This document shows positions 1 through 64,000 of a DNA stretch of 64,000 nt, one piece after another. The stretch covers positions 1-64,000 of the forward strand of contig CAJTDK010000001.1 of the NCBI GenBank assembly GCA_910575105.1. The letters run 5' to 3'. A model generated the notes under the pieces. It searched no databases and had not been told where the DNA came from. It was given only the letters and a program-made list of their open reading frames with translations. The position numbers and the translations under genes are program-made. Position 1 is the stretch's first letter. The number at the start of each line of letters is the position of its first letter. Source of the stretch: Lachnospiraceae bacterium. GTDB lineage: Bacteria; Bacillota; Clostridia; Lachnospirales; Lachnospiraceae.

Positions 1-191
1 GAATGTTGCAATTTATCAAGCGGTCTGTACATGGCATTTTAACTCCTCTGCAAGTATATTTTATAAGGTTATCTGCATGAAAAACGAATTCCAATGGTTC
101 ATTACCTTGCATTTATTATACGCCTAATTGAAAGAAAAATCAGTAAAATCAAGCATTTAAGACTTAATCAGCAGTCACTAATTAAGCCCCC

Positions 192-386
192 TTACCATTC
201 ATTAAGCGTTACTTGCTTCGTTTCGTGATTTATTTCCACCTTATAACCGTTTCCATTTCCGTCCCAGTACAGATCGCCAGTATTGAAGTTATTCCAGTTA
301 ATCCAACAATTTTTCATTTCCAGAATTTCAGATACATCCGCCAGAGCTTCCGGGCTTCCTTCTACTTCGTAACCATATGCCAACAT
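192..386 (-). CDS. small acidic hypothetical protein, 64 aa
   Basis: I do not recognise this 64-residue protein. It is acidic, with no signal peptide or membrane segment, and has aromatic- and Asn-rich stretches (NCWINWNNFN, LYWDGNGNGYK). An AGGCGG-like ribosome binding site lies about 8 nt before its ATG, which favours a real gene. It stands alone and faces away from the ICE remnant that begins about 150 bp downstream. The first 190 bases of the window hold nothing I can identify. Confidence 0.45.
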   Translation of the reverse strand: MLAYGYEVEGSPEALADVSEILEMKNCWINWNNFNTGDLYWDGNGNGYKVEINHETKQVTLNEW

Positions 387-540
387 TTATTTTTACCGCC
401 TTTCTTGCTTCCGTTTTTTTGTTTCCGTTCCCTTAATGTGTGTGTATGGTAACTCTGAAAAGACGGTACGTCAAGCCTTTTTTTGAAATATTTTAAAAAT
501 TATTTTGAGGGCTTATTTCCGGCTTTTTCACTAACAAATA

Positions 541-1281
541 GTGGCGTACATTAAAATGCTTGCCACAGGCGACGAGCGTTTCAAGGAAAAAATGGATTTG
601 GATATGCAGGTGGCGAAGCTGAAAGTCTTGAAGCAGAGCTATCTTTCCGAGCATTACGACCTTGAGGACAGGATACTGAAGCACTACCCGCAGGAGATTA
701 AAGACTATGAGGAACGCATTACAGCCTATGGGAATGATGTGGAGATTGCCAGTCAGCATAAGCCGCAGGGGGAGGATAAGTTCTGCCCCATGACCTTAAA
801 AGGCGTGACCTACAAAGAAAAAGCGGATGCAGGCGAGATGCTTCTTGCCATCTGTAAGGAAAATCCGTTGTCACAGCCGATAGCAATCGGCAGTTACCGT
901 GGCTTTCAGATGGAGGTTTACTATGATACCGTCAATGCCCACTACTGTTTAAACCTCTGCGGAATGAGGAAACACAAGGTGGATTTAGGCGTGGACGCTC
1001 TGGGCAATCTGACCAGAATTGAAAATGAGATTGCCAAACTCCCTGCCAGACTGGAAGCCGCCAAGACCAGAAAGGAGGAAACCATCGCACAGCTTGAAAC
1101 AGCAAAAGAGGAAGTAAAGAAACCATTTGCCTTTGAAAATGAGCTGAAAGAAAAGACGGAAAGGCTGAACGCCCTCAATATCGAACTGAATCTGAATGAA
1201 AAGGACAACGCTGTTATTGACGATGAGCAAGAGCAGAACGGTGAGCCGGCAGAGAAAAAAAGTGCGGACAGGGAGAGGTAA
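541..1281 (+). pseudogene. C-terminal remnant of the ICE SNF2-helicase/DNA-methylase protein
   Basis: These 246 residues resemble the extreme C-terminus of the very large (over 2000 aa) helicase/methylase protein of Tn1549-type conjugative elements, ending in a Glu/Lys-rich coiled-coil tail. A stop codon just before position 541 and no usable ATG show that the N-terminal methylase and helicase domains are gone. What is left would have no catalytic activity. This is the first of several internal deletions in the element. The family call is from memory of these proteins, not from a search. Confidence 0.7.
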
Positions 1282-1361
1282 AATCCAGTTTGCACATTTG
1301 TATTGCTTTATTTTGGGCAGTATAATAAGTGACGGTAAGAAAAAATCGGAGGTGAGGAAGA

Positions 1362-1691
1362 ATGTCTGATGCGTTCAGATTTGAAACTTTTGTAGACGTC
1401 CACAGCAATATCTTTAATGAATACCTCGGTTCTGTCATCGCAAAGCTGTCCAGAGAAAATGAGGAATACCGTGCCATAAGAGCTGAAATTGAGAGCCTTT
1501 ATGAGAAATATCCGAAAGTTTTAGGTGTGTTTGATACGGAAACATCGGCGGAACTGACCGAGGAGGAATGTGCCGCACTCATTCAAGTGATGGAGCTTAG
1601 GAACAAACTTACGGATATGGAGATGCAGTCGGTTTACTTCCGTGGCTGTTATGACAGCGTAGGGTATCTGAAAAAAGCAGGAATTTTATGA
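1362..1691 (+). CDS. conserved small ICE protein (DUF6664-like)
   Basis: A 109-aa helical protein of the kind that follows the helicase gene in Tn1549-like elements. It has a strong GGAGGTGAGGA ribosome binding site. It begins MSDAFRFETFVDVHSNIFNEY and carries an acidic central helix (TEEECAALIQVMELRNKL). No catalytic motif is visible and the function is unknown. It appears intact although its upstream neighbour is truncated. The DUF number is a recollection. Confidence 0.6.
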   Translation: MSDAFRFETFVDVHSNIFNEYLGSVIAKLSRENEEYRAIRAEIESLYEKYPKVLGVFDTETSAELTEEECAALIQVMELRNKLTDMEMQSVYFRGCYDSVGYLKKAGIL

Positions 1692-1819
1692 TGGACTGAC
1701 TGAGAAAAAGGCGGTGTTGGTGTGAAAGCTGATGCCGTCTTTTACATAACCATGTAGTGGAAAATTTCATAAGTATATGGTAAAATAAACAAAAATTTAA
1801 AGTGTGAAAGGTGCCTAAT

Positions 1820-2593
1820 ATGGATTACTATGTGGTTGATGCTTTTACTGATAAGTTGTTTAGTGGCAATCCAGCTTGTATATGTGTGTCAGAAAAAACA
1901 CTTTCCAATGAAGTTATGCAAAATATAGCATTTGAAAATAATTTATCCGAAACAGCATTTATTTATAAGAATGGCAAGGATTATATATTAAGATGGTTTA
2001 CGCCATCATTTGAAATAGATCTTTGTGGTCACGCAACATTAGCAGCTGCTTTTATTGTCTTTAATCACTTAGATTGCAATTCAGATAAAGTTAATTTTGA
2101 AACTGTTAGTGGCGTTTTAAGCGTTATTCGAAAAGGGGATTTGTATGAAATGACTTTTCCAAAAAGAATAGCACAGAGTATTATGAAAAAGCCAGATATT
2201 GTTGAATCACTCAGTTTTGAGCCGCTTGAGCTTTATTCTGAACGGGATTTATATGTAGTAATGAATAATGAAGAAGAAGTTAAAAATTATATTCCAGATT
2301 ATACGAAACTTAAAAAATTAGATTCTTGGCTTGGAATTGTAATAACAGCAAAGGGTAATAATGCTGATTTTGTTTCGAGATATTTTTGTCCAGAATTGAT
2401 GTTTGAAGACCCAGTAACAGGTTCTGCCCACAGCACTTTAGTACCAATATGGAGCAATAAGTTGGGAAAAAATAAACTATTGGCAAAACAATTATCTAAA
2501 AGAGGAGGCACTCTCTATTGTGAATGTAGCAATAATAATATAAAAATTTCAGGAAATGCAGTCGTTTATTCAAAAGGAAGTATTTTGTTATGA
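1820..2593 (+). CDS. PhzF-family isomerase/epimerase
   Basis: A 257-aa protein of the PhzF (phenazine biosynthesis-like) fold. The family adopts the diaminopimelate-epimerase fold and catalyses isomerisation or epimerisation of small metabolites. Visible hallmarks are SGNPAC near residue 18, the conserved Glu in NNLSETAFI, DLCGHATLAAAF near residue 70 and DPVTGSAHSTL near residue 200. ATG 1820 is preceded by AAAGGTG at good spacing and is preferred over a GTG nine bases upstream. The gene is AT-rich compared with the ICE backbone and opens a cargo block of unrelated small genes, so it was probably acquired. The substrate is unknown. Confidence 0.85.
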   Translation: MDYYVVDAFTDKLFSGNPACICVSEKTLSNEVMQNIAFENNLSETAFIYKNGKDYILRWFTPSFEIDLCGHATLAAAFIVFNHLDCNSDKVNFETVSGVLSVIRKGDLYEMTFPKRIAQSIMKKPDIVESLSFEPLELYSERDLYVVMNNEEEVKNYIPDYTKLKKLDSWLGIVITAKGNNADFVSRYFCPELMFEDPVTGSAHSTLVPIWSNKLGKNKLLAKQLSKRGGTLYCECSNNNIKISGNAVVYSKGSILL

Positions 2594-2669
2594 CTATGAT
2601 GCGACCAAATTTTTAATTTTTTAAAGTATAATAGACGCTATGGGGATTGAGTAAAGAGGGATAGTTTTA

Positions 2670-2915
2670 ATGAAAGTATTAGATATTTTTTCATGGTTGC
2701 CTGCAAAAGAAATTAGTTTGGAACAATTAGAGCAGATTTTTATAGATTACAAATCTGGTATTTATAATAGTGAATACATTGTTTTATCTGAACTTCCAAA
2801 TAATGTATCCGAAGATATTTTGACTTGTAAAAATGAATTGCTGAAAGAGGGGAAGAAAGTTGCTTTCATTTTAAAAGAAGAAAAAGTCATTGCTGTCATT
2901 GGTTATCAAGAGTGA
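2670..2915 (+). CDS. hypothetical protein, 81 aa
   Basis: I do not recognise this 81-aa cytosolic protein. An AGAGGGA site precedes the ATG. The sequence alternates predicted helices and strands (a Lys-rich helix, then VAFILKEEKVIAVIGY), suggesting a small alpha/beta fold. It is AT-rich like its neighbours and lies 76 bp after the PhzF gene, so it may belong to the same transcript. Confidence 0.5.
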   Translation: MKVLDIFSWLPAKEISLEQLEQIFIDYKSGIYNSEYIVLSELPNNVSEDILTCKNELLKEGKKVAFILKEEKVIAVIGYQE

Positions 2916-2956
2916 CAAAGAGAAAGATGAATTTTATTTGAAAGGTGTGGTGGTGT

Positions 2957-3403
2957 ATGGAACGGTTTTATAATTATCGGAATATGTCACTTGAGCAACG
3001 GAAATTCGCTTTAAATTCTTTAAGCTCCATTGGTTTTTTTCCTGCATATGGAAGTATAAAAACAATGCGTCGGATAATGGATAAGGCATTTGGAGAAAAA
3101 ATGCCACAGTTTTATTTTGTTTTTAGAGAAAAAGAGCTGATAGGCTATATGTTCCTTATTGGTAATGATAAAATGTTTCGTGCATTTCCGTGGCTTGCAA
3201 TTGATAATCTTGATGAATTGCCAATGAAGATTGTAGAGCCATTAATGGATATAGCAATTAAGGCATGGAATAATGAGGACGGCAATATTATCAATGCAGA
3301 CGGTAGTATTACTGAAAAAAGTCTGATTGCTCAAAGCTATAAACAGCGTTTAGAAAACTACAGGCATGGCACTGGACGACGAAGTGAAAATGAATGCCGT
3401 TGA
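2957..3403 (+). CDS. hypothetical protein, 148 aa (acyltransferase-like?)
   Basis: I do not firmly recognise this 148-aa protein. The central stretch QFYFVFREKELIGYMFLIG resembles the strand-turn-strand of a GNAT-type acetyltransferase, but no clear acetyl-CoA loop is visible. ATG 2957 with the AAAGGTG site at 2941 is a better start than the upstream GTG at 2945. It sits between other AT-rich cargo genes of the ICE. Confidence 0.5.
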   Translation: MERFYNYRNMSLEQRKFALNSLSSIGFFPAYGSIKTMRRIMDKAFGEKMPQFYFVFREKELIGYMFLIGNDKMFRAFPWLAIDNLDELPMKIVEPLMDIAIKAWNNEDGNIINADGSITEKSLIAQSYKQRLENYRHGTGRRSENECR

Positions 3404-3428
3404 CAACATTAGCTTATAGAGGTGTTGA

Positions 3429-3851
3429 ATGATGAATCAAAGAGAAAGGATAATCCGTTTGTGGTTTGATATGTGGCTGCAACAAAAAGACTTAGGGATA
3501 GATGATATTTTTACGGAAGATGTTATTTATATTGAAAGTTGGAGTCCGAAATATGAAAACCGTATAACCGTTAAACATTGGTTTGAAGAATGGAACACTC
3601 GTGGTAAAGTTCTTGTATGGGATATAAAACAGTACTTCCATAAGGAAAGCCAAACTATTGTAGAATGGTATTTTAAGAATGAGATGAACGATGGTAGCAT
3701 TGAGGAATTTGATGGTATGTCACTTATCGAATGGACATCTGATAACAAAATAAAATTGTTAAAAGAATTTGGCTGTAATTTAAATAATTATAACCCATAT
3801 CAACATGGCGATGTACCACAATTTAGAAAAGAACAGGCAAATTGGTTTTGA
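3429..3851 (+). CDS. SnoaL/NTF2-like fold protein
   Basis: A 140-aa protein that looks like the SnoaL/NTF2-like superfamily: an N-terminal helix with FDMWLQQKD, then ITVKHWFEEWNTRGKVLVWDIKQYF and alternating strands (TIVEWYFKNEM, GMSLIEWTSDNKIKLLKEF). The family includes small isomerases and ligand-binding proteins, so the substrate cannot be inferred. The double ATG at 3429/3432 follows AGAGGTG. Its 3' end is close to the start of the following C_GCAxxG_C_C gene, suggesting cotranscription. Confidence 0.6.
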   Translation: MMNQRERIIRLWFDMWLQQKDLGIDDIFTEDVIYIESWSPKYENRITVKHWFEEWNTRGKVLVWDIKQYFHKESQTIVEWYFKNEMNDGSIEEFDGMSLIEWTSDNKIKLLKEFGCNLNNYNPYQHGDVPQFRKEQANWF

Positions 3852-3885
3852 TATAAAATGTGGAAATCATAGAGGTGTCATATTA

Positions 3886-4305
3886 ATGAAAGAATATATA
3901 ACAAAGCGGGTACATGAATTGTACTGGAAAGAAGATATAAATTGTGCAAGGACAGCACTTGTCTGTTTGAGCGAATTATTTGAAATTGTCATTGAGCCGC
4001 AAACAATCTGGTCTGCGGTTGGATTGCATGGTGCGGGTGGATATAGGGCACAATGTGGTTTAGTTGAAGGTACGCTTATGTTCATTGGAATTTATCTTCA
4101 TATGATAGGAAAATCAGAAGATGAAATTGTATCTGCCTGCTATAATTTTGCGTCTGCCTTTGATAGAGAATTTGGTTCATTAAGATGTTTTGAATTACGT
4201 CCTACGGGTTTTTCAGAGAGCGACCCGCCACATATGTGTGAAAACTTGACTTGTAATGGAATCGGATTTGCATATCAATATATTTTGGGAATCACAGAAA
4301 AGTAA
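3886..4305 (+). CDS. C_GCAxxG_C_C family protein
   Basis: A 139-aa protein resembling the C_GCAxxG_C_C family, predicted redox or metal proteins with spaced cysteines and a GAGGYRAQCGLVEG-like core, all visible here (NCARTALVCL near residue 19, GGYRAQCGLVEG near residue 48, and later CYNFASAF, CFELRP and CENLTCNG). The start at ATG 3886 has AGAGGTG at proper spacing; a reading frame open from 3805 would overlap the previous gene and lacks a site. The biochemical role of the family is not settled. Confidence 0.75.
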   Translation: MKEYITKRVHELYWKEDINCARTALVCLSELFEIVIEPQTIWSAVGLHGAGGYRAQCGLVEGTLMFIGIYLHMIGKSEDEIVSACYNFASAFDREFGSLRCFELRPTGFSESDPPHMCENLTCNGIGFAYQYILGITEK

Positions 4306-4475
4306 GCAAAAACTAATTTGTTAATGCCCAATAGTTAGAATTGAACATTGTTTGATACATAGCTAAATAGAGATAAATTTTCTATATGGTAGATATATAA
4401 AAGACGGGATAATTTAAAATTTACAGCCTGGAAGTAAAAGCAGACTTATGAAGCAGAATCTAAAGGTAGGACATT

Positions 4476-4637
4476 ATGAAGAAAGCAGCTCTTATATTGA
4501 GTATAATATTTATTATTTTAACCTTTGTTGGTGCAGGATATGTTTTGTATAATGGTGGGAAGATAAATGCGGGATATGCTATTATTCCAATGGTATTTGC
4601 CCTTGTTTGTATCGCTTTTTACCGAAATAGAAAGTGA
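4476..4637 (+). CDS. small two-helix membrane protein, 53 aa
   Basis: A 53-codon ORF (MKKAALILSI..., ending FYRNRK) with an AAAGGTAGG ribosome binding site 7 nt upstream. It has a Lys-rich start, a first hydrophobic segment (about residues 4-25), a short polar loop (YNGGKINAG) and a second hydrophobic segment (about 34-48), then a basic tail. It is a plausible two-helix membrane peptide, function unknown. It closes the AT-rich cargo block. Confidence 0.55.
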   Translation: MKKAALILSIIFIILTFVGAGYVLYNGGKINAGYAIIPMVFALVCIAFYRNRK

Positions 4638-4756
4638 CTATTTTATGTTTATCTGTAAATCATGATTGGAATTAAATACTATTTTACATAGCCGAGGGGT
4701 TTTCATTTACGAAAATCTTTCGGCTAATTGTATTTATGGAGGTGATTTTTATTTGA

Positions 4757-5746
4757 ATGAGAGCATCTAAACCCTATATGCAGATTGATCCAGACGTGCT
4801 TGAACGGGCAATGCAGATAGACCTGCTTTCCTATCTCAGAGCCTATGAGCCGACCAATCTTGTCAAAGTCAAAGGCACAACGAACGTGTACTGTACCGCA
4901 GAGCATGACAGCCTAAAGATTTCCAACGGCAAATGGTACTGGTGGTCGAGGGGCTTCGGCGGATATTCCGCCCTTGATTATCTGATGAAAGTTAAGGAAT
5001 ACGGCTTTGTAGAAGCCGTGGAAATCCTCACGGGGCAGACGATGGCGGACTGGAAGCCGCCGCCCCCTGCCGTGAAAAAAGACGAGCCAAAGGTGCTGCT
5101 CCTGCCGCCGAAAAACAAAAATTGCGACAGGGTGGCGAAGTATCTTTTCGGGCGTGGCATTGATTATCAGCTTATCCAGGAGTGCATCGCCGAGGGGATT
5201 ATTTTCGAGAGTGCCGACTACCACAACGCCGTTTTTATCGGCAAGGATGAAAGCGGAACGCCCAAATACGCCGCCTGCCGTGGCACAATCAGCAGCTTTA
5301 AGCGTGATGCATCGGGCAGCGACAAGCGGTATTCGTTTCGGCTTCTGGCGAGAGAACCGTGTGCTTCGGTGCATTTATTTGAAGCCGCCATTGATTTATT
5401 ATCCTATGCCACCTATTTAAAATGTGAGGGAAAGGATTATAAGGCAGAGAATCTTCTCTCCCTGTCGGGCGTGTATCAGCCAAAGAAAGAGATAAAGGAC
5501 AGCAAAATCCCCGTTGCCCTCACGACTTTTTTGAAAGCAAACCCACAAATTAAAACTATATTTCTGCATCTGGATAAGGACAGGGCAGGTCGGTTATGTA
5601 CCGCTGCCCTAACAGAATTATTGAAGAAAGATTATAAAATCGTTGATGAACCGCCGCCAGTCGGCAAGGACTTCAACGATTTTTTAATGTCATATCTGGG
5701 GATTGCAAGGCAGAAACAGAGCCGTGAAAGGGGGGATGCCCGTTGA
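4757..5746 (+). CDS. ICE primase-like DUF3991/TOPRIM protein
   Basis: A 329-aa protein of the DUF3991/TOPRIM family found in Tn1549-type elements. The N-terminal part resembles a primase CHC2-type DNA-binding domain, although its zinc ligands look incomplete (VYCTAEHDSLKISNGKWYWWSRGFGGYSALDYL). The C-terminal part carries a TOPRIM-like acidic motif (TIFLHLDKDRAGR near residue 270, then GKDFNDFLMSYL). In the family it is thought to act in element DNA replication or processing after transfer. ATG 4757 follows a GGAGGTG site. It appears full length. Confidence 0.8.
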   Translation: MRASKPYMQIDPDVLERAMQIDLLSYLRAYEPTNLVKVKGTTNVYCTAEHDSLKISNGKWYWWSRGFGGYSALDYLMKVKEYGFVEAVEILTGQTMADWKPPPPAVKKDEPKVLLLPPKNKNCDRVAKYLFGRGIDYQLIQECIAEGIIFESADYHNAVFIGKDESGTPKYAACRGTISSFKRDASGSDKRYSFRLLAREPCASVHLFEAAIDLLSYATYLKCEGKDYKAENLLSLSGVYQPKKEIKDSKIPVALTTFLKANPQIKTIFLHLDKDRAGRLCTAALTELLKKDYKIVDEPPPVGKDFNDFLMSYLGIARQKQSRERGDAR

Positions 5747-5767
5747 TTGTTGGATGATTTTTTCTGA

Positions 5768-6112
5768 TTGAAAGAGCCAGAAATTAAAGAAGAATTGACA
5801 AAGAAAGAGAGGGATTTGCCATTGAAGCAATATGAAGTAACACTCACAGGTCACTTTGAAAAGACCGTTTCCATCTATGCAGACAGCCCCGAACAGGTAG
5901 CGGAAAAGTTGAAAATTATCCTGTTTGATACTGACCTTGTTAGGTTTTCCGATGGGGATTTTGTCTGCGGCGAAGCGGATATTAAGGATGAAAATGAGGA
6001 CGGATGTGAAGAAATGGAGAGCGAGGGCGGTGGCTTTGAGAATGAGGATTGTTCCGACTGTCCGTACTTCTGCCCCGTGTGCGGAGAATGTATGTATGAG
6101 GGCGAAGATTAA
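5768..6112 (+). CDS. DpnD/PcfM-like Cys-rich protein
   Basis: An ICE protein with the DpnD/PcfM-type N-terminal fold (YEVTLTGHFEKTVSIYADSPEQVAEKL) and a Cys-rich tail (CSDCPYFCPVCGECMYEGED) that could bind zinc. No ATG is available. TTG at 5768 gives 114 aa; TTG at 5822, preceded by GAGAGGGA, would give 96 aa and has the better ribosome binding site, so the shorter form may be the true one. It follows the primase-like gene by 21 nt, as in intact elements. The function is unknown. Confidence 0.65.
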   Translation: MKEPEIKEELTKKERDLPLKQYEVTLTGHFEKTVSIYADSPEQVAEKLKIILFDTDLVRFSDGDFVCGEADIKDENEDGCEEMESEGGGFENEDCSDCPYFCPVCGECMYEGED

Positions 6113-6248
6113 AGACACGTCTTACCAAGCACTGAATTTGGTTATCCATCTGCCGATGGAAACAAAATTCGCTTGTTAGGGGACGCCCCTAATACCCCGT
6201 GGAAAAGACCGCCGCCAGAGGACGGCAGGCAGAAAGGAGTTTTTAAGG

Positions 6249-6413
6249 ATGAGTGATTTTATATATTTTATCCTCGGCACAACGCTTGGCGGGATGTTCG
6301 GCGTTGCGTGCATGTGCGTGTTGCAGATTAACAGGCTGTCCGAGGGAAAGGGGGATGCAGATGCGGAAACGGAATGTGCAGATACTGTTCCGACTGACCG
6401 AGGAAGAAGCTGA
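6249..6413 (+). CDS. DUF3789-type small membrane protein, 54 aa
   Basis: A 54-aa protein starting MSDFIYFILGTTLGGMFGVA, with one hydrophobic helix and a charged tail. It matches the small DUF3789 proteins that lie just upstream of mobC in Tn1549-like elements. An AAAGGAG site precedes the ATG. The 3' end overlaps the mobC start by about 50 nt in another frame, an arrangement that suggests translational coupling. Confidence 0.65.
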   Translation: MSDFIYFILGTTLGGMFGVACMCVLQINRLSEGKGDADAETECADTVPTDRGRS

Positions 6414-6693
6414 ATACCTCTGCTCCCTTGCAGAGAAATCGGGACGCTCCAGACAAGCCCTGCTCCAGTCAATGGTCATGGGCTATCGGCTCTGCGAGAA
6501 GCCAGACCCAGAGTTTTATAAAATCATGCGGGAGCTGTCGGCAATCGGAAACCGCATCAACCAGCTTGCGGCAAAGGCGAACGCCCTAAACTTTGTGGAC
6601 ACGCCGATGCTCTATGACGAAGCCAAGCGGTGGCGGGACTTCCGTCTGGACGTGAGCAGGTGCTACCTTGTTCCGAGGAAGATGTCTGGCTGA
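6361..6693 (+). CDS. mobC: MobC-like relaxosome accessory protein
   Basis: A 110-aa protein with an N-terminal ribbon-helix-helix-like region (NVQILFRLTEEEAEYLCSLAEKSGRSRQALLQ) and the C-terminal MobC signature (MRELSAIGNRINQLAAKAN). MobC proteins bind oriT and assist the relaxase in nicking. ATG 6361 is chosen because AAAGGGGG lies 6 nt upstream; ATG 6355 would sit directly against that site. Its stop overlaps the relaxase start (TGATG), as in intact elements. Confidence 0.8.
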   Translation: MRKRNVQILFRLTEEEAEYLCSLAEKSGRSRQALLQSMVMGYRLCEKPDPEFYKIMRELSAIGNRINQLAAKANALNFVDTPMLYDEAKRWRDFRLDVSRCYLVPRKMSG

Positions 6694-7409
6694 TGGCGGT
6701 CTGCGAAATCTGGGACGTAAAGGGCAGGCTCGACCATCCTATCGACTACGCCGAGAACCCAGAAAAGACCGCCAACCCCAAATACAGCAAAGCCGACCTG
6801 CAGGCGATGGGCGATGTGATGAAGTATGCCACCAACAGTGACAAGACCGAGCAGCAGTTTTTTGTCACGGGCGTAAACTGCGACCCGTCTACGGCAAGGG
6901 ACGAGATGATGATAGCCAAAGCACAATGGAACGACCAGAGCGAAATAGTCTGCTACCACGGATTCCAGAGCTTTAAGGCAGGCGAGGTCACGCCAGAGCA
7001 GGCACATGAAGTCGGCGTGAAGCTGGCGGAGAAGATGTGGGGCGATAGATTCCAAGTGATTGTGGCGACCCATCTGAATACGGAGTGCCTGCATAACCAC
7101 TTTGTTGTCAATTCCGTTTCCTATGTTGACGGAAAGCACTATTACGATAACAAGAAAAATCTGCGGTTATTGCGTAAGCGTTCGGACGAGTTATGCCGTG
7201 AGTATTCCTTATCGGTTATTGAACACCCAAGCGGCAGGAAGAAACCCTATGCTTTATACCAAGCCGAGAAGAACGGTCTGCCCACAAGGGATACCGTGGC
7301 ACGGCAGGCGGTGGACGAAGCAATCTCAAAATCGTTTACGCTGAAAGACTTTGACCGCCAGTTGTCGGAAATGGGATACCGCATCAATTTTGACCCCAAC
7401 CGCAAATAA
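6693..7409 (+). pseudogene. truncated relaxase (N-terminal nuclease domain only)
   Basis: These 238 residues are the N-terminal relaxase (MobA/VirD2-type nuclease) domain, which would nick oriT to start conjugation. The three-histidine metal motif is visible (HLNTECLHNHFVVNSV, near residue 131). Relaxases of this family usually run to about 450-550 aa; this one stops at NFDPNRK with TAA, and the sequence right after it already encodes coupling-protein residues in the same frame. The C-terminal half of the relaxase and everything up to the middle of virD4 is therefore deleted. Nicking in trans is conceivable but unproven. Confidence 0.8.
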
Positions 7410-8265
7410 ACAGCCCCAGAAGCGGAAACGGAAACCAAAATCGAAAGGAGCAAGATAACCTATGAGTATCTATCTCTGACCGCCACGGACGAGCTTGATT
7501 TGCCGTCTTTGGGCGAGAAGAAAGTTGCTTTATTTGCATTGATACCAGACAACGACACCAGTTTTAATTTTCTGGTAAGCATTCTTTATACGCAGCTATT
7601 CCAACAATTATTTTATCTTGCCGACTATAAGTACGGCGGGAGTCTGCCCGTCCATTGCCAGTTTATTATGGACGAATTTGCGGTGCGTCAGTTTGCTCGA
7701 TGACTTTGACAAGATACTGTCAGTTATGAGGTCAAGGGGCGTGTCCGTTTCGATTATCCTGCAAAATCTGGCACAGCTGAAAGCCCTGTTTGAGAAACAG
7801 TGGGAAAGCATTGTCGGAAACGCTGATGAGTTCCTCTATCTGGGCGGAAACGAGCAGAGTACCCATAAGTTTGTGTCGGAGCTGTTAGGCAAATCCACGA
7901 TAGACACGAACACCTACGGGAAAAGCTCTGGACGGAGCGGCAACTATTCCACAAACTACCAGATTTCGGGGCGTGAGCTTTTAACCCCAGACGAAGTGCG
8001 TATGCTTGACAACCGCTACGCACTTCTTTTTGTGCGTGGTGAACGCCCTGTCATGGATTTAAAGTATGACATCTTGAAACACCCGAATGTGAAACTGACT
8101 GCCGACGGAGGGAAGCCGCCGTATATCCACGGCGAGCCGACACAGGCAGTCGCAACCCTTGTGTTTGACGGGGATATTCCTAAGAACGCCGTGAGCGTGG
8201 AAGCCGTCAGCACTTCCTATGAGCTTCTGTCCGATGAGGACTTGGAAGAAATATTCAATTTATAA
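7410..8265 (+). pseudogene. VirD4/TcpA coupling protein, 5'-truncated and frameshifted
   Basis: C-terminal part of the T4SS coupling ATPase. Recognisable blocks are LTATDELDLPSLGEKK, PVHCQFIMDEFA (Walker B region, frame of position 7500) and DDFDKILSVMRSRGVSVSIILQNLAQLK (frame of position 7618). The frames change at about 7683-7687 by one extra base, so the ATPase core is split. The N-terminal membrane anchor and Walker A are missing through the deletion that joins this fragment to the relaxase. The last part, to EDLEEIFNL, is intact in sequence. Confidence 0.8.
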
Positions 8266-8279
8266 GGAGGATTTACCCT

Positions 8280-8813
8280 ATGAAACTTTTTAAGAAGAAC
8301 GAGAAGAAAGCAACCCAGAAACTGCCGATGACTGGAAGGATGAAAAAGAACTTCCGCCGTTACTGCGTGGGGGTGCTTGCCGTTACGATGGTATTTGGAA
8401 CATCCATGACCGCTTTTGCCGCCAATGACCCGATTGCCGTGGTAAATAACCTGTCAAACTTTATCTTCGGTCTGATTAAGGCTGTCGGGATGATTATGCA
8501 GGAATCTGGGGGAAAAGGTAACGACCCGATGCAGGCGGCGGAGGGGAGCTTCAACAAAAAGTACCCACATGAGCCGAACGGCATCAAAGACCCAGAGTAT
8601 TCCATCGAGTGCGGCGTGCAGGAATTAAAAGCCGCCCTCACATCAGCCGAGGTGGAAAACCCGATTGACATGGAGCGTATCAAGCACGCCTTGCAGGGCT
8701 ACAACTTCGGTAATGGGTATATCTCATGGGCAAAGACCAACTACGGCGGCTATTCCTATGCAAATGCGGTGGAATTTTCCGCTATCTACGGTTACGGATG
8801 TCCAAAATATTAA
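8280..8813 (+). pseudogene. chimeric remnant: Maff2 N-terminus + CwlT lysozyme piece + CwlT tail
   Basis: An open 177-aa frame with an AAGGAGG site, built from three pieces. Residues 1 to about 70 carry a signal/membrane region (VGVLAVTMVFGTSMTAFA) and the Maff2-type AVVNNLSNFIFGLIKAVGMI. Residues 71 to about 168 are the soluble lysozyme-like part of the T4SS hydrolase CwlT (QESGGKGNDPMQAAEG, IECGVQELKAAL, ALQGYNFGNGYI). The last nine residues, IYGYGCPKY, look like the very end of CwlT after its NlpC/P60 domain. Both junctions are in frame. All T4SS genes normally between Maff2 and CwlT are gone. A secreted mini-lysozyme is possible, but I treat it as a deletion product. Confidence 0.7.
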
Positions 8814-8883
8814 ACAGATGCCATCCGTTATGGGTGGCATCTAAATACATAATTGGAAGATATAAAGTATATTGCTTGTTCTG

Positions 8884-9249
8884 CTATCCTTTTTGTTCTA
8901 TTTCTTGGCGATAAAAATCAATTTTATCGTCCAGTTTTGACATGTGTTCCTGCAATACCTTTATCTGTTCATTAAGAGATTCACGATGCAAGGTCAGCAT
9001 CTCCATTCTTTCATTAAGGGTAAGGTCGCCTTTCGCTCGCAGTTCGGCATACCTCTGTATTTCTTTAATCGGCATCCCCGTGTCTTTCAGACGCTTGATA
9101 AATTCAATCCATGCGAGGTCTTTATCCGAATAACAGCGGCGGTTACTGGAATTGCGTTTTGGCGTAATCAGATTTTCATGCTCGTAATAACGCAGGGTAT
9201 GTATCCCTAAATTTGTCATCCTTGAAAATTCGCCTATGGAATATTCCAA
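8884..9249 (-). CDS. MerR-family transcriptional regulator
   Basis: A 121-aa MerR regulator. The N-terminal winged helix-turn-helix is clear (YSIGEFSRMTNLGIHTLRYYEHENLITPKR), followed by the second helix pair (LAWIEFIKRLKDTGMPIKEIQRY) and a long dimerisation coiled coil ending in FYRQEIEQKG. There is no Cys-rich metal-binding tail, so it probably senses an organic or redox signal. It is divergent from the SDR gene at 9331, and a palindrome sits in a 19-bp promoter spacer between them. Confidence 0.9.
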   Translation of the reverse strand: MEYSIGEFSRMTNLGIHTLRYYEHENLITPKRNSSNRRCYSDKDLAWIEFIKRLKDTGMPIKEIQRYAELRAKGDLTLNERMEMLTLHRESLNEQIKVLQEHMSKLDDKIDFYRQEIEQKG

Positions 9250-9267
9250 AAAATCACCTCTTATCTC

Positions 9268-9298
9268 TTGACATAGAGTTTACTCTACATTGTATGCT
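9268..9298 (+). promoter_or_regulatory. MerR-type promoter with a palindromic operator in a 19-bp spacer
   Basis: TTGACA (9268-9273) and TATGCT (9293-9298) are separated by 19 bp, the overlong spacing typical of MerR-activated promoters. The spacer starts with a perfect 14-bp palindrome, TAGAGT-TT-ACTCTA (9274-9287). It drives the SDR gene at 9331, and the divergent merR gene starts 19 bp to the left, so one dimer could control both genes. Confidence 0.8.
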
Positions 9299-9330
9299 CG
9301 TATTATATCAGTAAAGAGGAGGTTTTGTAA

Positions 9331-10119
9331 ATGGTTCAAAACACAGAAAAGTACACGGTAATCACGGGGGCAAGTTCGGGGATAGGGTATGAAACAGCAA
9401 AAGCCTTTGCAGAGCGAGGGAGCAGCCTAATCCTTGTTGCTCGCCGAAAAGACAGACTGGAAACTTTAAGACAGGAAATTTTAGCTTTACATCCGATGCT
9501 CGATATTGTGGTTAAAGCTGCGGATTTAACTGTTCCGCAAAATGTTTTCCAGTTATACGAGAGCATAGAATCATATTCGCTGCGGACATGGGTGAATAAT
9601 GCGGGATTTGGAAATTATGGCAGCGTAGGGAATCAGGATTTGGAGAAAATCAGTCGGATGCTGCACTTGAATGTGGAAGCCCTCACTGTTTTTTCTTCCC
9701 TGTTCGTCCGTGACTTTAAAGATACGGAGGGGACACAGCTTATCAATGTTTCTTCCTGCGGCGGCTATACGATTGTTCCCAATGCAGTAACCTATTGTGC
9801 TGCAAAGTTTTATGTCAGTGCTTTTACGGAGGGCTTGGCGTGGGAGTTAAAAGCTGCCCATGCAAAAATGCAGGCAAAGGTATTAGCCCCTGCCGCAACA
9901 AAAACGGAATTTGGAAAAATTGCGAATGACGTCAGTGAATATGATTATGACAGATTATTTGGCACTTATCATACAAGTACACAGATGGCGGCATTTCTGC
10001 TTGAATTGTACGACAGCGACAAAACGGTGGGCTTTGTGGACAGGGAAACCTTTTCATTTCATTTGTATGAGCCGCAATTTCAATATGCAGGCAGTTCACG
10101 CCATAACCAGAAAATGTAG
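9331..10119 (+). CDS. SDR-family NAD(P)-dependent oxidoreductase
   Basis: A 262-aa short-chain dehydrogenase/reductase. It shows the dinucleotide-binding TGASSGIGYE (near residue 13), ARRKD, the NNAGFG motif (near residue 88), the catalytic Ser in INVSSCGG and the YCAAK catalytic Tyr/Lys (near residue 155). The substrate cannot be told. A strong AGAGGAGG site precedes ATG 9331. It lies behind a MerR-type promoter and is probably induced by the ligand of the divergent MerR protein. Confidence 0.9.
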   Translation: MVQNTEKYTVITGASSGIGYETAKAFAERGSSLILVARRKDRLETLRQEILALHPMLDIVVKAADLTVPQNVFQLYESIESYSLRTWVNNAGFGNYGSVGNQDLEKISRMLHLNVEALTVFSSLFVRDFKDTEGTQLINVSSCGGYTIVPNAVTYCAAKFYVSAFTEGLAWELKAAHAKMQAKVLAPAATKTEFGKIANDVSEYDYDRLFGTYHTSTQMAAFLLELYDSDKTVGFVDRETFSFHLYEPQFQYAGSSRHNQKM

Positions 10120-10154
10120 AAAATGGAAATAGCCTTTGATGCGGTAAAAAGGAA

Positions 10155-10180
10155 AAACAGAGGGGCTTATTCCTCTGTTT
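10155..10180. terminator. hairpin terminator between convergent SDR and XRE genes
   Basis: AAACAGAGG (10155-10163) pairs with CCTCTGTTT (10172-10180), followed on the plus strand by GCTCTTTT. It overlaps the last codons of the XRE gene and can stop SDR transcription. Confidence 0.6.
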
Positions 10181-10535
10181 GCTCTTTTGCATTACATATC
10201 CCTTGCGCCGTCCCTGCTATGATAGTCAGTTCCGCATCATCAAAAGTGTCGAGAAGCACATCCAACCGCCGACGCAAGGTTGTTTTTTCTGTCGGAGTGC
10301 CTGGGTGTATGTACTGGTCTACGGATATATGAAACATCGTTACAAGTTTAATGAACAGTGGAAAACTTGGATTTTGCCCCTCTTTTTCTATTGACTGTAA
10401 GTGTCTTGCCGAAATACCAAGTTCCTCGGCTAATTCCTCTCTTGTAATCCGTTGTTTCTCACGGGCATCTTGAATTGCCTGCCCCAATTCCAGAAAGTCA
10501 AAGCTGTTAGCATTATTGTTCAATTTTCTCACCAC
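10167..10535 (-). CDS. XRE-family helix-turn-helix regulator
   Basis: A 122-aa regulator with one XRE/Cro-type HTH at about residues 17-72 (LGQAIQDAREKQRITREELAEELGISARHLQSIE) and a C-terminal region (RRRLDVLLDTFDDAELTIIAGTAQGI) that may dimerise. It stands alone between the SDR and an HxlR gene, so its target is not obvious. The GTACAGA-rich region upstream of 10535 could be its own operator. Confidence 0.85.
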   Translation of the reverse strand: MVRKLNNNANSFDFLELGQAIQDAREKQRITREELAEELGISARHLQSIEKEGQNPSFPLFIKLVTMFHISVDQYIHPGTPTEKTTLRRRLDVLLDTFDDAELTIIAGTAQGICNAKEQTEE

Positions 10536-10644
10536 CAGTACAATTAGATTTTACTATATATTGTACAGAAATGAGAGTTCTTCTTAAACGATGTAAAATC
10601 TCCATGAATAAGAGATGTGATTTCTGATTTGTAGAGATTGGTTC

Positions 10645-11004
10645 TTACTTTTGGGATTTGCAGCAAGTTGGCGAGATATTTACTTCATCTAAATAGACAG
10701 ATCCCCAATCACACATAGCGTCTAAGATTGGGGCGAGCGTATTACCGAAGTCTGTTAAAGAATATTCCGTTTTGGGAGGAACGACAGGATAGACTTTTCT
10801 GTTTATCAGTCCGTCGTTTTCAAGTTCTCTTAGCTGCTGCGCCAACATTTTATCAGTTGCTTTGGGTATTAATTTATGCAGTTCACTATACCGCAGGGTT
10901 TTACCCATGAGATGCCACAGAATGACCGATTTATATTTCCCGCCAATTAAGTCAATCGTTGCTTCTACGGGACAGTTATAACCACTTTTGCAATTTACAC
11001 TCAT
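10645..11004 (-). CDS. HxlR-family regulator, paired with a nitroreductase
   Basis: A 119-aa winged-helix HxlR protein. It begins with the typical Cys-containing segment (NCKSGYNCPVEATIDLIGGKYKSVILWHL) and continues with LRYSELHKLIPKATDKMLAQQLRELENDGLI and the VVPPKTEYSLTDFG wing. HxlR proteins often sense aldehydes, quinones or disulfide stress through cysteines; four to five cysteines here, including a C-terminal CC, fit that. It is divergent from the nitroreductase at 11132 with an inverted repeat between the genes. It is the first of three HxlR genes within 3 kb. Confidence 0.9.
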   Translation of the reverse strand: MSVNCKSGYNCPVEATIDLIGGKYKSVILWHLMGKTLRYSELHKLIPKATDKMLAQQLRELENDGLINRKVYPVVPPKTEYSLTDFGNTLAPILDAMCDWGSVYLDEVNISPTCCKSQK

Positions 11005-11020
11005 AGAAATTCTCCTGACT

Positions 11021-11051
11021 TACTTTTTGGATAGTATATACCCAAAAAGTA
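11021..11051. promoter_or_regulatory. inverted-repeat operator for the HxlR regulator
   Basis: Perfect 10-bp inverted arms, TACTTTTTGG (11021-11030) and CCAAAAAGTA (11042-11051), with an 11-nt AT-rich spacer, lie just upstream of the hxlR start and in front of the divergent nitroreductase. Position and symmetry suggest the HxlR binding site; this is inference. Confidence 0.6.
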
Positions 11052-11131
11052 CATTCTTGCCTTTAAAATTGTTTGCGATACAATTATAGTATAGGGAAAC
11101 CTAAAATACAAGTTTAACAGGAGGAATACTT

Positions 11132-11650
11132 ATGGAATTTTTAGAAATTGCGAAATCACGTTATTCTGTCCGTGATTACAAAAGCAGAAAGGTAGAGCCA
11201 GAAAAGCTGGAAAAAATTTTATTAGCTGCCCATGTCGCACCTACGGCTGCAAATTTACAGCCTGTCCGACTTATCGTTGTGCAGGAGGACGAGGGATTGA
11301 ACAAAGTAGGAAAAGCGGCAAATCTTTATGGAGCACCTTTGGCAATTATCGTTTGCTCCGAACATACGAAAGCATGGACACGCCCGTTTGATAACAAAAA
11401 GACAGTTGATGTAGATGCGTCAATACTTACAGACCACATGATGATGGAAGCGACTGAGTTGGGGTTAGGTTCTGTATGGATATGCTATTTTAAGCCCGAT
11501 GTTATCAAACAGGAATTTAGGCTCCCAGACACCCTTGAGCCAATCAATATTTTAGCAATAGGATATTCAGGCGGAAGCCCTGCTGACCCAGAACGCCATG
11601 CTACACAACGTATTCCGTTGGATGAATTAGTTCATTACGAAAAGTTATAA
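11132..11650 (+). CDS. nitroreductase-family flavoprotein
   Basis: A 172-aa nitroreductase-type FMN enzyme. Visible are the N-terminal FLEIAKSRYSVRDYKSRKVEPEKLEKIL with the conserved SRYSVRDY that contacts FMN, AHVAPTAANLQPVRLIVV and the ATELGLGSVWICYF region. Members reduce nitroaromatics, quinones or other electron-poor compounds with NAD(P)H. AGGAGG precedes the ATG. A regulator and operator sit directly upstream, consistent with induction by reactive electrophiles. Confidence 0.9.
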   Translation: MEFLEIAKSRYSVRDYKSRKVEPEKLEKILLAAHVAPTAANLQPVRLIVVQEDEGLNKVGKAANLYGAPLAIIVCSEHTKAWTRPFDNKKTVDVDASILTDHMMMEATELGLGSVWICYFKPDVIKQEFRLPDTLEPINILAIGYSGGSPADPERHATQRIPLDELVHYEKL

Positions 11651-11708
11651 ATATTTGAAACAAATGAGTAAGCGTGATAACGCCCCGAAAAGATGATGGA
11701 TAGGAATA

Positions 11709-11750
11709 GAGCCGATAAACTTGTGGGATTGTTCCACATATTATCGGCTC
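11709..11750. terminator. terminator between nitroreductase and the second HxlR gene
   Basis: GAGCCGATAA (11709-11718) pairs with TTATCGGCTC (11741-11750), and an inner GTGG/CCAC stem is possible. T-rich sequence follows on the plus strand. It separates two convergent genes. Confidence 0.7.
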
Positions 11751-11758
11751 ATTTCATT

Positions 11759-12091
11759 TTATATTTCCATATAAGTATGGTATGTCTTTCCCCAATCACA
11801 TAGCTGCGACAAGATAGGGTTAAGGGTTATCCCTATGTCGCTCAAAGAGTATTCAACTTTGGGAGGGACTTCTGGAAAAACTTTTCTTACGACGATTCCT
11901 TGTTCTTCCAGTTCCCGAAGCTGCCCCGTTAATGTTTTCGTCGTAATGTCGCCTAAAAGCCTTTGCAGCTCGTTAAAGCGGATTGTTCCTTTAGATAAAT
12001 GCCATAATATTTTTAGTTTCCATTTTCCGCTCAATATATTCAGACCGACTTCAATAGGGCATTGGTCGTGAACCGCTTGTGTTTTTGCCAT
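11759..12091 (-). CDS. HxlR-family regulator, second copy
   Basis: A 110-aa winged-helix HxlR protein: QCPIEVGLNILSGKWKLKILWHL, the recognition region IRFNELQRLLGDITTKTLTGQLRELEEQGIV and the EVPPKVEYSLSDIG wing. The start MAKTQ (12091) has GGATGGAG seven nt upstream; starts further upstream lack a site. It is divergent from the amidohydrolase pseudogene at 12265. It has only one N-terminal Cys plus one near the end, so the sensing chemistry may differ from the first copy. Confidence 0.9.
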   Translation of the reverse strand: MAKTQAVHDQCPIEVGLNILSGKWKLKILWHLSKGTIRFNELQRLLGDITTKTLTGQLRELEEQGIVVRKVFPEVPPKVEYSLSDIGITLNPILSQLCDWGKTYHTYMEI

Positions 12092-12192
12092 GAATATCTC
12101 CATCCTTTCATACCTTAACCGCCCGCCCCGCAGAAGCATATATTATGGATGCCCTTTGGGTACAGTATTAAAAAAGACACTTCATATCAAAA

Positions 12193-12204
12193 AAGTGCGT
12201 ACTT
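12193..12204. promoter_or_regulatory. possible HxlR operator half-site pair
   Basis: AAGTGC-GTACTT lies in the divergent region between the second hxlR gene and the amidohydrolase pseudogene. It differs by one base from the AAGTAC/GTACTT half-sites seen upstream of the third HxlR gene. Weak evidence on its own. Confidence 0.35.
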
Positions 12205-12264
12205 GAATTTTACTCTCTTTCAGAGATACTTATATTATATCAAATTTGTCAAGGAGGCGTAAAT

Positions 12265-13067
12265 ATGGTTATTGACAGTCATGAACACATCATGTTTCCG
12301 ACAAAAACACAGTTGGAAAAAATGGATGTTGCAGGCGTGGATAGGACAATCCTTTTCTGCTCCGCACCGCATCCAGAAAAAGCGGGTAATTTGAGTGAGC
12401 TTGAATCGGAGATGGACACATTATACAGAGTTCTTGGAGGAGCTAACAGTAAAAAAGACAACATCCGACGATTGGAAAAGAATATTTTAGAGGTTACTGA
12501 AGCCATAAAAGACAATCCAGACCGCTTTCTGGGCTTTGGCTCTGTACCAGTTTAGAGGAAACACAGGAATGGATAGAAACGCATATCACAGCCAATTCTT
12601 TATGTGGCATAGGGGAATTTACCCCTGGCAATGAGCAGCAGATTATGGAATTAGACACGGTATTCCAATCAGTGCAGAATACAAGATTATATCCTGTCTG
12701 GGTACATACGTTTCATCCAGTTACATTAGACGGCATTAAGCGGCTAATGGCATTATGTGAGAAGTATTCAGAAATACCTGTTATCTTCGGGCATTTAGGC
12801 GGCTCAAATTGGATGGATGTGATTAAATTTGCAAAAGGACATGAGAATGTTTATTTAGACCTCTCAGCCGCTTTTGCTTCTATTGCTACAAAAATGGCAT
12901 TAGTTGAGCTGCCAGAAAGATGTCTATATAGCTCGGACGCTCCTTATGGAGAACCATATCTGTATAGGCAGCTCATAGAATTTGTAAGCCCTAACCAGAC
13001 AACCGCAAAAATGGCGTTAGGTGAGAATATAGAAAAATTGTTGGATAGTCTTGGACTTGTTTCGTAG
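12265..13067 (+). pseudogene. amidohydrolase (TIM-barrel), frameshifted
   Basis: A metal-dependent amidohydrolase of the amidohydrolase-2 type. The first 96 residues start with the metal motif DSHEHIMF and end at a TAG (12553-12555) just after GFGSVPV; the rest continues in another frame as SLEETQEWIETHI..., with WVHTFHP, IFGHLGGSNW and LYSSDAPYGEP, all typical of the barrel. A deletion of one or a few bases near 12549-12553 breaks it; restored, it would be about 266 aa. A good AAGGAGG site remains, so the inactivation looks recent. The paired HxlR gene is intact. Confidence 0.85.
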
Positions 13068-13090
13068 TTGTTTATCAAGCATAAAAAGTG

Positions 13091-13140
13091 AAAAGACAGA
13101 GCTAATGTCAGCTCGTTGGCTCTGTCTTTTTGAGGAAAAC
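13091..13140. terminator. terminator between the amidohydrolase and third HxlR genes
   Basis: AAAAGACAGAGC (13091-13102) pairs with GCTCTGTCTTTT (13129-13140). U-rich ends are present on both strands, so it can serve both convergent genes. Confidence 0.7.
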
Positions 13141-13144
13141 AGGA

Positions 13145-13483
13145 TTACATATTGAGGTTTTCATCTCCCCATTGTTTCATATGCTCAAAAACGGGAATAA
13201 AACTTTTGCCTAAGTCAGTAAGGTTATACTCCACACGGGGAGGTACTTCTTTATAATCATGGCGGGTAATAAATCCGTCTGCTTCTAATTCCCGAAGCTG
13301 CTTTGTCAGGCTTGATTCCGTAATATCGCCGATATGTCTGCGAAGCTCCCCGAAACGGTGTATATCCCGAAAGGCAATATAATAAATGATTTCGATTTTC
13401 CATTTACCGCCTAAAATTTTTTGTATGGTAGAAACTGTTTTGCATCGTTCAACAGCCAATGTACTTTTTTTCATTCCTGCCAC
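13145..13483 (-). CDS. HxlR-family regulator, third copy
   Basis: A 112-aa winged-helix HxlR protein: CKTVSTIQKILGGKWKIEIIYYI, the recognition region RFGELRRHIGDITESSLTKQLREL, the EVPPRVEYNLTDLG wing, then EHMKQWGDENLNM. There is a single Cys near residue 14, the canonical sensor position. It is divergent from a pair of radical SAM genes, with a clear palindromic operator between. The three HxlR proteins of this block are related but clearly not identical, so this is not a recent local duplication. Confidence 0.9.
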   Translation of the reverse strand: MAGMKKSTLAVERCKTVSTIQKILGGKWKIEIIYYIAFRDIHRFGELRRHIGDITESSLTKQLRELEADGFITRHDYKEVPPRVEYNLTDLGKSFIPVFEHMKQWGDENLNM

Positions 13484-13541
13484 TCCTTTCTAAAATAGTA
13501 TAACATGCCTTTTTTTAAAAATCAATGTACCGCTTTGATAT

Positions 13542-13567
13542 AAGTACTACAAAAAAGTACAGTACTT
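13542..13567. promoter_or_regulatory. palindromic operator AAGTAC/GTACTT
   Basis: AAGTACT (13542-13548) is followed by a perfect palindrome, AAGTAC-a-GTACTT (13555-13567), midway between the third hxlR gene and the radical SAM operon. GTAC-containing palindromes are known for HxlR-type regulators. It probably represses or activates the radical SAM pair and hxlR. Confidence 0.65.
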
Positions 13568-13624
13568 GTAAAATCGTTGTACGAAACTATAATTAGTATA
13601 GACTACAGAAAAGGAGATGTGTTT

Positions 13625-14524
13625 ATGCACTACACAGGAACAATTTGGCGACCGCCGTATGAAGCGGCATCACTTTTGTTAGAGGTAACGGCAGGCTGTA
13701 CGCATCATAAATGCAAGTTTTGTACCTTGTATAATGATTTGCCGTTTAAATTCAGAATGTCCCCTCTGGAGGACATTGAGTGTGATTTGCAGGAGGTTAA
13801 AAGAGCAATGAAAGGTTGGAACAGCGGGCGTATTGACCGAGTGTTTCTGACAGGAGCTAACCCATTCGTTTTGTCCTATGATAAATTAACTGCGATTGCA
13901 GAGCTAATCCACCAATATCTCCCATCCGTTAAGTCTATCGGTTCGTTTGCAAGGATTACTGATGTAACCCCGAAAACCGATAAAGAACTTACCAAACTGC
14001 GAGCTATGGGATATGACGGTCTGACAATAGGAATAGAAACAGGCGATGATGAAGCCCTGCGGTTTATGAACAAGGGATATACCTCGGCAGACATCATAGA
14101 GCAATGCCAGAGATTAGATGCAGCGGATATTCATTACAGTTTCTTTTATTTGGTAAGTATTTCTGGGGCAGGTCGTGGAGAAATTGGAGCAAAATTGACG
14201 GCTGATATATGCAACCAGATACACCCTACGCTCATCGGGGCAAATATGCTTACGATTTATCCAGATTCCGAGCTTTATCGAGAAATACAGCGTGGGAACT
14301 GGCATGAGGAGGGCGAACTTGAAAAATACAAAGAGGTACGGACACTGATTGAAAATTTGCAGATACCTACTATCTTTGCGGCAATGGGAGCTTCCAATGC
14401 GTACCAGTTTCACGGGCAACTGCCGAAAGACAAGGAAAAGCTGTTGGTATTTCTCGATGAAATCATTGGAAACGTCAGTGAAGAAGAATTACAGCGGTAT
14501 AGAAGAAGTGTCCATCATCTGTAA
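13625..14524 (+). CDS. radical SAM protein, first of a pair
   Basis: A 299-aa radical SAM enzyme. The cluster-binding motif near residue 24 is CX4CX2C (GCTHHKCKFCTLY), a spacing seen in a family of uncharacterised radical SAM proteins. TIM-barrel markers follow (VFLTGANPFVLSYDKL, LTIGIETGDDEALRFMNKGYT). ATG 13625 follows AAAGGAGATG; upstream in-frame codons lack a site. It shares the start M-H-Y/F-T-G-x-x-W-R-P-P-Y-E-A with its neighbour, so the two are paralogues. The reaction is unknown. Confidence 0.85.
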   Translation: MHYTGTIWRPPYEAASLLLEVTAGCTHHKCKFCTLYNDLPFKFRMSPLEDIECDLQEVKRAMKGWNSGRIDRVFLTGANPFVLSYDKLTAIAELIHQYLPSVKSIGSFARITDVTPKTDKELTKLRAMGYDGLTIGIETGDDEALRFMNKGYTSADIIEQCQRLDAADIHYSFFYLVSISGAGRGEIGAKLTADICNQIHPTLIGANMLTIYPDSELYREIQRGNWHEEGELEKYKEVRTLIENLQIPTIFAAMGASNAYQFHGQLPKDKEKLLVFLDEIIGNVSEEELQRYRRSVHHL

Positions 14525-14631
14525 GAGCAACATTTTGTGGGTGTACCGTTATGTGCAGAGAACTACACAAAGCATCCTGCGGGTATATCTTCACAAAAAG
14601 TAGCGCAAGAAGGAGGAAAGGAGCGATAATC

Positions 14632-15513
14632 ATGCACTTTACAGGCAGAACTTGGCGACCACCGTATGAAGCTCACTCGGTCATCATACAGGCTACCTCT
14701 GGCTGCACCTATAATAAATGTAAGTTTTGTAGTCTGTATAAAAATGAGTATTTCCGAATGTCGCCTATGGAAGAATTTGAGGAAGATTTAGCAGAGATAA
14801 AGGGCTACCAGCCATATGCAAGGAGAATATTCTGGACAGGGGCAAATCCTTTTGCCATGAGTTACGAGAATCTGAAACTTAGGGCTTTGACCGTAAGGGA
14901 TTATCTGATTAAATGCCAGACAATGGCTATGTTTGCGAGCATCCGTGATATTAAAAATAAAGAGGTGTGGCAGCTAAGGAAATTAAGGGCAATGGGTATT
15001 AATGGGCTAAGTATCGGCGTGGAAAGTGGTGATGACGAAACGCTTGCCCTTGCAAATAAAGGATATACGACTGCTGATATTCTGGAACAATGCAGAAAAT
15101 TAGATGAAGCGGGTATTGAATATTACTTTGTTTACATGACAGGTCTTGCGGGAAAAGATGGCGGGTACCGTAATGCAAGGAATAGTGCTGAACTGTTCAG
15201 CCAGCTCAATCCGTATTTTGTTTCCGTAGACTCTCTTACACTTTTCCCAGACACAGAGCTGTACCAGATGGCACAGCAAGGTTTGTTTGTCCCTGCTGAA
15301 GAAAAAGAGCGTATCCGTGAACTGCAAATGCTAATCAACAACTTAAATATACGCACACATTTATTTGCAAACACGGTTTCAAATTTCACGCCCGTAACGG
15401 CGTATCTTCCGTATGACCGTGAAAAGGTCACAAGTGAATTGCAATATGTATTAGATAATAAGGATGAAATGGAGATGAGGAAGTATAGAAATAATTTAAA
15501 ATCTTTAGGATAA
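14632..15513 (+). CDS. radical SAM protein, second of a pair
   Basis: A 293-aa paralogue of the gene just upstream: MHFTGRTWRPPYEAHSV, then GCTYNKCKFCSLY (CX4CX2C), FWTGANPFAMSYENL and LSIGVESGDDETLALANKGYT. ATG 14632 follows GGAGGAAAGGAGCG. The 107-bp gap to the first copy holds no clear terminator, so the two are likely cotranscribed under the HxlR operator. Paired radical SAM paralogues might work on one substrate or form a heterodimer; that is speculation. Confidence 0.85.
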   Translation: MHFTGRTWRPPYEAHSVIIQATSGCTYNKCKFCSLYKNEYFRMSPMEEFEEDLAEIKGYQPYARRIFWTGANPFAMSYENLKLRALTVRDYLIKCQTMAMFASIRDIKNKEVWQLRKLRAMGINGLSIGVESGDDETLALANKGYTTADILEQCRKLDEAGIEYYFVYMTGLAGKDGGYRNARNSAELFSQLNPYFVSVDSLTLFPDTELYQMAQQGLFVPAEEKERIRELQMLINNLNIRTHLFANTVSNFTPVTAYLPYDREKVTSELQYVLDNKDEMEMRKYRNNLKSLG

Positions 15514-15710
15514 GCCATGATGCTATCTTAATGCTTGTTCATAATATTTATTGCTTAATATGATTTTGTTACTAATTAACTTCTAAATAAACTATTAAAA
15601 TTTTCAATTTATAGAGAAATAAAATCAGAAAATTTCATAAAAATAGGATTTGACAAATTGCTGGTTTTCATGCTAAAATAATTTGCATTAATTTAAAGGA
15701 GAACAGTTTC

Positions 15711-15809
15711 ATGAGCTTTTACATTACAAACGAACTTCCGCCTAAAAAGAAAATCAGCTCTGTACAATCAAATCCGATGAAACATTGTACAGAGTATAGC
15801 GTAATATAA
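15711..15809 (+). CDS. leader peptide 1 of the ABC-F gene, 32 aa
   Basis: A 32-codon ORF starting MSFYITNELPPKKKISS and ending EYSVI, with a perfect AAAGGAGA site 9 nt upstream. It spans both arms of one hairpin and the first arm of a competing one, the layout of ribosome-sensing leader peptides in front of antibiotic-resistance ABC-F genes. The PPKKK stretch could be a stall site (inference). Confidence 0.6.
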   Translation: MSFYITNELPPKKKISSVQSNPMKHCTEYSVI

Positions 15810-15828
15810 CACGTTAGGATTTCATCGG
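15758..15828 (+). promoter_or_regulatory. mutually exclusive leader hairpins
   Basis: CTCTGTACAAT (15758-15768) pairs perfectly with ATTGTACAGAG (15784-15794). CCGATGAAA (15774-15782), in the loop of that hairpin, pairs with TTTCATCGG (15820-15828). The two structures form a pseudoknot-like overlap, so only one is likely at a time. A ribosome on leader peptide 1 would decide which forms. Confidence 0.6.
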
Positions 15829-15857
15829 GAAATGTAGCAGTACATGAGAGGGATTTT

Positions 15858-15989
15858 ATGTCTTTTTCATATATTGTTTCTTTTCCCGTACAAATTTGTG
15901 TGCAGCAGGCTATGGACAGTGTTTTGTCCGTAGCCTTTTGTTGTATATGGGCTGTTTCCTGCAAGCGGTTTGCGATGGAACGGATATAG
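15858..15989 (+). CDS. leader peptide 2 of the ABC-F gene, 43 aa
   Basis: A 43-codon ORF (MSFSYIVSFPVQICVQQ..., ending FAMERI) with a GAGAGGGA site 6 nt upstream of the ATG at 15858. It starts MSF like leader peptide 1. It covers the whole first terminator hairpin, and its stop codon (15987-15989) lies inside the 5' arm of the second terminator, so translating or terminating ribosomes would break both. This is a regulatory reading of the layout. Confidence 0.55.
   Translation: MSFSYIVSFPVQICVQQAMDSVLSVAFCCIWAVSCKRFAMERI
15908..15942 (+). terminator. leader terminator 1 (attenuator)
   Basis: GGCTATGGACA (15908-15918) pairs with TGTCCGTAGCC (15925-15935) through 11 bp with one G-U or mismatch position, followed by TTTTGTTGT. 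It lies inside leader peptide 2. Confidence 0.6.
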
Positions 15990-16033
15990 CAGAAGGCATG
16001 ATACCAAGAGTATCTGACTTCTGCTATTTTTTT
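15986..16033 (+). terminator. leader terminator 2 (attenuator) before the ABC-F gene
   Basis: ATAGCAGAAG (15986-15995) pairs with CTTCTGCTAT (16018-16027), with an inner ATAC/GTAT stem, and is followed by a run of seven T. It ends 44 bp before the ABC-F start, so it must be read through for expression. Confidence 0.8.
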
Positions 16034-16077
16034 GCCCATTTTGGAAAATCAGACAGGAAAAAGAGAGGACAATGATT

Positions 16078-17613
16078 ATGAGTTTATTAGAAGTTACGGG
16101 ATTAACACATTCTTTTGGAGAAAATTATCTGTTTAAAAACGCAGATTTTACATTGAACAAAGGGGAGCATATTGGGATTGTCGGTCAGAACGGGGCAGGA
16201 AAAAGCACGTTCATAAAGATTTGCACGGAGCAGCTTATCCCAGACTCTGGCAGGATAGTATGGCAGCCGAACACAAAAATAGGGTATCTCGACCAGTACG
16301 CTCAAATTGAAAAAAGCGTGGCGATGAGGGAGTTCCTGCAATCCGCATTTTCTGGGCTGTATGAGATAGAAAACAGGATGAATGAACTGTACTGCCAGTC
16401 TGCGGACGGGGACATGGCGAAGCTAAACACGGCGGCAAGGTATCAGGAAGAATTAGAGCGCAAGGAGTTTTATTTGATTGATACAAAGATAGAACAGGTG
16501 GCAACAGGTCTGGGCTTAACGGCAATCGGGTTAGACAGACCGATTGAGCAGATGAGCGGCGGACAGAGGGCAAAGGTCATACTGGCGAAACTACTGCTTG
16601 AAAAGCCAGATATTTTGCTTTTAGACGAGCCGACAAACTTCTTGGACAAGGAACACGTTACATGGCTTGCCGAGTATCTTTCCAGTCTGCCAAACGCTTT
16701 TCTGGTAGTATCGCATGACTATGACTTTTTAGAGAAAATATCCACAAGGATATGCGACATTGATAACGAGAAGATTACAAAATATTTTGGCACTTATTCA
16801 GAGTTCACGAGAAAAAAGGCACTGCTCCGTGAGGATTATATCAGACAGTATGCCGCACAGCAGAAAACAATCAAAAAGACGGAAGAATTTATCCGCAGGA
16901 ATATTGCAGGGAGAAAGTCAAAAATGGCTCGTGGCAGGCAGAAACAGCTTGACCGAATGGATAAGATGGAAGCTCTGGAGCAGAAAGAAATCAAGCCGCA
17001 TTTTCAGTTTGCGGCTCTCCCGCTGACTACGACAGAGCATCTAAAAGTAAAACATCTGGATGTTGGCTACCACTATCCTGTTTTGTCAGACATCAGCTTT
17101 TCCATAAAAGGGGGCGAGAAAATTGTTATGACGGGATTTAATGGCATCGGCAAATCCACCCTGTTAAAAACGCTTATCAGTCAAATACCCTTATTAAGCG
17201 GGGGCTTCCATTTTTCGGAGCAGGTAAAGATTGGGTATTTTGATCAGGAATTGGCATGGGCGGATATAGAAAAAACGCCCATTCAGATTATTTCCGATGC
17301 TTACCCATCACTTACGATAAAAGACGTGAGAAAGCATCTTGCGGGCTGTGGCATCTCAAGCAAACACGCCATGCAGGAAATCGGGACTTTGAGCGGAGGG
17401 GAACAGGCAAAGGTTAAAATGTGCCTGCTTATGATGAAGCCGTGCAATTTCCTTATCATGGACGAGCCGACAAACCACCTTGATGCACTGGCAAAAGAAT
17501 CATTGAAAACCGCACTGGAAGAATTTGAGGGGACAGTGCTATTAGTATCGCATGAGGAAGCGTTTTACCGAGAATGGACGCAGAAAGTGATAAACATAGA
17601 AAAGAAAATATAG
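16078..17613 (+). CDS. ABC-F ribosome-protection ATPase
   Basis: A 511-aa ABC-F protein with two ATPase domains and no membrane segment. Domain 1 shows Walker A GQNGAGKST (near residue 36), the signature QMSGGQRAKV and Walker B DILLLDEPTNFLD. A basic interdomain linker with predicted coiled coil follows (RRNIAGRKSKMARGRQKQLDRMDKME). Domain 2 has GFNGIGKST, TLSGGEQAKV and LIMDEPTNHLD. Such proteins bind the ribosomal E site and displace drugs, or act on stalled ribosomes. The attenuator leader strongly suggests an antibiotic-resistance type, probably against PTC-targeting drugs. ATG 16078 is chosen over 16072 because AGAGGA is better spaced. Confidence 0.88.
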   Translation: MSLLEVTGLTHSFGENYLFKNADFTLNKGEHIGIVGQNGAGKSTFIKICTEQLIPDSGRIVWQPNTKIGYLDQYAQIEKSVAMREFLQSAFSGLYEIENRMNELYCQSADGDMAKLNTAARYQEELERKEFYLIDTKIEQVATGLGLTAIGLDRPIEQMSGGQRAKVILAKLLLEKPDILLLDEPTNFLDKEHVTWLAEYLSSLPNAFLVVSHDYDFLEKISTRICDIDNEKITKYFGTYSEFTRKKALLREDYIRQYAAQQKTIKKTEEFIRRNIAGRKSKMARGRQKQLDRMDKMEALEQKEIKPHFQFAALPLTTTEHLKVKHLDVGYHYPVLSDISFSIKGGEKIVMTGFNGIGKSTLLKTLISQIPLLSGGFHFSEQVKIGYFDQELAWADIEKTPIQIISDAYPSLTIKDVRKHLAGCGISSKHAMQEIGTLSGGEQAKVKMCLLMMKPCNFLIMDEPTNHLDALAKESLKTALEEFEGTVLLVSHEEAFYREWTQKVINIEKKI

Positions 17614-17712
17614 GTGAAAGGCACATTTTTAAATAGTGCCAGAGGTAAGGGGAAGTCCGCCAAATAAAAAAACAGTGTTTGGTGGGCTGCTTTGCCATGT
17701 CAAAAATAAAAG

Positions 17713-17750
17713 TCCTTCCAAAACTGTTTTCAGTTTGGAGGGATTTTTTT
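17713..17750 (+). terminator. terminator after the ABC-F gene
   Basis: CCTTCCAAAACTG and CAGTTTGGAGGG form a stem with a short loop, followed by seven T. The rest of the 17614-18036 gap holds only this hairpin, the terminator at 17894 and an upstream region for the sigma-like gene; I see no other gene there. Confidence 0.8.
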
Positions 17751-17893
17751 GCATACGGGAAGTGCTTTTTATTTACATATATCATGTCGGGGATGGTTTG
17801 GTAACCTGTTAAAAAAATCTCCGTCAGCGTATGGGGGCTTTGCACCCTGCAAGTAGAAGTCAAATTTCTACATATTGGAACTAAAATTTCCCT

Positions 17894-17930
17894 AAACCGT
17901 AAAGGTCTAACAGCCTTTACGGTTTTTCTT
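17894..17930 (+). terminator. second terminator upstream of the sigma-like gene
   Basis: AAACCGTAAAGG (17894-17905) pairs perfectly with CCTTTACGGTTT (17914-17925), followed by T-rich sequence. It insulates the sigma-like gene from upstream transcription or acts as an attenuator for it. Confidence 0.75.
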
Positions 17931-18036
17931 TTGTCGTTTTTGTTGGAATACGTTGTAGGGCTGTTTCTGGCATCCACTGCCGTTCACCGCCTTCCAATCT
18001 GGATTTTCAAAAAAATTCAGATTGGAGGTAAAAGAA

Positions 18037-18465
18037 ATGTCATTCAACTATGGCAGAGAAGAAAAGAAGTGGCGGCTCTGGAAAGAAGCCGAAGAAAAGG
18101 AACTGCGGGGCTTGGGCGTTGACGAAGACACTATTGAAAAGCTCCATACCTACGATTGGGCAGTCTTTAATTCGGACAGGAGGTATTACCGCAGATTGAA
18201 AGAAGCGGGTACATATCTTGAAGAATTTGCCGAGGATGTGGCACAGCCCGAAGTGGGAACGGTAGAGGATTTTCTCGACAGCATTGAGAATCAACAGCTA
18301 TATCAAGTTTTGATTAAGGTAGACAGGCTTACCCTGCAAATCATTGTGATGAAAATGCAAGGCTATTCTACACATGATATAGCGTCGTTGCTTGGGATGA
18401 CAGAGCAGGCAATTTACAAGCGTGTGAACAGGCTCAAAGAAAAAATTAAAAAAATTTTAAAGTAG
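18037..18465 (+). CDS. ICE sigma-70-like regulator
   Basis: A 142-aa protein with a C-terminal region-4-type HTH (LTLQIIVMKMQGYSTHDIASLLGMTEQAIYKRVNRLKEKIKKIL). It corresponds to the small sigma-like regulators near the xis/int end of Tn916/Tn1549-type elements. ATG 18037 follows GGAGG; the ribosome binding site partly overlaps the 3' arm of a small hairpin (CCAATCTG 17994-18001 / CAGATTGG 18018-18025). The excisionase and integrase genes expected downstream are absent, so any regulon inside the element is largely gone. Confidence 0.8.
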   Translation: MSFNYGREEKKWRLWKEAEEKELRGLGVDEDTIEKLHTYDWAVFNSDRRYYRRLKEAGTYLEEFAEDVAQPEVGTVEDFLDSIENQQLYQVLIKVDRLTLQIIVMKMQGYSTHDIASLLGMTEQAIYKRVNRLKEKIKKILK

Positions 18466-18495
18466 CGTCCAAAAACGGACGTTGCCGAGGACTAT

Positions 18496-18534
18496 GGGGT
18501 GTAAGGCAAAAAAGCCTTTGCCCCATTTTCTTTT
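18496..18534 (+). terminator. terminator after the sigma-like gene
   Basis: GGGG-tgt-AAGGC pairs with GCCTT-tg-CCCC around an A6 loop, followed by ATTTTCTTTT. Confidence 0.7.
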
Positions 18535-18730
18535 GTATAACGAAAACGGGATAGCTCTTTGACAACTGAATACTCATTCGTCAAACACTTCCTCTTTGTG
18601 ATTGTGAGAGCATAAGCGTGTGCAGCGGTACGCCATGACCCGCCGAAAGGCAACGAGCGGTAAATACCGACTGAAAATATTGGGCAGCTCACGATTCCGC
18701 CATAACCCACAAAGAGAATAATGGTACTCC
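18535..18730. other. residual ICE right-end DNA without genes
   Basis: About 200 bp of sequence of the kind that precedes xis in Tn1549-like elements (a TTTGACAA-type promoter box near 18559). It runs directly into a truncated transposase at about 18730. No integrase, excisionase or clear attachment repeat is visible. Confidence 0.45.
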
Positions 18731-19129
18731 CGTCTTGAATGCGGAAACAATATGGTTTGCTTTTTGCTCTTTGGATTTGTTGCCCCTCATGGTTTTTCCA
18801 TCAATACAGATGATCTTTTTAAGCGCCTCCCCCTCCCTGCTGTTTACAAGTTCATTCCATTTTTTATAAACACCCTGTATATATTCCGGTGCAATACTAC
18901 CCATAACCCTCTGCATTGTGTCATGCGAAGGGATGCCATTTTCAAGTCCAATGTACTGTTTGAGGAAGTCTTTATTTGACTTTGCAAAAATTTCAATTTC
19001 CTGCCAGTCATCGGCATTTGCCAGTTTTGCAAACAGCACGATCACCACAACATCAAGCAGTTTATACCTGATCTTTTTTTCCTGTCTTTTATCTTCGATC
19101 AATTCTATTGTTTTTAATATCTCTGTCAT
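18689..19129 (-). pseudogene. ISAs1-family transposase, N-terminal fragment
   Basis: The N-terminal part of an ISAs1-family DDE transposase: KLLDVVVIVLFAKLANADDWQEIEIFAK, GIPSHDTMQRVMG and the first catalytic block ICIDGKTMRGNKSKEQKANHIVSAF. Real homology ends near 18731, and the last 13 codons are ICE sequence read in the opposite direction. Either the ICE inserted into the IS or a deletion fused the two; the other half is not in this window. Full-length members have about 370-380 aa. Confidence 0.8.
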
Positions 19130-19195
19130 CGCCAAACACCACCTTTATTGTAAGAATACCACAAATTTCCTGTAAAGGTGATGTCTGTTCACAAT

Positions 19196-19396
19196 TTATT
19201 CATTCATGCGTTTGTCCTGACTTTGTACTGCTTTTCTTCGGCAGCCTCCTCCCTTACGGCCGGCTCTTGTATTGCTGCGTAGAATAAAGGATGTGCCCTG
19301 ACACATTCCCGCGCCGGACGCGGTTGCCTGCGACATGCCTCCTCTTTGTGCGGGAGCACATCCTCCCGAAGAGATTTTACCTATAGGAAACTTCAT
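19196..19396 (-). CDS. possible small Gly/Cys-rich peptide, doubtful
   Basis: A 66-codon frame that starts inside the perfect palindrome at 19373-19413 and encodes a Gly-, Arg- and Cys-containing peptide (FPIGKISSGGCAPAQRGG, later GRKGGGCRRK). AGGA lies too close to the ATG to be a good site. It may be only the shadow of an untranslated structured region. I do not recognise a family. Confidence 0.2.
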   Translation of the reverse strand: MKFPIGKISSGGCAPAQRGGMSQATASGAGMCQGTSFILRSNTRAGRKGGGCRRKAVQSQDKRMNE

Positions 19397-19413
19397 TTCC
19401 TATAGGTAAAATC
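19373..19413. repeat. perfect 18-bp inverted repeat, 5-nt loop
   Basis: GATTTTACCTATAGGAAA (19373-19390) and its exact complement (19396-19413) surround CTTCA. There is no T-run, so it is not a standard terminator. It lies in the 355-bp gap between the transposase remnant and the AIM24-like gene; apart from the doubtful small frame I see nothing else in that gap. Confidence 0.85.
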
Positions 19414-19491
19414 ACCTGCCGTTTCTGACAGATGCCTTGCTAAAAGCCATATATACTTCACAAACCAAACAATATATATTCGCCTTCACAA

Positions 19492-20172
19492 TTAATTCCC
19501 CGTCGGGATATACGGCCTTAATGCCCCTGCCACATTGCTGATCGGCATCGTCTGCAGCCACACCTTCCCCGGGCCGGTAATAACCGTATTAAAGAGTCCT
19601 TCGCCGCCGAACAGCATATTCTTCACACCCGGAACGCTCTGGATATCCATTTTGCAGGTCGCCGACATCGCTGCAAGATGCCCGGTATCTATGACAATCT
19701 GCTGCCCGGGCTGCAGGTCATATTCAATCACATGACCATCAAATTCAGCAAACACGATTCCCTGTCCGCTGATTTTCTGCATGATAAAGCCTTCGCCGCC
19801 AAACAATCCGGACCCGAGCTTTTTACGGAAGTGCATAGATAACTGCACGCCTTCTTCACTGGCAAGAAATGCGCTTTTCTGAAAGATCATATCCTGCCCC
19901 GGTGACACTTCAAATGCCCGGATAGATCCCGGAAAGCTTGATGCAAATGCAATCATCCCCGGGCCGCCCTGGGCGGTATAGATATTCTGGAACATCTTCT
20001 CACCGGAAAATGCTCTTCCGAATGCCTTGCCGATCCCGCCGTTACTGGTCGTCTCCATCTTCATATTGGGCGACATCCACGACATGGCTCCTCCCTCTGT
20101 AATCATCTTCTCTCCTGCCTCAAGCTCACAGATCACCACCGGGAGCGTCTCCCCCTGTATCTGATATTTCAT
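19492..20172 (-). CDS. AIM24/TIGR00266-family protein
   Basis: A 226-aa protein of the AIM24 (TIGR00266) family, beta-rich proteins of unknown bacterial function. Typical segments are EGGAMSWMSPNMKMETTSNGG, the Gly-rich GKAFGRAFSGEKMFQNIYTA, SPGQDMIFQKSAFLA, GSGLFGGEGFIMQKISGQG and GGEGLFNTVITGPGKVWLQTMP. The length is normal. It is preceded on the same strand by the AraC-type gene with only 3 nt between, so the two are probably cotranscribed. No signal peptide. Confidence 0.88.
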   Translation of the reverse strand: MKYQIQGETLPVVICELEAGEKMITEGGAMSWMSPNMKMETTSNGGIGKAFGRAFSGEKMFQNIYTAQGGPGMIAFASSFPGSIRAFEVSPGQDMIFQKSAFLASEEGVQLSMHFRKKLGSGLFGGEGFIMQKISGQGIVFAEFDGHVIEYDLQPGQQIVIDTGHLAAMSATCKMDIQSVPGVKNMLFGGEGLFNTVITGPGKVWLQTMPISNVAGALRPYIPTGN

Positions 20173-20175
20173 TTC

Positions 20176-21072
20176 TCATACCTCCTTTTTTCTCTTTAAC
20201 GCATGCCTGTATTCATCGGGTGTCATTCCTATCTGCTTTTTAAACAGGCTGATAAAATAACTTGGGCTTTCAAAACCACAGCATAAGCAAACCTCCAGAA
20301 TAGACAGATCCTTCTCCTGCATCAGCTTGACCGCCTGCGTGATCCGGTAATGATTGATATATTCTATCGGCGTCTTCTGAAAAATGCTTTTAAAAAAACG
20401 GCAGAAATACTGCGGATTCATCTGCATGACTTGCGCCAGCTCGCTCAGATATATCTTTTCCGTATAATGGGAATGAATATAGGCAAGCGCTTTCTTCGCC
20501 CGCTCTATCTTCCGGTTATATCCGATAACATCTTCTGTCACAGCCGCAAACAGCTCTTCTCTCGCGAGAATCCCGAGAATCTGATAGATACACCCCTTGA
20601 CGCTCAAATACCACCCCGGCTCTTTCCTTTCGTACAGTCCGAGTATTTCCTTAAAAATCTCCACGATCTTCTGTCCGTAGCGCTCCTCCGTATAGATCGT
20701 CTGCGGAAGCAGGCACTGGCTGCCGAGAAGCGGATTGATATACTCGTTCTGTGCTTTGTCCCAGTAATCAAATCCCAGAATATCCGGCGAAAATACCAGG
20801 GCATGGTGTACAGAGCTCTGACTTCCTATGCTGCAAAGCTGGTGAAGCTCCTGGCTGTTGATACAGAAAAATTCCCCCTCATAGACCCGGTGGGTATCCG
20901 TGTTGATCGTCATGTCCAGGCACCCTTCTTCAATATAGATCAACTCTATCTCCCTGTGCCAATGATAAGGAACGGCCAGTCCGCCGAACGGATAATGCTG
21001 ATTATAAATCTGAAGCGGAATCTGAGGTGTTCCGTGTATAAACATATCTTTTAAATCTTCCGGGCGCTTCAT
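20176..21072 (-). CDS. AraC-family regulator of the sugar operon
   Basis: A 298-aa AraC/XylS regulator with an N-terminal cupin-like sensor (YHWHREIELIYIEEGCLDMTINTDTHRVYEGEFFCINSQELHQL) and two C-terminal HTH motifs (YLSELAQVMQMNPQYFCRFFKSIFQKTPIEYIN and LSILEVCLCCGFESPSYFISLFKKQIGMTPDEYR). The start at 21072 has GGAGAAG upstream; a further upstream ATG has none. It is divergent from a GH13/ABC operon and probably activates it in response to an oligosaccharide. Confidence 0.9.
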   Translation of the reverse strand: MKRPEDLKDMFIHGTPQIPLQIYNQHYPFGGLAVPYHWHREIELIYIEEGCLDMTINTDTHRVYEGEFFCINSQELHQLCSIGSQSSVHHALVFSPDILGFDYWDKAQNEYINPLLGSQCLLPQTIYTEERYGQKIVEIFKEILGLYERKEPGWYLSVKGCIYQILGILAREELFAAVTEDVIGYNRKIERAKKALAYIHSHYTEKIYLSELAQVMQMNPQYFCRFFKSIFQKTPIEYINHYRITQAVKLMQEKDLSILEVCLCCGFESPSYFISLFKKQIGMTPDEYRHALKRKKEV

Positions 21073-21152
21073 TCTCTTCTCCGTGATTCTTTGCTGCAAA
21101 TGAAATGTCAAAATCATTATATGAATTCATAATATCGGGTTAGAAGTCTATC

Positions 21153-21180
21153 TCGACAATACCTACAATAGGATTATAAA
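21153..21180 (+). promoter_or_regulatory. candidate promoter of the GH13/ABC operon
   Basis: TCGACA (21153-21158) and TATAAA (21175-21180) with a 16-bp spacer. The poor -35 would fit an activator-dependent promoter. Confidence 0.4.
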
Positions 21181-21202
21181 CCTTTAGGAAGGAGGTGTCT
21201 AT

Positions 21203-21337
21203 ATGATTACAGTCAATTTTTGCAAAAAAGGAGGTGAACGTACGTTATGGAAAGGAAATGGTGGCACGACCAGGTTGTTTATCAGATATATCCGCGCAGC
21301 TTTATGGACAGCAACAGCGACGGAATCGGTGATCTGA
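21203..21337 (+). CDS. short overlapping upstream ORF (44 aa)
   Basis: ATG 21203 has a near-perfect AAGGAGGTG site. The 44-codon frame runs through the Shine-Dalgarno sequence and start codon of the GH13 gene and ends 90 nt inside it in another frame. The peptide has no recognisable features. It may modulate GH13 translation or be an accident of the double ribosome binding site. Confidence 0.3.
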   Translation: MITVNFCKKGGERTLWKGNGGTTRLFIRYIRAALWTATATESVI

Positions 21338-22890
21338 ACGGCATAAAAAGCAAGCTATGGTACCTGCACAGACTTGGCGTGCAGATTATCTGGCTGTGCC
21401 CTGTCTACCGGTCGCCCAACCGGGATAACGGCTACGATATCAGCGATTATTACCAGATCATGGAAGAATTCGGAACTCTTGAGGACATGTGCGCACTGAT
21501 CGAGGAATGTAAAAATTATAATATATCCATCATCATGGATCTGGTACTAAGCCACAGCTCCGATCTGCATGAATGGTTTCAGCAGTCACGTTCCTCCAGA
21601 GATAACCCTTACCGGGAATACTATATCTGGAAAGATCCGGTGGAGGGAAAAGAGCCGACTGCCGAGAAAGCATTTTTCGGCGGAAGCGTATGGGAGTGGG
21701 ATGAGAAAACAGCACAGTACTACCGTCATACCTTCTGTAAAGAGCAGCCCGACCTTAACTGGAACAACAGCCGCCTGCGCCGGGAATTGTACAAGATGAT
21801 CCGCTTCTGGATGGATAAAGGCATCAAAGGCTTCCGGCTGGATGCGATCGACAACATCGCCAAAGATGAACAGGGCCGTCACGACACAGCGTCTGGAAAG
21901 GTCCACGAGTTTCTCCGGGAATTGAATGAAAACACCTTCGGCACAGCAAAGCATCTGGTCACGGTAGGCGAGACAGGCAGCGCAGGAATCGAAGACGCAA
22001 AGCTTTATTCGGACCCAAAGCGCCGGGAGCTGGATATGATCTTCCAGTTTGAGGTAATGGGAATCGACGGCACGCGTACAGGAACCGTCGAGCCAAAGGA
22101 ATATACGCTTAAGGATCTGAAGCAGGTAATGTCTAAATGGCAGGCAGAGCTTGACGATGTGGGATGGAACAGCCTGTTCTGGAGCAATCACGACTACCCG
22201 CGCGCTGTATCCCGCTTTGGGAACGATTCCCCAAAATACCGGACAGTATCCGCCAAAATGCTGGCGACGCTTCTCCACGGCATGAAGGGGACGCCCTATA
22301 TCTATCAGGGCGAGGAACTTGGCATGACCAACATTGCCTTCAACGGCATCTATGATTACCGCGATATCGAAACGCTGAATTTTTACGAAGAAAAAAAGGC
22401 AGAGGGCTGGCCGAAAGAGCGGATCATGGAATATATTTACCAGAACAGCCGCGATAATGCCAGGACACCCATGCAGTGGGATGCTTCCAAATACGCAGGT
22501 TTTTCCGATACGGCGCCGTGGATCAGACTGAATCCGAACTATACCGAAATAAACGCCGCAAAGAACTTAGCGGATAAACATTCTGTCTTTTATTATTACA
22601 AAAAGCTGATAGAGCTCCGGCATACTATGGATGTTCTCGTATACGGAACATATCAGTTGGAATACGAAGCACATCCGCAGGTATTTTCCTATACTAGGCG
22701 GTATCATGATGAATCTGTTCTGGTCATCTGCAATTTTTGCGAAGCATCCTGCAGCATTCCGCTCAATCTTTCATTTGAAGATAAGGATGTACTGATAAGC
22801 AACTATGAAACCCGGCAAAAAAAGAATAGCATACTATATTTACGGCCTTACGAGGCCCTCATGATTCAGACAGGGGGAAAAGCACGATGA
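21247..22890 (+). CDS. GH13 alpha-glucosidase (oligo-1,6-glucosidase type)
   Basis: A 547-aa cytosolic glycoside hydrolase family 13 enzyme. It starts WWHDQVVYQIYPRSFMDSNSDGIGDL, the alpha-glucosidase signature. Catalytic residues by motif: nucleophile Asp199 (KGFRLDAID), acid/base Glu242 (VTVGETG) and Asp316 (WSNHDYPRA). Most relatives have N-H-T/S-S in beta-strand 3; here it is LVLSHSSDLHEWF. No signal peptide, so it acts on imported sugars, in line with the ABC importer cotranscribed downstream. Substrate is likely alpha-glucosides such as isomaltose, sucrose or trehalulose types; the exact one is open. Confidence 0.88.
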   Translation: MERKWWHDQVVYQIYPRSFMDSNSDGIGDLNGIKSKLWYLHRLGVQIIWLCPVYRSPNRDNGYDISDYYQIMEEFGTLEDMCALIEECKNYNISIIMDLVLSHSSDLHEWFQQSRSSRDNPYREYYIWKDPVEGKEPTAEKAFFGGSVWEWDEKTAQYYRHTFCKEQPDLNWNNSRLRRELYKMIRFWMDKGIKGFRLDAIDNIAKDEQGRHDTASGKVHEFLRELNENTFGTAKHLVTVGETGSAGIEDAKLYSDPKRRELDMIFQFEVMGIDGTRTGTVEPKEYTLKDLKQVMSKWQAELDDVGWNSLFWSNHDYPRAVSRFGNDSPKYRTVSAKMLATLLHGMKGTPYIYQGEELGMTNIAFNGIYDYRDIETLNFYEEKKAEGWPKERIMEYIYQNSRDNARTPMQWDASKYAGFSDTAPWIRLNPNYTEINAAKNLADKHSVFYYYKKLIELRHTMDVLVYGTYQLEYEAHPQVFSYTRRYHDESVLVICNFCEASCSIPLNLSFEDKDVLISNYETRQKKNSILYLRPYEALMIQTGGKAR

Positions 22891-24119
22891 AAATATCCAA
22901 AAGAGTGACCGCAGCCATCCTTACCGCAGCTTTATGCGCCGTGACAGGGATCGGGTGCTCGAGCGGAAGCGACCCGGACAAAACAGCAATAGAAGTATTT
23001 GTATTTAAGCCAGAATCTGTGGAGATCTTTCAGGAATTAGGCGCCAAATTCGAAGAAGAAAACCCGGACATCAAAGTCTACGTCAATTCACCCGGCGACG
23101 CGTATGCCATCTTAAAGTCGCGCATGGTCAAAGGAAATCCGCCGGACATCGTCGGCCTGGACGCGACCCAAACGTACGTGGATTACGCAAAGGCAGATAT
23201 TTATGAAGACATGACAGGTTCTGACCTGATCAAAAAAGTAAAACCTTCTTATGTTCAGATGCTTGCCGATATGGAAGGAATGGGCGGAACAGTACACGCA
23301 ATACCTTTTGCCGCCAATGTAACCGGCATCATGTACAATAAAGAAATATTCAGAAAATCAGGGCTTGATATCCCCGCCACATGGCCGGAGCTTATTACCC
23401 TCTGCGAAAACCTTCAGTCTGCCCAAGAAACCCCATTTTATCTCGGGTACAAGGAAGACTGGACGATAAACAGCGCCTGGAATCCCCTTGCGGGCAACTT
23501 TACCAGCGCAGACTTTTACCAGAATGTGACAGACGGAAAGGAAACTTTCGAGGAAGCCTATGAAGAACCATTAAATCGAATTGTCAAGCTGAACGATTTC
23601 AGCCAGGGAGATATCTTCTCCTATAATTACAATAACGCTACCGTAGGATTTGCAAACGGCGAATCAGCCATGTACATGCAGGGAAACTGGGCAATTCCCA
23701 TGATCCTTCAGACCAATCCCGATATGGATCTGGGCATGTTCCCGTTCCCGGCCATGGATGATGCAAAAGACAACCGTCTGTGCTCCAGCATTGACCTGAT
23801 GTTCTCAATTACAAAAAAGAGCAGTCATCCAGAGGAGTCTGTCCGTTTCCTGGAGTTTCTTACTTCTCAGGAAAATGTAAATTTATATATGGAAAACCAG
23901 TTTGGAATTCCTGCCATCAACTGTGATTTTGAATTTCCTCAGGCGATGGAAGGCATTGTCGATGATTTCAATAATGAAAATATCGTATCCTCTCCGCAGG
24001 CTTATTACCCGTCTGAGATGAAGGTTCCTGTCACGATCCAGACATATATGATTGACAGCGATAAGGACAAACTATTTAAACAATTCAATACGGTATGGCA
24101 GGATGTACACGAAGAGTAG
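22887..24119 (+). CDS. sugar ABC importer substrate-binding lipoprotein
   Basis: A 410-aa extracellular solute-binding protein with a lipoprotein signal (ILTAALCAVTGIGCSSGS, lipobox Cys near residue 24), then a type-1 (MalE-like) fold: EVFVFKPESVEIFQELGAKFEEENPDIKV, MVKGNPPDIVGLD and ESAMYMQGNWAIP. It overlaps the GH13 stop by 4 nt (ATGA), showing translational coupling. The lipid anchor is added by Lgt, whose gene lies in this window at 56266. Confidence 0.9.
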   Translation: MKISKRVTAAILTAALCAVTGIGCSSGSDPDKTAIEVFVFKPESVEIFQELGAKFEEENPDIKVYVNSPGDAYAILKSRMVKGNPPDIVGLDATQTYVDYAKADIYEDMTGSDLIKKVKPSYVQMLADMEGMGGTVHAIPFAANVTGIMYNKEIFRKSGLDIPATWPELITLCENLQSAQETPFYLGYKEDWTINSAWNPLAGNFTSADFYQNVTDGKETFEEAYEEPLNRIVKLNDFSQGDIFSYNYNNATVGFANGESAMYMQGNWAIPMILQTNPDMDLGMFPFPAMDDAKDNRLCSSIDLMFSITKKSSHPEESVRFLEFLTSQENVNLYMENQFGIPAINCDFEFPQAMEGIVDDFNNENIVSSPQAYYPSEMKVPVTIQTYMIDSDKDKLFKQFNTVWQDVHEE

Positions 24120-24133
24120 GGAGGTACATACAG

Positions 24134-24997
24134 ATGAAAAGCAAAGATAAAATATTTATGACGATGAGCCTGCCGATTATAATCATATTTTTCTGTTTCC
24201 ATACGATCCCTCTGTTTTGCGGATTTTTCTACAGTCTGACAAACTCCAAGGGATTCGGGACCTATGATTTTATCGGCTTTAAAAATTACCTGAAGCTGTT
24301 CCAGAACGCCCAGGTAATGAATGCATATATGTTCACATTCAAATTTGCAGTTATAACCACCCTCCTGGTAAATGTGATCAGCATCATCCTGGCGCTGGGG
24401 TTAAACTCAAAAATTCATTTTAAGGGAGCTTTGCGCGGCCTTTACTTTGTACCAAATATCCTGGGCGGTTTGATCGTAGGCTATATCTTTAACTTCCTGT
24501 TTACCTTCGTCATCCCTGCTGTCGGAAATGGACTGGGCTGGGATTCTTTAAGTACCAGCTTACTTGGAAAGCCGGAAACTGCATGGATCGGAATCGTTGT
24601 CTGCGTCGCATGGCAGTCTATTGCATTTAACACGATCATCTATATTTCCGGTCTGCAGACCATACCGGAGGACGTGTATGAAGCAAGCGCGATCGACGGC
24701 GCCAGCGGATGGAACAACTTCTGGAAGATCACGTTTCCGCTTATCGCACCATTTTTTACCATCAATATGGTACTCTGCATGAGGAATTTCCTTATGGTAT
24801 TTGACCAGATCATGTCTCTTACCTCAGGCGGCCCGGCGGAATCCACTACCTCGATTTCCATGCTCATCTATAAAAATGGTCTGACCGGGAACCAGTTCGG
24901 CCTGCAAAGCGCCAACTCTGTAATTTACTTTATATTGATCGTGGCGATTTCCGCATTCCAGTTGAAGGTACTGAATAAGAGGGAGGTACAGCTATAA
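24134..24997 (+). CDS. sugar ABC permease, MalF-like
   Basis: A 287-aa binding-protein-dependent permease with six predicted membrane helices, beginning KIFMTMSLPIIIIFFCFHTIP. The EAA-type loop that contacts the ATPase is visible (YEASAIDGASGWNNFWKITFPLI, near residue 190). ATG 24134 follows GGGAGGTA. It pairs with the next permease. No ATP-binding subunit is encoded nearby, so a shared MsmK-type ATPase elsewhere is likely. Confidence 0.9.
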   Translation: MKSKDKIFMTMSLPIIIIFFCFHTIPLFCGFFYSLTNSKGFGTYDFIGFKNYLKLFQNAQVMNAYMFTFKFAVITTLLVNVISIILALGLNSKIHFKGALRGLYFVPNILGGLIVGYIFNFLFTFVIPAVGNGLGWDSLSTSLLGKPETAWIGIVVCVAWQSIAFNTIIYISGLQTIPEDVYEASAIDGASGWNNFWKITFPLIAPFFTINMVLCMRNFLMVFDQIMSLTSGGPAESTTSISMLIYKNGLTGNQFGLQSANSVIYFILIVAISAFQLKVLNKREVQL

Positions 24998-25860
24998 TGA
25001 AAAAAGACATTCAGATAAAAGAGCTAGAAAATAAAAAGTGGCCTATGACTATCCTGCTGCTTATACTTGGAATTGCAATCCTGATCCCTCTGTATATGGC
25101 CTTTGTCATCGCAATCAAGCAGCCTTCTGAGATGACCAACGATATAGCCGGGGCGCTCGCCCTTCCAAAGCATTGGAGCCTTTCAAACTTTACGGAGGCA
25201 ATCCGCGTGACGGACTTCTGGCACACGGCCGGGAACTCCCTGTTCATCACGGTGTGCAGTGTAGTTGCCTGTGTGCTGGTCAGCTCCCTGATCTCCTATG
25301 CGATCGCCAGAAATATGCAGCATAAGAAGATTTATAAATTCTTTTACTACTACCTGGTAAGCGCCATGTTTGTCCCATTTTCTATGCTGATGCTTCCGCT
25401 TGTAAAACAGATGGCGTTTTTCCATCTGGACAACAAGATCGGCGTCATCTTTCTGTACATTGTATTTAATATGGCGATGAATACTCTGCTGTACGTGGGG
25501 TACCTGAAAAATATCCCTGTAAGCCTGGAGGAGTCCGCCTACATTGACGGAGCCACTACATGGAGCGTATTCTGGCGGATCATCTTCCCGCTGCTTAAAC
25601 CGATGCATGCCACCGTAGCGGTCCTGACCGCCCTGGCTGCATGGAATGATGTGCTGCTTCCTCTGGTCATGCTCAGCGGCGGAGACGGTAAGGATACGAC
25701 TCTCCCGCTGGCACAGATGATGTTCCAGTCCCAATTCGGCACAAACTATAACCTGGCATTTGCCTCATATATCCTCGCCCTGCTTCCGATACTGATTTTC
25801 TATCTGATCGCACAGAAGCAGATCATCAACGGAGTTACCAACGGGGCAGTCAAAGGCTGA
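24997..25860 (+). CDS. sugar ABC permease, MalG-like
   Basis: A 287-aa permease, the MalG-type partner, with N-terminal helix WPMTILLLILGIAILIPLYMAFVIA and the EAA loop EESAYIDGATTWSVFWRIIFPLLKP near residue 180. Its ATG overlaps the stop of the previous gene (TAATG). It ends the operon and is followed by a terminator hairpin. Confidence 0.9.
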   Translation: MKKDIQIKELENKKWPMTILLLILGIAILIPLYMAFVIAIKQPSEMTNDIAGALALPKHWSLSNFTEAIRVTDFWHTAGNSLFITVCSVVACVLVSSLISYAIARNMQHKKIYKFFYYYLVSAMFVPFSMLMLPLVKQMAFFHLDNKIGVIFLYIVFNMAMNTLLYVGYLKNIPVSLEESAYIDGATTWSVFWRIIFPLLKPMHATVAVLTALAAWNDVLLPLVMLSGGDGKDTTLPLAQMMFQSQFGTNYNLAFASYILALLPILIFYLIAQKQIINGVTNGAVKG

Positions 25861-25871
25861 TCTATACAAAA

Positions 25872-25911
25872 AGCATCCGATATATCCGCGGTTTTGGATA
25901 TGCCGGATGCT
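25872..25911. terminator. terminator between the sugar operon and porB
   Basis: AGCATCCGATATATCC pairs with GGATATGCCGGATGCT around a short loop. The T-run is weak (CTTGTTACTTT). It separates the convergent ABC and por operons. Confidence 0.65.
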
Positions 25912-25932
25912 CTTGTTACTTTATTTGATCAT

Positions 25933-26865
25933 CTACTTAGAGCACCTAAACAAAAGCTCCTCCCATCTGCGGTCTACTTCCTTCTGGAACTCTTCAATCA
26001 GATACTCGTTCCCCTTCTTGAACAGATGCTTAAACCGTCCCTGGGGCTTAAGGAAATCTTCTATGGGCAGTTTCTTTTTCGGCTCGTGATTTAAGATCCA
26101 CTTGCCCTCCGCCACTTCAAACAGCGGCCAGTAGCAGGTCTCGACGCCAAGCTTGCAGATCTCCATAATATCCGGCGTGTTGTATCTCCAACCTCTCGGG
26201 CACGGCGCCATGATATTGAGGAATGCCGCTCCCGGCGTATAGATGGCTTTTTCCGACTTCACATGAAGATCCTTAAAGTTCTGCACAAAGGTCGTCTGCG
26301 CCACATAAGGAACGTCATGGGCCGCGATGATCGCCGCCAGGTCCTTGCGGTTCTGTGGCTTTCCGTTGCTGGCGCTTCCCACCGGCGTGGTCGTCGTATC
26401 CGCATACATCGGTGTCGCAGAAGAACGCTGGATACCGGTATTCATATAAGCGCCATTGTCATAGCAGACGTATACCATATCATGGTTTCTCTCCATCGCC
26501 CCGGAGAGAGACTGGAAGCCGATATCGTATGTACCGCCGTCGCCGCCGAAGGTGATGAATTTATATGTCTCCTTAAGCTTTCCCTTTTTCTTTAATGCTT
26601 TGTATGCGCCCTCTACGCCGCTTAAAGTCGCGCCCGCATTTTCAAAAGCATTATGGATATAGCTGTCCTCCCAAGATGTGTAAGGGTAGGTAAACGTGGA
26701 CACCTCAAGGCAGCCTGTGGCATTGCCGATCACCGCCTTATCGCCCTCGTGAAGCCCGCGCAGCACGTTCCTTACCGCGATAGTGCCACCGCAGCCGGCG
26801 CACATTCTGTGTCCCGGAGCAAGACGTTCCGGTTTGTTCATGGTTTCTTTAAAATTGTAACTCAA
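25933..26865 (-). CDS. porB: 2-oxoacid (pyruvate):ferredoxin oxidoreductase, beta subunit
   Basis: A 310-aa TPP-binding beta subunit: HRMCAGCGGTIAVRNVLRG near the N-terminus (cluster and TPP contacts), GNATGCLEVSTFTYPYTSWEDS, the TPP/Mg motif GDGGTYDIGFQSLSGAMER, NNGAYMNTGIQRSSATP-like DNGAYMNTGIQ, and LNIMAPCPRGWRY. Together with alpha, gamma and delta it oxidises pyruvate (or another 2-oxoacid) to an acyl-CoA with reduction of ferredoxin, a central step in anaerobic metabolism. Last gene of the porCDAB operon, 14 nt after porA. Confidence 0.9.
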   Translation of the reverse strand: MSYNFKETMNKPERLAPGHRMCAGCGGTIAVRNVLRGLHEGDKAVIGNATGCLEVSTFTYPYTSWEDSYIHNAFENAGATLSGVEGAYKALKKKGKLKETYKFITFGGDGGTYDIGFQSLSGAMERNHDMVYVCYDNGAYMNTGIQRSSATPMYADTTTTPVGSASNGKPQNRKDLAAIIAAHDVPYVAQTTFVQNFKDLHVKSEKAIYTPGAAFLNIMAPCPRGWRYNTPDIMEICKLGVETCYWPLFEVAEGKWILNHEPKKKLPIEDFLKPQGRFKHLFKKGNEYLIEEFQKEVDRRWEELLFRCSK

Positions 26866-26879
26866 CGTATCCGTCCCTC

Positions 26880-28061
26880 CTATTCTCTGATCCCCATATA
26901 ACGGTAGGTCTCGCCTGCATCGTCATCGTCTATGATCTGCTTAAGATCTGCAAATACCTTCTCCATATCCTCTACCCGAACGTCACGACCGCCAAGTCCG
27001 TAGACGATATTGATTGCATAGGCAGTGGATCTTGCGCGAAACAGCGCCGCCATCACGTCAGCGCCCAGCGGTCCGCCATGGTTCGTGTAACCTTCCGCAC
27101 GGTCCATGACTGCGACAGCCTTCACGCCCTTAAGCGCCTCCGCGATTCTTTCGGCCGGGAACGGGCGGAACAGGCGGATCTTAAGAAGGCCTACCTTCTC
27201 GCCTTTTTCCCTCAGTCTGTCGACGGCATCCTTGGTCGTCCCTGCCGCCGAGCCGATCATCACCACCGCCCGCTCGGCATCCTCCATCCGGTACGTCTCG
27301 AACAGCCCGTACGCTCTTCCCGACAGCGCCTCAAACTCCTCTGCCACATCAAGGACAACCTGCTCTACCGCTTTCATGCCCTCTGCCTGGCTGCGCTTTG
27401 CCTCCATGTAATAATCCGTGACCGAATAAGGCCCAACTGCCATCGGGCATTCCGGATTCAGCAGGTAATTCTCCGGCTCATACTCGCCGACGAATCCTTT
27501 TACCTCTTCATCCTCTAAAAGTTCGATATTTTCCACCGCATGGCTGGTGATAAAGCCGTCCTGGCAGATCATGATCGGAAGCCTGACATCCTTGTGCTCA
27601 GATATACGGAATGCCTGCACCATATTGTCATAAGCTTCCTGGTTATTTTCCGCATAAACCTGAATCCAGCCGGCGTCCCTCGCGCCCATGCTGTCCGAAT
27701 GGTCACAGTTGATATTGATCGGGCCGGAAAGCGCGCGGTTAACCAGCGCTAACGCCAGCGGAAGCCGGTTGGACGCCGCGATGTATAACTCCTCCCACAT
27801 ATAGGCAAGCCCGCAGGAGGAGGTGGCCGTAAGGCTCCTTGCGCCTGCCGCCGAAGCGCCGATAGCCGCGCTCATAGAACTGTGCTCACTCTCTACGGGA
27901 ATAAATTCTGTATCTACCAGCCCGTCCGCCGCAAAGGAAGCAAAATACTGCGGGATCTCCGTGGACGGAGTGATGGGAAACGCCGGAAATACATCCGGGT
28001 TGATCTGACGAAGCGCGATCGCAACGGCTTCATTTCCTGATAAACGTTCTCTCTTTGCCAT
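26880..28061 (-). CDS. porA: 2-oxoacid (pyruvate):ferredoxin oxidoreductase, alpha subunit
   Basis: A 393-aa alpha subunit: LSGNEAVAIALRQINPDVFPAFPITPSTEIPQ, VESEHSSMSAAIGASAAGARSLTATSSCGLAYM, the substrate region NCDHSDSMGARDAGWIQVYAENNQEAYD, and domain II with GSAAGTTKDAVDRLREKGEKVGLLKIRLFRPFP. It begins one base after porD. The tail is slightly acidic (IIDDDDAGETYRYMGIRE). Confidence 0.92.
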   Translation of the reverse strand: MAKRERLSGNEAVAIALRQINPDVFPAFPITPSTEIPQYFASFAADGLVDTEFIPVESEHSSMSAAIGASAAGARSLTATSSCGLAYMWEELYIAASNRLPLALALVNRALSGPININCDHSDSMGARDAGWIQVYAENNQEAYDNMVQAFRISEHKDVRLPIMICQDGFITSHAVENIELLEDEEVKGFVGEYEPENYLLNPECPMAVGPYSVTDYYMEAKRSQAEGMKAVEQVVLDVAEEFEALSGRAYGLFETYRMEDAERAVVMIGSAAGTTKDAVDRLREKGEKVGLLKIRLFRPFPAERIAEALKGVKAVAVMDRAEGYTNHGGPLGADVMAALFRARSTAYAINIVYGLGGRDVRVEDMEKVFADLKQIIDDDDAGETYRYMGIRE

Positions 28062-28062
28062 C

Positions 28063-28368
28063 CTAATTCACCCCTTCCATCGTGATCGCACCGAATGGGC
28101 ATGCCTTTACGCAGATGCCGCATCCCTTGCAGTGCTCATAATCAAATTCTCCCCGCTTCATCTCCGTCACCGGAATCGAGCTGTCCGGGCATACGGGAAC
28201 ACAGAGCAAGCATTGTTTACATTTATCCGCAATAAACTGCGGCTTATTGTTGGACCATTCGCCGGTGTTGAACGCTCTTGACGTTCCTGCCCCGGCGACG
28301 ATCATCCCCTCGGTCAGATCCTGCCACTTCGTCTTTAATCCTAATTTACTGATATCTGTCGCCATCAC
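28063..28368 (-). CDS. porD: 2-oxoacid:ferredoxin oxidoreductase, delta (2[4Fe-4S]) subunit
   Basis: A 101-aa ferredoxin-like delta subunit with two cluster motifs: CKQCLLCVPVCPDSSI (near residue 46) and CKGCGICVKACPFGAI (near residue 80). It relays electrons from the TPP site to ferredoxin. Its start overlaps the porC stop by 4 nt (ATGA). Confidence 0.92.
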   Translation of the reverse strand: MMATDISKLGLKTKWQDLTEGMIVAGAGTSRAFNTGEWSNNKPQFIADKCKQCLLCVPVCPDSSIPVTEMKRGEFDYEHCKGCGICVKACPFGAITMEGVN

Positions 28369-28937
28369 TGCACCTCCTTAAGCGCCATCTCAAGCGCCTT
28401 CATATTGCCCTCGATCACTTCCGGCTTGCTGGCAAACTTGTGGTCAAAAGACGCTCTCATCTCTTTTAAAAATATCTCTTCGTCCATAATTCCCGCCACC
28501 TTAACGATCGCAGCCAGAAGCGGCGTGTTGGGGAAATATCTCCCGATCGTGGCAAGAGATACCTTTTTTGCATCAATCGTATATACCTTTCCCTTATATC
28601 CTTTCAGGTGCGGGATGATCTCCTCCTTCGGGCGCTCCGTATTGATCAGGATCGCGCCGTCTTCCTTAAGCCCGCTTGTCACGTCAACCGCCTCAAGGAG
28701 CGACTCATCTACAACAACGACGTATTGCGGGTCATAAATATTCGAATGCGCACGGATCACGGTATCGCTGATCCGGTTGTACGCAGTGATCGGCGCTCCC
28801 ATGCGCTCCGGGCCATACTCAGGAAAGCCCTGCACATATTTTCCGGTCTGGAAAGCTACATCCGCCAAAAGCAGAGCAGCCGTCTTGGCACCCTGGCCGC
28901 CCCGGCCGTGCCATCTGATCTCTGTGTGGTTACTCAT
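28365..28937 (-). CDS. porC: 2-oxoacid:ferredoxin oxidoreductase, gamma subunit
   Basis: A 190-aa gamma subunit: EIRWHGRGGQGAKTAALLLADVAF near the start (the GRGGQG loop), QGFPEYGPERMGAPITAYNRI, YVVVVDESLLEAVDV and ALGRYFPNTPLLAAIVKV-like TIGRYFPNTPLLAAI. The start at 28937 follows GAAAGGAAG; the frame is open further upstream without a better site. First gene of the operon. Confidence 0.9.
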   Translation of the reverse strand: MSNHTEIRWHGRGGQGAKTAALLLADVAFQTGKYVQGFPEYGPERMGAPITAYNRISDTVIRAHSNIYDPQYVVVVDESLLEAVDVTSGLKEDGAILINTERPKEEIIPHLKGYKGKVYTIDAKKVSLATIGRYFPNTPLLAAIVKVAGIMDEEIFLKEMRASFDHKFASKPEVIEGNMKALEMALKEVQ

Positions 28938-29152
28938 TTCCTTCTTCCTTTCTTTCGTCCTTCTTCTAACACGTGCAAAATCACGCGTCATCTGCGCTGC
29001 GGTCGCACAGATGCGGCAGAACACGCATTAACAGTATTTTATCGTATTAATGTAGCGATGTAAACAGGAAGTTTAAGGCTTTACCCCTTTTATACAATCT
29101 GTTATGATGAAAATGTAATACTAATACGTATATAGCAGTAAGAAAGCAGGTG

Positions 29153-29235
29153 ATCATGAAAACGAACTGTTAGATTACTTCATTAAGGTCACTGCTGCAA
29201 AATTATCATCTATGGGTGTAAATGTAGAAGAATGA
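29153..29235 (+). other. short coding-like remnant
   Basis: The frame ending TGA near 29235 reads NELLDYFIKVTAAKLSSMGVNVEE, which looks like the end of a once-coding sequence; ATG-TAG out of frame just upstream shows that it is broken. I cannot name the gene. The rest of the 29025-29320 stretch shows nothing else. Confidence 0.25.
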
Positions 29236-29320
29236 GTCATGTTGCCCTTTGAAATTTTTTCAAAAAAAGGATATAGATACAAGGGAAATAATAATCAGCA
29301 TGGGAAAGGATGGCATTTTT

Positions 29321-29563
29321 ATGACATTGATAAAAGAGACAGCGGTTGAAATGATACAACGGATGCCGGATGACAATATGCTTTATGTGATTAATATTTT
29401 ACAGAATTTAGAGGCGATGTCTGGGGACAAGGAAAAAGACAGGCAGAAAGCCAGAACGGTGCTTGAGAATATTTTAAGCATAGAACGAAGATTGCCGGAG
29501 GGTTTTGACCCTCAAAAAGAACTTAATGAGGCGGGGATGGAAAAGTATGGTAATATTAGTTGA
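29321..29563 (+). CDS. antitoxin-like partner of a PIN-domain toxin
   Basis: An 80-aa protein, MTLIKETAVEMIQRMPDDNML..., helical and charged, ending LPEGFDPQKELNEAGMEKYGNIS. Small proteins of this type precede PIN-domain toxin genes in Clostridia, and the PIN gene here starts 17 nt before this gene ends. ATG 29321 follows GGGAAAGGATGG. It appears intact while its toxin partner is destroyed, a usual pattern of decay. Confidence 0.6.
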   Translation: MTLIKETAVEMIQRMPDDNMLYVINILQNLEAMSGDKEKDRQKARTVLENILSIERRLPEGFDPQKELNEAGMEKYGNIS

Positions 29564-29803
29564 TACGAATATTATTTTAGACGTGCTGCTTTACAGGGAA
29601 CCTTATGCATAGCAGGCGCGCATGATTATGGCAGGATGTGCAGAAGGAAAGGTTGCTGGGTACTTGGCGGCGCATAGCATTCCGAATTTGTTTTATATTC
29701 TGAGGAAAACGTACACACAGAAAGAAAGGCGGATGTTTATAAAAAACCTCTGTGAAATATTCCGAATATCCGAGCTGAATGAAACTGTCATTTCTGGTCA
29801 GTG
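29547..29803 (+). pseudogene. PIN-domain ribonuclease toxin, broken
   Basis: The frame from ATG 29547 reads MVILVDTNIILDVLLYREPYA, the classic PIN start with the catalytic Asp in VDTNIILD, then hits TAG (29610-29612). It continues in the same frame as QARMIMAGCAEGKVAGYLAAHSIPNLFYILR... and stops being PIN-like at about 29800, where IS200 transposase sequence begins. There are thus two lesions: a premature stop and a truncation. Confidence 0.75.
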
Positions 29804-29932
29804 GGATATTATGTGAGTACAGTAGGATTAAATGAAGCCACAATAAAGAAATATATCCAGAAACAGGAGAAAGCGGATATCATGCAGGATAAACTCAGTG
29901 TAAAAGAATACGAAGACCCTTTTAAGGATTAG
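29804..29932 (+). pseudogene. IS200/IS605-family TnpA C-terminal remnant
   Basis: The frame from 29804 reads GYYVSTVGLNEATIKKYIQ and ends SVKEYEDPFKD-stop. This matches the C-terminus of IS200-type Y1 transposases, including the helix that carries YY-STVG and the EYEDPF tail. The first about 110 residues with the HUH motif and catalytic Tyr are missing. It abuts the PIN toxin remnant, so a deletion joined the two. Confidence 0.7.
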
Positions 29933-29934
29933 GC

Positions 29935-30128
29935 TGAGTAATACAAACGCCCCTTAAGGGGCAGCGACGAGTCAAAAGCAATGTGGCTTGAACGGAGCCT
30001 TGGGAAGGTTGCGGAGGGCAGACTTCCCATGGCGTAAAAAGAGAGAGCCAAGCGCCTTGAAGCGCGGCCAAGTAGGGCGGGCTTAGAGCCCGCGTCCCGA
30101 GCCACCCGTTTTACGGATGGAGGCGACT
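29935..30128 (+). ncRNA. candidate structured RNA / IS200-type right end
   Basis: A 190-nt GC-rich stretch with no credible ORF and several hairpins: GCCCC-TTAA-GGGGC (about 29950), GCGC-CTTGAA-GCGC (about 30049), GCGGGCT-TAG-AGCCCGC (about 30078) and CCACCCG-TTTTA-CGGATGG (about 30101). It lies between an IS200 TnpA tail and a DDE transposase tail. It may be an IS right end or an omegaRNA/HEARO-like guide-RNA scaffold left without its nuclease gene. I cannot decide which by eye. Confidence 0.35.
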
Positions 30129-30131
30129 GCC

Positions 30132-30302
30132 CGCTCAAAAAACAAAGGAGAAAAATTTCGCCGGTTTAATTATCGATCTACGGAAAAAGTATACAAAGAA
30201 TTTATGCTGTATGCGATTGGCCGGAATATAAATAAATATCACCGTTTTCTGCATGATAAAATACATAAATTCGAAGGGAAAACAGAGGAGAAAGCTACAT
30301 AG
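30132..30302 (+). pseudogene. DDE transposase C-terminal fragment (IS1182-like)
   Basis: About 57 residues, RSKNKGEKFRRFNYRSTEKV... LYAIGRNINKYHRF, resembling the C-terminus of IS1182/IS4-type DDE transposases (F-R-R-F...G/S-x-x-x-V...YAIG-N). There is no N-terminus or catalytic triad. The homology starts exactly where the structured region ends, so that element was probably inserted into this transposase gene. Confidence 0.6.
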
Positions 30303-30344
30303 GAAAAGATTACTTCTGAAATGAGCTGTTTATCTTTTCCAACA

Positions 30345-31574
30345 TTAAGTAACAGGGGATGCCATCATATAGCTATCTTCCGGCCGACCCGTTCTTTTTA
30401 AGAAATCCTTCATTTCCTGCATGATTGTATCTAACATCGGGCAGGCGATCAAAAAGGCATATTCCTGACGAAGTATATGCTCGGCAGGCTCTGTGGCCAG
30501 GCCGTGAAAATCCAGTTTCCGGTATTTATCATATACATGTATCAGCCGCGCTTCTGGATAATATTCCGATATGTACTGATAAAAGCTCTCTGCAAGCACA
30601 CTGACTCCCCACAAAGAATATTGAAAATCCCTGCCATATTTCTCAACTGCCTTTTCAATCAGAGGAATCGTTTTCGACAATGCCGTCACGCCTTTTCTTT
30701 TCGGACGTCCGCAATAGAAATTATGAATTCTCCTACAGGTAGTTTCCATCTCAAAAACTGCCCTAAGCCGTACAGCGATCAATTCCTTCATCATTTCTTT
30801 ATATTCTTCCAATTCGGCTGGCTGAGGATTCCAGTCTATCTTTCCATATTGCGGCTTGTCATAGACGGGGATGAAACGATCGCACCAGGTATATCTGCTG
30901 GGAAAGTCGTTCTTGCAAAAGATTACTGGAATCCCCATTGCCATACATGGAATTGCCGCATGAAGCCTTGACGTAATGACAAGTCTTGCCGAATCTGCAT
31001 ATTGTTCAAGAAGTCTCTTCGCATCTTTCCGCAATTCCCCTTCTGGAATCAGATGTGTCACGCGGACAGCTTTCTGCTTTAATTTATCCGGAATATAGCT
31101 TTCAAGCTCGGGCTGTATATCCACTAAATATACTTTTCCATTTTTATTGTATTGCTCCAAGCGCGGAAAACATATGGTAATACATCCATTCAAGTATGCG
31201 CGGATTCCCTTCCGCAGACATTCATTCAACGTATGCTCATCCCTGCATCCAATTGGTTCATGGGCCTTTAACCAGGAAACATCTTCCGGATTGATCGCAC
31301 CATCCAATAATGACCAGCATAAAAAAACAGGAATAACATTTTCTGAAAATGCTTTGGAAATGGAATGGCACTGCGGATACCCCTTTACAACCGGCAGTAT
31401 GACCTTTTCGCCATCATAGCTTGAAATATCCGGTTTATTGATACGTACAATGCTGGTTTGGGAAATTCCCATGTATTGATATATTTCGTCCATTGCTATA
31501 TCAATAATTGTTTCCCCAATATTATTTTTACGATTCGAAATCCTGGATTTTGAATAAATTGAAGCATACTTCAA
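30345..31574 (-). CDS. polysaccharide pyruvyl transferase-family protein
   Basis: A 409-aa protein. Residues 1 to about 250 form a polysaccharide pyruvyl transferase domain (VPVFLCWSLLDG-like VIPVFLCWSLLDGAI, CRDEHTLNECLRKG, RLVITSRLHAAIPCMAMGIPVIFCKND), which would add ketal pyruvate to glycan sugars. A C-terminal domain (about 300-409, QYSLWGVSVLAESFYQYI) looks like a nucleotide-binding Rossmann module. The only start that fits is TTG 31574, preceded by 11 consecutive G, so translation probably varies with tract length. Last gene of the glycan operon. Confidence 0.8.
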   Translation of the reverse strand: MKYASIYSKSRISNRKNNIGETIIDIAMDEIYQYMGISQTSIVRINKPDISSYDGEKVILPVVKGYPQCHSISKAFSENVIPVFLCWSLLDGAINPEDVSWLKAHEPIGCRDEHTLNECLRKGIRAYLNGCITICFPRLEQYNKNGKVYLVDIQPELESYIPDKLKQKAVRVTHLIPEGELRKDAKRLLEQYADSARLVITSRLHAAIPCMAMGIPVIFCKNDFPSRYTWCDRFIPVYDKPQYGKIDWNPQPAELEEYKEMMKELIAVRLRAVFEMETTCRRIHNFYCGRPKRKGVTALSKTIPLIEKAVEKYGRDFQYSLWGVSVLAESFYQYISEYYPEARLIHVYDKYRKLDFHGLATEPAEHILRQEYAFLIACPMLDTIMQEMKDFLKRTGRPEDSYMMASPVT

Positions 31575-31576
31575 TT

Positions 31577-31587
31577 CCCCCCCCCCC
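31577..31587 (-). repeat. poly-G (11) tract in the ribosome-binding region
   Basis: Eleven G on the coding strand lie between AGAA and AATTG, where TTG is the presumed start of the pyruvyl transferase gene. The tract overlaps the Shine-Dalgarno position, so slippage would alter the spacing. Upstream AGGAG sits about 35 nt away. Confidence 0.9.
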
Positions 31588-31609
31588 TTCTATTTTTCCT
31601 CGAATCTCC

Positions 31610-32659
31610 TTATAAAATGCCTAAATATGAGAATAGACACTGCTTTTGGGCAGCATATTTTTCAATCTCGGATAAAGATAGAATCTTATCTTTAATGCCA
31701 TAAACAAACTCCTGTCTCACTGCCAGATTCCGAAACATCGGATCGGCATCCCGTTTCAGTGTATCTGTCCATACCGGATCATTGAAAACTTTCTCCAGCA
31801 ATCCCAGTTTCTTTTCCGTATCCATCTCTCCGGCAAATATATTTCCAACCGCTTCATCCACAAGCGAAAGGTATATTGCATAGAGAAAATCCTCATTCAA
31901 CTTAGAAACCGGTCCGTAATACTCCAGATATTCTTTTGTCGCTGTCCATAAATCCCGGTAGCTGCTCAGACCATCTTCAATATTTCTATGAGAAAGAGAA
32001 TTATGATATTGATAATACTTATACATGGCCTTACCATAGATACCTATACGATCCGCTTTCTGGAACATATTCAATGTCCATATCGTATCATTACAAGTTC
32101 TTGCTTTTCCGGGAGGTCTTGCATAATCAGCCGATTTTAAAAACGAGGAAGAATACAATTTCCCCCATAAATAAGAAATAAAGCCTCTATAGTTAATAAA
32201 TTCATCTTTAAACCTGCTGCCATAGACAATCAGATTATTTTCCAGCACTTTATGTTTTTCGATTTTACCGGTATTTCCATTAATCATATCATAGCCGCCG
32301 GCAGCAATATCCAAACTGTATTCCTCAGAGAACCGAACCATATTTCTAAGAAAATCTAAAGTATAGGCATCATCCGCATCACACCACATAATATAATCGG
32401 CGTTAGTAACATTGATGATCGTACGAAAAATTGCCCAGCCATTTGTAGGATCATTTTTACTGACATTTAGCGGCACAATACGCTTATCGCTTTTAGCATA
32501 TCTTAACATAATGTCCCATGTCTGATCATCAGACCCATTATCAAGAATATAATATTCCAGATCCCTGAATGTCTGGTTTAGAATGCTTTCTATCGCCCTG
32601 CCTAACGTCGCCTGGGCATTGTACGCCATTGTAAAAACATTTACTTTAACCTTACCCAT
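31610..32659 (-). CDS. GT2 glycosyltransferase
   Basis: A 349-aa family-2 glycosyltransferase (GT-A): NVFTMAYNAQATLGRAIESILNQTF, YYILDNGSDDQTWDIM, the metal-binding WCDADDAYTLDFL (DxD) near residue 93, and the acceptor-side HRNIEDGLSSYRDLW. It is a close paralogue of the gene at 36309: start, DxD region and C-terminal halves align almost throughout. It adds a sugar to the surface glycan; donor unknown. The next gene follows after 35 nt containing the poly-G tract. Confidence 0.88.
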   Translation of the reverse strand: MGKVKVNVFTMAYNAQATLGRAIESILNQTFRDLEYYILDNGSDDQTWDIMLRYAKSDKRIVPLNVSKNDPTNGWAIFRTIINVTNADYIMWCDADDAYTLDFLRNMVRFSEEYSLDIAAGGYDMINGNTGKIEKHKVLENNLIVYGSRFKDEFINYRGFISYLWGKLYSSSFLKSADYARPPGKARTCNDTIWTLNMFQKADRIGIYGKAMYKYYQYHNSLSHRNIEDGLSSYRDLWTATKEYLEYYGPVSKLNEDFLYAIYLSLVDEAVGNIFAGEMDTEKKLGLLEKVFNDPVWTDTLKRDADPMFRNLAVRQEFVYGIKDKILSLSEIEKYAAQKQCLFSYLGIL

Positions 32660-32707
32660 TCTTTCTACCCCAACGCATGAACGGACTCCTCACCGGTCTG
32701 GTCCGTC

Positions 32708-34210
32708 TCAAAATACCCATGGCATCTCTTCTGCCCTGTGCAGCTTTTCAAGCCTTACTCCCTGCTCCTCATATTGGCGCAGGCTGTCAAAAATATCCTG
32801 ATCATATTTATATGTACAGATCAGCACGATATCTGGCTTCAGCCCAATAATCTCATCAGGGCCATGCACAAGTCTCTCATCGGCCATCTGTCCCCACATC
32901 TTTGGGTCACTGTTAAATTGCAGCCACTCAAATTCCGGTTCGCCAAAAAACTCCTGATAAAGCCTGATGATCAAATTCGAAAATCCTCCATTGGGATAAA
33001 GGCCGACTTTCTTATATCCTTTTTGGTACAAAAGCTCTCTCAGCCGCTCCTTATGCGCCTCTTTCGTAAAATAAACCTGCCCTGCCCGCCGGTACGTATC
33101 CGCCACAGCCTCTATGATCCCCAGCTTCTGCGTACACTGTTTTTCACACTTACCACACTTGATACATGGATTTTCTGCCGTTTCCGGTAGCCAGCCTTCA
33201 TCGTGAAGCAGCGGCCGGAACATCTGAATATGATAAAGCAGCTCCTCTGGCTCCATGCGGTTATAGGAAGCGGCCGGCGCAAACAAAAGGGCATTGCGGG
33301 CCTGCATGATCGCCGGCGTAGGAATTCCCTGAGGACATCCCTCACAGTACTTGCATCCTGTACAAAAATCCTCCAGGCCGGCAACACTTTTCATAACCCT
33401 CTCCAGCCTCTCTGCCGGCGGTTCCGGGTCAGGCCTGGTAAATACACTCAGGCTGTCTTTTAACTCTTCTTCATTTTTCACTCCGCCCAATACCAGGTCT
33501 ACCGCAGGATGCGCTTTTACAAACCGTAAAGCGGCATGGACCGTATTGCCTTCATCCTTGTCTCCGCAGGCGAATGAAAAATACTCTTTATTTTGGGCAA
33601 TAACGCCTCCCCCCAAAGGATTCATGACCGAGATGCCAATATCATTTTCATAAGCGGCATCCAAAACCGGAAGCATATTGGCAGCGCTGAGCATAGAATA
33701 TGAGATAGTGATTCCTTCAAATGCCTTGCTTTCAATTATTTTTTGTATATCTCCCGGCACGGCATGAAGGGAACAGCAGATATGATCGATGATCCCTTCT
33801 TCTTTCATCCGCAGAGCACCTTCATAAATGCCGCCCTTTTTCATAATTTTTTCAAATATGCAATAATTCCAAATCGTCCAGCATGTAAAATACTGGACTT
33901 TCTTAAGCCCCATTGTTTTGAGATACAGCTCTACGCGCCTGCGGGCGTCATCCGCCGTCCGGTCCTGCCCATACATCACTTTCGCCGTCACCGAGAATGG
34001 CCTGTCTGTCTGCTGAAATGCTTCTTTCAGCACAAACGGAGCCATACCGGCAGAATAATTATATCCAACGTCTATATAAGTTACCCCGCTTTCCAGAGCT
34101 TTACATACCAACTGTACCGACTTTTCAATACCTTTTGTATCATTCGGTCCCGAGATCGGGAACCGGGATGTACCAAGCCCAAGCGGGAAATGCTTACTGA
34201 AAATACTCAT
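32708..34210 (-). CDS. aldo/keto reductase with 4Fe-4S ferredoxin domain
   Basis: A 500-aa multidomain protein. Residues 1-270 are an AKR barrel (GLGTSRFPISG, YIDVGYNYSAGMAPFVLKEAF). Residues 280-375 carry ferredoxin-type cysteines (CTGCKYCEGCPQGIPTP and CIKCGKCEKQC). Residues 395-500 form a C-terminal domain (KKVGLYPNGGFSNLIIRLY) similar to the Rossmann-like module on other proteins of the operon. AKR-ferredoxin fusions reduce or rearrange small carbonyl compounds; inside this operon a role in making a modified sugar is likely but unproven. Confidence 0.82.
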   Translation of the reverse strand: MSIFSKHFPLGLGTSRFPISGPNDTKGIEKSVQLVCKALESGVTYIDVGYNYSAGMAPFVLKEAFQQTDRPFSVTAKVMYGQDRTADDARRRVELYLKTMGLKKVQYFTCWTIWNYCIFEKIMKKGGIYEGALRMKEEGIIDHICCSLHAVPGDIQKIIESKAFEGITISYSMLSAANMLPVLDAAYENDIGISVMNPLGGGVIAQNKEYFSFACGDKDEGNTVHAALRFVKAHPAVDLVLGGVKNEEELKDSLSVFTRPDPEPPAERLERVMKSVAGLEDFCTGCKYCEGCPQGIPTPAIMQARNALLFAPAASYNRMEPEELLYHIQMFRPLLHDEGWLPETAENPCIKCGKCEKQCTQKLGIIEAVADTYRRAGQVYFTKEAHKERLRELLYQKGYKKVGLYPNGGFSNLIIRLYQEFFGEPEFEWLQFNSDPKMWGQMADERLVHGPDEIIGLKPDIVLICTYKYDQDIFDSLRQYEEQGVRLEKLHRAEEMPWVF

Positions 34211-34225
34211 AAATACCTCCCTTTC

Positions 34226-35026
34226 CTACACCTGTTCCGCCGCCGGATATCTGGGCAGTATGTCCATATATTTCTGCTTACAGTACCGGCAGGAACGGCG
34301 GGCATGCTCATAAAACTGGGAAATGACCTCTCTCTTTTCTTCACGGCTCACGCGATCGTCCCTAAGACGCACGAAATCCCCTTCCTTCGGCGGGAACAGC
34401 CCCATCTCAAGCATAAAACAAGAATTTGCACAGCGGTGAAGCTTGCCGTCATAAACATGCATATTTTTAATGCGGTTCTGCGGGCAGTTCCGCGCATTTG
34501 CCTCAAGTACATACCCGGGTTCTTTCAAGTCATGCGGATTGGTGTTGTCAATCCATCCTCCAAAATACTGATCCTCATCATGGTATTTTTTCAGGTTGCA
34601 TTCTATCTTATGCTTCCCGCAAAAATCTACGAATTGATCCCTTGCTCTCGAAAGGTCACCATAATTGCTGATGTATATACTAAGCTTGTCTCCATATTGC
34701 AAAAGCGCCTCCTGCTCCTGCGGATTGGGAAATACTGTAGCGTTCGTCTCAATGATCAGGCGCTCAAAACGGTCAATATATTTCACTGCATAGCGAAGCA
34801 GATTCGCAAAGTCAGGGTAGACGAAGACCTCCCCGCCCACAAACTGCAACCAGACTACCTCGTCGAACAAATCAAAACAGGCGTCGATATCCCTGCAGAC
34901 ATCCTCCAAAGGAATATGCCGCCGCTTTACCGGACCATATAAAAAATCTCCGCACAGCTTGCAGTTCAGGCTGCAGTGGGTTGTCGGCACGATGGCCAGC
35001 CGACGGGCACTTATTTTTTCGTTCAT
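34226..35026 (-). CDS. radical SAM protein of the glycan operon
   Basis: A 266-aa radical SAM protein: LAIVPTTHCSLNCKLCGDF (CX3CX2C near residue 19), then VVWLQFVGGEVFVYPDFANLL and LIIETNATVFPNP. Additional cysteines follow (NCPQNRI, LHRCANSCFML, CRYCKQKYMDILP), suggesting a SPASM/twitch-like auxiliary cluster. The start MNEKI at 35026 follows GAAAGGAGA. It is 15 nt upstream of the AKR gene; both could act on the same substituent. Confidence 0.82.
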   Translation of the reverse strand: MNEKISARRLAIVPTTHCSLNCKLCGDFLYGPVKRRHIPLEDVCRDIDACFDLFDEVVWLQFVGGEVFVYPDFANLLRYAVKYIDRFERLIIETNATVFPNPQEQEALLQYGDKLSIYISNYGDLSRARDQFVDFCGKHKIECNLKKYHDEDQYFGGWIDNTNPHDLKEPGYVLEANARNCPQNRIKNMHVYDGKLHRCANSCFMLEMGLFPPKEGDFVRLRDDRVSREEKREVISQFYEHARRSCRYCKQKYMDILPRYPAAEQV

Positions 35027-35078
35027 TACTTTCTCCTTTCTACTACAAAACAAGCAAATTCAGATTTTGGAAAGCTTT

Positions 35079-36223
35079 TTAAACCGCGTATAGAATGATA
35101 TCCCAAAAGCTCCTTCCAATCTGCCAAAATGATATCTTATAATCATCCCGTATTTTCAAAATAGTCTGCAAAAGCTCATAAATATCCTCCGGTTTATGAT
35201 AGGCACAGATAATCATCTGCGGCTTTTGAGTCCGAATAATCTGCTCTGCTCCGAGCAATGCTTCCTTTTCCTCCCCTTCAATATCCATTTTAATGATAGT
35301 CGGCCATTGCTCCTGCGGTTTATCGGCAAAAAACAGATCCAATGATGTCACAGGGATTACAATAGTTTCTTCATTTTTATTTTGCGCAATATGTGAACCT
35401 ATAGAATCCGCTAACTGAGTACTCGCAAACCTTAATTCCGTTTCCTGGCTTGAAAGACCATAGGGTATAACATCAATCTTACTGTATTTTGAAAGGTTCT
35501 TAACCGCTTTCTGATAATTTTGTGGATCTGGCTCAAAAGAATAAATATATTTATAATTCTTGTCGTTTGCTTTCATATTGTTCATAAATTCTTCAGCAGT
35601 ATCCCCGACATATGCTCCTCCATCAAGATAAATCTCATCCTCTTGCAGTTCTATACCAGGAAAAGCAAAATATCCCTCCTCATATAAAGAATCAGGGGGA
35701 CAAGGCTGTCCGCACAAAAGCAATCTGATTCTGTCCAAGATCTTCTGTCTGGAGTGTCCGTCAGTGAAATAGTCATATGCCCATCGGTATCCTTCCAAAT
35801 ACTTTTCCCTGAACAGTTCCGGTGCTAATATCAGAGGAAAACGAAGAAATCCCATCTGTGCATCTGGGAATCCAGATATAATTAAGAAATCATAGATTTC
35901 CTGCTCGTATTGCCACGGCGTTATAAGTACAAAAGCATCACCGTAGTTTTCCAACAGCTCATCCGGTGAAATAATATCATAAATCTGTTCTTTATATTTA
36001 TACACCCCTGTTGCCTTACTATCGCAGACACAAGTGACTGTGATTCCAAAAAGAGCGCAGGTAAACAATGCAAACTCACAATTGCCTCCAGCCCCATATA
36101 ATATCAAAGGAGTATTTTTCTGCCCCCCCCCCCACTTAAATATTTTGCAAGCAGATTTCCAGGATAGCTTCTGACTGCCTCATTTTCAATTTCCGCATAT
36201 ATCTCATCAAAATTTTTCATCAT
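35079..36223 (-). CDS. FkbM-family methyltransferase, phase-variable, out of frame here
   Basis: The gene starts at the ATGATG of 36223 (AAGGG site) and encodes MKNFDEIYAEIENEAV... up to LSGGG. An 11-G tract (36123-36133) then throws it into a frame that stops at TGA nine bases later. With 12 or 9 G it would read through into LILYGAGGNCEFALF and give about 381 aa. The rest has a Rossmann-like domain (about 40-140) and a FkbM methyltransferase domain (LDGGAYVGDTAEEF, YSFEPDPQNYQKAVKNL, IIKMDIEGEEKEALLGAE). The product would O-methylate a glycan sugar. An internal start at 36107 is possible but has no good site. Confidence 0.8.
36123..36133 (-). repeat. poly-G (11) tract inside the FkbM gene
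   Basis: Eleven G on the coding strand after codons TTA-AGT. The count sets the reading frame: 11 gives an early TGA, 12 restores a full-length frame. It is a slipped-strand phase-variation site by its length and position. Confidence 0.92.
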
Positions 36224-36308
36224 TATTTTTCCCTTCTGGTATTGGTTTTTAAAATATACAAACAGGTGCTTCTTTAAAATTCTAAAACAATCTATTGTAA
36301 TTTCTCTA

Positions 36309-37346
36309 TTATATTTTTAGATATGAAAGCAATTCTTCCGCCCGACGATAATTTTTTTCTATTTCTGGTAATGCGGTAATCTTCTTTTTTATATCAAAAA
36401 CAAACTCTTCTCTTCCAGCCATATTACTAAACTGAGGATCTACATCACGAGTCAAAGTTTCTTTCCAAACTGGATCACTAAATACCTCCTGCAATAACTC
36501 CAGTTTCTTTTCCGTATTTAATTTAGCGGCAAACACATTCCCAGCCGCTTCATCCACAAGCGAAAGATGAATGGCATATAGAAAATCTTCATTTAGCTTG
36601 GAAACCTGACCATAAGATTCCAGATATTTTTTTGTAGCTTTCCACAAATCGCGATAACTGCTCAGTCCTGCCTCGATATCTATGTGTGAAAGGGAATGCG
36701 GATACTGATAATATTGATACATTGCCTTTCCATATATTCCTACCCTCTTTGCCTTTCGAAATAACCCTAATACCCAGCTAGAATCATTACAAACACGTTC
36801 CTTTTTAGGTGTATTCGTTGTTGATTTTGCTTTCAAAAATGGTACTGAATACAATTTACCCCATAGATAAGATGCAAAGCCTCTATATTGTATAAATGCA
36901 TCCGTAAAAAGCTGGTCGTAGATAATCAAATTATGTTCTAACGCCCGATGTTTTTGGACTTCGCCTGTAAATCCATTTATCTTGTTATATCCACATACAG
37001 CAATATCTAATTTATTTTTTTCTGCAAAATCAATCATTTTTTCTAGGAATTCAGACGTATACGTATCATCTGCATCACACCAAACGATATATTCTGCATC
37101 TGTAGCACGAACAAGTGTGTTGAAAATCGTCCCCCCATTAGGCGGGTCATTTTTATTCACATGAAGTGGTATAATACGCTCATCAATTTTACTGTAATCA
37201 AAAATAATATCTTCTGTATCATCTGTAGATGCATTATCAAGTATATAATATTCAAAATTAGAAAATGTCTGATTCCGTATGCTCTCTATTGTCCTCTTTA
37301 TTGTCATTTGTGCATTATATGCCATTGTAAAAACTATTACTTTCAT
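36309..37346 (-). CDS. GT2 glycosyltransferase, paralogue
   Basis: A 345-aa GT2 enzyme: KVIVFTMAYNAQMTIKRTIESI, YYILDNASTDDTEDII, WCDADDTYTSEFLEKM (DxD), ending with an ALPEIEKNYRRAEELLSYLKI tail. It is closely related to the gene at 31610, so a duplication within the operon is likely, with divergence in sugar or linkage. Its ATG overlaps the stop of the upstream radical SAM gene (TGATG). Confidence 0.88.
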   Translation of the reverse strand: MKVIVFTMAYNAQMTIKRTIESIRNQTFSNFEYYILDNASTDDTEDIIFDYSKIDERIIPLHVNKNDPPNGGTIFNTLVRATDAEYIVWCDADDTYTSEFLEKMIDFAEKNKLDIAVCGYNKINGFTGEVQKHRALEHNLIIYDQLFTDAFIQYRGFASYLWGKLYSVPFLKAKSTTNTPKKERVCNDSSWVLGLFRKAKRVGIYGKAMYQYYQYPHSLSHIDIEAGLSSYRDLWKATKKYLESYGQVSKLNEDFLYAIHLSLVDEAAGNVFAAKLNTEKKLELLQEVFSDPVWKETLTRDVDPQFSNMAGREEFVFDIKKKITALPEIEKNYRRAEELLSYLKI

Positions 37347-38737
37347 CAGTTATACTCTCCCAATTTTTCATTAAGCAAAGCCTGTTTCGCAATAAGCGCA
37401 AGAGATACATCATATTGTGACATAACAGCATCAAATCCATATTTATGCATATTGGCAATTATCTCTTTATTTACTTCACCATTTGTTATTGTTATAAATA
37501 CCGCATCCTCTTCATTATCCAATCCTTCAAAATTTGGGTGATGAATCGGACAGCCATCGTCTTGATCTGGAGTTTCACTGTCCTGCAATGAGGGAGGAGC
37601 TGCAATATCCCAAATTACAGCAGGTTTTTGTAAATCTAATGAATTCCATGTTTCCAACAAAACTTCACAATTTTTTCCGGCACCATAAAATATTAAATTA
37701 GGTGTTTGCAACAATACATCTAGTCGAGCACTGCACTGTCTGATCTTCGGAAGCTGATACAGTTCACCGTATATTTTCTTTAAATTGGCGTCGCCTAAAT
37801 AATTAATTAAACGAAATGGAATTTCTTTCTGAATAGCTTTCTGTACCAGCTGTACAGCAGTTTCTACAATATTCTGTTCATAAAAAGTTTCCTTCTTGAA
37901 ATCCCTTGTTTTAGTGAAATCCCCTGAAACAGACATTTCTACGATACCTATATCATTACAAATATCAATAAATCCGTCTACATCATCCTGGCCGCAGTTT
38001 TCATTCAATATAATATATTTTAAATATATCTGCGCGCCCTGTTCACTATATTTCTTTAAGTTTGCTATTACAGTTTTAAAAGCCCTTACACCCCTCACGA
38101 ATTGAAAAGTATCATTCGTACCCGCATCAATGCTGACGATCAGACTATTACGTTTACTTTTTTGCAGTATACGCGCCACCTGGTCATCGTATATTCCAGC
38201 ATTACTTGAAAATGTCGCGATATATGCATTCTCTTCAATAAATTCAAAATATTCTTTCCTCTTTGGATGTATCGCAATTTCTCCGGCCGCATAATCAATT
38301 TTCAAACGTTCAGATAACATATTGCGGTTCTTTAGCTCTTTAGCAATAGAAATACTATCATATGGTTCTGGACGATTTTTACCTTCTTTCAATCCCCGAT
38401 TTCTTTGCAAACCACAATAAATACAGGAAAACTGGCAATAACTCTGCACCCCAAAATTAATGAAATCGATTTTATATTCTGTGACTCCTTTTTTCCACTT
38501 ACGTTTTTGGAATAACGGGCAACCTTTACACGGTGCATCCGTCTGTTGATTCAGTTCAACAACTTGCTCCCTCATGACCAGAAAAGCGTCAATCGTGGAA
38601 ACTGGATCTTCTTTTGGAGCAACAAATCCTGGATTCTCTCTTTCACAGCAAAACATCAATCCCACATTTTGCATTGTAATTCCAGATTCAATATAACTGC
38701 AGCTCCAATATGCTTTATTCAAATCTTCTTTTTTCAT
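37346..38737 (-). CDS. radical SAM protein with appended Rossmann-like domain
   Basis: A 463-aa protein. After an N-terminal Cys-containing region (CKGCPLFQKRKW) comes the radical SAM motif CQFSCIYCGLQR (CX3CX2C near residue 112), then barrel elements (IVSIDAGTNDTFQFVRGV). The C-terminal 110 residues start NLIFYGAGKNCEVLLETW and match in style the YGAGGNCE domain of the FkbM protein two genes downstream. The role in the glycan pathway is unknown; it may set a sugar modification or a stereocentre. Confidence 0.8.
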   Translation of the reverse strand: MKKEDLNKAYWSCSYIESGITMQNVGLMFCCERENPGFVAPKEDPVSTIDAFLVMREQVVELNQQTDAPCKGCPLFQKRKWKKGVTEYKIDFINFGVQSYCQFSCIYCGLQRNRGLKEGKNRPEPYDSISIAKELKNRNMLSERLKIDYAAGEIAIHPKRKEYFEFIEENAYIATFSSNAGIYDDQVARILQKSKRNSLIVSIDAGTNDTFQFVRGVRAFKTVIANLKKYSEQGAQIYLKYIILNENCGQDDVDGFIDICNDIGIVEMSVSGDFTKTRDFKKETFYEQNIVETAVQLVQKAIQKEIPFRLINYLGDANLKKIYGELYQLPKIRQCSARLDVLLQTPNLIFYGAGKNCEVLLETWNSLDLQKPAVIWDIAAPPSLQDSETPDQDDGCPIHHPNFEGLDNEEDAVFITITNGEVNKEIIANMHKYGFDAVMSQYDVSLALIAKQALLNEKLGEYN

Positions 38738-38747
38738 GGTATTCTCC

Positions 38748-39668
38748 TCAAATATATTTTCCTACCCATTCCCTCTCAAAATCAAGTATCTCCGCCGAAC
38801 TCAAAAACTCCTCCCTGTGTTCCCTAAGTTCTTGTATCATCCGATCCAGTTGAATCCCGCAATCCCTGATCTGCAGCCTGTTGATCTTCTCCACCATCGA
38901 TATCATAAACGACCATTCAAAATAGCGGAAGGTCTGCGCATAATCCGGGAATTTCTCGCTCAGCCATTCTGTCCTTGTGCGGTAAGCATACAGATATTCC
39001 TCCAGTGCAGCCGCCGTCAGCAGCCGGTGATCAGTAGTCCACGCTGAGTGATTCCCTTCATGGCGGTAAAACGTATATTTCGGAAGACCGTGATATGCAA
39101 CTTTATCTGCTTCCGCCAGCAGCCGGTACATCAGCGCAATATCATCATAGGCCCCTTCCTCTGGAAAATGGAGCCTGTCCGCAAGCTTGCGGCAAAACAG
39201 CTTCGTTGGAAATGCCATATTATATTTTTTCCGCCACATCAGCTCAACAAGCGCTTCCCTGGCCGTCATAACCTTCTTTTCATCGAATACCTTATCCGCC
39301 GCACCGCAGATGGATACGTCCGCATCGTTTTCCACCGCAAGACGATATAAGAATTCCAAAAAATCCGGTTCCGCCCAGTCGTCATCATCGATAAAGGTAA
39401 TATATTCTCCACAGGCGGCAGAAAGCCCCGTGTTTCTTCCCGAACCAATATTCCCTTTTTCCCGGTGGATCACCCGGATCCTGACATCCTTCAGGGCGTA
39501 TTCATCTGCAAGATTTCCGCTGCGGTCGCAGGAACCATTATCGACGATAATGAACTCAAAATCCGACTCCGTCTGGTTAAGAATACTTTCTATCGCCCTG
39601 GGTACAAGCCTTTCCCGATTATAAGTCAGCATGATCACACTTATCTTCGGCCTTTTTTCTTCACTCAC
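38748..39668 (-). CDS. GT2 glycosyltransferase
   Basis: A 306-aa GT2 enzyme: KISVIMLTYNRERLVPRAIESILNQTESDFEFIIVDNGS, then FIDDDDWAEPDFL (DxD near residue 85), and the C-terminal RLQIRDCGIQLDRMI. The GTG at 39668 is the best start, with GGAGG 7 nt upstream; an ATG further upstream has no site. It is more distant from the two paralogous GT2 genes in the operon. Confidence 0.87.
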   Translation of the reverse strand: MSEEKRPKISVIMLTYNRERLVPRAIESILNQTESDFEFIIVDNGSCDRSGNLADEYALKDVRIRVIHREKGNIGSGRNTGLSAACGEYITFIDDDDWAEPDFLEFLYRLAVENDADVSICGAADKVFDEKKVMTAREALVELMWRKKYNMAFPTKLFCRKLADRLHFPEEGAYDDIALMYRLLAEADKVAYHGLPKYTFYRHEGNHSAWTTDHRLLTAAALEEYLYAYRTRTEWLSEKFPDYAQTFRYFEWSFMISMVEKINRLQIRDCGIQLDRMIQELREHREEFLSSAEILDFEREWVGKYI

Positions 39669-39686
39669 TGCCCAACCTCCGCACAT

Positions 39687-41375
39687 TTATTCTAATGCCT
39701 TCTTTTTTAAGAACTCATAAATTTTCTGACCTGCCGTACCATCTGCGTTTACCGTAAAATCCCGAAACATCTGTATCTGCAGCCGCTGATATTCCTCTGC
39801 CTCCGGATACTTCTCCCGATGTAAGACAAAATCAATAAATCGATCGGTATAATGATTAAAATGCATATTTTGCATCACGTCTTCTTCTAAAAAATTGTCC
39901 CACCAGATGCAAACATTCCAGTCTCCGACATTCGCTCCTTTAGCCGCACGCATATTGTGAAGCCGTCCCGCCAGCGGCGCGTGGAAATCCCCGCCGTCAT
40001 CATAGACCGGCTGCGGCAGCGCTTTTGTGACCGATGGAATATAAAACGGCTTTCCTGTAGCCATATAAAGCAAAAGAAGCGAGCTTTCATCCGAAATCAT
40101 CCCATCGCTCCATGCGATTGCCCTGTGCAGATCCTCCGTATCGTCAAAGATCCCTCCGCCTGAATCTTTAAACTCCTGGGAAAGCTCCAGATATTCCTGT
40201 AAAAAATCGGGACGCATAGAGCGAAGTGTTGCCTCAAATAACGGATGCGGACGCCACCATAGGATAACGTCATCATTTCCTTGAAAGTCTTTTATGATCT
40301 GGCGAAGCTTTCCAAAGTACCAGCTATCACAAGGCGGATACTCTCCCATAACCTCCGCCCGCTGTGCACTGGATTTCAATAGCTCTGACAGGCTCGTATT
40401 ATAAAGAACCACTTTTTTGCCCTCGATCTTCCTCTGCCACTTTTCCGGCAAATGATAATCCTCTCTTCCTGTGTTCAGGATCTTATCGAATTTGGGAGAA
40501 CCAAGAGGAATAAACTTCTTACGGATCCTCTCCGGCGTCATGTGATATTGCCGTGCAATCTCCGGATACGCCGCGAACATCGTTCCGTGCGATTCGGCAA
40601 GTTCTTTGGAATACCGGATATCATAATGGGCATGCAGATGCACCGGAAGCGGCACACTATTCTTCTTAATATCCCCCTGCAGATCTTCCGCCCACGGATC
40701 CCGGTACTGCCAGTAAGGCAGACCATACTCGATATACACCAGCATATCCGTACAGTCTTTCAGGCGGCTGCTGTAATAATCCGGGTGGACAGAAGTTACA
40801 TAATTCTGGCCATCATAAGGATTCATAATGAATATCACGTCGGGCCGGCGGACTTTTACATCATATTCCCTCCAGTCTGTCAGCTCATATGCTGCAGGAT
40901 AGCAGCCCGGCCCTTCCAGATGCATCTGACCGAAACTTCCGTCCGGATTACGGTCGTAAAACGGAATCGGGACAAAATATGCATCACAGGAGGGATCCTC
41001 TTTTGCTGCAAAATATACACTCTCCAGAGAATCCGACATGCTCGCCTTATTACAGAAAAAGACCATCTCTATCTTATCTGCCCTCAGGCTGCCGATCTCT
41101 TCCTCGAGCTTACGAACCATCTTGTTTATCTGTTTTACCGGAACCTTTCCCTGCGAAGCATAATACAGCATTTCATAAAGCTCCTTTAAGAGCTTCAAAA
41201 ACTCCGCATCCTCATCAAATACCATTTCTGCATGTTCAAATATTTTATAAACAAAATCCTGTATATCTGCACACAGGTTTAAAAATCTATCCTTTTTCTG
41301 TATTTTCAGCTCTTTGCAGGCCGTATCCAACGTTTTTACCAAATCAGAAAACTGTCTTATCTGTAACTTCCGCAT
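39687..41375 (-). CDS. CDP-glycerol glycerophosphotransferase-like protein
   Basis: A 562-aa protein. The C-terminal half has TagB/TagF (CDP-glycerol glycerophosphotransferase) hallmarks: the GT-B fold with IPLGSPKFDKIL, VILWWRPHPLFEATL and SDGMISDESSLLLLYMATGKP. The N-terminal 120 residues are helical and unrecognised. The enzyme would transfer a polyol phosphate or a sugar from a CDP-activated donor onto a glycan. That fits the cytidylyltransferase gene 3 nt upstream. It has no membrane segment and is longer than usual. Confidence 0.78.
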   Translation of the reverse strand: MRKLQIRQFSDLVKTLDTACKELKIQKKDRFLNLCADIQDFVYKIFEHAEMVFDEDAEFLKLLKELYEMLYYASQGKVPVKQINKMVRKLEEEIGSLRADKIEMVFFCNKASMSDSLESVYFAAKEDPSCDAYFVPIPFYDRNPDGSFGQMHLEGPGCYPAAYELTDWREYDVKVRRPDVIFIMNPYDGQNYVTSVHPDYYSSRLKDCTDMLVYIEYGLPYWQYRDPWAEDLQGDIKKNSVPLPVHLHAHYDIRYSKELAESHGTMFAAYPEIARQYHMTPERIRKKFIPLGSPKFDKILNTGREDYHLPEKWQRKIEGKKVVLYNTSLSELLKSSAQRAEVMGEYPPCDSWYFGKLRQIIKDFQGNDDVILWWRPHPLFEATLRSMRPDFLQEYLELSQEFKDSGGGIFDDTEDLHRAIAWSDGMISDESSLLLLYMATGKPFYIPSVTKALPQPVYDDGGDFHAPLAGRLHNMRAAKGANVGDWNVCIWWDNFLEEDVMQNMHFNHYTDRFIDFVLHREKYPEAEEYQRLQIQMFRDFTVNADGTAGQKIYEFLKKKALE

Positions 41376-41378
41376 GGC

Positions 41379-42158
41379 TTACCAAACCTTCCAGGGCGCG
41401 CTGCCGTTATTCCAGTGAGTTTCAAGAAAATATCTGTCTCGCTGGGTATCCATACACTGCCAGTAACCGCTATGCTTGTATATCCCAAGCTTTCCTTCCT
41501 TCGCCATCGTTTCCAAAGGAATCTTCTCCAGCACACAATTATCATCATCGCCAAGATATTGGAACACTTCCGGCTCCATCACCATAAAACCGCCGTTGAC
41601 CCAGCCTCCGTCTCCTTCTCTCTTTTCCCGGAAGTCAATAATCCTTTCTTCTGCGGAATCTAATTCCAGGACTCCAAAACGGCTTCTTGGCTGTATCGCC
41701 GTCAATGTTGCCGCCGTGCCGATATTCCGATGCGTCTTTAGCAGCAGTTCCAGATCTATATTGCCCACGCCGTCTCCATAAGTCAGCATAAAGGCTTCAT
41801 CCCCGATATATTTTTGTATCCGCTTTATCCTCGCGCCAGTCTGCGCATACCATCCGGTATCCACCAGTGTGACACGCCATGGTTCTGCTATATTTTCGTG
41901 AACGACCATTTTATTCTTTTTAGAAAAGTCAAACGTCACATCAGAGCAATGAAGATAATAGTCTGCAAAATACTCCTTTATGGCATAGCCTTTGTATCCG
42001 CAGCAGATCACAAAATCATGAAAACCAAAATGTGAGTAATATTTCATGATATGCCACAAGATTGGCTGTTCTCCGATGGTGATCATCGGTTTTGGTTTCA
42101 AATGGCTTTCTTCGCTGATCCGCGTTCCCAGCCCGCCTGCTAAAATTACAACTTTCAT
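41379..42158 (-). CDS. rfbF: glucose-1-phosphate cytidylyltransferase
   Basis: A 259-aa nucleotidyltransferase, MKVVILAGGLGTRISEESHLKPKPMITIG, with GDGVGNIDLELLLKTH (metal-binding Asp) and the RfbF-type tails FMVMEPEVFQYL and YKHSGYWQCMDTQRDRYFLE. The enzyme makes CDP-glucose from glucose-1-phosphate and CTP. No CDP-glucose dehydratase is in the operon, so CDP-glucose or a relative may be used directly or completed elsewhere. ATG 42158 has GGGAGA upstream. First gene of the ten-gene glycan operon. Confidence 0.88.
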   Translation of the reverse strand: MKVVILAGGLGTRISEESHLKPKPMITIGEQPILWHIMKYYSHFGFHDFVICCGYKGYAIKEYFADYYLHCSDVTFDFSKKNKMVVHENIAEPWRVTLVDTGWYAQTGARIKRIQKYIGDEAFMLTYGDGVGNIDLELLLKTHRNIGTAATLTAIQPRSRFGVLELDSAEERIIDFREKREGDGGWVNGGFMVMEPEVFQYLGDDDNCVLEKIPLETMAKEGKLGIYKHSGYWQCMDTQRDRYFLETHWNNGSAPWKVW

Positions 42159-42204
42159 TACGCATTTCTCCCAGTATTTTCTGCCAATACTTTTTCGCAT
42201 TTTA

Positions 42205-42582
42205 AATAAGGCATATTGCGTCACCTTTTATACGGTGATGCCTGCTGCAGACTTCTGCCATGTACTTTCCGCACGGCTGCAGCAGCTTGGCTTCGCTCCC
42301 GGTACTTCTCGGATGCTGCTTATTATTCGATGTACTAGACCGCGCCCGAGTTCCCACAGGTCCTGGCATACCCAATACCCGGCATAATGCCGGCTTCTAA
42401 TGCCGTTCTTATTTTTTTTGCTTATGGAATGAACTGCTTATGTTCCATACTCAGTCATTGCATAATCTATCATAAAGAAATCCTTCTACAGTCCTTGTTC
42501 CGGTCGCCCGGTTCCGGTGAAATGCGCCCTTGCAGCCCATTTATCTGTAGAATTTTCTATCATGAACCTAGTACTTCATCCT
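42205..42582 (-). other. gene-free structured stretch upstream of the glycan operon
   Basis: No credible ORF. On the minus strand it holds paired segments: CTGCTGCAG and CTGCAGCAG, each self-complementary, in 42240-42290, and GGC-TCACC / GGTGA-GCC (42210-42242) close to the rfbF start. As it follows the TnpB-like gene it could be a long 3' RNA of that gene, and it must also contain the promoter or leader of the glycan operon. I could not place a promoter with confidence. Confidence 0.4.
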
Positions 42583-42599
42583 GCTAGTGCTCCATCCTG
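42568..42599. repeat. tandem 16-bp repeat, two copies
   Basis: CTAGTACTTCATCCTG (42568-42583) is followed directly by CTAGTGCTCCATCCTG (42584-42599), 14 of 16 identical. The second copy is the outer part of the inverted repeat described next. Confidence 0.85.
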
Positions 42600-42748
42600 T
42601 TAGAAACCGGACTAACAGACTGCGTGGTTCGTGCCAGTGCTAGGCAAAATTCCGACGGCGATGTGGTTCTTCGTCTAGAAATTTTAACGACGCAATGGTG
42701 CGAAACAGGCAGTTCATGAGTTCGGTTTCTAGCAGGATGGAGCATTAG
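42584..42748. repeat. 26-bp inverted repeat around a 113-nt core
   Basis: The arm 42584-42609 (begins CTAGTGCTCCATCC, ends TAGAAACCG) is complementary to 42723-42748 with two mismatches. The right arm ends one base from the stop codon of the TnpB-like gene. The core has further short pairings. It could be a terminal stem of a guide-RNA-like transcript or the terminal repeat of a mobile element. A palindromic relative lies at 49850-49888. Confidence 0.85.
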
Positions 42749-42749
42749 A

Positions 42750-44078
42750 TTATCCTGCCGTTTTCGGCTCCATCAAAAGCCGTCCCCGGCTTCGGGCGTT
42801 CTTCGCCGCATTATGTTTTCTCGGAAGTACAAGTTTGCATCTGCTGCATATAAAATCCCCCTGGCCGATGCTTCCATTGCCCCCGCATCTGCTGCATTCC
42901 CTGCTGATATCCTTTCCAAACACCCCGACAAGCTCAATGGAACGCTCCCTGCATTTTTGCGCCAGCCGGCTTCTCACATACCCTCTCTGCCACATGCTGG
43001 CGGAATAATTGATTTTTCGGTTTATACCTGCCTTCGGTACTGACGGCAGTTTGGGAATATAGATGATCCGCGGCTTTTCTGTTTCCAACATACGATTGAT
43101 CTCTGCATTGACATAAGTGTGCAGCGCCGACTCCAGCCGCTCCTTCCCCGCGTAATACTTTTTCCTGCCGGGATTATTCTGCCGGTTTCTCCGATAGCGG
43201 GCCTGTCCCTCCCGGACATATTCGGTAAGGGCATCCTGATAGATCCCATACCTTCCGCCGTAGATATTCCCCTGATCTGTCACAAACATTTCCGTCATGC
43301 CCACAGCAAGTCCGACCTCATTGCAATAATCTTCCCTGTTCTTTGTTTTGACTTCTATCGGTATGTCAATTTTTATTTTCCCCGCATCTGGATCAATACT
43401 GATATGTAGTTGTCTCTCATATTGATTTCCGTCCGTCAGCGGGATAAATATCCGCTTTCTCTTTTCTTTCGTAGAAAGATAAATTCCGTGATCTCCATAG
43501 CGATAACCTTTTACTGCTACGGAAAATCCGTCTGCCGCATCTGTATGCAGCTTTTGCAGGTGTTTGCGTACCTGACGGCGCAGATACTGGTCCAGCCTGC
43601 GTCCGTCCACTTCAGCACGCAAAATTTCAAACTTCTCCTGCCAATTGCCGCTTATATCTGGTATTTTACCGGAAAGGACAGCTTCAAAGCATTGGCTCTG
43701 CTTCATGATAAACCGCAGATAATGCCGCTCCTTGTGATTCAGATCCGGATGGCTCCGAATACTTTTTTCAACTCTGGCCCGGGTATAGGACCATTGGCTC
43801 TTCACATCCCCTAATGCATCAAAAACGGCACAATAGAAGTATGCTGCTGGAAGGCCAAGGCTTTTTCGCATACCGCTCTGTGTCATCTCGTTCTGGACGG
43901 TGTATCCTGGATAGAGTTTTGCCAGGCTATGTATCCCTCCATAACGCTGGTAAATCTGATTTTTCACATGGCAGTAATCCTTTGCTATCTCTTCCAGCTT
44001 TTCCATGTCTGATGCCGGTACCAACCCTCTGCTGTACTGATGCACTGTTTTGTATATTGTCTCCTGAGCCTTTTCCAT
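42750..44078 (-). CDS. TnpB-family protein lacking RuvC catalytic residues
   Basis: An intact 442-aa TnpB/Cas12f-like protein. The C-terminal zinc ribbon is complete (CSRC 395-398, CSRC 411-414), and GYVRSRLAQKCRERSIELVGVF is typical. In the RuvC motifs the acidic residues are missing: the usual G-I-D-x-G is VGLAVG (Ala258), the usual E-D-L is IPKL (Pro342), and the usual D-x-NAA is RKHNAAKN (Lys421). It should not cut DNA but could still bind RNA and DNA, like the TldR-type RNA-guided repressors derived from TnpB. AAAGGAA precedes the ATG. Residue assignments are by eye. Confidence 0.8.
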   Translation of the reverse strand: MEKAQETIYKTVHQYSRGLVPASDMEKLEEIAKDYCHVKNQIYQRYGGIHSLAKLYPGYTVQNEMTQSGMRKSLGLPAAYFYCAVFDALGDVKSQWSYTRARVEKSIRSHPDLNHKERHYLRFIMKQSQCFEAVLSGKIPDISGNWQEKFEILRAEVDGRRLDQYLRRQVRKHLQKLHTDAADGFSVAVKGYRYGDHGIYLSTKEKRKRIFIPLTDGNQYERQLHISIDPDAGKIKIDIPIEVKTKNREDYCNEVGLAVGMTEMFVTDQGNIYGGRYGIYQDALTEYVREGQARYRRNRQNNPGRKKYYAGKERLESALHTYVNAEINRMLETEKPRIIYIPKLPSVPKAGINRKINYSASMWQRGYVRSRLAQKCRERSIELVGVFGKDISRECSRCGGNGSIGQGDFICSRCKLVLPRKHNAAKNARSRGRLLMEPKTAG

Positions 44079-44140
44079 GACAAATTCCTTTTTTACGCTG
44101 CCTTGTTCTGCTTCTTCAAAATGCGCTGAGTAACGGAAAT

Positions 44141-44167
44141 TTTCGTAGATTGTCGGTTTCTACGAAA
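44141..44167. repeat. recombinase core site, left (inverted relative to 45610)
   Basis: Perfect 9-bp arms TTTCGTAGA / TCTACGAAA around the 9-nt spacer TTGTCGGTT, the architecture of a tyrosine-recombinase core site. Sixteen bases (TGTCGGTTTCTACGAA) recur in inverse orientation at 45612-45627. It lies between the tnpB-like start and the integrase stop. The first copy spans 44151-44166. Confidence 0.8.
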
Positions 44168-44216
44168 AGCGCTGCTCTGTCCCGCATGAATCAGTACTTT
44201 TCGTCCTCCTGACCAT

Positions 44217-45335
44217 TTATTTGACGGCAAATAGATTTGAAAAGCGCTCCATATTCTCTGTTTTCAGAGCTATAGAAGGATGGACATACCGGTTCATTGT
44301 AATTGTAACGCCGGCATGTCCCAATATTTCGCTCAAGCTCTTAATGTCAAAGCCCAATTCTATGCATCTTGTAGCAAAGGTATGCCTCGTTGTATGAAAA
44401 TTAGCATCCGGTATTCCGCAAGCCAGAAGAATCTTCTTAAAACGGTTCTGCATGGTTCTCGGTTCTACATACCTATCGCTTTCCCCGGTCAGCAGAAACG
44501 CGCCTGGATGATGAAATTCCTCAAGAATCTCCATGAGAATTCCCGGCAGAGGAATCGTCCGAACAGAGCAGATACTTTTTGGTTCCTGGATCTTCACTTC
44601 TGTCCGGGTTCCATCTGTATTCACCGTCCGTAGCCGCTGCATGGTTTTGCTAACATACATTCTCCGCTCTGAAAGGCTGATGTCATCCCATTTCATTGCA
44701 CACAGTTCACCTACCCTGATCCCTGTAAAAAGACAGAGAAGAATGCCAAGCGCCGAAAAATTCATATTTCTCAGAAGATAACTGACCAGCATTTCCTCTT
44801 CCTCCAAGCTAAATATCCGAATATCTGCCTGCTCCCGTTTCAAACTGACACATTCTAAGGAAAAGCGGACAGTGCAATCCCTCCGCAGTGCATAAATACG
44901 GATTCCATTCAAAACTGAAAGAATCCCCGACACAGTTGACGGCGCAAGCCCCTGATTGTTTACCCCTCCTCCGGAAAGCAGATCGTTAGCAAAATCAAGA
45001 ACACTCTGGTTGCTGATCTCTGACAGCTCCTCCGCCCCGAATTTTGGCAATATATACCGGTACAGAATATCTTTGTACTTGTTTCTGGACGATTCCTTCA
45101 AGGTCAGTGACATCTCATAAAGCCAGCAATTACTTATATCCTCCACCTTCCCTGCCATTACCGCCGGCCTTTGTGTCTGCGTTCTTTTCGCTTCTTCTAA
45201 TTTTGCCTTCACCTCCCGGTAATTTTTTGCATAGACCGTGCCGTACTTTGCTTTTCCGTTAACCCGCTCTTTTATGTAGCGCCCTTCCCAACGTCCGTCC
45301 TTCCGTTTGTAAATGTTTTCGCCTGTCTTTGGCAT
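44217..45335 (-). CDS. tyrosine recombinase/integrase
   Basis: A complete 372-aa tyrosine recombinase. It has an N-terminal AP2-like arm-binding domain (YKRKDGRWEGRYIKERVNGK), a core-binding domain (about 65-155) and a catalytic domain with Arg207 (TGIRVGELC), His314/Arg317 (HTTRHTFATR), His340 (LGHAG) and nucleophile Tyr350 (MNRYVHPS). All key residues are present. AAGGAGGATG precedes the ATG. It is flanked by inverted copies of one core site and contains no other gene, which suggests DNA inversion rather than phage integration. Confidence 0.9.
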   Translation of the reverse strand: MPKTGENIYKRKDGRWEGRYIKERVNGKAKYGTVYAKNYREVKAKLEEAKRTQTQRPAVMAGKVEDISNCWLYEMSLTLKESSRNKYKDILYRYILPKFGAEELSEISNQSVLDFANDLLSGGGVNNQGLAPSTVSGILSVLNGIRIYALRRDCTVRFSLECVSLKREQADIRIFSLEEEEMLVSYLLRNMNFSALGILLCLFTGIRVGELCAMKWDDISLSERRMYVSKTMQRLRTVNTDGTRTEVKIQEPKSICSVRTIPLPGILMEILEEFHHPGAFLLTGESDRYVEPRTMQNRFKKILLACGIPDANFHTTRHTFATRCIELGFDIKSLSEILGHAGVTITMNRYVHPSIALKTENMERFSNLFAVK

Positions 45336-45555
45336 AGCTTCATCCTCCTTATTGACCAGAATTTTGACGGTTATTGGATTTTTTATTTACTCCAAATCCG
45401 TCTTTGCTTATTATAAATCCCGGAAATCTGCCGATATAAAATAATGTGAGATACGTATAAGCAATTCTTATATTTTTGTGGCAGAATGTACTTCCGGGGA
45501 CGGAATGTACGGTAACCATATTTCTGGTATTTTCAGACACTTTTTGTAAAATAAG

Positions 45556-45584
45556 TTGACAGGTTATTCTCTGTTATGTTAAAT
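45556..45584 (+). promoter_or_regulatory. outward promoter at the right end of the invertible segment
   Basis: TTGACA (45556-45561), 17-bp spacer, TTAAAT (45579-45584), with a TG just before the -10. In the present orientation it fires right into the terminator at 45650. After inversion it would point left, into the TnpB-like gene. Otherwise the 45336-45609 stretch has no gene. Confidence 0.6.
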
Positions 45585-45609
45585 TGAGTTCGAAAAAGGA
45601 AATAAGAAT

Positions 45610-45638
45610 CCTTCGTAGAAACCGACATTCTAGGAAAA
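45610..45638. repeat. recombinase core site, right
   Basis: CCTTCGTAGA, spacer AACCGACAT, TCTAGGAAAA. It shares TTCGTAGAAACCGACA with the left site in inverse orientation, and most flanking arm bases match too. It sits between the outward promoter and the collagen gene terminator. Confidence 0.8.
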
Positions 45639-45649
45639 AAACAAAAATT

Positions 45650-45690
45650 ATCCCAGAGGTTCCAGATACTGAGACCTCTGGGATTTTTTA
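45650..45690. terminator. bidirectional terminator of the collagen-like gene
   Basis: ATCCCAGAGGT (45650-45660) pairs with ACCTCTGGGAT (45674-45684). A run of T follows on the plus strand, and a TTTTTGTTTTTTT-like run follows on the minus strand. It ends the collagen-like gene and also blocks rightward transcripts from the invertible segment. Confidence 0.85.
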
Positions 45691-45710
45691 TCTTACTTTA
45701 TCGAACATCA

Positions 45711-47456
45711 TTAATTGATGCTTAATCCGGCACTTGCATATCCTGCAACTGTATTAAGCAGAGATACCCCACTTGCCGTTGCCGAAAATACCAGCATCAG
45801 CCGGGTTTGAGCCGTTACCGGAATATTAAGTCCTGTAAGCGACCCGTTTAACAGTGTACCAATAGATATTACTCCTGAAAGTGATGGTGTCAGATTGAGC
45901 AATGTCCCGGCAATCGGAGAAAATACATTATTCGGCGTTGCTGACTGATAAATCTGTGCTCTTATCGTCAGAGTAGAACCTATTAAAGAAAGCGCCACTG
46001 TTGTACTAAAGAATGCACTGAATGAAGTAATCGTACCGGCACGCGGAACCTGGAACGCAAAGTTAGAAAGTGTTCCGCTGGCGTTGGTGATATCAATCGT
46101 CGATCCTAAAAGCGTAAGCCCTTGTGCACTGCTTCCAAAGCCAACAAAAGCAGGAATTCCTGCAAGCCCTCCGGCGATCGTGGTTAAGGAAACCGGAAGC
46201 CCTGATGCAAACGGAATGATCGCTCCTGTGCCTGCGACGCCTGTGGCACCGGTTGGGCCTGTCGCTCCTGTTGCTCCTGTCGCCCCCGTCACTCCATCGG
46301 CTCCAGTTGCTCCTGTTGCTCCTGTCGGACCTGTTACTCCGTCGGCTCCCGTTGCTCCCGTCGCCCCCGTCGGACCCGTTGCTCCATCGGCTCCTGTTGC
46401 TCCTGTTATCCCGTCAGCTCCTGTTGCTCCCGTCGGACCCGTTGCTCCATCGGCTCCCGTCGCTCCTGTTGCTCCATCAGCTCCCGTCGGACCTGTTACT
46501 CCGTCGGCTCCCGTTGCTCCTGTCGCTCCTGTCGAACCTGTTATCCCGTCGGCTCCCGTCGCTCCTGTTGCTCCTATCGGACCCGTTGCTCCATCGGCTC
46601 CTGTTGCTCCTGTTGCTCCTGTCGGACCCGTTGCTCCATCGGCTCCTGTTGCTCCTGTCGGACCTGTTGCTCCATCGGCTCCTGTTGCTCCTGTCGGACC
46701 TGTTGCTCCATCGGCTCCTGTTGCTCCTGTCGGACCTGTTGCTCCATCGGCTCCCGTCGCTCCTGTGGCTCCTGTTGCTCCTGTCGCTCCGGCTGCTCCC
46801 GTCGGACCCGTTGCTCCATCGGCTCCTGTCGCTCCCATTGCTCCTGTCGCTCCTGTCGGACCGTCATCACCCGGACACCCTTTCGGACCCTGAGGCCCGA
46901 TAGGGCCTGCCACTCCCTGAATGCCTTGCGGGCCTGTTACCCCTTGCGGCCCCATAGATCCGGTCGGGCCTGTCGGACCCTGAGGCCCCGGGATACCTCT
47001 GGGTCCCTGAAGCCCCACATCTCCCTGAGGTCCCACAGGGCCTGCCGGGCCTGTCGGACCTGCCGGACCCTGAGGCCCGATGTCTCCCTTAGGTCCCTCA
47101 CAGCCCGGATCACCTTTCGGACCAATATCACCGCGGACACCCTGGATCCCCTGAATGCCCTGCGGTCCCGCATAACCTCTGGGACCTGCATAACCCCTTG
47201 GCCCTGTATTACCGGTAGGCCCTACAGGGCCGGTATTTCCTCTTGGACCTCTCGCCCCAGGAGCACCAGGAATACCCTGCGGACCTACAGGCCCCGGCTC
47301 ACCTCTGTCGCCCTTCGGGCCGGGACAGCCGGTATCCCCTTTGATCCCCTGCGGTCCCATAGGCCCCTGATCTCCCTTAGGTCCCGCAGGCCCGCGTTCG
47401 CAGCAGGGAGGATAGCACTGATTTTGGCAATTACCGTATGAATTATTATTATCCAT
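45711..47456 (-). CDS. collagen-like surface protein with BclB-type C-terminal domain
   Basis: A 581-aa protein: Cys-rich N-terminus ([20 protein letters not shown]), about 390 residues of Gly-X-Y triplets (first varied GPQG/GPKG, then monotonous [14 protein letters not shown]), and a 150-residue hydrophobic C-terminal domain ([20 protein letters not shown]..., [12 protein letters not shown]) like exosporium BclB proteins. The C-domain should trimerise and the triplets form a triple helix on the cell or spore surface. Thr in GAT/GPT triplets is the usual glycan site. No signal peptide or LPXTG. The DNA of 46230-46870 is a 9/18-bp tandem array prone to length change. Confidence 0.9.
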
Positions 47457-47584
47457 AAAAACACATCCTTACTTTATTATCTGAAAAAATACCACAAAAG
47501 TATCTTTTTCTACAAATAATTTATGTTTATCCCCATTTTTTGTTACATTTCCTCGAAAAAAATAGAACGTGTCAAAAACACGCT

Positions 47585-48661
47585 CTAAGAAATCTTAAGA
47601 CGGTTAAAATACTGTTTGTTATAAAGATACGCTTTGGAATATGGCTTGCAAGCCCCCGCTCTTTCATTGTATTCTTCCGCCTTTTTCCTGTCCCCCATTT
47701 TATCATAACATACACATAACTGCAAAAGAGGGATATAATCATAACAATCCGGCAGGACAAATCCGCCTGCGGATCCATTCTGCGGCCTGCCCAGTGCAGT
47801 TTCATACCAGTAAACGGCGGCATGATAATTCCCATGCTCCAAAAAATATTTCCCGATCTCACAGCACAATTCAGCTCTTGGCAGATCAAAGCTCATGCTG
47901 CGCAAAAGGGTATCTATTCCAGCTTTCTCCTTCCCCAGGCCGTAATAGCAATTCGCGCAGATTGAACATGCTTCTATCTTATTTTCGACCCATCCTTCCT
48001 CTGAGCACAGGAATTGTTCCAGCACAGAGACAGCCTCTTCGTATTGTTTGTGATAATATAACTCCCGCCCATAATAATATTGCTGCCGCGGATCTAACGT
48101 TTTCCCCTCCGCCAGCAGCCTACGGTATATATTCAGATTCCGGGCAGGGTCTTTGGCATGCAGTTTTTTGTGACAAACTGCAATATCAGAATAGATGATA
48201 TTGCCGACTGGAGGGATCACCTCATGAACCGCTCCGATCCAGCGGTATTGAGAACTGTTTCTGATCCATCTTTCCCTGAAATAAGAAAAAGATGGTCTGC
48301 CGGCTTCATCAAAAGAAGTATTATATTTCATCATTACAATATCCACATCCTGTGGCAAAGTCTCCTTTAGCTGCAGAAATTTATCCTTTTGCGTATCCTC
48401 CAGAATATCATCGGCATCCATCCACATACAGTAATCCATAGTCGCCTTGGAAAAAGAATAATTTCTGGCAGCAGAAAAATCATCATTCCATGGATATGAG
48501 TACACCTTTGATGTATATTTGGACGCCAGTTCTACCGTCCGGTCCGCCGAACCGGTATCTACGACAATAATTTCCTCTACAAGCTCTGCCACACTGTCAA
48601 GACAGCGTGCAATATGCATCTCCTCATTTTTGACGATCATGCAAAGACTGATTGTCGGCAT
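47585..48661 (-). CDS. GT2 glycosyltransferase with TPR-like region
   Basis: A 358-aa protein with an N-terminal GT2 domain of the SPBc2/SunS-like type (ISLCMIVKNEEMHIARCLDSV, EIIVVDTGSADRTVELA, WMDADDILED) and C-terminal helical TPR-like repeats (QQYYYGRELYYHKQYEEAVSVLEQFL, YHAAVYWYETALG). The start MPTIS at 48661 follows GGGAGG. It lies between two collagen-like genes on the same strand, so it probably glycosylates their Thr-containing triplets; glycosyltransferases of this type modify peptides or proteins. Confidence 0.85.
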   Translation of the reverse strand: MPTISLCMIVKNEEMHIARCLDSVAELVEEIIVVDTGSADRTVELASKYTSKVYSYPWNDDFSAARNYSFSKATMDYCMWMDADDILEDTQKDKFLQLKETLPQDVDIVMMKYNTSFDEAGRPSFSYFRERWIRNSSQYRWIGAVHEVIPPVGNIIYSDIAVCHKKLHAKDPARNLNIYRRLLAEGKTLDPRQQYYYGRELYYHKQYEEAVSVLEQFLCSEEGWVENKIEACSICANCYYGLGKEKAGIDTLLRSMSFDLPRAELCCEIGKYFLEHGNYHAAVYWYETALGRPQNGSAGGFVLPDCYDYIPLLQLCVCYDKMGDRKKAEEYNERAGACKPYSKAYLYNKQYFNRLKIS

Positions 48662-48685
48662 GTTGGTTCCTCCCTCTTCTTTCAA

Positions 48686-49705
48686 TTATTGCCTGCCAAG
48701 CTTTTCTATGCACATGTTCATATTGACCGTGGAAACACCTGCGGAAGAATCCCATGCAAAGAACAATGTGGACGTACTGGGTACTTCGATAATAAAATAT
48801 CTTGATATCACAAGCATTTCCCTCCGCCTTGCCGCCTCTGCGTATGCAGAATATACCGTCTGTAAACAATCATTAAATACCGGTGTCAGCTTTATAAAGC
48901 CATGCCTTTTGATCACTGTGGAAATATAATAATAAACAGCATAGCATCCGGGAGCCAGCAACAGGGAATAATCATCGCAAAGAGATATATTTTGAGTTAT
49001 ATCTGGTATATCTGTTTTTAGCGGAAGACTTCCGCTTTCCGGCAGGACAATCTCCTTTCCTAAAAATGATGCAAATATACTGTTTTGCGGATATCCGGGC
49101 GGGCCTTCCGGACCACGGGCACCGGGTTCTCCCTGCGGACCCTGCGGGCCCATTGCGCCTTGTGGGCCTTGCGGACCCGTAACTCCCTGAGGGCCAGGCT
49201 CCCCGCGTTCACCGGGACAGCCGGGCGGGCCAGGTTCTCCCCGTGGGCCTTGCGGGCCGGCCTCCCCGCGTTCACCGGGACAGCCGGGCGGGCCGGCCTC
49301 TCCCCGGGGACCTTGCGGACCAGGCTCTATACATTTAACAAAACGGCCGGGCAGAGCGGAATCTCCCCGGAATCCTTGCTGACCAGGCTCTTCCCAGGTG
49401 CCTTGTGAATCGGATTCTCCCCGTGGGCTTTGCTGGCCCTGCTCTCTGCCCTCACCAGGACAGCCGGGCAGATGCAGCGTCTCTGCCGGCTTTGCCGAAT
49501 CTGGCTCACAGCGGCAGGATGAGGCATATTTTCCCGTTCCTGTGCCGTTCGTATACCGAGAAGTATCCGATACCGCCGGACCCGCCTTAGATACGTAATT
49601 GGGTGAAGGCCTAACCATGTTTTGATTATATCTCCCGTTGAAGTTCCTTCCCCTGCCAAATAGATTCGGCGGATTAAACATCCAATTAGCATTAAAATTA
49701 TTCAA
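48686..49705 (-). CDS. collagen-like protein, second
   Basis: A 339-aa protein from TTG 49705 (AGGTGG six nt upstream; an ATG at 49720 overlaps that site). It has an Asn/Phe-rich N-terminus ([18 protein letters not shown]), a degenerate triplet region ([16 protein letters not shown]), about 30 clean [16 protein letters not shown] triplets, then a C-terminal C1q/TNF-like beta domain ([39 protein letters not shown]). Cys in several triplets ([11 protein letters not shown]) could crosslink strands. It is the likely first gene of the collagen/GT transcription unit. Confidence 0.85.
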
Positions 49706-49849
49706 TTGAAACCACCTCATTTATATTCGGTATAGCGTGATGATACATTCATCATACCCTTTGCAGAAACTCTGAAGGGTATAATAAATTATATGCATAA
49801 AATATAATTTTGTTTGGCAGCTGTTTTCCGTCACACATGTTTCGTGATC

Positions 49850-49888
49850 TAGTGCTCCATCCGGTTTCTAACAGGATGGAGCACTAGT
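49850..49888. repeat. 39-bp perfect palindromic element
   Basis: CTAGTGCTCCATCC (49850-49863) and GGATGGAGCACTAG (49875-49888) are perfect arms around GGTTTCTAACA. Its right 28 bases (49861-49888) are an exact inverted copy of 42584-42611. It overlaps the end of the MATE gene and supplies its last codons (TSAPSC-stop). Confidence 0.9.
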
Positions 49889-51190
49889 ATACTTTTTCAG
49901 CATGACGGCTGTGAAGGCAAGGGTCACATCCTCGGACATTAACGGAGTCCACCAGATTCCGGCACCGCCGAATACGGCCGTCAGGATCATCAGGCACAGG
50001 GTCAGAGCGACAATACTCCTCGACAGGGATATGCCGGTGGCAGCAAAGGATTCCTCTACTGCGATAAAATAACCGCCGATGACGACATTATATCCTGCCA
50101 GTAAGAATGACAGGGAAAATATCCGAAGAACATTTACCGAATAATCCATAAGGGCAGGCATATCCGCTGACACGAACAGAGACACGATCTGTCTGGCAAA
50201 GACCATACAGACAGCTGTGTATACAACGGAAAGTACGGCTGCGGCTGCGATTCCGTATTTCTTAAGCTTCTGGCAGCGCTCCATACGCTTCTGGCCATAA
50301 TAATAGCTGACCAGCGGCTGATATCCCTGGGCGATCCCCACCATAGCCATAACTCCCAGCGAATTGACGTAGGAGATGATCGTATAGCTTACAAGTGCGT
50401 CTTCATTCAGCAGCCGGATGATCGCCTGATTGAACAGGAAGATGATAAAGCCCGCCGAAAGCTCTGTGATCCCTGAGGATAAGCCGTTTTTAAACTCCCT
50501 TCCGATAAGCGGGATATCTATGCGGAACCTGCAGAACTTGATGACGCCGCTTTTTCCGAAGAAATGAAGCAGATAAAGGATAATGACCACTGTGTTGGAG
50601 ATTCCCGTTGCAAGGGCGGCTCCTCCCACGCCCATATGCAGACGCATCACCATCAGATAATCCAGTATCACATTCAGCAGTGCGCCGGTCGTAACAATCA
50701 TTGTCGCACGCTTTGGGAATCCGTCTGTCTTGATCAGCATTTCGAAAGAATAGGACAGGATAAATGCTGCAGAAAACGGCACAAGCCATCTTAAGTATTC
50801 CAGCACGTAAGCTTTATTCCGTTCGGTTGCTCCTAAAAACACCGCAGCCCGCTCAAGGTCCGCCATCACCAAAACAGTGATCACTACAGAAAATACAGCT
50901 AAAAGCACGATATTCTGCGTGAATACCTCATTGGCCCTTTTTCCGTTTTTTTCTCCTAAAAGTATTGCCGTCACTGTCGAAGTACCTACCGCGAACAGGA
51001 TTGATATGGAAAACAGCGCCATCGTATAGGGCATGGCGATGTTTACTGCCGTAAGCGCCGTCTCTGATACGCCTCTTGCTACAAATATCCCATCCACCAT
51101 CGTGTACAGCGTAAATACCCACTGCGCCGCGATCGACGGTACGATGAAACGCATAAAGTCTTTTTTCAGCGAAGTTCCTTCCAGTCTCAT
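49868..51190 (-). CDS. MATE-family efflux transporter
   Basis: A 440-aa MATE transporter with 12 predicted membrane helices: FMRFIVPSIAAQWVFTLYTMVDGIFVARGV, LLGEKNGKRANEVFTQNIVLL and GIAQGYQPLVSYYYGQKR near the middle. It exports cationic drugs or metabolites with Na+ or H+. The start MRLEG (51190) is preferred; the upstream GTG has no site. The C-terminus is altered by the palindromic element. It is divergent from a MerR/GyrI-like regulator, probably its inducible activator. Confidence 0.88.
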   Translation of the reverse strand: MRLEGTSLKKDFMRFIVPSIAAQWVFTLYTMVDGIFVARGVSETALTAVNIAMPYTMALFSISILFAVGTSTVTAILLGEKNGKRANEVFTQNIVLLAVFSVVITVLVMADLERAAVFLGATERNKAYVLEYLRWLVPFSAAFILSYSFEMLIKTDGFPKRATMIVTTGALLNVILDYLMVMRLHMGVGGAALATGISNTVVIILYLLHFFGKSGVIKFCRFRIDIPLIGREFKNGLSSGITELSAGFIIFLFNQAIIRLLNEDALVSYTIISYVNSLGVMAMVGIAQGYQPLVSYYYGQKRMERCQKLKKYGIAAAAVLSVVYTAVCMVFARQIVSLFVSADMPALMDYSVNVLRIFSLSFLLAGYNVVIGGYFIAVEESFAATGISLSRSIVALTLCLMILTAVFGGAGIWWTPLMSEDVTLAFTAVMLKKYTSAPSC

Positions 51191-51279
51191 AAATATCTCT
51201 TTTCCTCTCTTTTTCACATTTTTCGTTACTGCTCACATTACTGTTTACCCCTGATCCAGTAACTATTTTTCTTTTTCTC

Positions 51280-51309
51280 TTGCAGTAAAATCATAAACCC
51301 TGGTATAAT
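51280..51309 (+). promoter_or_regulatory. promoter of the MerR/GyrI-like gene
   Basis: TTGCAG (51280-51285), 18-bp spacer, perfect TATAAT (51304-51309). It lies in the divergent region between the regulator and the MATE gene. Confidence 0.6.
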
Positions 51310-51338
51310 ACTAAGGTCAAGAACTTTCGGAGGATACC

Positions 51339-52163
51339 ATGAAAAATTATTATAAGATCAGTGAAATATCCCGTCTGTACGGCATCGGTCCCGATTCTCT
51401 GCGCTACTATGAGCGCCTCGGCATACTGAATCCAAGACGCGACACCAATCAATACCGCCTGTACAGCCTGAAAGACATCTATAAGCTGAACCTGATCTGC
51501 GACCTGAGAAAGCTTGATTTTTCCATGTCCCAGATCAAAGATTATCTGAATTGCCAGACTGTCGGCAACACGCTGGATATCCTCTGTAAGGAAAAGGAGC
51601 TTTTGCATCAGAGACTTCAGGAGCTTAAGGAAAGGGAACAGGTCATAGAGGAACGCATCGAAACCCTGCGTGCAGCAGAGCACATCACGCCTGACCGCAT
51701 TACGGTAAAAGCATTCCCACGCCGCCTTTGTGTAGGGGAGCGGGCATATATCACTCAGGATGAGGAGATGGATCTTCTCATCCAGAAGCTGATGAGAAGG
51801 CATGAAAAGGAGATCCATAACTTTGGCGGACAGACTATCGGGGCATTTCTATCCTCGCGCGACCTGCTAAAGGGTGTTCCCAATGTCTATCAGTCCGTAT
51901 TTTTCATTCTGGATAGAAATGCCTCGGGCTGCGACTTCGAACTTCCTGCCGGAGATTATCTGTCCTGCTATTACCGCGGAAATTATCATAAAAATGCGGC
52001 CTGCCTGAAAAGAATGATGGAATACGTCGAAGAGCGCGGCCTTACCGTGCTGGGCGAACCCTTTGAATTATTCGAGATCGATAACCGGGATACGATGAAT
52101 GCAGAAGAATTCCTGACCGAAATACAGATACGGATAGACGGACACGGATACGAATGCGGATAG
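51339..52163 (+). CDS. MerR-family regulator with GyrI-like effector domain
   Basis: A 274-aa BmrR-like regulator: N-terminal MerR HTH (YYKISEISRLYGIGPDSLRYYERLGILNPRRDTNQYRLYS), a coiled-coil linker (KEKELLHQRLQELKEREQVIEERI) and a C-terminal GyrI-like drug-binding domain (RITVKAFPRRLCVGERAYIT ... DYLSCYYRGNYHKNA ... GEPFELFEIDNRDTMNAEEFLTEIQIRI). Such proteins bind lipophilic cations and activate a multidrug exporter; the MATE gene next to it is the evident target. Confidence 0.9.
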   Translation: MKNYYKISEISRLYGIGPDSLRYYERLGILNPRRDTNQYRLYSLKDIYKLNLICDLRKLDFSMSQIKDYLNCQTVGNTLDILCKEKELLHQRLQELKEREQVIEERIETLRAAEHITPDRITVKAFPRRLCVGERAYITQDEEMDLLIQKLMRRHEKEIHNFGGQTIGAFLSSRDLLKGVPNVYQSVFFILDRNASGCDFELPAGDYLSCYYRGNYHKNAACLKRMMEYVEERGLTVLGEPFELFEIDNRDTMNAEEFLTEIQIRIDGHGYECG

Positions 52164-52253
52164 ACGGACACAGCAGCCGGTCAGACAGAAAAGGCCGGCC
52201 CTGCGTACCGCAGGAACCAGCCTCTCTGTTAATATGAATAACTCTGTATGAAT

Positions 52254-54086
52254 TTATTTTGCTTTTGCGCTCTTGGCATTGCAGTAATAGCTGTAGATCT
52301 TTTTTCCTCTAACCGTCTTGTAAGAGCGGATTTTATACTTATAAGTCGTATTTTTCGTTAAACCACTGTTGGTGTAAGAGACCTTAGCGCCATCTTTGAT
52401 GGTCTTTATCTTTACATACTTCTTCTTTGCCGCATCATAGCGCTGAATTTCATATCCGCTTGCCTCAGAGATCTTACTCCACGTCAGCTTGATCTTTCCT
52501 GAGGCTGCTGATGCGAGCGTCAATACGGGCTTTCTGATAATGGTTACGTAGGATTTGCTGATATAGCCTGTCTTCGCTTTACCGCCTACAGGAAGAGATA
52601 CCTGATACCAGTTCCCGCTTGTCCCGGTAATGGTCACACCCACATTAATCCCCAGCGTCTGCAGCTTGCCCTGCGCTGTGGACGGGCCTTTCCTCACGGT
52701 AACGCTTGTCCCGTTGGTCTTGCCGGTCATCGTTGAGTCTGTCTTGACGCTGACCGTATTAGACGCCTTTGAAAATGCCGTGCTGCCGCCGGACTTTTTA
52801 TACGCCTTCACCCGGTACTTATAGGTCGTCCCCATACTTCTTCCGGTATCCGTATAGGAAACGGTACTTCCGCCGCTGATTGTCTTGATCTTTTTATAGG
52901 AACGGGAAACCGTGTCATAACGGTAAATCCGGTAGCCTGATGCTCCCGATACCTTTTTCCACGTCAGCTTAACCTGATCATATGCAGCCGCTTTTCCTGA
53001 AAGCGTGGTAGCAGACGGCGCCTTGATCGCCGCGGACACGCCCGGTACACCGAAGGACGCCGAATCGCCCGGCTTGGAATACCAGTAGTTCATATCTACA
53101 TTTCCGGAAATCCCCGCCACTTTACCTGAAGAGGTATACTGCCAGAAGCTGTAATCTCCCGCATAATCCGTTGAATTTGTATAATGTGCCAGCCACACCG
53201 GATATTTACTGCTGATCTCAGACGCATATAGATCCTTGTTCAGCATCGTCTTGTTGGCATATACGAGGGGGGTGTACCCCGCCTCCTTGATCCTTTCGCA
53301 GAATGCAAGGCAGATATCTGTCTTCGCCCTCTTGGAAAGCTTCGCCTTCTCCAAGCGCCCGCCTGTATAGTATTCAAAATCAAACACTAACGGCATATTG
53401 ATCCTATAGCCCTGTACCGACTTGATCAGGTAATCCGCTTCCTCCTGCGCCTCCTTCACCGTAATCGCCTGTGAAAATATGTAAGCGCCCACCTTCACGC
53501 CTGCCGCCGCCGCGTTCCGCATATTCGCCGGCGCGTAGGAGTCTGTAGCAAGCCCTCCCTTTTCATATCCTCTGTAGGATGTACGGACAAACGCAAAATC
53601 AATGCCCGCATTTTTCACGGCTGTCCAGTCGATGTTCTTATTCCATTTGGATACGTCAATGCCCTCTGTGATCTCGTACCCTGCGAACTTGCTGTTATGC
53701 TGTATGCCAGCCGCCATCGCCTGGATCCCGCCGTCGTCATCGTAAAATTCCTCCGGTACGTCGCCGGTCAGTCTTCCCTGTCCAGGGTCGTCATCTTCCG
53801 CCGGTGCTCCAGCATCCGTCGGATCCTCTTTCGAGCCGGTATCTTTCACCTGTGCATCCGAAGAAGCGCCTTCCACTGACTTAGCGCCATCTCCCTGCCC
53901 ATCTGGCAGAGCCGCCTCTTTCTTCTGGTTCTTTGCATCCTCCAGAGAGACTTCTTTAGTCTCCTGCTCCTTCGCACTGACTGAAGATGTCTTCGTTGTC
54001 TCCTGCGCGTAAGCCCTGCCGGGAATCATCGTAACGCACAGGCAGATCACCAATAATGCTGCCGTTAATCTGTATTTTCTACTCAT
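52254..54086 (-). CDS. secreted GH25 muramidase with Fn3 and SH3 domains
   Basis: A 610-aa secreted enzyme. Signal peptide RLTAALLVICLCVTMIPGRAYA (about 5-27); acidic low-complexity stretch (about 28-110); GH25 lysozyme domain (about 135-335: EGIDVSKWNKNIDWTAVKNAGIDFAFVR, MPLVFDFEYYTGG with catalytic acids, VWLAHYTNSTDYAGDYSFWQYTSSG); Fn3 (about 350-440); SH3-like domain (SVTVRKGPSTAQGKLQTLG); second Fn3. It cleaves peptidoglycan between MurNAc and GlcNAc. The SH3 probably binds the wall. ATG 54086 follows AAGGGG. The two-component genes just upstream may control it. Confidence 0.9.
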   Translation of the reverse strand: MSRKYRLTAALLVICLCVTMIPGRAYAQETTKTSSVSAKEQETKEVSLEDAKNQKKEAALPDGQGDGAKSVEGASSDAQVKDTGSKEDPTDAGAPAEDDDPGQGRLTGDVPEEFYDDDGGIQAMAAGIQHNSKFAGYEITEGIDVSKWNKNIDWTAVKNAGIDFAFVRTSYRGYEKGGLATDSYAPANMRNAAAAGVKVGAYIFSQAITVKEAQEEADYLIKSVQGYRINMPLVFDFEYYTGGRLEKAKLSKRAKTDICLAFCERIKEAGYTPLVYANKTMLNKDLYASEISSKYPVWLAHYTNSTDYAGDYSFWQYTSSGKVAGISGNVDMNYWYSKPGDSASFGVPGVSAAIKAPSATTLSGKAAAYDQVKLTWKKVSGASGYRIYRYDTVSRSYKKIKTISGGSTVSYTDTGRSMGTTYKYRVKAYKKSGGSTAFSKASNTVSVKTDSTMTGKTNGTSVTVRKGPSTAQGKLQTLGINVGVTITGTSGNWYQVSLPVGGKAKTGYISKSYVTIIRKPVLTLASAASGKIKLTWSKISEASGYEIQRYDAAKKKYVKIKTIKDGAKVSYTNSGLTKNTTYKYKIRSYKTVRGKKIYSYYCNAKSAKAK

Positions 54087-54173
54087 GTTTTTTCCCCTTA
54101 TTAATTGTATTGTGTCTGCGTATGCTATCGTATAAAACAAAGATTAAAATTCCGTTAAAAACAGCGTTAACCT

Positions 54174-55535
54174 TTATTTACCATTGATCACCAGCGTAAA
54201 TGTACTTCCCTTCCCCCATACGCTGTCTACCTTAATCTCTCCTTTGTGAGCTTTCGCGATCCGGTCTGCCAGCGGCAGGCCAAGTCCGAAGCCCTCAGAA
54301 TTTCTTGCTTTTTCCACCCGGAAAAAGGGGTCAAAAATATGCGGCAGGTCTTCCTCCCTGATCCCGCATCCAAAATCCTGAACTTTCACAACAACAGCGT
54401 CATCCCTGTACTGTGTGGCAATCTTCACCCTTGCCGGCCGGGCGCTGTATTTTACCGCATTCTGTATCAGATTCTGCAAAAGAATGAGCATAAGCCCGAT
54501 ATCCATGTCCGCCCTTACTCCCGAAAGAGCCAGCTCAAACTGCACGTCGTCCTTTTCTTTAAACTCTATCTCATCGCAGATAGAACGTATCATCTCATCA
54601 AGATCCGCATCCTCCAGATCAAGCACCACCCGCTCACTCTCCAGACGGTTCAGATTCAGAAGCTGCGTAATCACCATGTTCGTCTTCTTCGTCTGACGGT
54701 AGATAACGTCTATGGCATCATCAAATTCCTCTTTTGTGCTCACGTATTCCTTCGCATATTCACACTGGGCTAAAAGCACCGCGATCGGCGTGCGCAGCTC
54801 ATGCGCCACGTCAGAGGAAAACTGCTTCTGCATCTCAAGCATATTCTCGATACGCTCAAGCATCCGGTTGTTGGTGGCCGCAAGGACGCCCAGCTCCTTG
54901 ATCTTCCCGTCATACTCAATACGCCGGGACAACTCTCCCTCCTGCCCGATGATCTCTGCCGTCTTCGACATCTGCTTAAGAGGCCCGGAGATCTTCCCCG
55001 ACATCACAAGACCCGCCATCAACACAAGCATGAGAAATACGGGTATGCTGGCGTAAGAGGTATACTTGATAAACTTGTACTTGCTCTCCACATCCCGCTT
55101 ATTCACAATGCACTGGTTATAGATGATATGACCGACTTCCTTCGTCATCCGCTTGTTGATCCGCCCGATAATGTAGTACTCTTCTCCTTCGGACTCTACC
55201 ATTCTCAGCCTCTGGCTGAGTCCCTCTTCCGTAAACTCCACCTTGATCGGGCTCTCCCCCAGTATGACCAAGCCGTCCTCATCGAGAATACGGAAATACA
55301 TGCCGTCGTCCACATACCGGAAGTCTTCATTCGGTTTTATGATCCCGTCTTCATAGCTGGTATTCTTATTATTCTTAATAATCTCTCTGAGCAGGACGCT
55401 CTGGATATCATAATAGATCATCCTGTCCGCAAGTATACTCACAAAAATAACCATCAGAAATGACAGCGCAAGGATCAGCCCGATCAGATAACTGATAATG
55501 TATTTCGTTATGGATACTTTTTTTATTCTTCGCAT
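54174..55535 (-). CDS. sensor histidine kinase
   Basis: A 453-aa membrane kinase: TM1 (about 13-35), an extracytoplasmic sensor of about 125 residues, TM2 (about 162-182), HAMP, HisKA with SSDVAHELRTPIAVLL (phospho-His), and an ATPase domain with N box LLQNLIQNAVKYS, G1 VQDFGCGIREEDLPHIFDPFF and G2 SEGFGLGLPLADRI. The start overlaps the regulator gene by 13 nt, as in an operon. The signal is unknown; the next gene is a muramidase, so cell wall state is a guess. Confidence 0.9.
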   Translation of the reverse strand: MRRIKKVSITKYIISYLIGLILALSFLMVIFVSILADRMIYYDIQSVLLREIIKNNKNTSYEDGIIKPNEDFRYVDDGMYFRILDEDGLVILGESPIKVEFTEEGLSQRLRMVESEGEEYYIIGRINKRMTKEVGHIIYNQCIVNKRDVESKYKFIKYTSYASIPVFLMLVLMAGLVMSGKISGPLKQMSKTAEIIGQEGELSRRIEYDGKIKELGVLAATNNRMLERIENMLEMQKQFSSDVAHELRTPIAVLLAQCEYAKEYVSTKEEFDDAIDVIYRQTKKTNMVITQLLNLNRLESERVVLDLEDADLDEMIRSICDEIEFKEKDDVQFELALSGVRADMDIGLMLILLQNLIQNAVKYSARPARVKIATQYRDDAVVVKVQDFGCGIREEDLPHIFDPFFRVEKARNSEGFGLGLPLADRIAKAHKGEIKVDSVWGKGSTFTLVINGK

Positions 55536-56197
55536 TTTAACATATATCCTGTCCCGCGTATGGTGCAGATCATCTTCTCGTCAAAATCATCGTCGATCTT
55601 GCGCCGCAGATAACGGATATATACGTCCACCAGATTAGAGCTGACCTCTGCCTGCAGCTTCCATATATTGGATTCGATCTGCTCTCTCGTCACGATGATA
55701 TTCTTATTTCTGACGAGATAGAGCAGCACGGCAAATTCCTTCGGTGACAATGTTATGGGTATCCCGCCCCTGGTGACCATATGTGTATTATAATCGACTA
55801 CCAGATCGCCGCACCGGTAAACATTCTCCTGAATCTCCGGCTGGCGGCGCGTCATCACCTTGATCCGCGCCAAAAGCTCCTTAAAGACAAAGGGCTTGAC
55901 CATATAATCATCCGCGCCGATGTCCAGGCCTTCCACGATATTCTCCGTATCTCCCTTAGCGCTCAAAAAAAGAACCGGCGTCTGCTTTCCTGCCGCCCGG
56001 AGCCGCTTTAATACCTGAAAGCCGTCCATTCCCGGAAGCATGATATCCAGTATCACACCGTCATAGTCTGCCAGCATCAGGTAATCTATCGCCGCGTTGC
56101 CGTCAAAACAGCTATCTACGTTATATCCTTCTTTTTCCAGCTTATTCACAAGGATATGGTTCATATCCTTCTCGTCTTCTACTACCAATAAACGCAT
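55523..56197 (-). CDS. OmpR/PhoB-type response regulator
   Basis: A 224-aa response regulator: receiver domain with EDEKDMN acids, phospho-acceptor Asp in GVILDIMLPGMDG (near residue 52), SAKG and VKPF; then a winged-helix DNA-binding domain (RGGIPITLSPKEFAVLLYLVRNKNIIVTREQIESNIW ... VDVYIRYLRRKI). Start MRLLVVEDE at 56197 follows AGGAGATC. It partners the downstream kinase. Confidence 0.92.
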   Translation of the reverse strand: MRLLVVEDEKDMNHILVNKLEKEGYNVDSCFDGNAAIDYLMLADYDGVILDIMLPGMDGFQVLKRLRAAGKQTPVLFLSAKGDTENIVEGLDIGADDYMVKPFVFKELLARIKVMTRRQPEIQENVYRCGDLVVDYNTHMVTRGGIPITLSPKEFAVLLYLVRNKNIIVTREQIESNIWKLQAEVSSNLVDVYIRYLRRKIDDDFDEKMICTIRGTGYMLKCEE

Positions 56198-56265
56198 AAT
56201 CTGATCTCCTGCCAATCCGATGGCTATTATAACACAGATAATATGAGAATAACATTAAAAAACCC

Positions 56266-57123
56266 TTAAGATGTTCTTATAATTTTCCTGCGCCATAAGA
56301 TAAGCCCTGACGAGACAAATACCAGCGTCCCCGCAAGAAGCTGCGAAACCGGGAGCGCAGTTCCGGGAAGGAGAAGCTGGTCTGTCCGAAGCCCCTCGAT
56401 CCAGACGCGCCCCAGGCCATAGCCAAAAAGATATAACAGGAATACTTCCCCGTCAAACCCTTTCCGCCGCCGGTATAAAAGAAGCGCAAAAAGCACCATC
56501 ATACACCACAGAGATTCGTAAAGAAATGTAGGATGCACCTGGATATACGAAACTCCCTCCACCGTCTCCATATGCTGCCTCATCAGCTCCGTCACGTCAG
56601 AAGCCCTCACCGCATCCAGCGGAAGCCGCATGGCCAACAGGCTGTCCGTATATTCACCAAATGCCTCCCGGTTAAAAAAGTTCCCCCATCTGCCGATCAT
56701 CTGCCCCGCGACAAGGCCAGGCACGGCAGTATCAAAAAGAACCGGCGCCGAAAGCTTCTTTATCCTAGCAAACACGATGACCGTGATCACCGCCGCGATC
56801 ACGCCCCCGTATATGGCAAGGCCTCCCTGGCGCAGGTTTAGGATACTCTTTATATCTCCCTTATACCTATCCCATGAAAATGCCACATAATAAGTCCTCG
56901 CACCGATGATCGAGCAGATCACGGCATAGATTGCCAGGTCATAGTAGACCTCCGGATTCTGCCCGGTACGCTTTGCTTCAGCCGCAGCGATAAAGATACC
57001 CGCCAGGATCCCCAAGCCGATGACTATCCCGTAAAAGGCAATATCATAATTAAAGATGGTGATATGATCCCCCACGTCCGACAGATGTATGCCGATATTA
57101 GGAAAATCTATAGTCTTATGCAT
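56266..57123 (-). CDS. lgt: prolipoprotein diacylglyceryl transferase
   Basis: A 285-aa integral membrane enzyme with seven predicted helices. Signature MIGRWGNFFNREAFGEYT (near residue 135) and HPTFLYES (near residue 187). It attaches diacylglycerol to lipobox cysteines, for example that of the sugar-binding protein at 22887. ATG 57123 follows GAGGAG. It starts 21 nt after ychF and is probably cotranscribed with it. Confidence 0.93.
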   Translation of the reverse strand: MHKTIDFPNIGIHLSDVGDHITIFNYDIAFYGIVIGLGILAGIFIAAAEAKRTGQNPEVYYDLAIYAVICSIIGARTYYVAFSWDRYKGDIKSILNLRQGGLAIYGGVIAAVITVIVFARIKKLSAPVLFDTAVPGLVAGQMIGRWGNFFNREAFGEYTDSLLAMRLPLDAVRASDVTELMRQHMETVEGVSYIQVHPTFLYESLWCMMVLFALLLYRRRKGFDGEVFLLYLFGYGLGRVWIEGLRTDQLLLPGTALPVSQLLAGTLVFVSSGLILWRRKIIRTS

Positions 57124-57143
57124 CGTCCGCTCTCCTCGTATGA

Positions 57144-58244
57144 TCACACATTAAACCTAAACAGCATGATATCCCCGTCTTTTACAACATAATCCTTGCC
57201 CTCCAGACGGACTAAGCCCTTTTCCTTTGCCGCCGCATGAGTCCCGCAGGCCATCAAGTCATCGTAGGACACCACCTCTGCGCGGATAAAGCCCCGCTCG
57301 AAGTCCGTATGAATCTTCCCTGCCGCCTGGGGCGCCTTCGTCCCCTCCGTGATGGTCCATGCGCGCACCTCCGGCTCGCCCGCCGTCAGATAGCTGATAA
57401 GCCCAAGAAGCCTGTAACTTGCCTTGATCAGCTTCTCAAGACCGGATTCAGAAAGCCCCATCTCCTCTAGGAACATCTTCTTCTCATCGTCCTCAAGCTC
57501 CGCGATCTCCTGTTCGATCTGAGCGCATACGACAAACACCTCACTCTCTTCCTTTGCCGCATACTCCCGCACCTTACAGACGCCCTCATTATCCGCGCCG
57601 TCGCTTGCAAGCTCTTCCTCCGCCACATTGGCCGCGTAGATCACCGGCTTAAAGGTGAGCAGATTATAGCTTTTCAGCCATTCTGCCTCTTCCTCATCCT
57701 CTGCCCCGGTAAAAGTCTTCGCCAGACGGTCATTTTCCAGATGCTTCTTCACCCGCTCAAGCAGAGCCAGCTCTTTGGCCGCCGTCTTATCATTTCTTGC
57801 AACCTTGGTGGTCTTGGCTATCCTTCTCTCAAGGATTTCCAGATCTGAAAAGATTAATTCCAGGTTAATCGTCTCAATATCCCTTAAGGGATCGATACTT
57901 CCGTCCACATGGACGATATTGCTGTCCTCAAAGCAGCGCACCACATGAACGATCGCATCCACCTCCCGGATATTGGCAAGAAACTGATTCCCTAAGCCCT
58001 CGCCCTTGGACGCGCCCTTTACCAGCCCCGCAATATCCACAAACTCTATGGCAGCGGGGATGATCTTCTTCGTGTTATACATCTCTCCCAATACGTTAAG
58101 TCTCTCGTCCGGCACCGTCACCACGCCCACATTCGGGTCGATGGTACAGAAGGGGTAGTTGGCTGACTCCGCCCCCGCCTTCGTCAATGAATTAAACAAT
58201 GTGCTCTTTCCAACATTCGGTAATCCCACGATTCCCAGCTTCAT
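57144..58244 (-). CDS. ychF: Obg-type ATPase/GTPase YchF
   Basis: A 366-aa P-loop protein: GLPNVGKSTLFNSLTKAG (G1), DIAGLVKGASKGEGLGNQFLA (G3), and YAANVAEEEL in place of NKxD, which is the YchF hallmark giving ATP preference. A coiled-coil insertion and a C-terminal TGS domain follow (LISYLTAGEPEVRAWTI ... IHTDFERGFIRAEVV ... KDYVVKDGDIMLFRFNV). YchF binds ribosomes and is linked to stress response. Full length. Confidence 0.95.
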   Translation of the reverse strand: MKLGIVGLPNVGKSTLFNSLTKAGAESANYPFCTIDPNVGVVTVPDERLNVLGEMYNTKKIIPAAIEFVDIAGLVKGASKGEGLGNQFLANIREVDAIVHVVRCFEDSNIVHVDGSIDPLRDIETINLELIFSDLEILERRIAKTTKVARNDKTAAKELALLERVKKHLENDRLAKTFTGAEDEEEAEWLKSYNLLTFKPVIYAANVAEEELASDGADNEGVCKVREYAAKEESEVFVVCAQIEQEIAELEDDEKKMFLEEMGLSESGLEKLIKASYRLLGLISYLTAGEPEVRAWTITEGTKAPQAAGKIHTDFERGFIRAEVVSYDDLMACGTHAAAKEKGLVRLEGKDYVVKDGDIMLFRFNV

Positions 58245-58317
58245 ATATTATCTCTATCCTTTCTTCACTGTTATTCTGCCGTATCCGGTACACAGACCGG
58301 CTCACCCTTCCTTGACA

Positions 58318-58977
58318 CTAGTACAGATCCTTCGTCTCCATCAATACCACGACCCCGTCCGCAAAATCTATGACTGCCTCGTCCTCTTTGATCTGGTTGC
58401 TGACGCACAGGCTGTCATAAGGCGTAAGGACATGGTTCTTAAGGGGATATCTGGCGCCGCTGATATTAAAGCGGAAGACCTCCCCTCCTAATGGGAACAC
58501 GGAAAAATATGGTCCGTATGTCTCACCCCGTTTAAGAACCGTCCTCCCCCCGATCAGGCGTATGCTGTTCTGCCTATCAAGGATACGTGCATCGATCCCG
58601 CTCCTAAAGGGGATGGAAAGACACTGGACATTGGCCCAGAGATGGTCAAGCCTCCCTCCCGTCGCACCGAGGATGGCCATCTGTCTGCATCCAAGCGTCA
58701 CTGCAAGACGGATAGCAATCTCCGTATCGGACGCATCCTTCACCGGATTGAACTCCCGCACCGGCACAGAAGTCTCCTTGCGGTAATAATCTGCGATCTC
58801 CTGGCGCACGCTGTCAAAATCTCCTACAATATAATCCGGCATGATCTGATGCCTGTACAGAAATTCCACACCTCTGTCCACGCCGATGACATAGCAGGAC
58901 TCTTCTCCTTTAAGGACCGAAAGCGCATGTTCCTCATCAAGTTCCCCACCGCTGACGATCACGATCATCTTACTCAT
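58318..58977 (-). CDS. thiN: thiamine diphosphokinase
   Basis: A 219-aa thiamine pyrophosphokinase: VIGVDRGVEFLYRHQIMPDYIVGDFDSV (ATP/Mg site), DASDTEIAIRLAVTLGCRQMAILGATGGRLDHLWANVQCL and the C-terminal beta domain (FSVFPLGGEVFRFNISGARYPL). It makes TPP, the cofactor of the Por complex and others. Its start overlaps the rpe stop by 8 nt, so translation is coupled. Confidence 0.92.
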   Translation of the reverse strand: MSKMIVIVSGGELDEEHALSVLKGEESCYVIGVDRGVEFLYRHQIMPDYIVGDFDSVRQEIADYYRKETSVPVREFNPVKDASDTEIAIRLAVTLGCRQMAILGATGGRLDHLWANVQCLSIPFRSGIDARILDRQNSIRLIGGRTVLKRGETYGPYFSVFPLGGEVFRFNISGARYPLKNHVLTPYDSLCVSNQIKEDEAVIDFADGVVVLMETKDLY

Positions 58978-59632
58978 AACTCTTCAGTATCTCCATAAAA
59001 GCCCTGGTATTCTCAGCCGGATCCCCGTTAAAGACTGCAGATCCTGCAACGATTATGTTGGCTCCCGCATCCAGAACCTCCTTTACATTGCTCAGATAGA
59101 TTCCCCCGTCAACCTGAATATCTACGTCCAGCTTTTGTTCCTCTATCATGCTTCTAATCTTCCGTATCTTATCTAAGGATTCCGGTATGAACTTCTGCCC
59201 GCCAAAGCCCGGGTGCACGCTCATGACAAGCAGCATGTCCACTTCAGGAAGGAGACTCTCTGCCTCCTGCGCCGGCGTATCCGGGCAGATCGATAACCCC
59301 GCTTTCATCCCGCATCCGCGGATCTTCTCGATTGTCTTCCGGACATCCTTGCACGCCTCCAGATGGACGGTCACGATATCCGCTCCCGCCTTCCGAAAAT
59401 CTTCGATATAGCGGATAGGCTCCTGCACCATAAGATGGGCGTCCATCACCTGTCCCGTCGCTCCCTGGATAGACTTTAATACAGGCATCCCAAAAGAAAT
59501 ACTCGGCACAAACATTCCGTCCATCACATCAAAATGCAGATACTCTGCCCCGTTCTCCTCCGTCTGTTTCATCTGCCCGCCAAGCGCCTTAAAATCCGCA
59601 GCCAGAATCGACGGTGCTAAAATATAGTTCAT
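58970..59632 (-). CDS. rpe: ribulose-phosphate 3-epimerase
   Basis: A 220-aa TIM-barrel enzyme: LAPSILAADFKALG, LHFDVMDGMFVPSISFG (metal-binding His, catalytic Asp), DAHLMV, LVMSVHPGFGGQKF, DIQVDGGIYLSNV, and IVAGSAVFNG. It interconverts ribulose-5-phosphate and xylulose-5-phosphate in the pentose phosphate pathway. It starts 1 nt after rsgA. Confidence 0.95.
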   Translation of the reverse strand: MNYILAPSILAADFKALGGQMKQTEENGAEYLHFDVMDGMFVPSISFGMPVLKSIQGATGQVMDAHLMVQEPIRYIEDFRKAGADIVTVHLEACKDVRKTIEKIRGCGMKAGLSICPDTPAQEAESLLPEVDMLLVMSVHPGFGGQKFIPESLDKIRKIRSMIEEQKLDVDIQVDGGIYLSNVKEVLDAGANIIVAGSAVFNGDPAENTRAFMEILKSYE

Positions 59633-59633
59633 C

Positions 59634-60512
59634 TCAGTACCTCCTCTTACTTTTTAACTCCTCATACATCTCCTTATAGCTGTCATAGCGCACGGCGGCG
59701 ATCTCTCCGCCCAAAACGCTCTTTTTTACGGCACAGTCCGGCTCGTGGGTGTGGCTGCACCCGTCAAAACGGCACGCACCTTCATATTTCCCAAATTCAG
59801 GAAAAAAATATTTCAGCTCTTCTTTTTCAAAATCGCTGATATACAAAGAACTAAATCCCGGCGTATCCATGATATAAGAACTGCCGTCGATGGGAAACAG
59901 CTGTGAATGCCTTGTGGTATGCTTCCCCCGTTCAATCTTGCGGCTGATATCGCCAGTCTCCATCCTCGCCTCAGGCTGGAGCACATTGATGATCGACGAC
60001 TTTCCCACGCCGGACGGTCCGGCGATCGCCGTTGTCTTTCCCTTAAGCAGCTCCTTTACCTGCCCGATATTGTGCTGCTTAAGAGCGCTCGTAAAAACGC
60101 ACGGATACCCGCAGCCCGAATAGATCCTTTCCAGCGCTCCTATCTGGGTATCGTCTGCAATATCCTCTTTATTAAAACACAGAATGACCGGAATGCGCCT
60201 GCTTTCCATCGTCACAAGAAAGCGGTCCAGCAGGTTAAAATGAGGACTCGGCCTTGTAATGGAAAATACGACTAACGCCTGGTCAATATTGGCCACTGCC
60301 GGACGGACCAACTCATTCTTTCTCGGCAGCACCTTGACGATATTGCCGGTCTTTTCCTCCTCGTCGATTACTTCGATGAGGACATCATCTCCCACAAGCG
60401 GCTTGATCTTTTCCTTGCGGAATATTCCTTTTGCCTTACATTCATAAACACCGGATCCCACTACATGAATGTAGTAGAATCCGGCAATTCCTTTTACAAT
60501 TTTCCCCTGCAT
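59634..60512 (-). CDS. rsgA: ribosome small-subunit assembly GTPase RsgA
   Basis: A 292-aa circularly permuted GTPase: N-terminal OB fold (MQGKIVKGIAGFYYIHV), the NKED-type G4 (LCFNKEDI) before G1 (AGPSGVGKSSIINVL), G3 DTPGF, and the C-terminal zinc knuckle CRFDGCSHTHEPDC. It helps late 30S maturation. ATG 60512 has GGAG eight nt upstream, inside the end of prkC. Confidence 0.94.
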   Translation of the reverse strand: MQGKIVKGIAGFYYIHVVGSGVYECKAKGIFRKEKIKPLVGDDVLIEVIDEEEKTGNIVKVLPRKNELVRPAVANIDQALVVFSITRPSPHFNLLDRFLVTMESRRIPVILCFNKEDIADDTQIGALERIYSGCGYPCVFTSALKQHNIGQVKELLKGKTTAIAGPSGVGKSSIINVLQPEARMETGDISRKIERGKHTTRHSQLFPIDGSSYIMDTPGFSSLYISDFEKEELKYFFPEFGKYEGACRFDGCSHTHEPDCAVKKSVLGGEIAAVRYDSYKEMYEELKSKRRY

Positions 60513-60513
60513 A

Positions 60514-62619
60514 CTACTGCTCCGGGTCACTATTGGGGTCCGACGGGTCGTCTGCGCTGGGATCATCCTGAACATCCGGATCCGGCTCTGGTTCACGTAT
60601 TCCGCCGCTGATCCATATGGTGATCTTCGTCCCCTTTTTCACGCTCTTTCCGGCGGAGGACCATCTGCTCACCTTTCCGACAGCTTCTTCGCTCTCTTCC
60701 TCCCCGCCGTTCACCGCCACAAGACCGTAGCTCTCTAACAGCGCTTTCGCCTGCTGGTAAGTCTTCCCGCTGAGGTTCGGGACCGTAACCTTCTCCTCCG
60801 GTTTCTTTCCGTTGCTGACCGTGATCTTGATCGATGTGCCGGGCGATACTCTCTTCCCGCCCTGGATGCTCTGGGAAACAACCTTTCCCTTCGCTACTTT
60901 ATCGTCATATTCATATCTCACTTCTTCAATGACCAAGCCCGCTGAGATCAGCTCTTTCTGCGCAGTCTCATCACTCTTTCCGACTACATTCGGCACAGTC
61001 TTTTTCTCGGAGCCTTTGCTCACTGTCATGACGATCTCAGCACCCTCTGCCGCCTCTGTGCCGGCATCCGGCGTCGTGCGGATAACCTCTCCGGCTTTGT
61101 AGCTGTCGTCATATTCGGCCTCGGAAGTCCCAACCTTAAATCCGGCGTCCTCCAGCTCCTTCTGCGCTTCGTCCTCATCCTTCCCGGTCACATCCGGGAC
61201 AACCTTAGTCTTTTTGGCGATACCGGAGCTTACGACGACTTCGATGGTCGTATTCTTCTTAACCTTCTCACCCTCTTCCGGGTTCTGCTTTATGATCTTC
61301 CCTTCCTCATACTGGTCAGACTCTTCGCTTCCGACTACCTTAATGCCAAGCTTCTTGTTCAGAATGTCCTGCGCTTCCTCCTCGGTCTTGCCTAAAAGCT
61401 TTGGAACCTGGACTTCTTCGGCCTCTTCATCCTCCACAAGCTTATCTTCCCCGAAAGACGAGAAGACGCCTGCCGCCTTCCCAATCGCAAATATTACAAT
61501 AAAAAGGATAATCACGACCACAACAGCAGTCAGAACCTTCATCACCTTCTGCATGCCCGGATTTACATCCTCGTCATCCTTCCTCCGGCGTCCTTTATTG
61601 TCAAAATCATCATACTCATCATCATAACCGCCGCCGTAATCCGTATCGTACCCATCGTCTCCGTACCGGTAATTATTATAATCATTATCCTCGTATTCAT
61701 CGTCTTCGTCATAATTGCTGCGGATATCGTCAAGCTCTTCATCCGTGATGATCACGGTATCCGCATTGCGAAGCGGCGGGATCACGACAAAATCGCCGTC
61801 CGGATCCGCAAGCGACCTCTTAAGATCCCGGATCAGATCATCCGTATTCGCGTAGCGTCTCTCCCCGTTCTTCTGGGTACACTTTAAGATGATCTGCTCT
61901 AGGCTGTACGGAATATCCTCCACATATTCTGACGGAGGCGTTATCTCCTCCTGAAGATGCTTGATCGCTATGGATACCGTAGAGTCCCCTTCAAAGGGCA
62001 GCTTTCCTGTGGCCATTTCAAAGAGAGTGATACCCATGGAGTAGATATCACTTTTGGCATCGCTAAAGCCCCCTCTTGCCTGCTCCGGCGACGTATAATG
62101 CACAGATCCCATGGCATTGGAGCTGACCGTATGTGACGTGGTCGCTTTTGCAATACCAAAGTCCGTAACCTTTACCTTACCGTCCTTGGAAATGATAATA
62201 TTCTGCGGCTTGATGTCCCTGTGGATGATATTCGCCGCGTGGGCCGCGCCGATACCGGTACACATCTGTATCGCGATGCTGATGATCTCCTTGTGGGACA
62301 GCCTTCCCTTTCTCTTGATATATTCCTTCAGCGTAATCCCTTCTACCAACTCCATTACCATATAGTAAAGCCCGCGGTCTTCCCCTGCATCGTAGACATT
62401 CACTATATTGGGATTGCCGAGTCCTGCGGCTGCGCGCGCCTCCGAACGGAATTTGCGCACAAAATTGTCGTCCTCACGGTACTCCTTTTTCAGAACCTTA
62501 ACCGCAACATAGCGGTTCAGCATAGTGTCCTTTGCTTTATACACATCTGCCATACCGCCCGCCCCGACCTTGCTCAGCACTTCATAGCGTTTTCCAAGTA
62601 CAATTCCACCCTTTACCAT
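60514..62619 (-). CDS. prkC: PASTA-domain Ser/Thr protein kinase (PrkC/Stk1 type)
   Basis: A 701-aa membrane kinase. Kinase domain (1-275): VGAGGMADVYKAKD, AVKVLKKEY, HRDIKPQNIII catalytic loop, DFGIA and a Thr/Ser-rich activation loop (TTSHTVSSNAMGSVHYTSPEQA). Then an Asp/Tyr-rich juxtamembrane stretch (about 295-350), one membrane helix (VVVVIILFIVIFAIG, about 370-390), and four extracellular PASTA repeats that bind muropeptides or lipid II, then an acidic tail. It governs wall growth, germination and stress. It overlaps prpC by 7 nt. Confidence 0.94.
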   Translation of the reverse strand: MVKGGIVLGKRYEVLSKVGAGGMADVYKAKDTMLNRYVAVKVLKKEYREDDNFVRKFRSEARAAAGLGNPNIVNVYDAGEDRGLYYMVMELVEGITLKEYIKRKGRLSHKEIISIAIQMCTGIGAAHAANIIHRDIKPQNIIISKDGKVKVTDFGIAKATTSHTVSSNAMGSVHYTSPEQARGGFSDAKSDIYSMGITLFEMATGKLPFEGDSTVSIAIKHLQEEITPPSEYVEDIPYSLEQIILKCTQKNGERRYANTDDLIRDLKRSLADPDGDFVVIPPLRNADTVIITDEELDDIRSNYDEDDEYEDNDYNNYRYGDDGYDTDYGGGYDDEYDDFDNKGRRRKDDEDVNPGMQKVMKVLTAVVVVIILFIVIFAIGKAAGVFSSFGEDKLVEDEEAEEVQVPKLLGKTEEEAQDILNKKLGIKVVGSEESDQYEEGKIIKQNPEEGEKVKKNTTIEVVVSSGIAKKTKVVPDVTGKDEDEAQKELEDAGFKVGTSEAEYDDSYKAGEVIRTTPDAGTEAAEGAEIVMTVSKGSEKKTVPNVVGKSDETAQKELISAGLVIEEVRYEYDDKVAKGKVVSQSIQGGKRVSPGTSIKITVSNGKKPEEKVTVPNLSGKTYQQAKALLESYGLVAVNGGEEESEEAVGKVSRWSSAGKSVKKGTKITIWISGGIREPEPDPDVQDDPSADDPSDPNSDPEQ

Positions 62620-63356
62620 ACACTCACCTCATCGACCAGCGGTTCAGCCATAACAACCCCTATATTATCTCTGCCGCCATTACTGTTAGCTTTCTCTATC
62701 AATGTCAGAACGGCCTCCACAATATCCCTGGCGCCTTTGACTATATCGAACATATCCTCATCCTCGACCATATTACTCAGCCCGTCCGTGCACATCAGGA
62801 TGATATCGCCCTTTTTCAGACGGTATTCGTAAATGTCGGCCTCCACGCCTTCCTTTACTCCCATGGCTCTTGTAATGATATTCTTATCCGGATGATTCTT
62901 CGCTTCCTCCGCCTTGATGCCTCCAAGCCTGACCATCTCTTCCACAAGAGAATGATCTTTGGAGATTTGGCGTATCTTATCATTGATCAGATAGAGACGG
63001 CTGTCTCCCACATTGGAAAAATACAGTGTATTCCCGATCACGGTAGCTGCCACCAGCGTCGTCCCCATACCTTCCAGCTTAATATCTGTATTCGCTGCTT
63101 TGATCAGTTCATGGTTCGCAATGCCCACTACGTGCAGAAGAATGTCCGCCGGTTTGTCTAACGCCGTCTTCTTAAGCTCCCTGCATAATACCTCCACTGT
63201 ATATTTGGACGCAAAATCACCTGCCTTGTGTCCGCCCATACCATCGGCAACCACAAGGAGATTCGGAAACGGCCCTATGGGCTCATCCGTCACATATACG
63301 AAATCCTGATTGACTTCCCTTCTTCTTCCCACATCGGTCATTGCATATATCTTCAT
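62613..63356 (-). CDS. prpC: PP2C-type protein phosphatase (PrpC/Stp1 type)
   Basis: A 247-aa metal-dependent phosphatase: TDVGRRREVNQDFVYV, VVADGMGGHKAGDFASKY (metal-binding Asp and Gly), YFSNVGDSRLYLI, ITRAMGVKEG, MCTDGLSNMV and GGRDNIGVV. It reverses PrkC phosphorylation. It is directly downstream of rlmN with no gap and directly upstream of prkC. Confidence 0.94.
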   Translation of the reverse strand: MKIYAMTDVGRRREVNQDFVYVTDEPIGPFPNLLVVADGMGGHKAGDFASKYTVEVLCRELKKTALDKPADILLHVVGIANHELIKAANTDIKLEGMGTTLVAATVIGNTLYFSNVGDSRLYLINDKIRQISKDHSLVEEMVRLGGIKAEEAKNHPDKNIITRAMGVKEGVEADIYEYRLKKGDIILMCTDGLSNMVEDEDMFDIVKGARDIVEAVLTLIEKANSNGGRDNIGVVMAEPLVDEVSVW

Positions 63357-64000
63357 CTATTTCTCCTTCTTGGTATCAGCATATCGTCTTCTAAGCTGAC
63401 CGCAGGCTCCGTCAATGTCCGAGCCTCTCTCCCTTCTAATAGTAACATTTATTCCGTTTTTTTCAAGTTTATTTTTAAAAGCAAGGGCATTTTTCCTGTC
63501 CGGCCGCTCAAAGTCCCGCTCTTCCACCGGGTTGACCGGGATCAGATTCAGATGGCAGTTACGTCTGGAAAGCAGCGCTGTAAGCTCTCTTACGTCCTCC
63601 GGCCCGTCATTGACACCCTTGACCAGACTGTATTCAAAAGTGGGGCGCCGCCCTGTCTTTTCAAAATAATCATCACACGCCGCCATCACCTCTGAAAGTT
63701 CATACCTGTTCGCCACCGGCATCAACGCCCTGCGCTTCTCCTGATTGGACGCATGCAAAGAAAGGGCGAGGGTAATCTGTAATCCCTCCCCGGCCAGCCT
63801 TTTTATCTCCGGTACGATCCCGCAGGTGGATGCTGTGATATTTCTCTGGCTGATGTGAAGGCCGTGTTCATCACTGATCATCCGCACAAATTGCAGGAAA
63901 TTGTCATAATTATCCAGCGGCTCTCCTGTGCCCATGACCACAACATTGGAAATCCGTTCTCCGATAAGCTTTTGGATACGGTAGATCTGCCCCAGCATCT
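63357..64000 (-). CDS. rlmN: 23S rRNA (adenine2503-C2)-methyltransferase RlmN, C-terminal part
   Basis: The last about 213 residues of RlmN; the 5' end with the radical SAM CX3CX2C motif lies beyond the window. Visible: VVVMGTGEPLDNYDNFLQFVRMI, ITASTCGIVPEIKRL, LALSLHASNQEKRRALMPV, YSLVKGVND, NLIPVNPVEERDF and the catalytic-Cys end GSDIDGACGQLRRRY. It methylates A2503 of 23S rRNA and A37 of some tRNAs. First visible gene of the rlmN-prpC-prkC cluster. Confidence 0.94.
   Translation of the reverse strand, partial: MLGQIYRIQKLIGERISNVVVMGTGEPLDNYDNFLQFVRMISDEHGLHISQRNITASTCGIVPEIKRLAGEGLQITLALSLHASNQEKRRALMPVANRYELSEVMAACDDYFEKTGRRPTFEYSLVKGVNDGPEDVRELTALLSRRNCHLNLIPVNPVEERDFERPDRKNALAFKNKLEKNGINVTIRRERGSDIDGACGQLRRRYADTKKEK

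Follow-up and report, generated by a model that had tools for sequence, protein, structure and literature searches.

A predicted promoter inverton upstream of a nuclease-dead TnpB-like gene

A tyrosine recombinase gene and an outward-facing promoter lie between inverted repeats directly upstream of a gene for a nuclease-dead TnpB-like protein in the genome of a Lachnospiraceae bacterium, and the best reading of this sequence, which we hold with high confidence, is a working promoter inverton. The window analyzed is the 64,000-nt stretch from position 1 to 64,000 of the forward strand of contig CAJTDK010000001.1 (assembly GCA_910575105.1). In the proposed mechanism, the recombinase encoded within the segment would recombine the two inverted sites, flipping the segment. 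The assembled order would be the OFF state, with the promoter beside the right site reading outward into a terminator. The inverted order would be the ON state, with transcription from the promoter crossing the left site and entering the dead TnpB gene and then the partner RNA, and read-through could continue into a surface-polymer operon. The dead TnpB-like protein and its RNA would then act as an RNA-guided repressor resembling TldR. The repeats, recombinase, outward promoter, terminator, and dead TnpB-like gene named in the original prediction for this locus are all present, and the ON/OFF switch that it proposed for the TnpB-like gene is supported, with the amendment that the promoter may also read into the surface-polymer operon.

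The two inverted repeats, each 27 nt long, are located at 44,140–44,166 (left recombination site) and 45,612–45,638 (right recombination site) and are complementary at 25 of 27 positions. The 16-bp identical core that had been predicted, TTCGTAGAAACCGACA, occurs in exactly two copies in the window. Allowing up to three mismatches gives three matches in the window compared with 0.35 expected, and a search of the 4.24-Mb genome with up to two mismatches found one further site only, which carries two mismatches. The left site has perfect arms (TTTTCGTAGA and TCTACGAAAA) around 9 nt, as anticipated, although the arms are 10 bp rather than 9 bp long, and they reach position 44,168. The repeats enclose one tyrosine recombinase gene and the promoter, and no more. 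As claimed originally, the recombinase is complete: it is a 372-aa protein encoded on the minus strand at 44,217–45,335 with a match to Phage_integrase (E = 2.6e-23), and relatives with 68–69% identity occupy the same position in loci L050, L056, and L070. Membership of the phage-integrase family might suggest that the repeats and integrase are the remnant of an integrated mobile element with no working switch, but this explanation is highly improbable given the inverted arrangement of the sites, a segment content limited to the recombinase and promoter, recombinase dN/dS values of 0.09–0.20 (3 pairs), and the occurrence of both orientations of the segment in relatives, as described below.

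The promoter is of the sigma70 type and lies on the plus strand at 45,556–45,584, inside the right site as predicted, with its boxes TTGACA (45,556–45,561) and TTAAAT (45,579–45,584) separated by a 17-nt spacer and its end 27 nt inside the right repeat. It scores 10/12 against the consensus, a score equaled in 10% of 60 shuffles. In L050, L056, and L070, which carry the same recombinase subfamily as the window, a perfect TTGACA-17-TATAAT sequence is found 26–28 nt from the repeat. Across 17 cassettes, 14 linked to TnpB and three linked to a helicase, outward matches of 12/12 are found in nine, seven (L007, L049, L052, L055, L063, L064, and L074) have outward scores of 8 or 9 that are not above shuffles, and inward matches are at most 9/12 in all 17. 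As assembled, the promoter points into a terminator-like hairpin with a T-run at 45,652–45,689, outside the right repeat, in agreement with the predicted arrangement; this hairpin was not listed by a standard terminator scan of the window. A similar hairpin is found just past the far repeat in 10 of the 14 TnpB cassettes, and the same rule gave none in the other four TnpB cassettes or in any of the three helicase cassettes. Beyond the hairpin is a collagen-like BclB-type gene, with its 3′ end oriented toward the cassette. The left repeat is 61 bp from the start of the TnpB-like gene, and inversion would place the promoter upstream of this gene, as had been proposed, with ~108 nt rather than 90 nt between the predicted transcription start and the TnpB ATG, calculated from the coordinates.

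Both orientations of the cassette occur in related loci

A search of 299 genomes of the family at E ≤ 1e-20 recovered relatives of the TnpB-like protein in nine, including the genome studied here, and a genome-contig collection contributed 15 loci. Dropping three duplicates (L054, L059, and L061, whose contigs have the same lengths as those of L064, L066, and L073, respectively) and the decayed copies, namely L009, L010, and a pair of fragments in G283, left a final set of 26 distinct Lachnospiraceae-type loci. In 14 of these loci a cassette with 21–30-nt inverted repeats is found directly upstream of the TnpB-like gene. In the remaining 12, the fetched stretch, which in L060 is cut by the contig end, contains no recombinase match at 1e-10, and therefore the switch is not essential to the TnpB-like protein. 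Three more recombinase cassettes, with inverted repeats of 22–26 nt, are found elsewhere in the window's own genome, at G000 C17:49073-50170 (L033), C8:130582-131679 (L034), and C8:90397-91494 (L035).

Both orders of the cassette were found among these loci. The recombinase is co-directional with TnpB in eight of the 14 cassettes (the window, L052, L056, L057, L063, L068, L070, and L074), divergent from it in five (L007, L050, L055, L058, and L064), and of mixed orientation in one (L049). Alignment of 14 pairs of cassettes showed that all eight opposite-orientation pairs are inverted inside the cassette and five same-orientation pairs are straight, with no alignment inside the cassette between the window and L049. 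In L033 and L034, helicase-linked paralogues in opposite orientations, the cassettes are 95% alike and inverted exactly between the repeats, with flanks that are collinear on both sides (94% over ~220 nt and 92% over 2.5 kb). L057 and L058 are 88% alike and likewise inverted between the repeats, with 1.8 kb of collinear flank on the TnpB side and only ~20 nt beyond the far repeat. A tree of 16 recombinases, excluding L049, requires six changes of orientation to account for the six divergent rows, compared with an average of 5.0 for shuffled tip labels, and so orientation does not cluster by lineage. Inversion between these repeats in relatives is thus supported by comparison of the orientations, the tree, and the superposed ortholog described below, in line with the proposed inversion by a cassette with a resident recombinase. 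The window assembly contains the segment in a single orientation, and flipping in this strain would be expected by extension from these relatives.

A deposited sequence that appears to superpose the two orientations

The closest relative recovered, L049, comes from Lachnospiraceae bacterium 3-2 (KE159797.1) and encodes a TnpB-like protein 78% identical to that of the window. Downstream of it are the same nucleotidyl-transferase gene (90%) and a next gene at 76%. The L049 cassette (3489-4941) reads as nonsense, with weak similarity to the recombinase on both strands. Our first impression was of a hypermutated recombinase, which was replaced by superposition of the two orientations in light of the similarity on both strands and the following mirror test. 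If a sequence is the consensus of two orientations in which the later letter of the alphabet is retained, no letter can precede, in alphabetical order, the complement of the letter at its mirror position. Among the 726 mirror pairs in L049, 203 are equal, 522 are later, and one is earlier, and this lone exception corresponds to a mismatch within the repeat arms. The same test applied to 16 other cassettes gave a roughly even split, with 222–304 pairs later versus 226–312 earlier. Further, the window recombinase fits the two-letter sets of L049 at 83% of residues with one ungapped offset, compared with a maximum of 30% among 200 shuffled proteins. The deposited L049 cassette therefore appears to be a base-by-base superposition of both orientations, probably with ambiguity codes flattened to the alphabet's last letter, and is most simply explained by a sequenced culture in which both orientations coexisted. 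Applied to deposited assemblies, the mirror test may offer a simple route to finding active invertons in draft genomes.

The TnpB-like protein has lost its nuclease residues and is accompanied by a conserved RNA

The TnpB-like protein is a 442-aa, TldR-like protein encoded on the minus strand at 42,750–44,078. It matches Cas12f1-like_TNB above the Pfam cut-off (E = 3.2e-8) and guided_TnpB at 53 bits, short of the 100 bits set as cut-off for that model, and its profile matches are to Cas12f and TnpB chains. The catalytic D, E, and D residues of RuvC are lost in 26 of 26 aligned members, which bears out the original designation as a dead nuclease; the corresponding positions in the window protein are A258, P342, and K421. 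These columns were anchored by profile alignment to Cas12f and IS605 OrfB chains. In the first column the aligned Cas12f chain itself has an alanine, presumably an engineered D-to-A substitution, and the assignment of this column depends partly on that substitution. Four zinc-ribbon cysteines are invariant in 25 aligned members, and an AlphaFold2 model of the protein is fairly confident (mean pLDDT 84, pTM 0.61). The dN/dS values of the gene, 0.045–0.127 across six pairs, in most of which dS is close to saturation, indicate that the protein is under purifying selection. Two decayed TnpB copies were also seen, one at L010:6827-7378, where a shortened RNA (69 bits) persists, and one at L009:7617-8125 without the RNA.

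A conserved, structured RNA that resembles a guide RNA is found 3′ of the TnpB-like gene on the minus strand at 42,198–42,571 (164 bits with model R1, for which the window was outside the training set), and in some loci it overlaps the 3′ end of the gene. In the consensus structure 97.2% of cells are paired, and 67 cells have changed on both sides compared with 19.4 in shuffled controls (0/500) and at most 9 in slid versions, with covariation tested in the alignment that had also yielded the structure. Alignment A2 was made without L067, L071, L073, and L074, and alignment A1 without L073. A covariance model built from 17 loci detected the RNA at 25 of 26 loci, among them eight of the nine that were held out, with L067 missed. 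The window's own genome has at least four copies, one of them decayed and all located at TnpB genes, among the 150 of 936 first-look candidates that were scored. Rfam gave no match up to E = 1 for window positions 42,000–46,000 and nothing better than E = 3.7 for L057 and L008. A second, weak match to the RNA model was seen at L074:5201-5456 (21.8 bits, E = 8.7e-6). Between the TnpB stop codon and the RNA, at 42,572–42,749 on the minus strand, is a ~180-bp insert with inverted ends (TCTAATGCTCCATCCTG and CAGGATGGAGCACTAG) that is absent in L049 and resembles a small non-coding mobile element.

The 3′ end of the RNA scaffold forms part of a long-range helix (GGCAU with AUGCC), beyond which the loci differ, as expected of a guide. 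In the window, the candidate guide segment lies directly after the scaffold end AATATGCCTTAT at 42,186–42,205 on the minus strand. In the window's whole genome, apart from the segment's own site, the 20 nt after the scaffold gave no targets with up to three mismatches (control 2), its first 11 nt gave four matches (control 3), and an alternative 18-nt register gave three (control 9). Comparison of the guides of 24 loci with their own loci, done without a control, gave no outstanding match at the seed end. No target was found for three guides among five flagellin loci or for the two csrA-fliC guides among flagellin loci, with best runs of 10 nt in both cases, and when 22 guides were compared with the loci fetched from four genomes, the genomes' own guides performed no better than the control guides from other genomes. 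At L051:5228-5471, guide letters 14–28 have a 15-nt inverted match to a site ~240 nt downstream, close to where the next gene begins. The possible RNA-guided regulator of the original prediction has thus gained a guide-like RNA, but no convincing target was found in its own genome or in the fetched loci, and so RNA-guided repression can only be inferred.

The absence of a target in every register tried, and the similar beginning of the post-scaffold segment in most loci (T-rich, then TAAAA), would fit a system that is real but in which the RNA has no DNA guide and the dead TnpB binds its own RNA, or nearby DNA, for another purpose. We consider this somewhat unlikely: the scaffold closes with the long-range helix and is followed by locus-specific sequence, and the csrA-fliC paralogue in the same genome has the setting in which gRNA-directed binding is described in passages of a published study (PMC13418256).

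The TnpB-like gene often leads a putative surface-polymer operon

Downstream of the TnpB-like gene and its RNA is a block of about 12 kb of co-directional genes with small gaps, on the minus strand at 30,345–42,158. By Pfam, the block includes a nucleotidyl transferase, a glycerophosphotransferase-like protein that is just under the cut-off, a glycosyltransferase, and a radical SAM protein, with further genes besides. Of the 26 loci, 13 encode a relative of the glycerophosphotransferase-like protein, and six others (L052, L063, L064, L069, L070, and L072) encode a protein related to one with a signal-peptide-like start; three proteins with such a start matched no Pfam family. The gene lists of L063 and L064 cover part of these loci. 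From these gene contents, the dead TnpB often appears to lead a surface-polymer operon. No terminator-like site was listed on the minus strand at 42,225–42,749, by a scan rule that also missed the hairpin at 45,652, and read-through from the flipped promoter could drive the operon. At 4757-8265 of the window, relaxase- and coupling-protein-like genes were recognized by eye and may belong to an integrated conjugative element.

The same dead TnpB family is also found in a second setting. In L008, from the window's own genome, and L071, from the same genus, the gene is paired with fliC and csrA. At L008:7652-13843 and L071:7088-12112, csrA, fliC, the dead TnpB gene with the same RNA, and a gene for a 267-aa tyrosine recombinase-like protein are side by side, and L008 also has a gene named FliB-like by eye, with no Pfam match. 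At G000 C3:117026-120488, two oppositely oriented flagellin genes flank a short recombinase match (118957-119211).

These settings bear on whether the switch instead serves the surface-polymer operon, with the dead TnpB a mere leader that has a minor or local role such as RNA processing or autoregulation. The small gaps of the co-directional block from 42,158 to 30,345 with no listed intervening terminator would fit this alternative, as would the three additional cassettes in the same genome (L033, L034, and L035), where a helicase with HA domains (by Pfam in one of the three) replaces TnpB as the leader and the genes behind it are glycan-like by eye. We regard it as a serious contender with somewhat less than an even chance of being correct, as the dead TnpB and its RNA are kept under purifying selection and are found as well at loci lacking the cassette and next to csrA-fliC. 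Taken together, the conserved RNA, the purifying selection, the operon, and the csrA-fliC paralogue suggest that the flipping promoter probably switches a TldR-like RNA-protein complex, perhaps with the surface operon.

Relationship to known systems

In Bacteroides fragilis capsule loci, invertible promoters precede glycan operons that have UpxY/UpxZ regulators as their leader genes. The locus described here similarly has an invertible promoter ahead of a glycan operon with a regulator first, but the recombinases and leader proteins are different and only here is the leader an RNA-guided-like protein. Among TldR repressors, an oppF type is known beside the fliC type. The present protein resembles the fliC type as described in passages of PMC13418256 in the loss of RuvC residues and the position of the RNA at or after the 3′ end of the gene, and differs from TldR repressors in that no guide-target match was found here and the locus is chromosomal and often operon-leading.

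The nearest precedent is the hin inversions beside csrA-tldR loci. According to the relevant passages of that study (PMC13418256, 2026), guide RNAs of csrA-associated TldRs in Oscillibacter bind flagellin genes, and Flavonifractor plautii has ~120-bp inversions downstream of hin that involve a FliA-dependent promoter. Those loci share with ours a dead TnpB, a downstream guide RNA, inversion of an upstream promoter, a host among gut Clostridia, and a surface structure, and are linked to it by the csrA-fliC paralogues L008 and L071; relatives of the TnpB-like family may be included in the tree of that study. The recombinase described there is the serine invertase hin, whereas here it is a tyrosine recombinase; the inverting piece is ~120 bp downstream of hin, compared with 1.5 kb that encloses the recombinase; the promoter is FliA-dependent rather than sigma70-type; and the targets are flagellin genes, whereas here surface-polymer genes lie downstream and no target match was found. 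By homology, inverton control of a TldR-like RNA-guided regulator is likely.

Recombinase-containing invertons are described in passages of PMC5903667, which covers Salmonella Hin and a Providencia segment of 844 bp that encloses a recombinase, and PMC11892184, where Clostridia inverton group 139 has tyrosine recombinases nearby. The present cassette is like these in having a recombinase inside or beside the segment and often surface functions, but TnpB and the RNA are present here and not in the passages on those invertons, and the term 'tnpb' is absent from the main text of PMC11892184. In literature searches on TldR, and on TnpB together with tyrosine recombinases, inversion, and phase variation, which covered titles, the beginnings of abstracts, and few subscription papers, no description of this arrangement was seen.

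The cassette offers a compact two-state switch that is open to testing, accompanied by an RNA with no credible Rfam match. In a bolder model that we consider unlikely, an RNA-guided repressor would lead phase-variable surface loci, and a flip to ON would make a TldR-RNA complex that silences competing or own surface loci by base pairing. If such cross-silencing were true, a DNA switch would program an RNA-guided switch, as an RNA-guided counterpart of the UpxY/UpxZ cross-regulation in Bacteroides capsules. If the reading of the cassette as a promoter inverton is right, a coin-flip inversion by a resident recombinase would decide the expression of a domesticated regulator of CRISPR-ancestor origin, the state of which may be tied to the surface polymer that a gut commensal displays.
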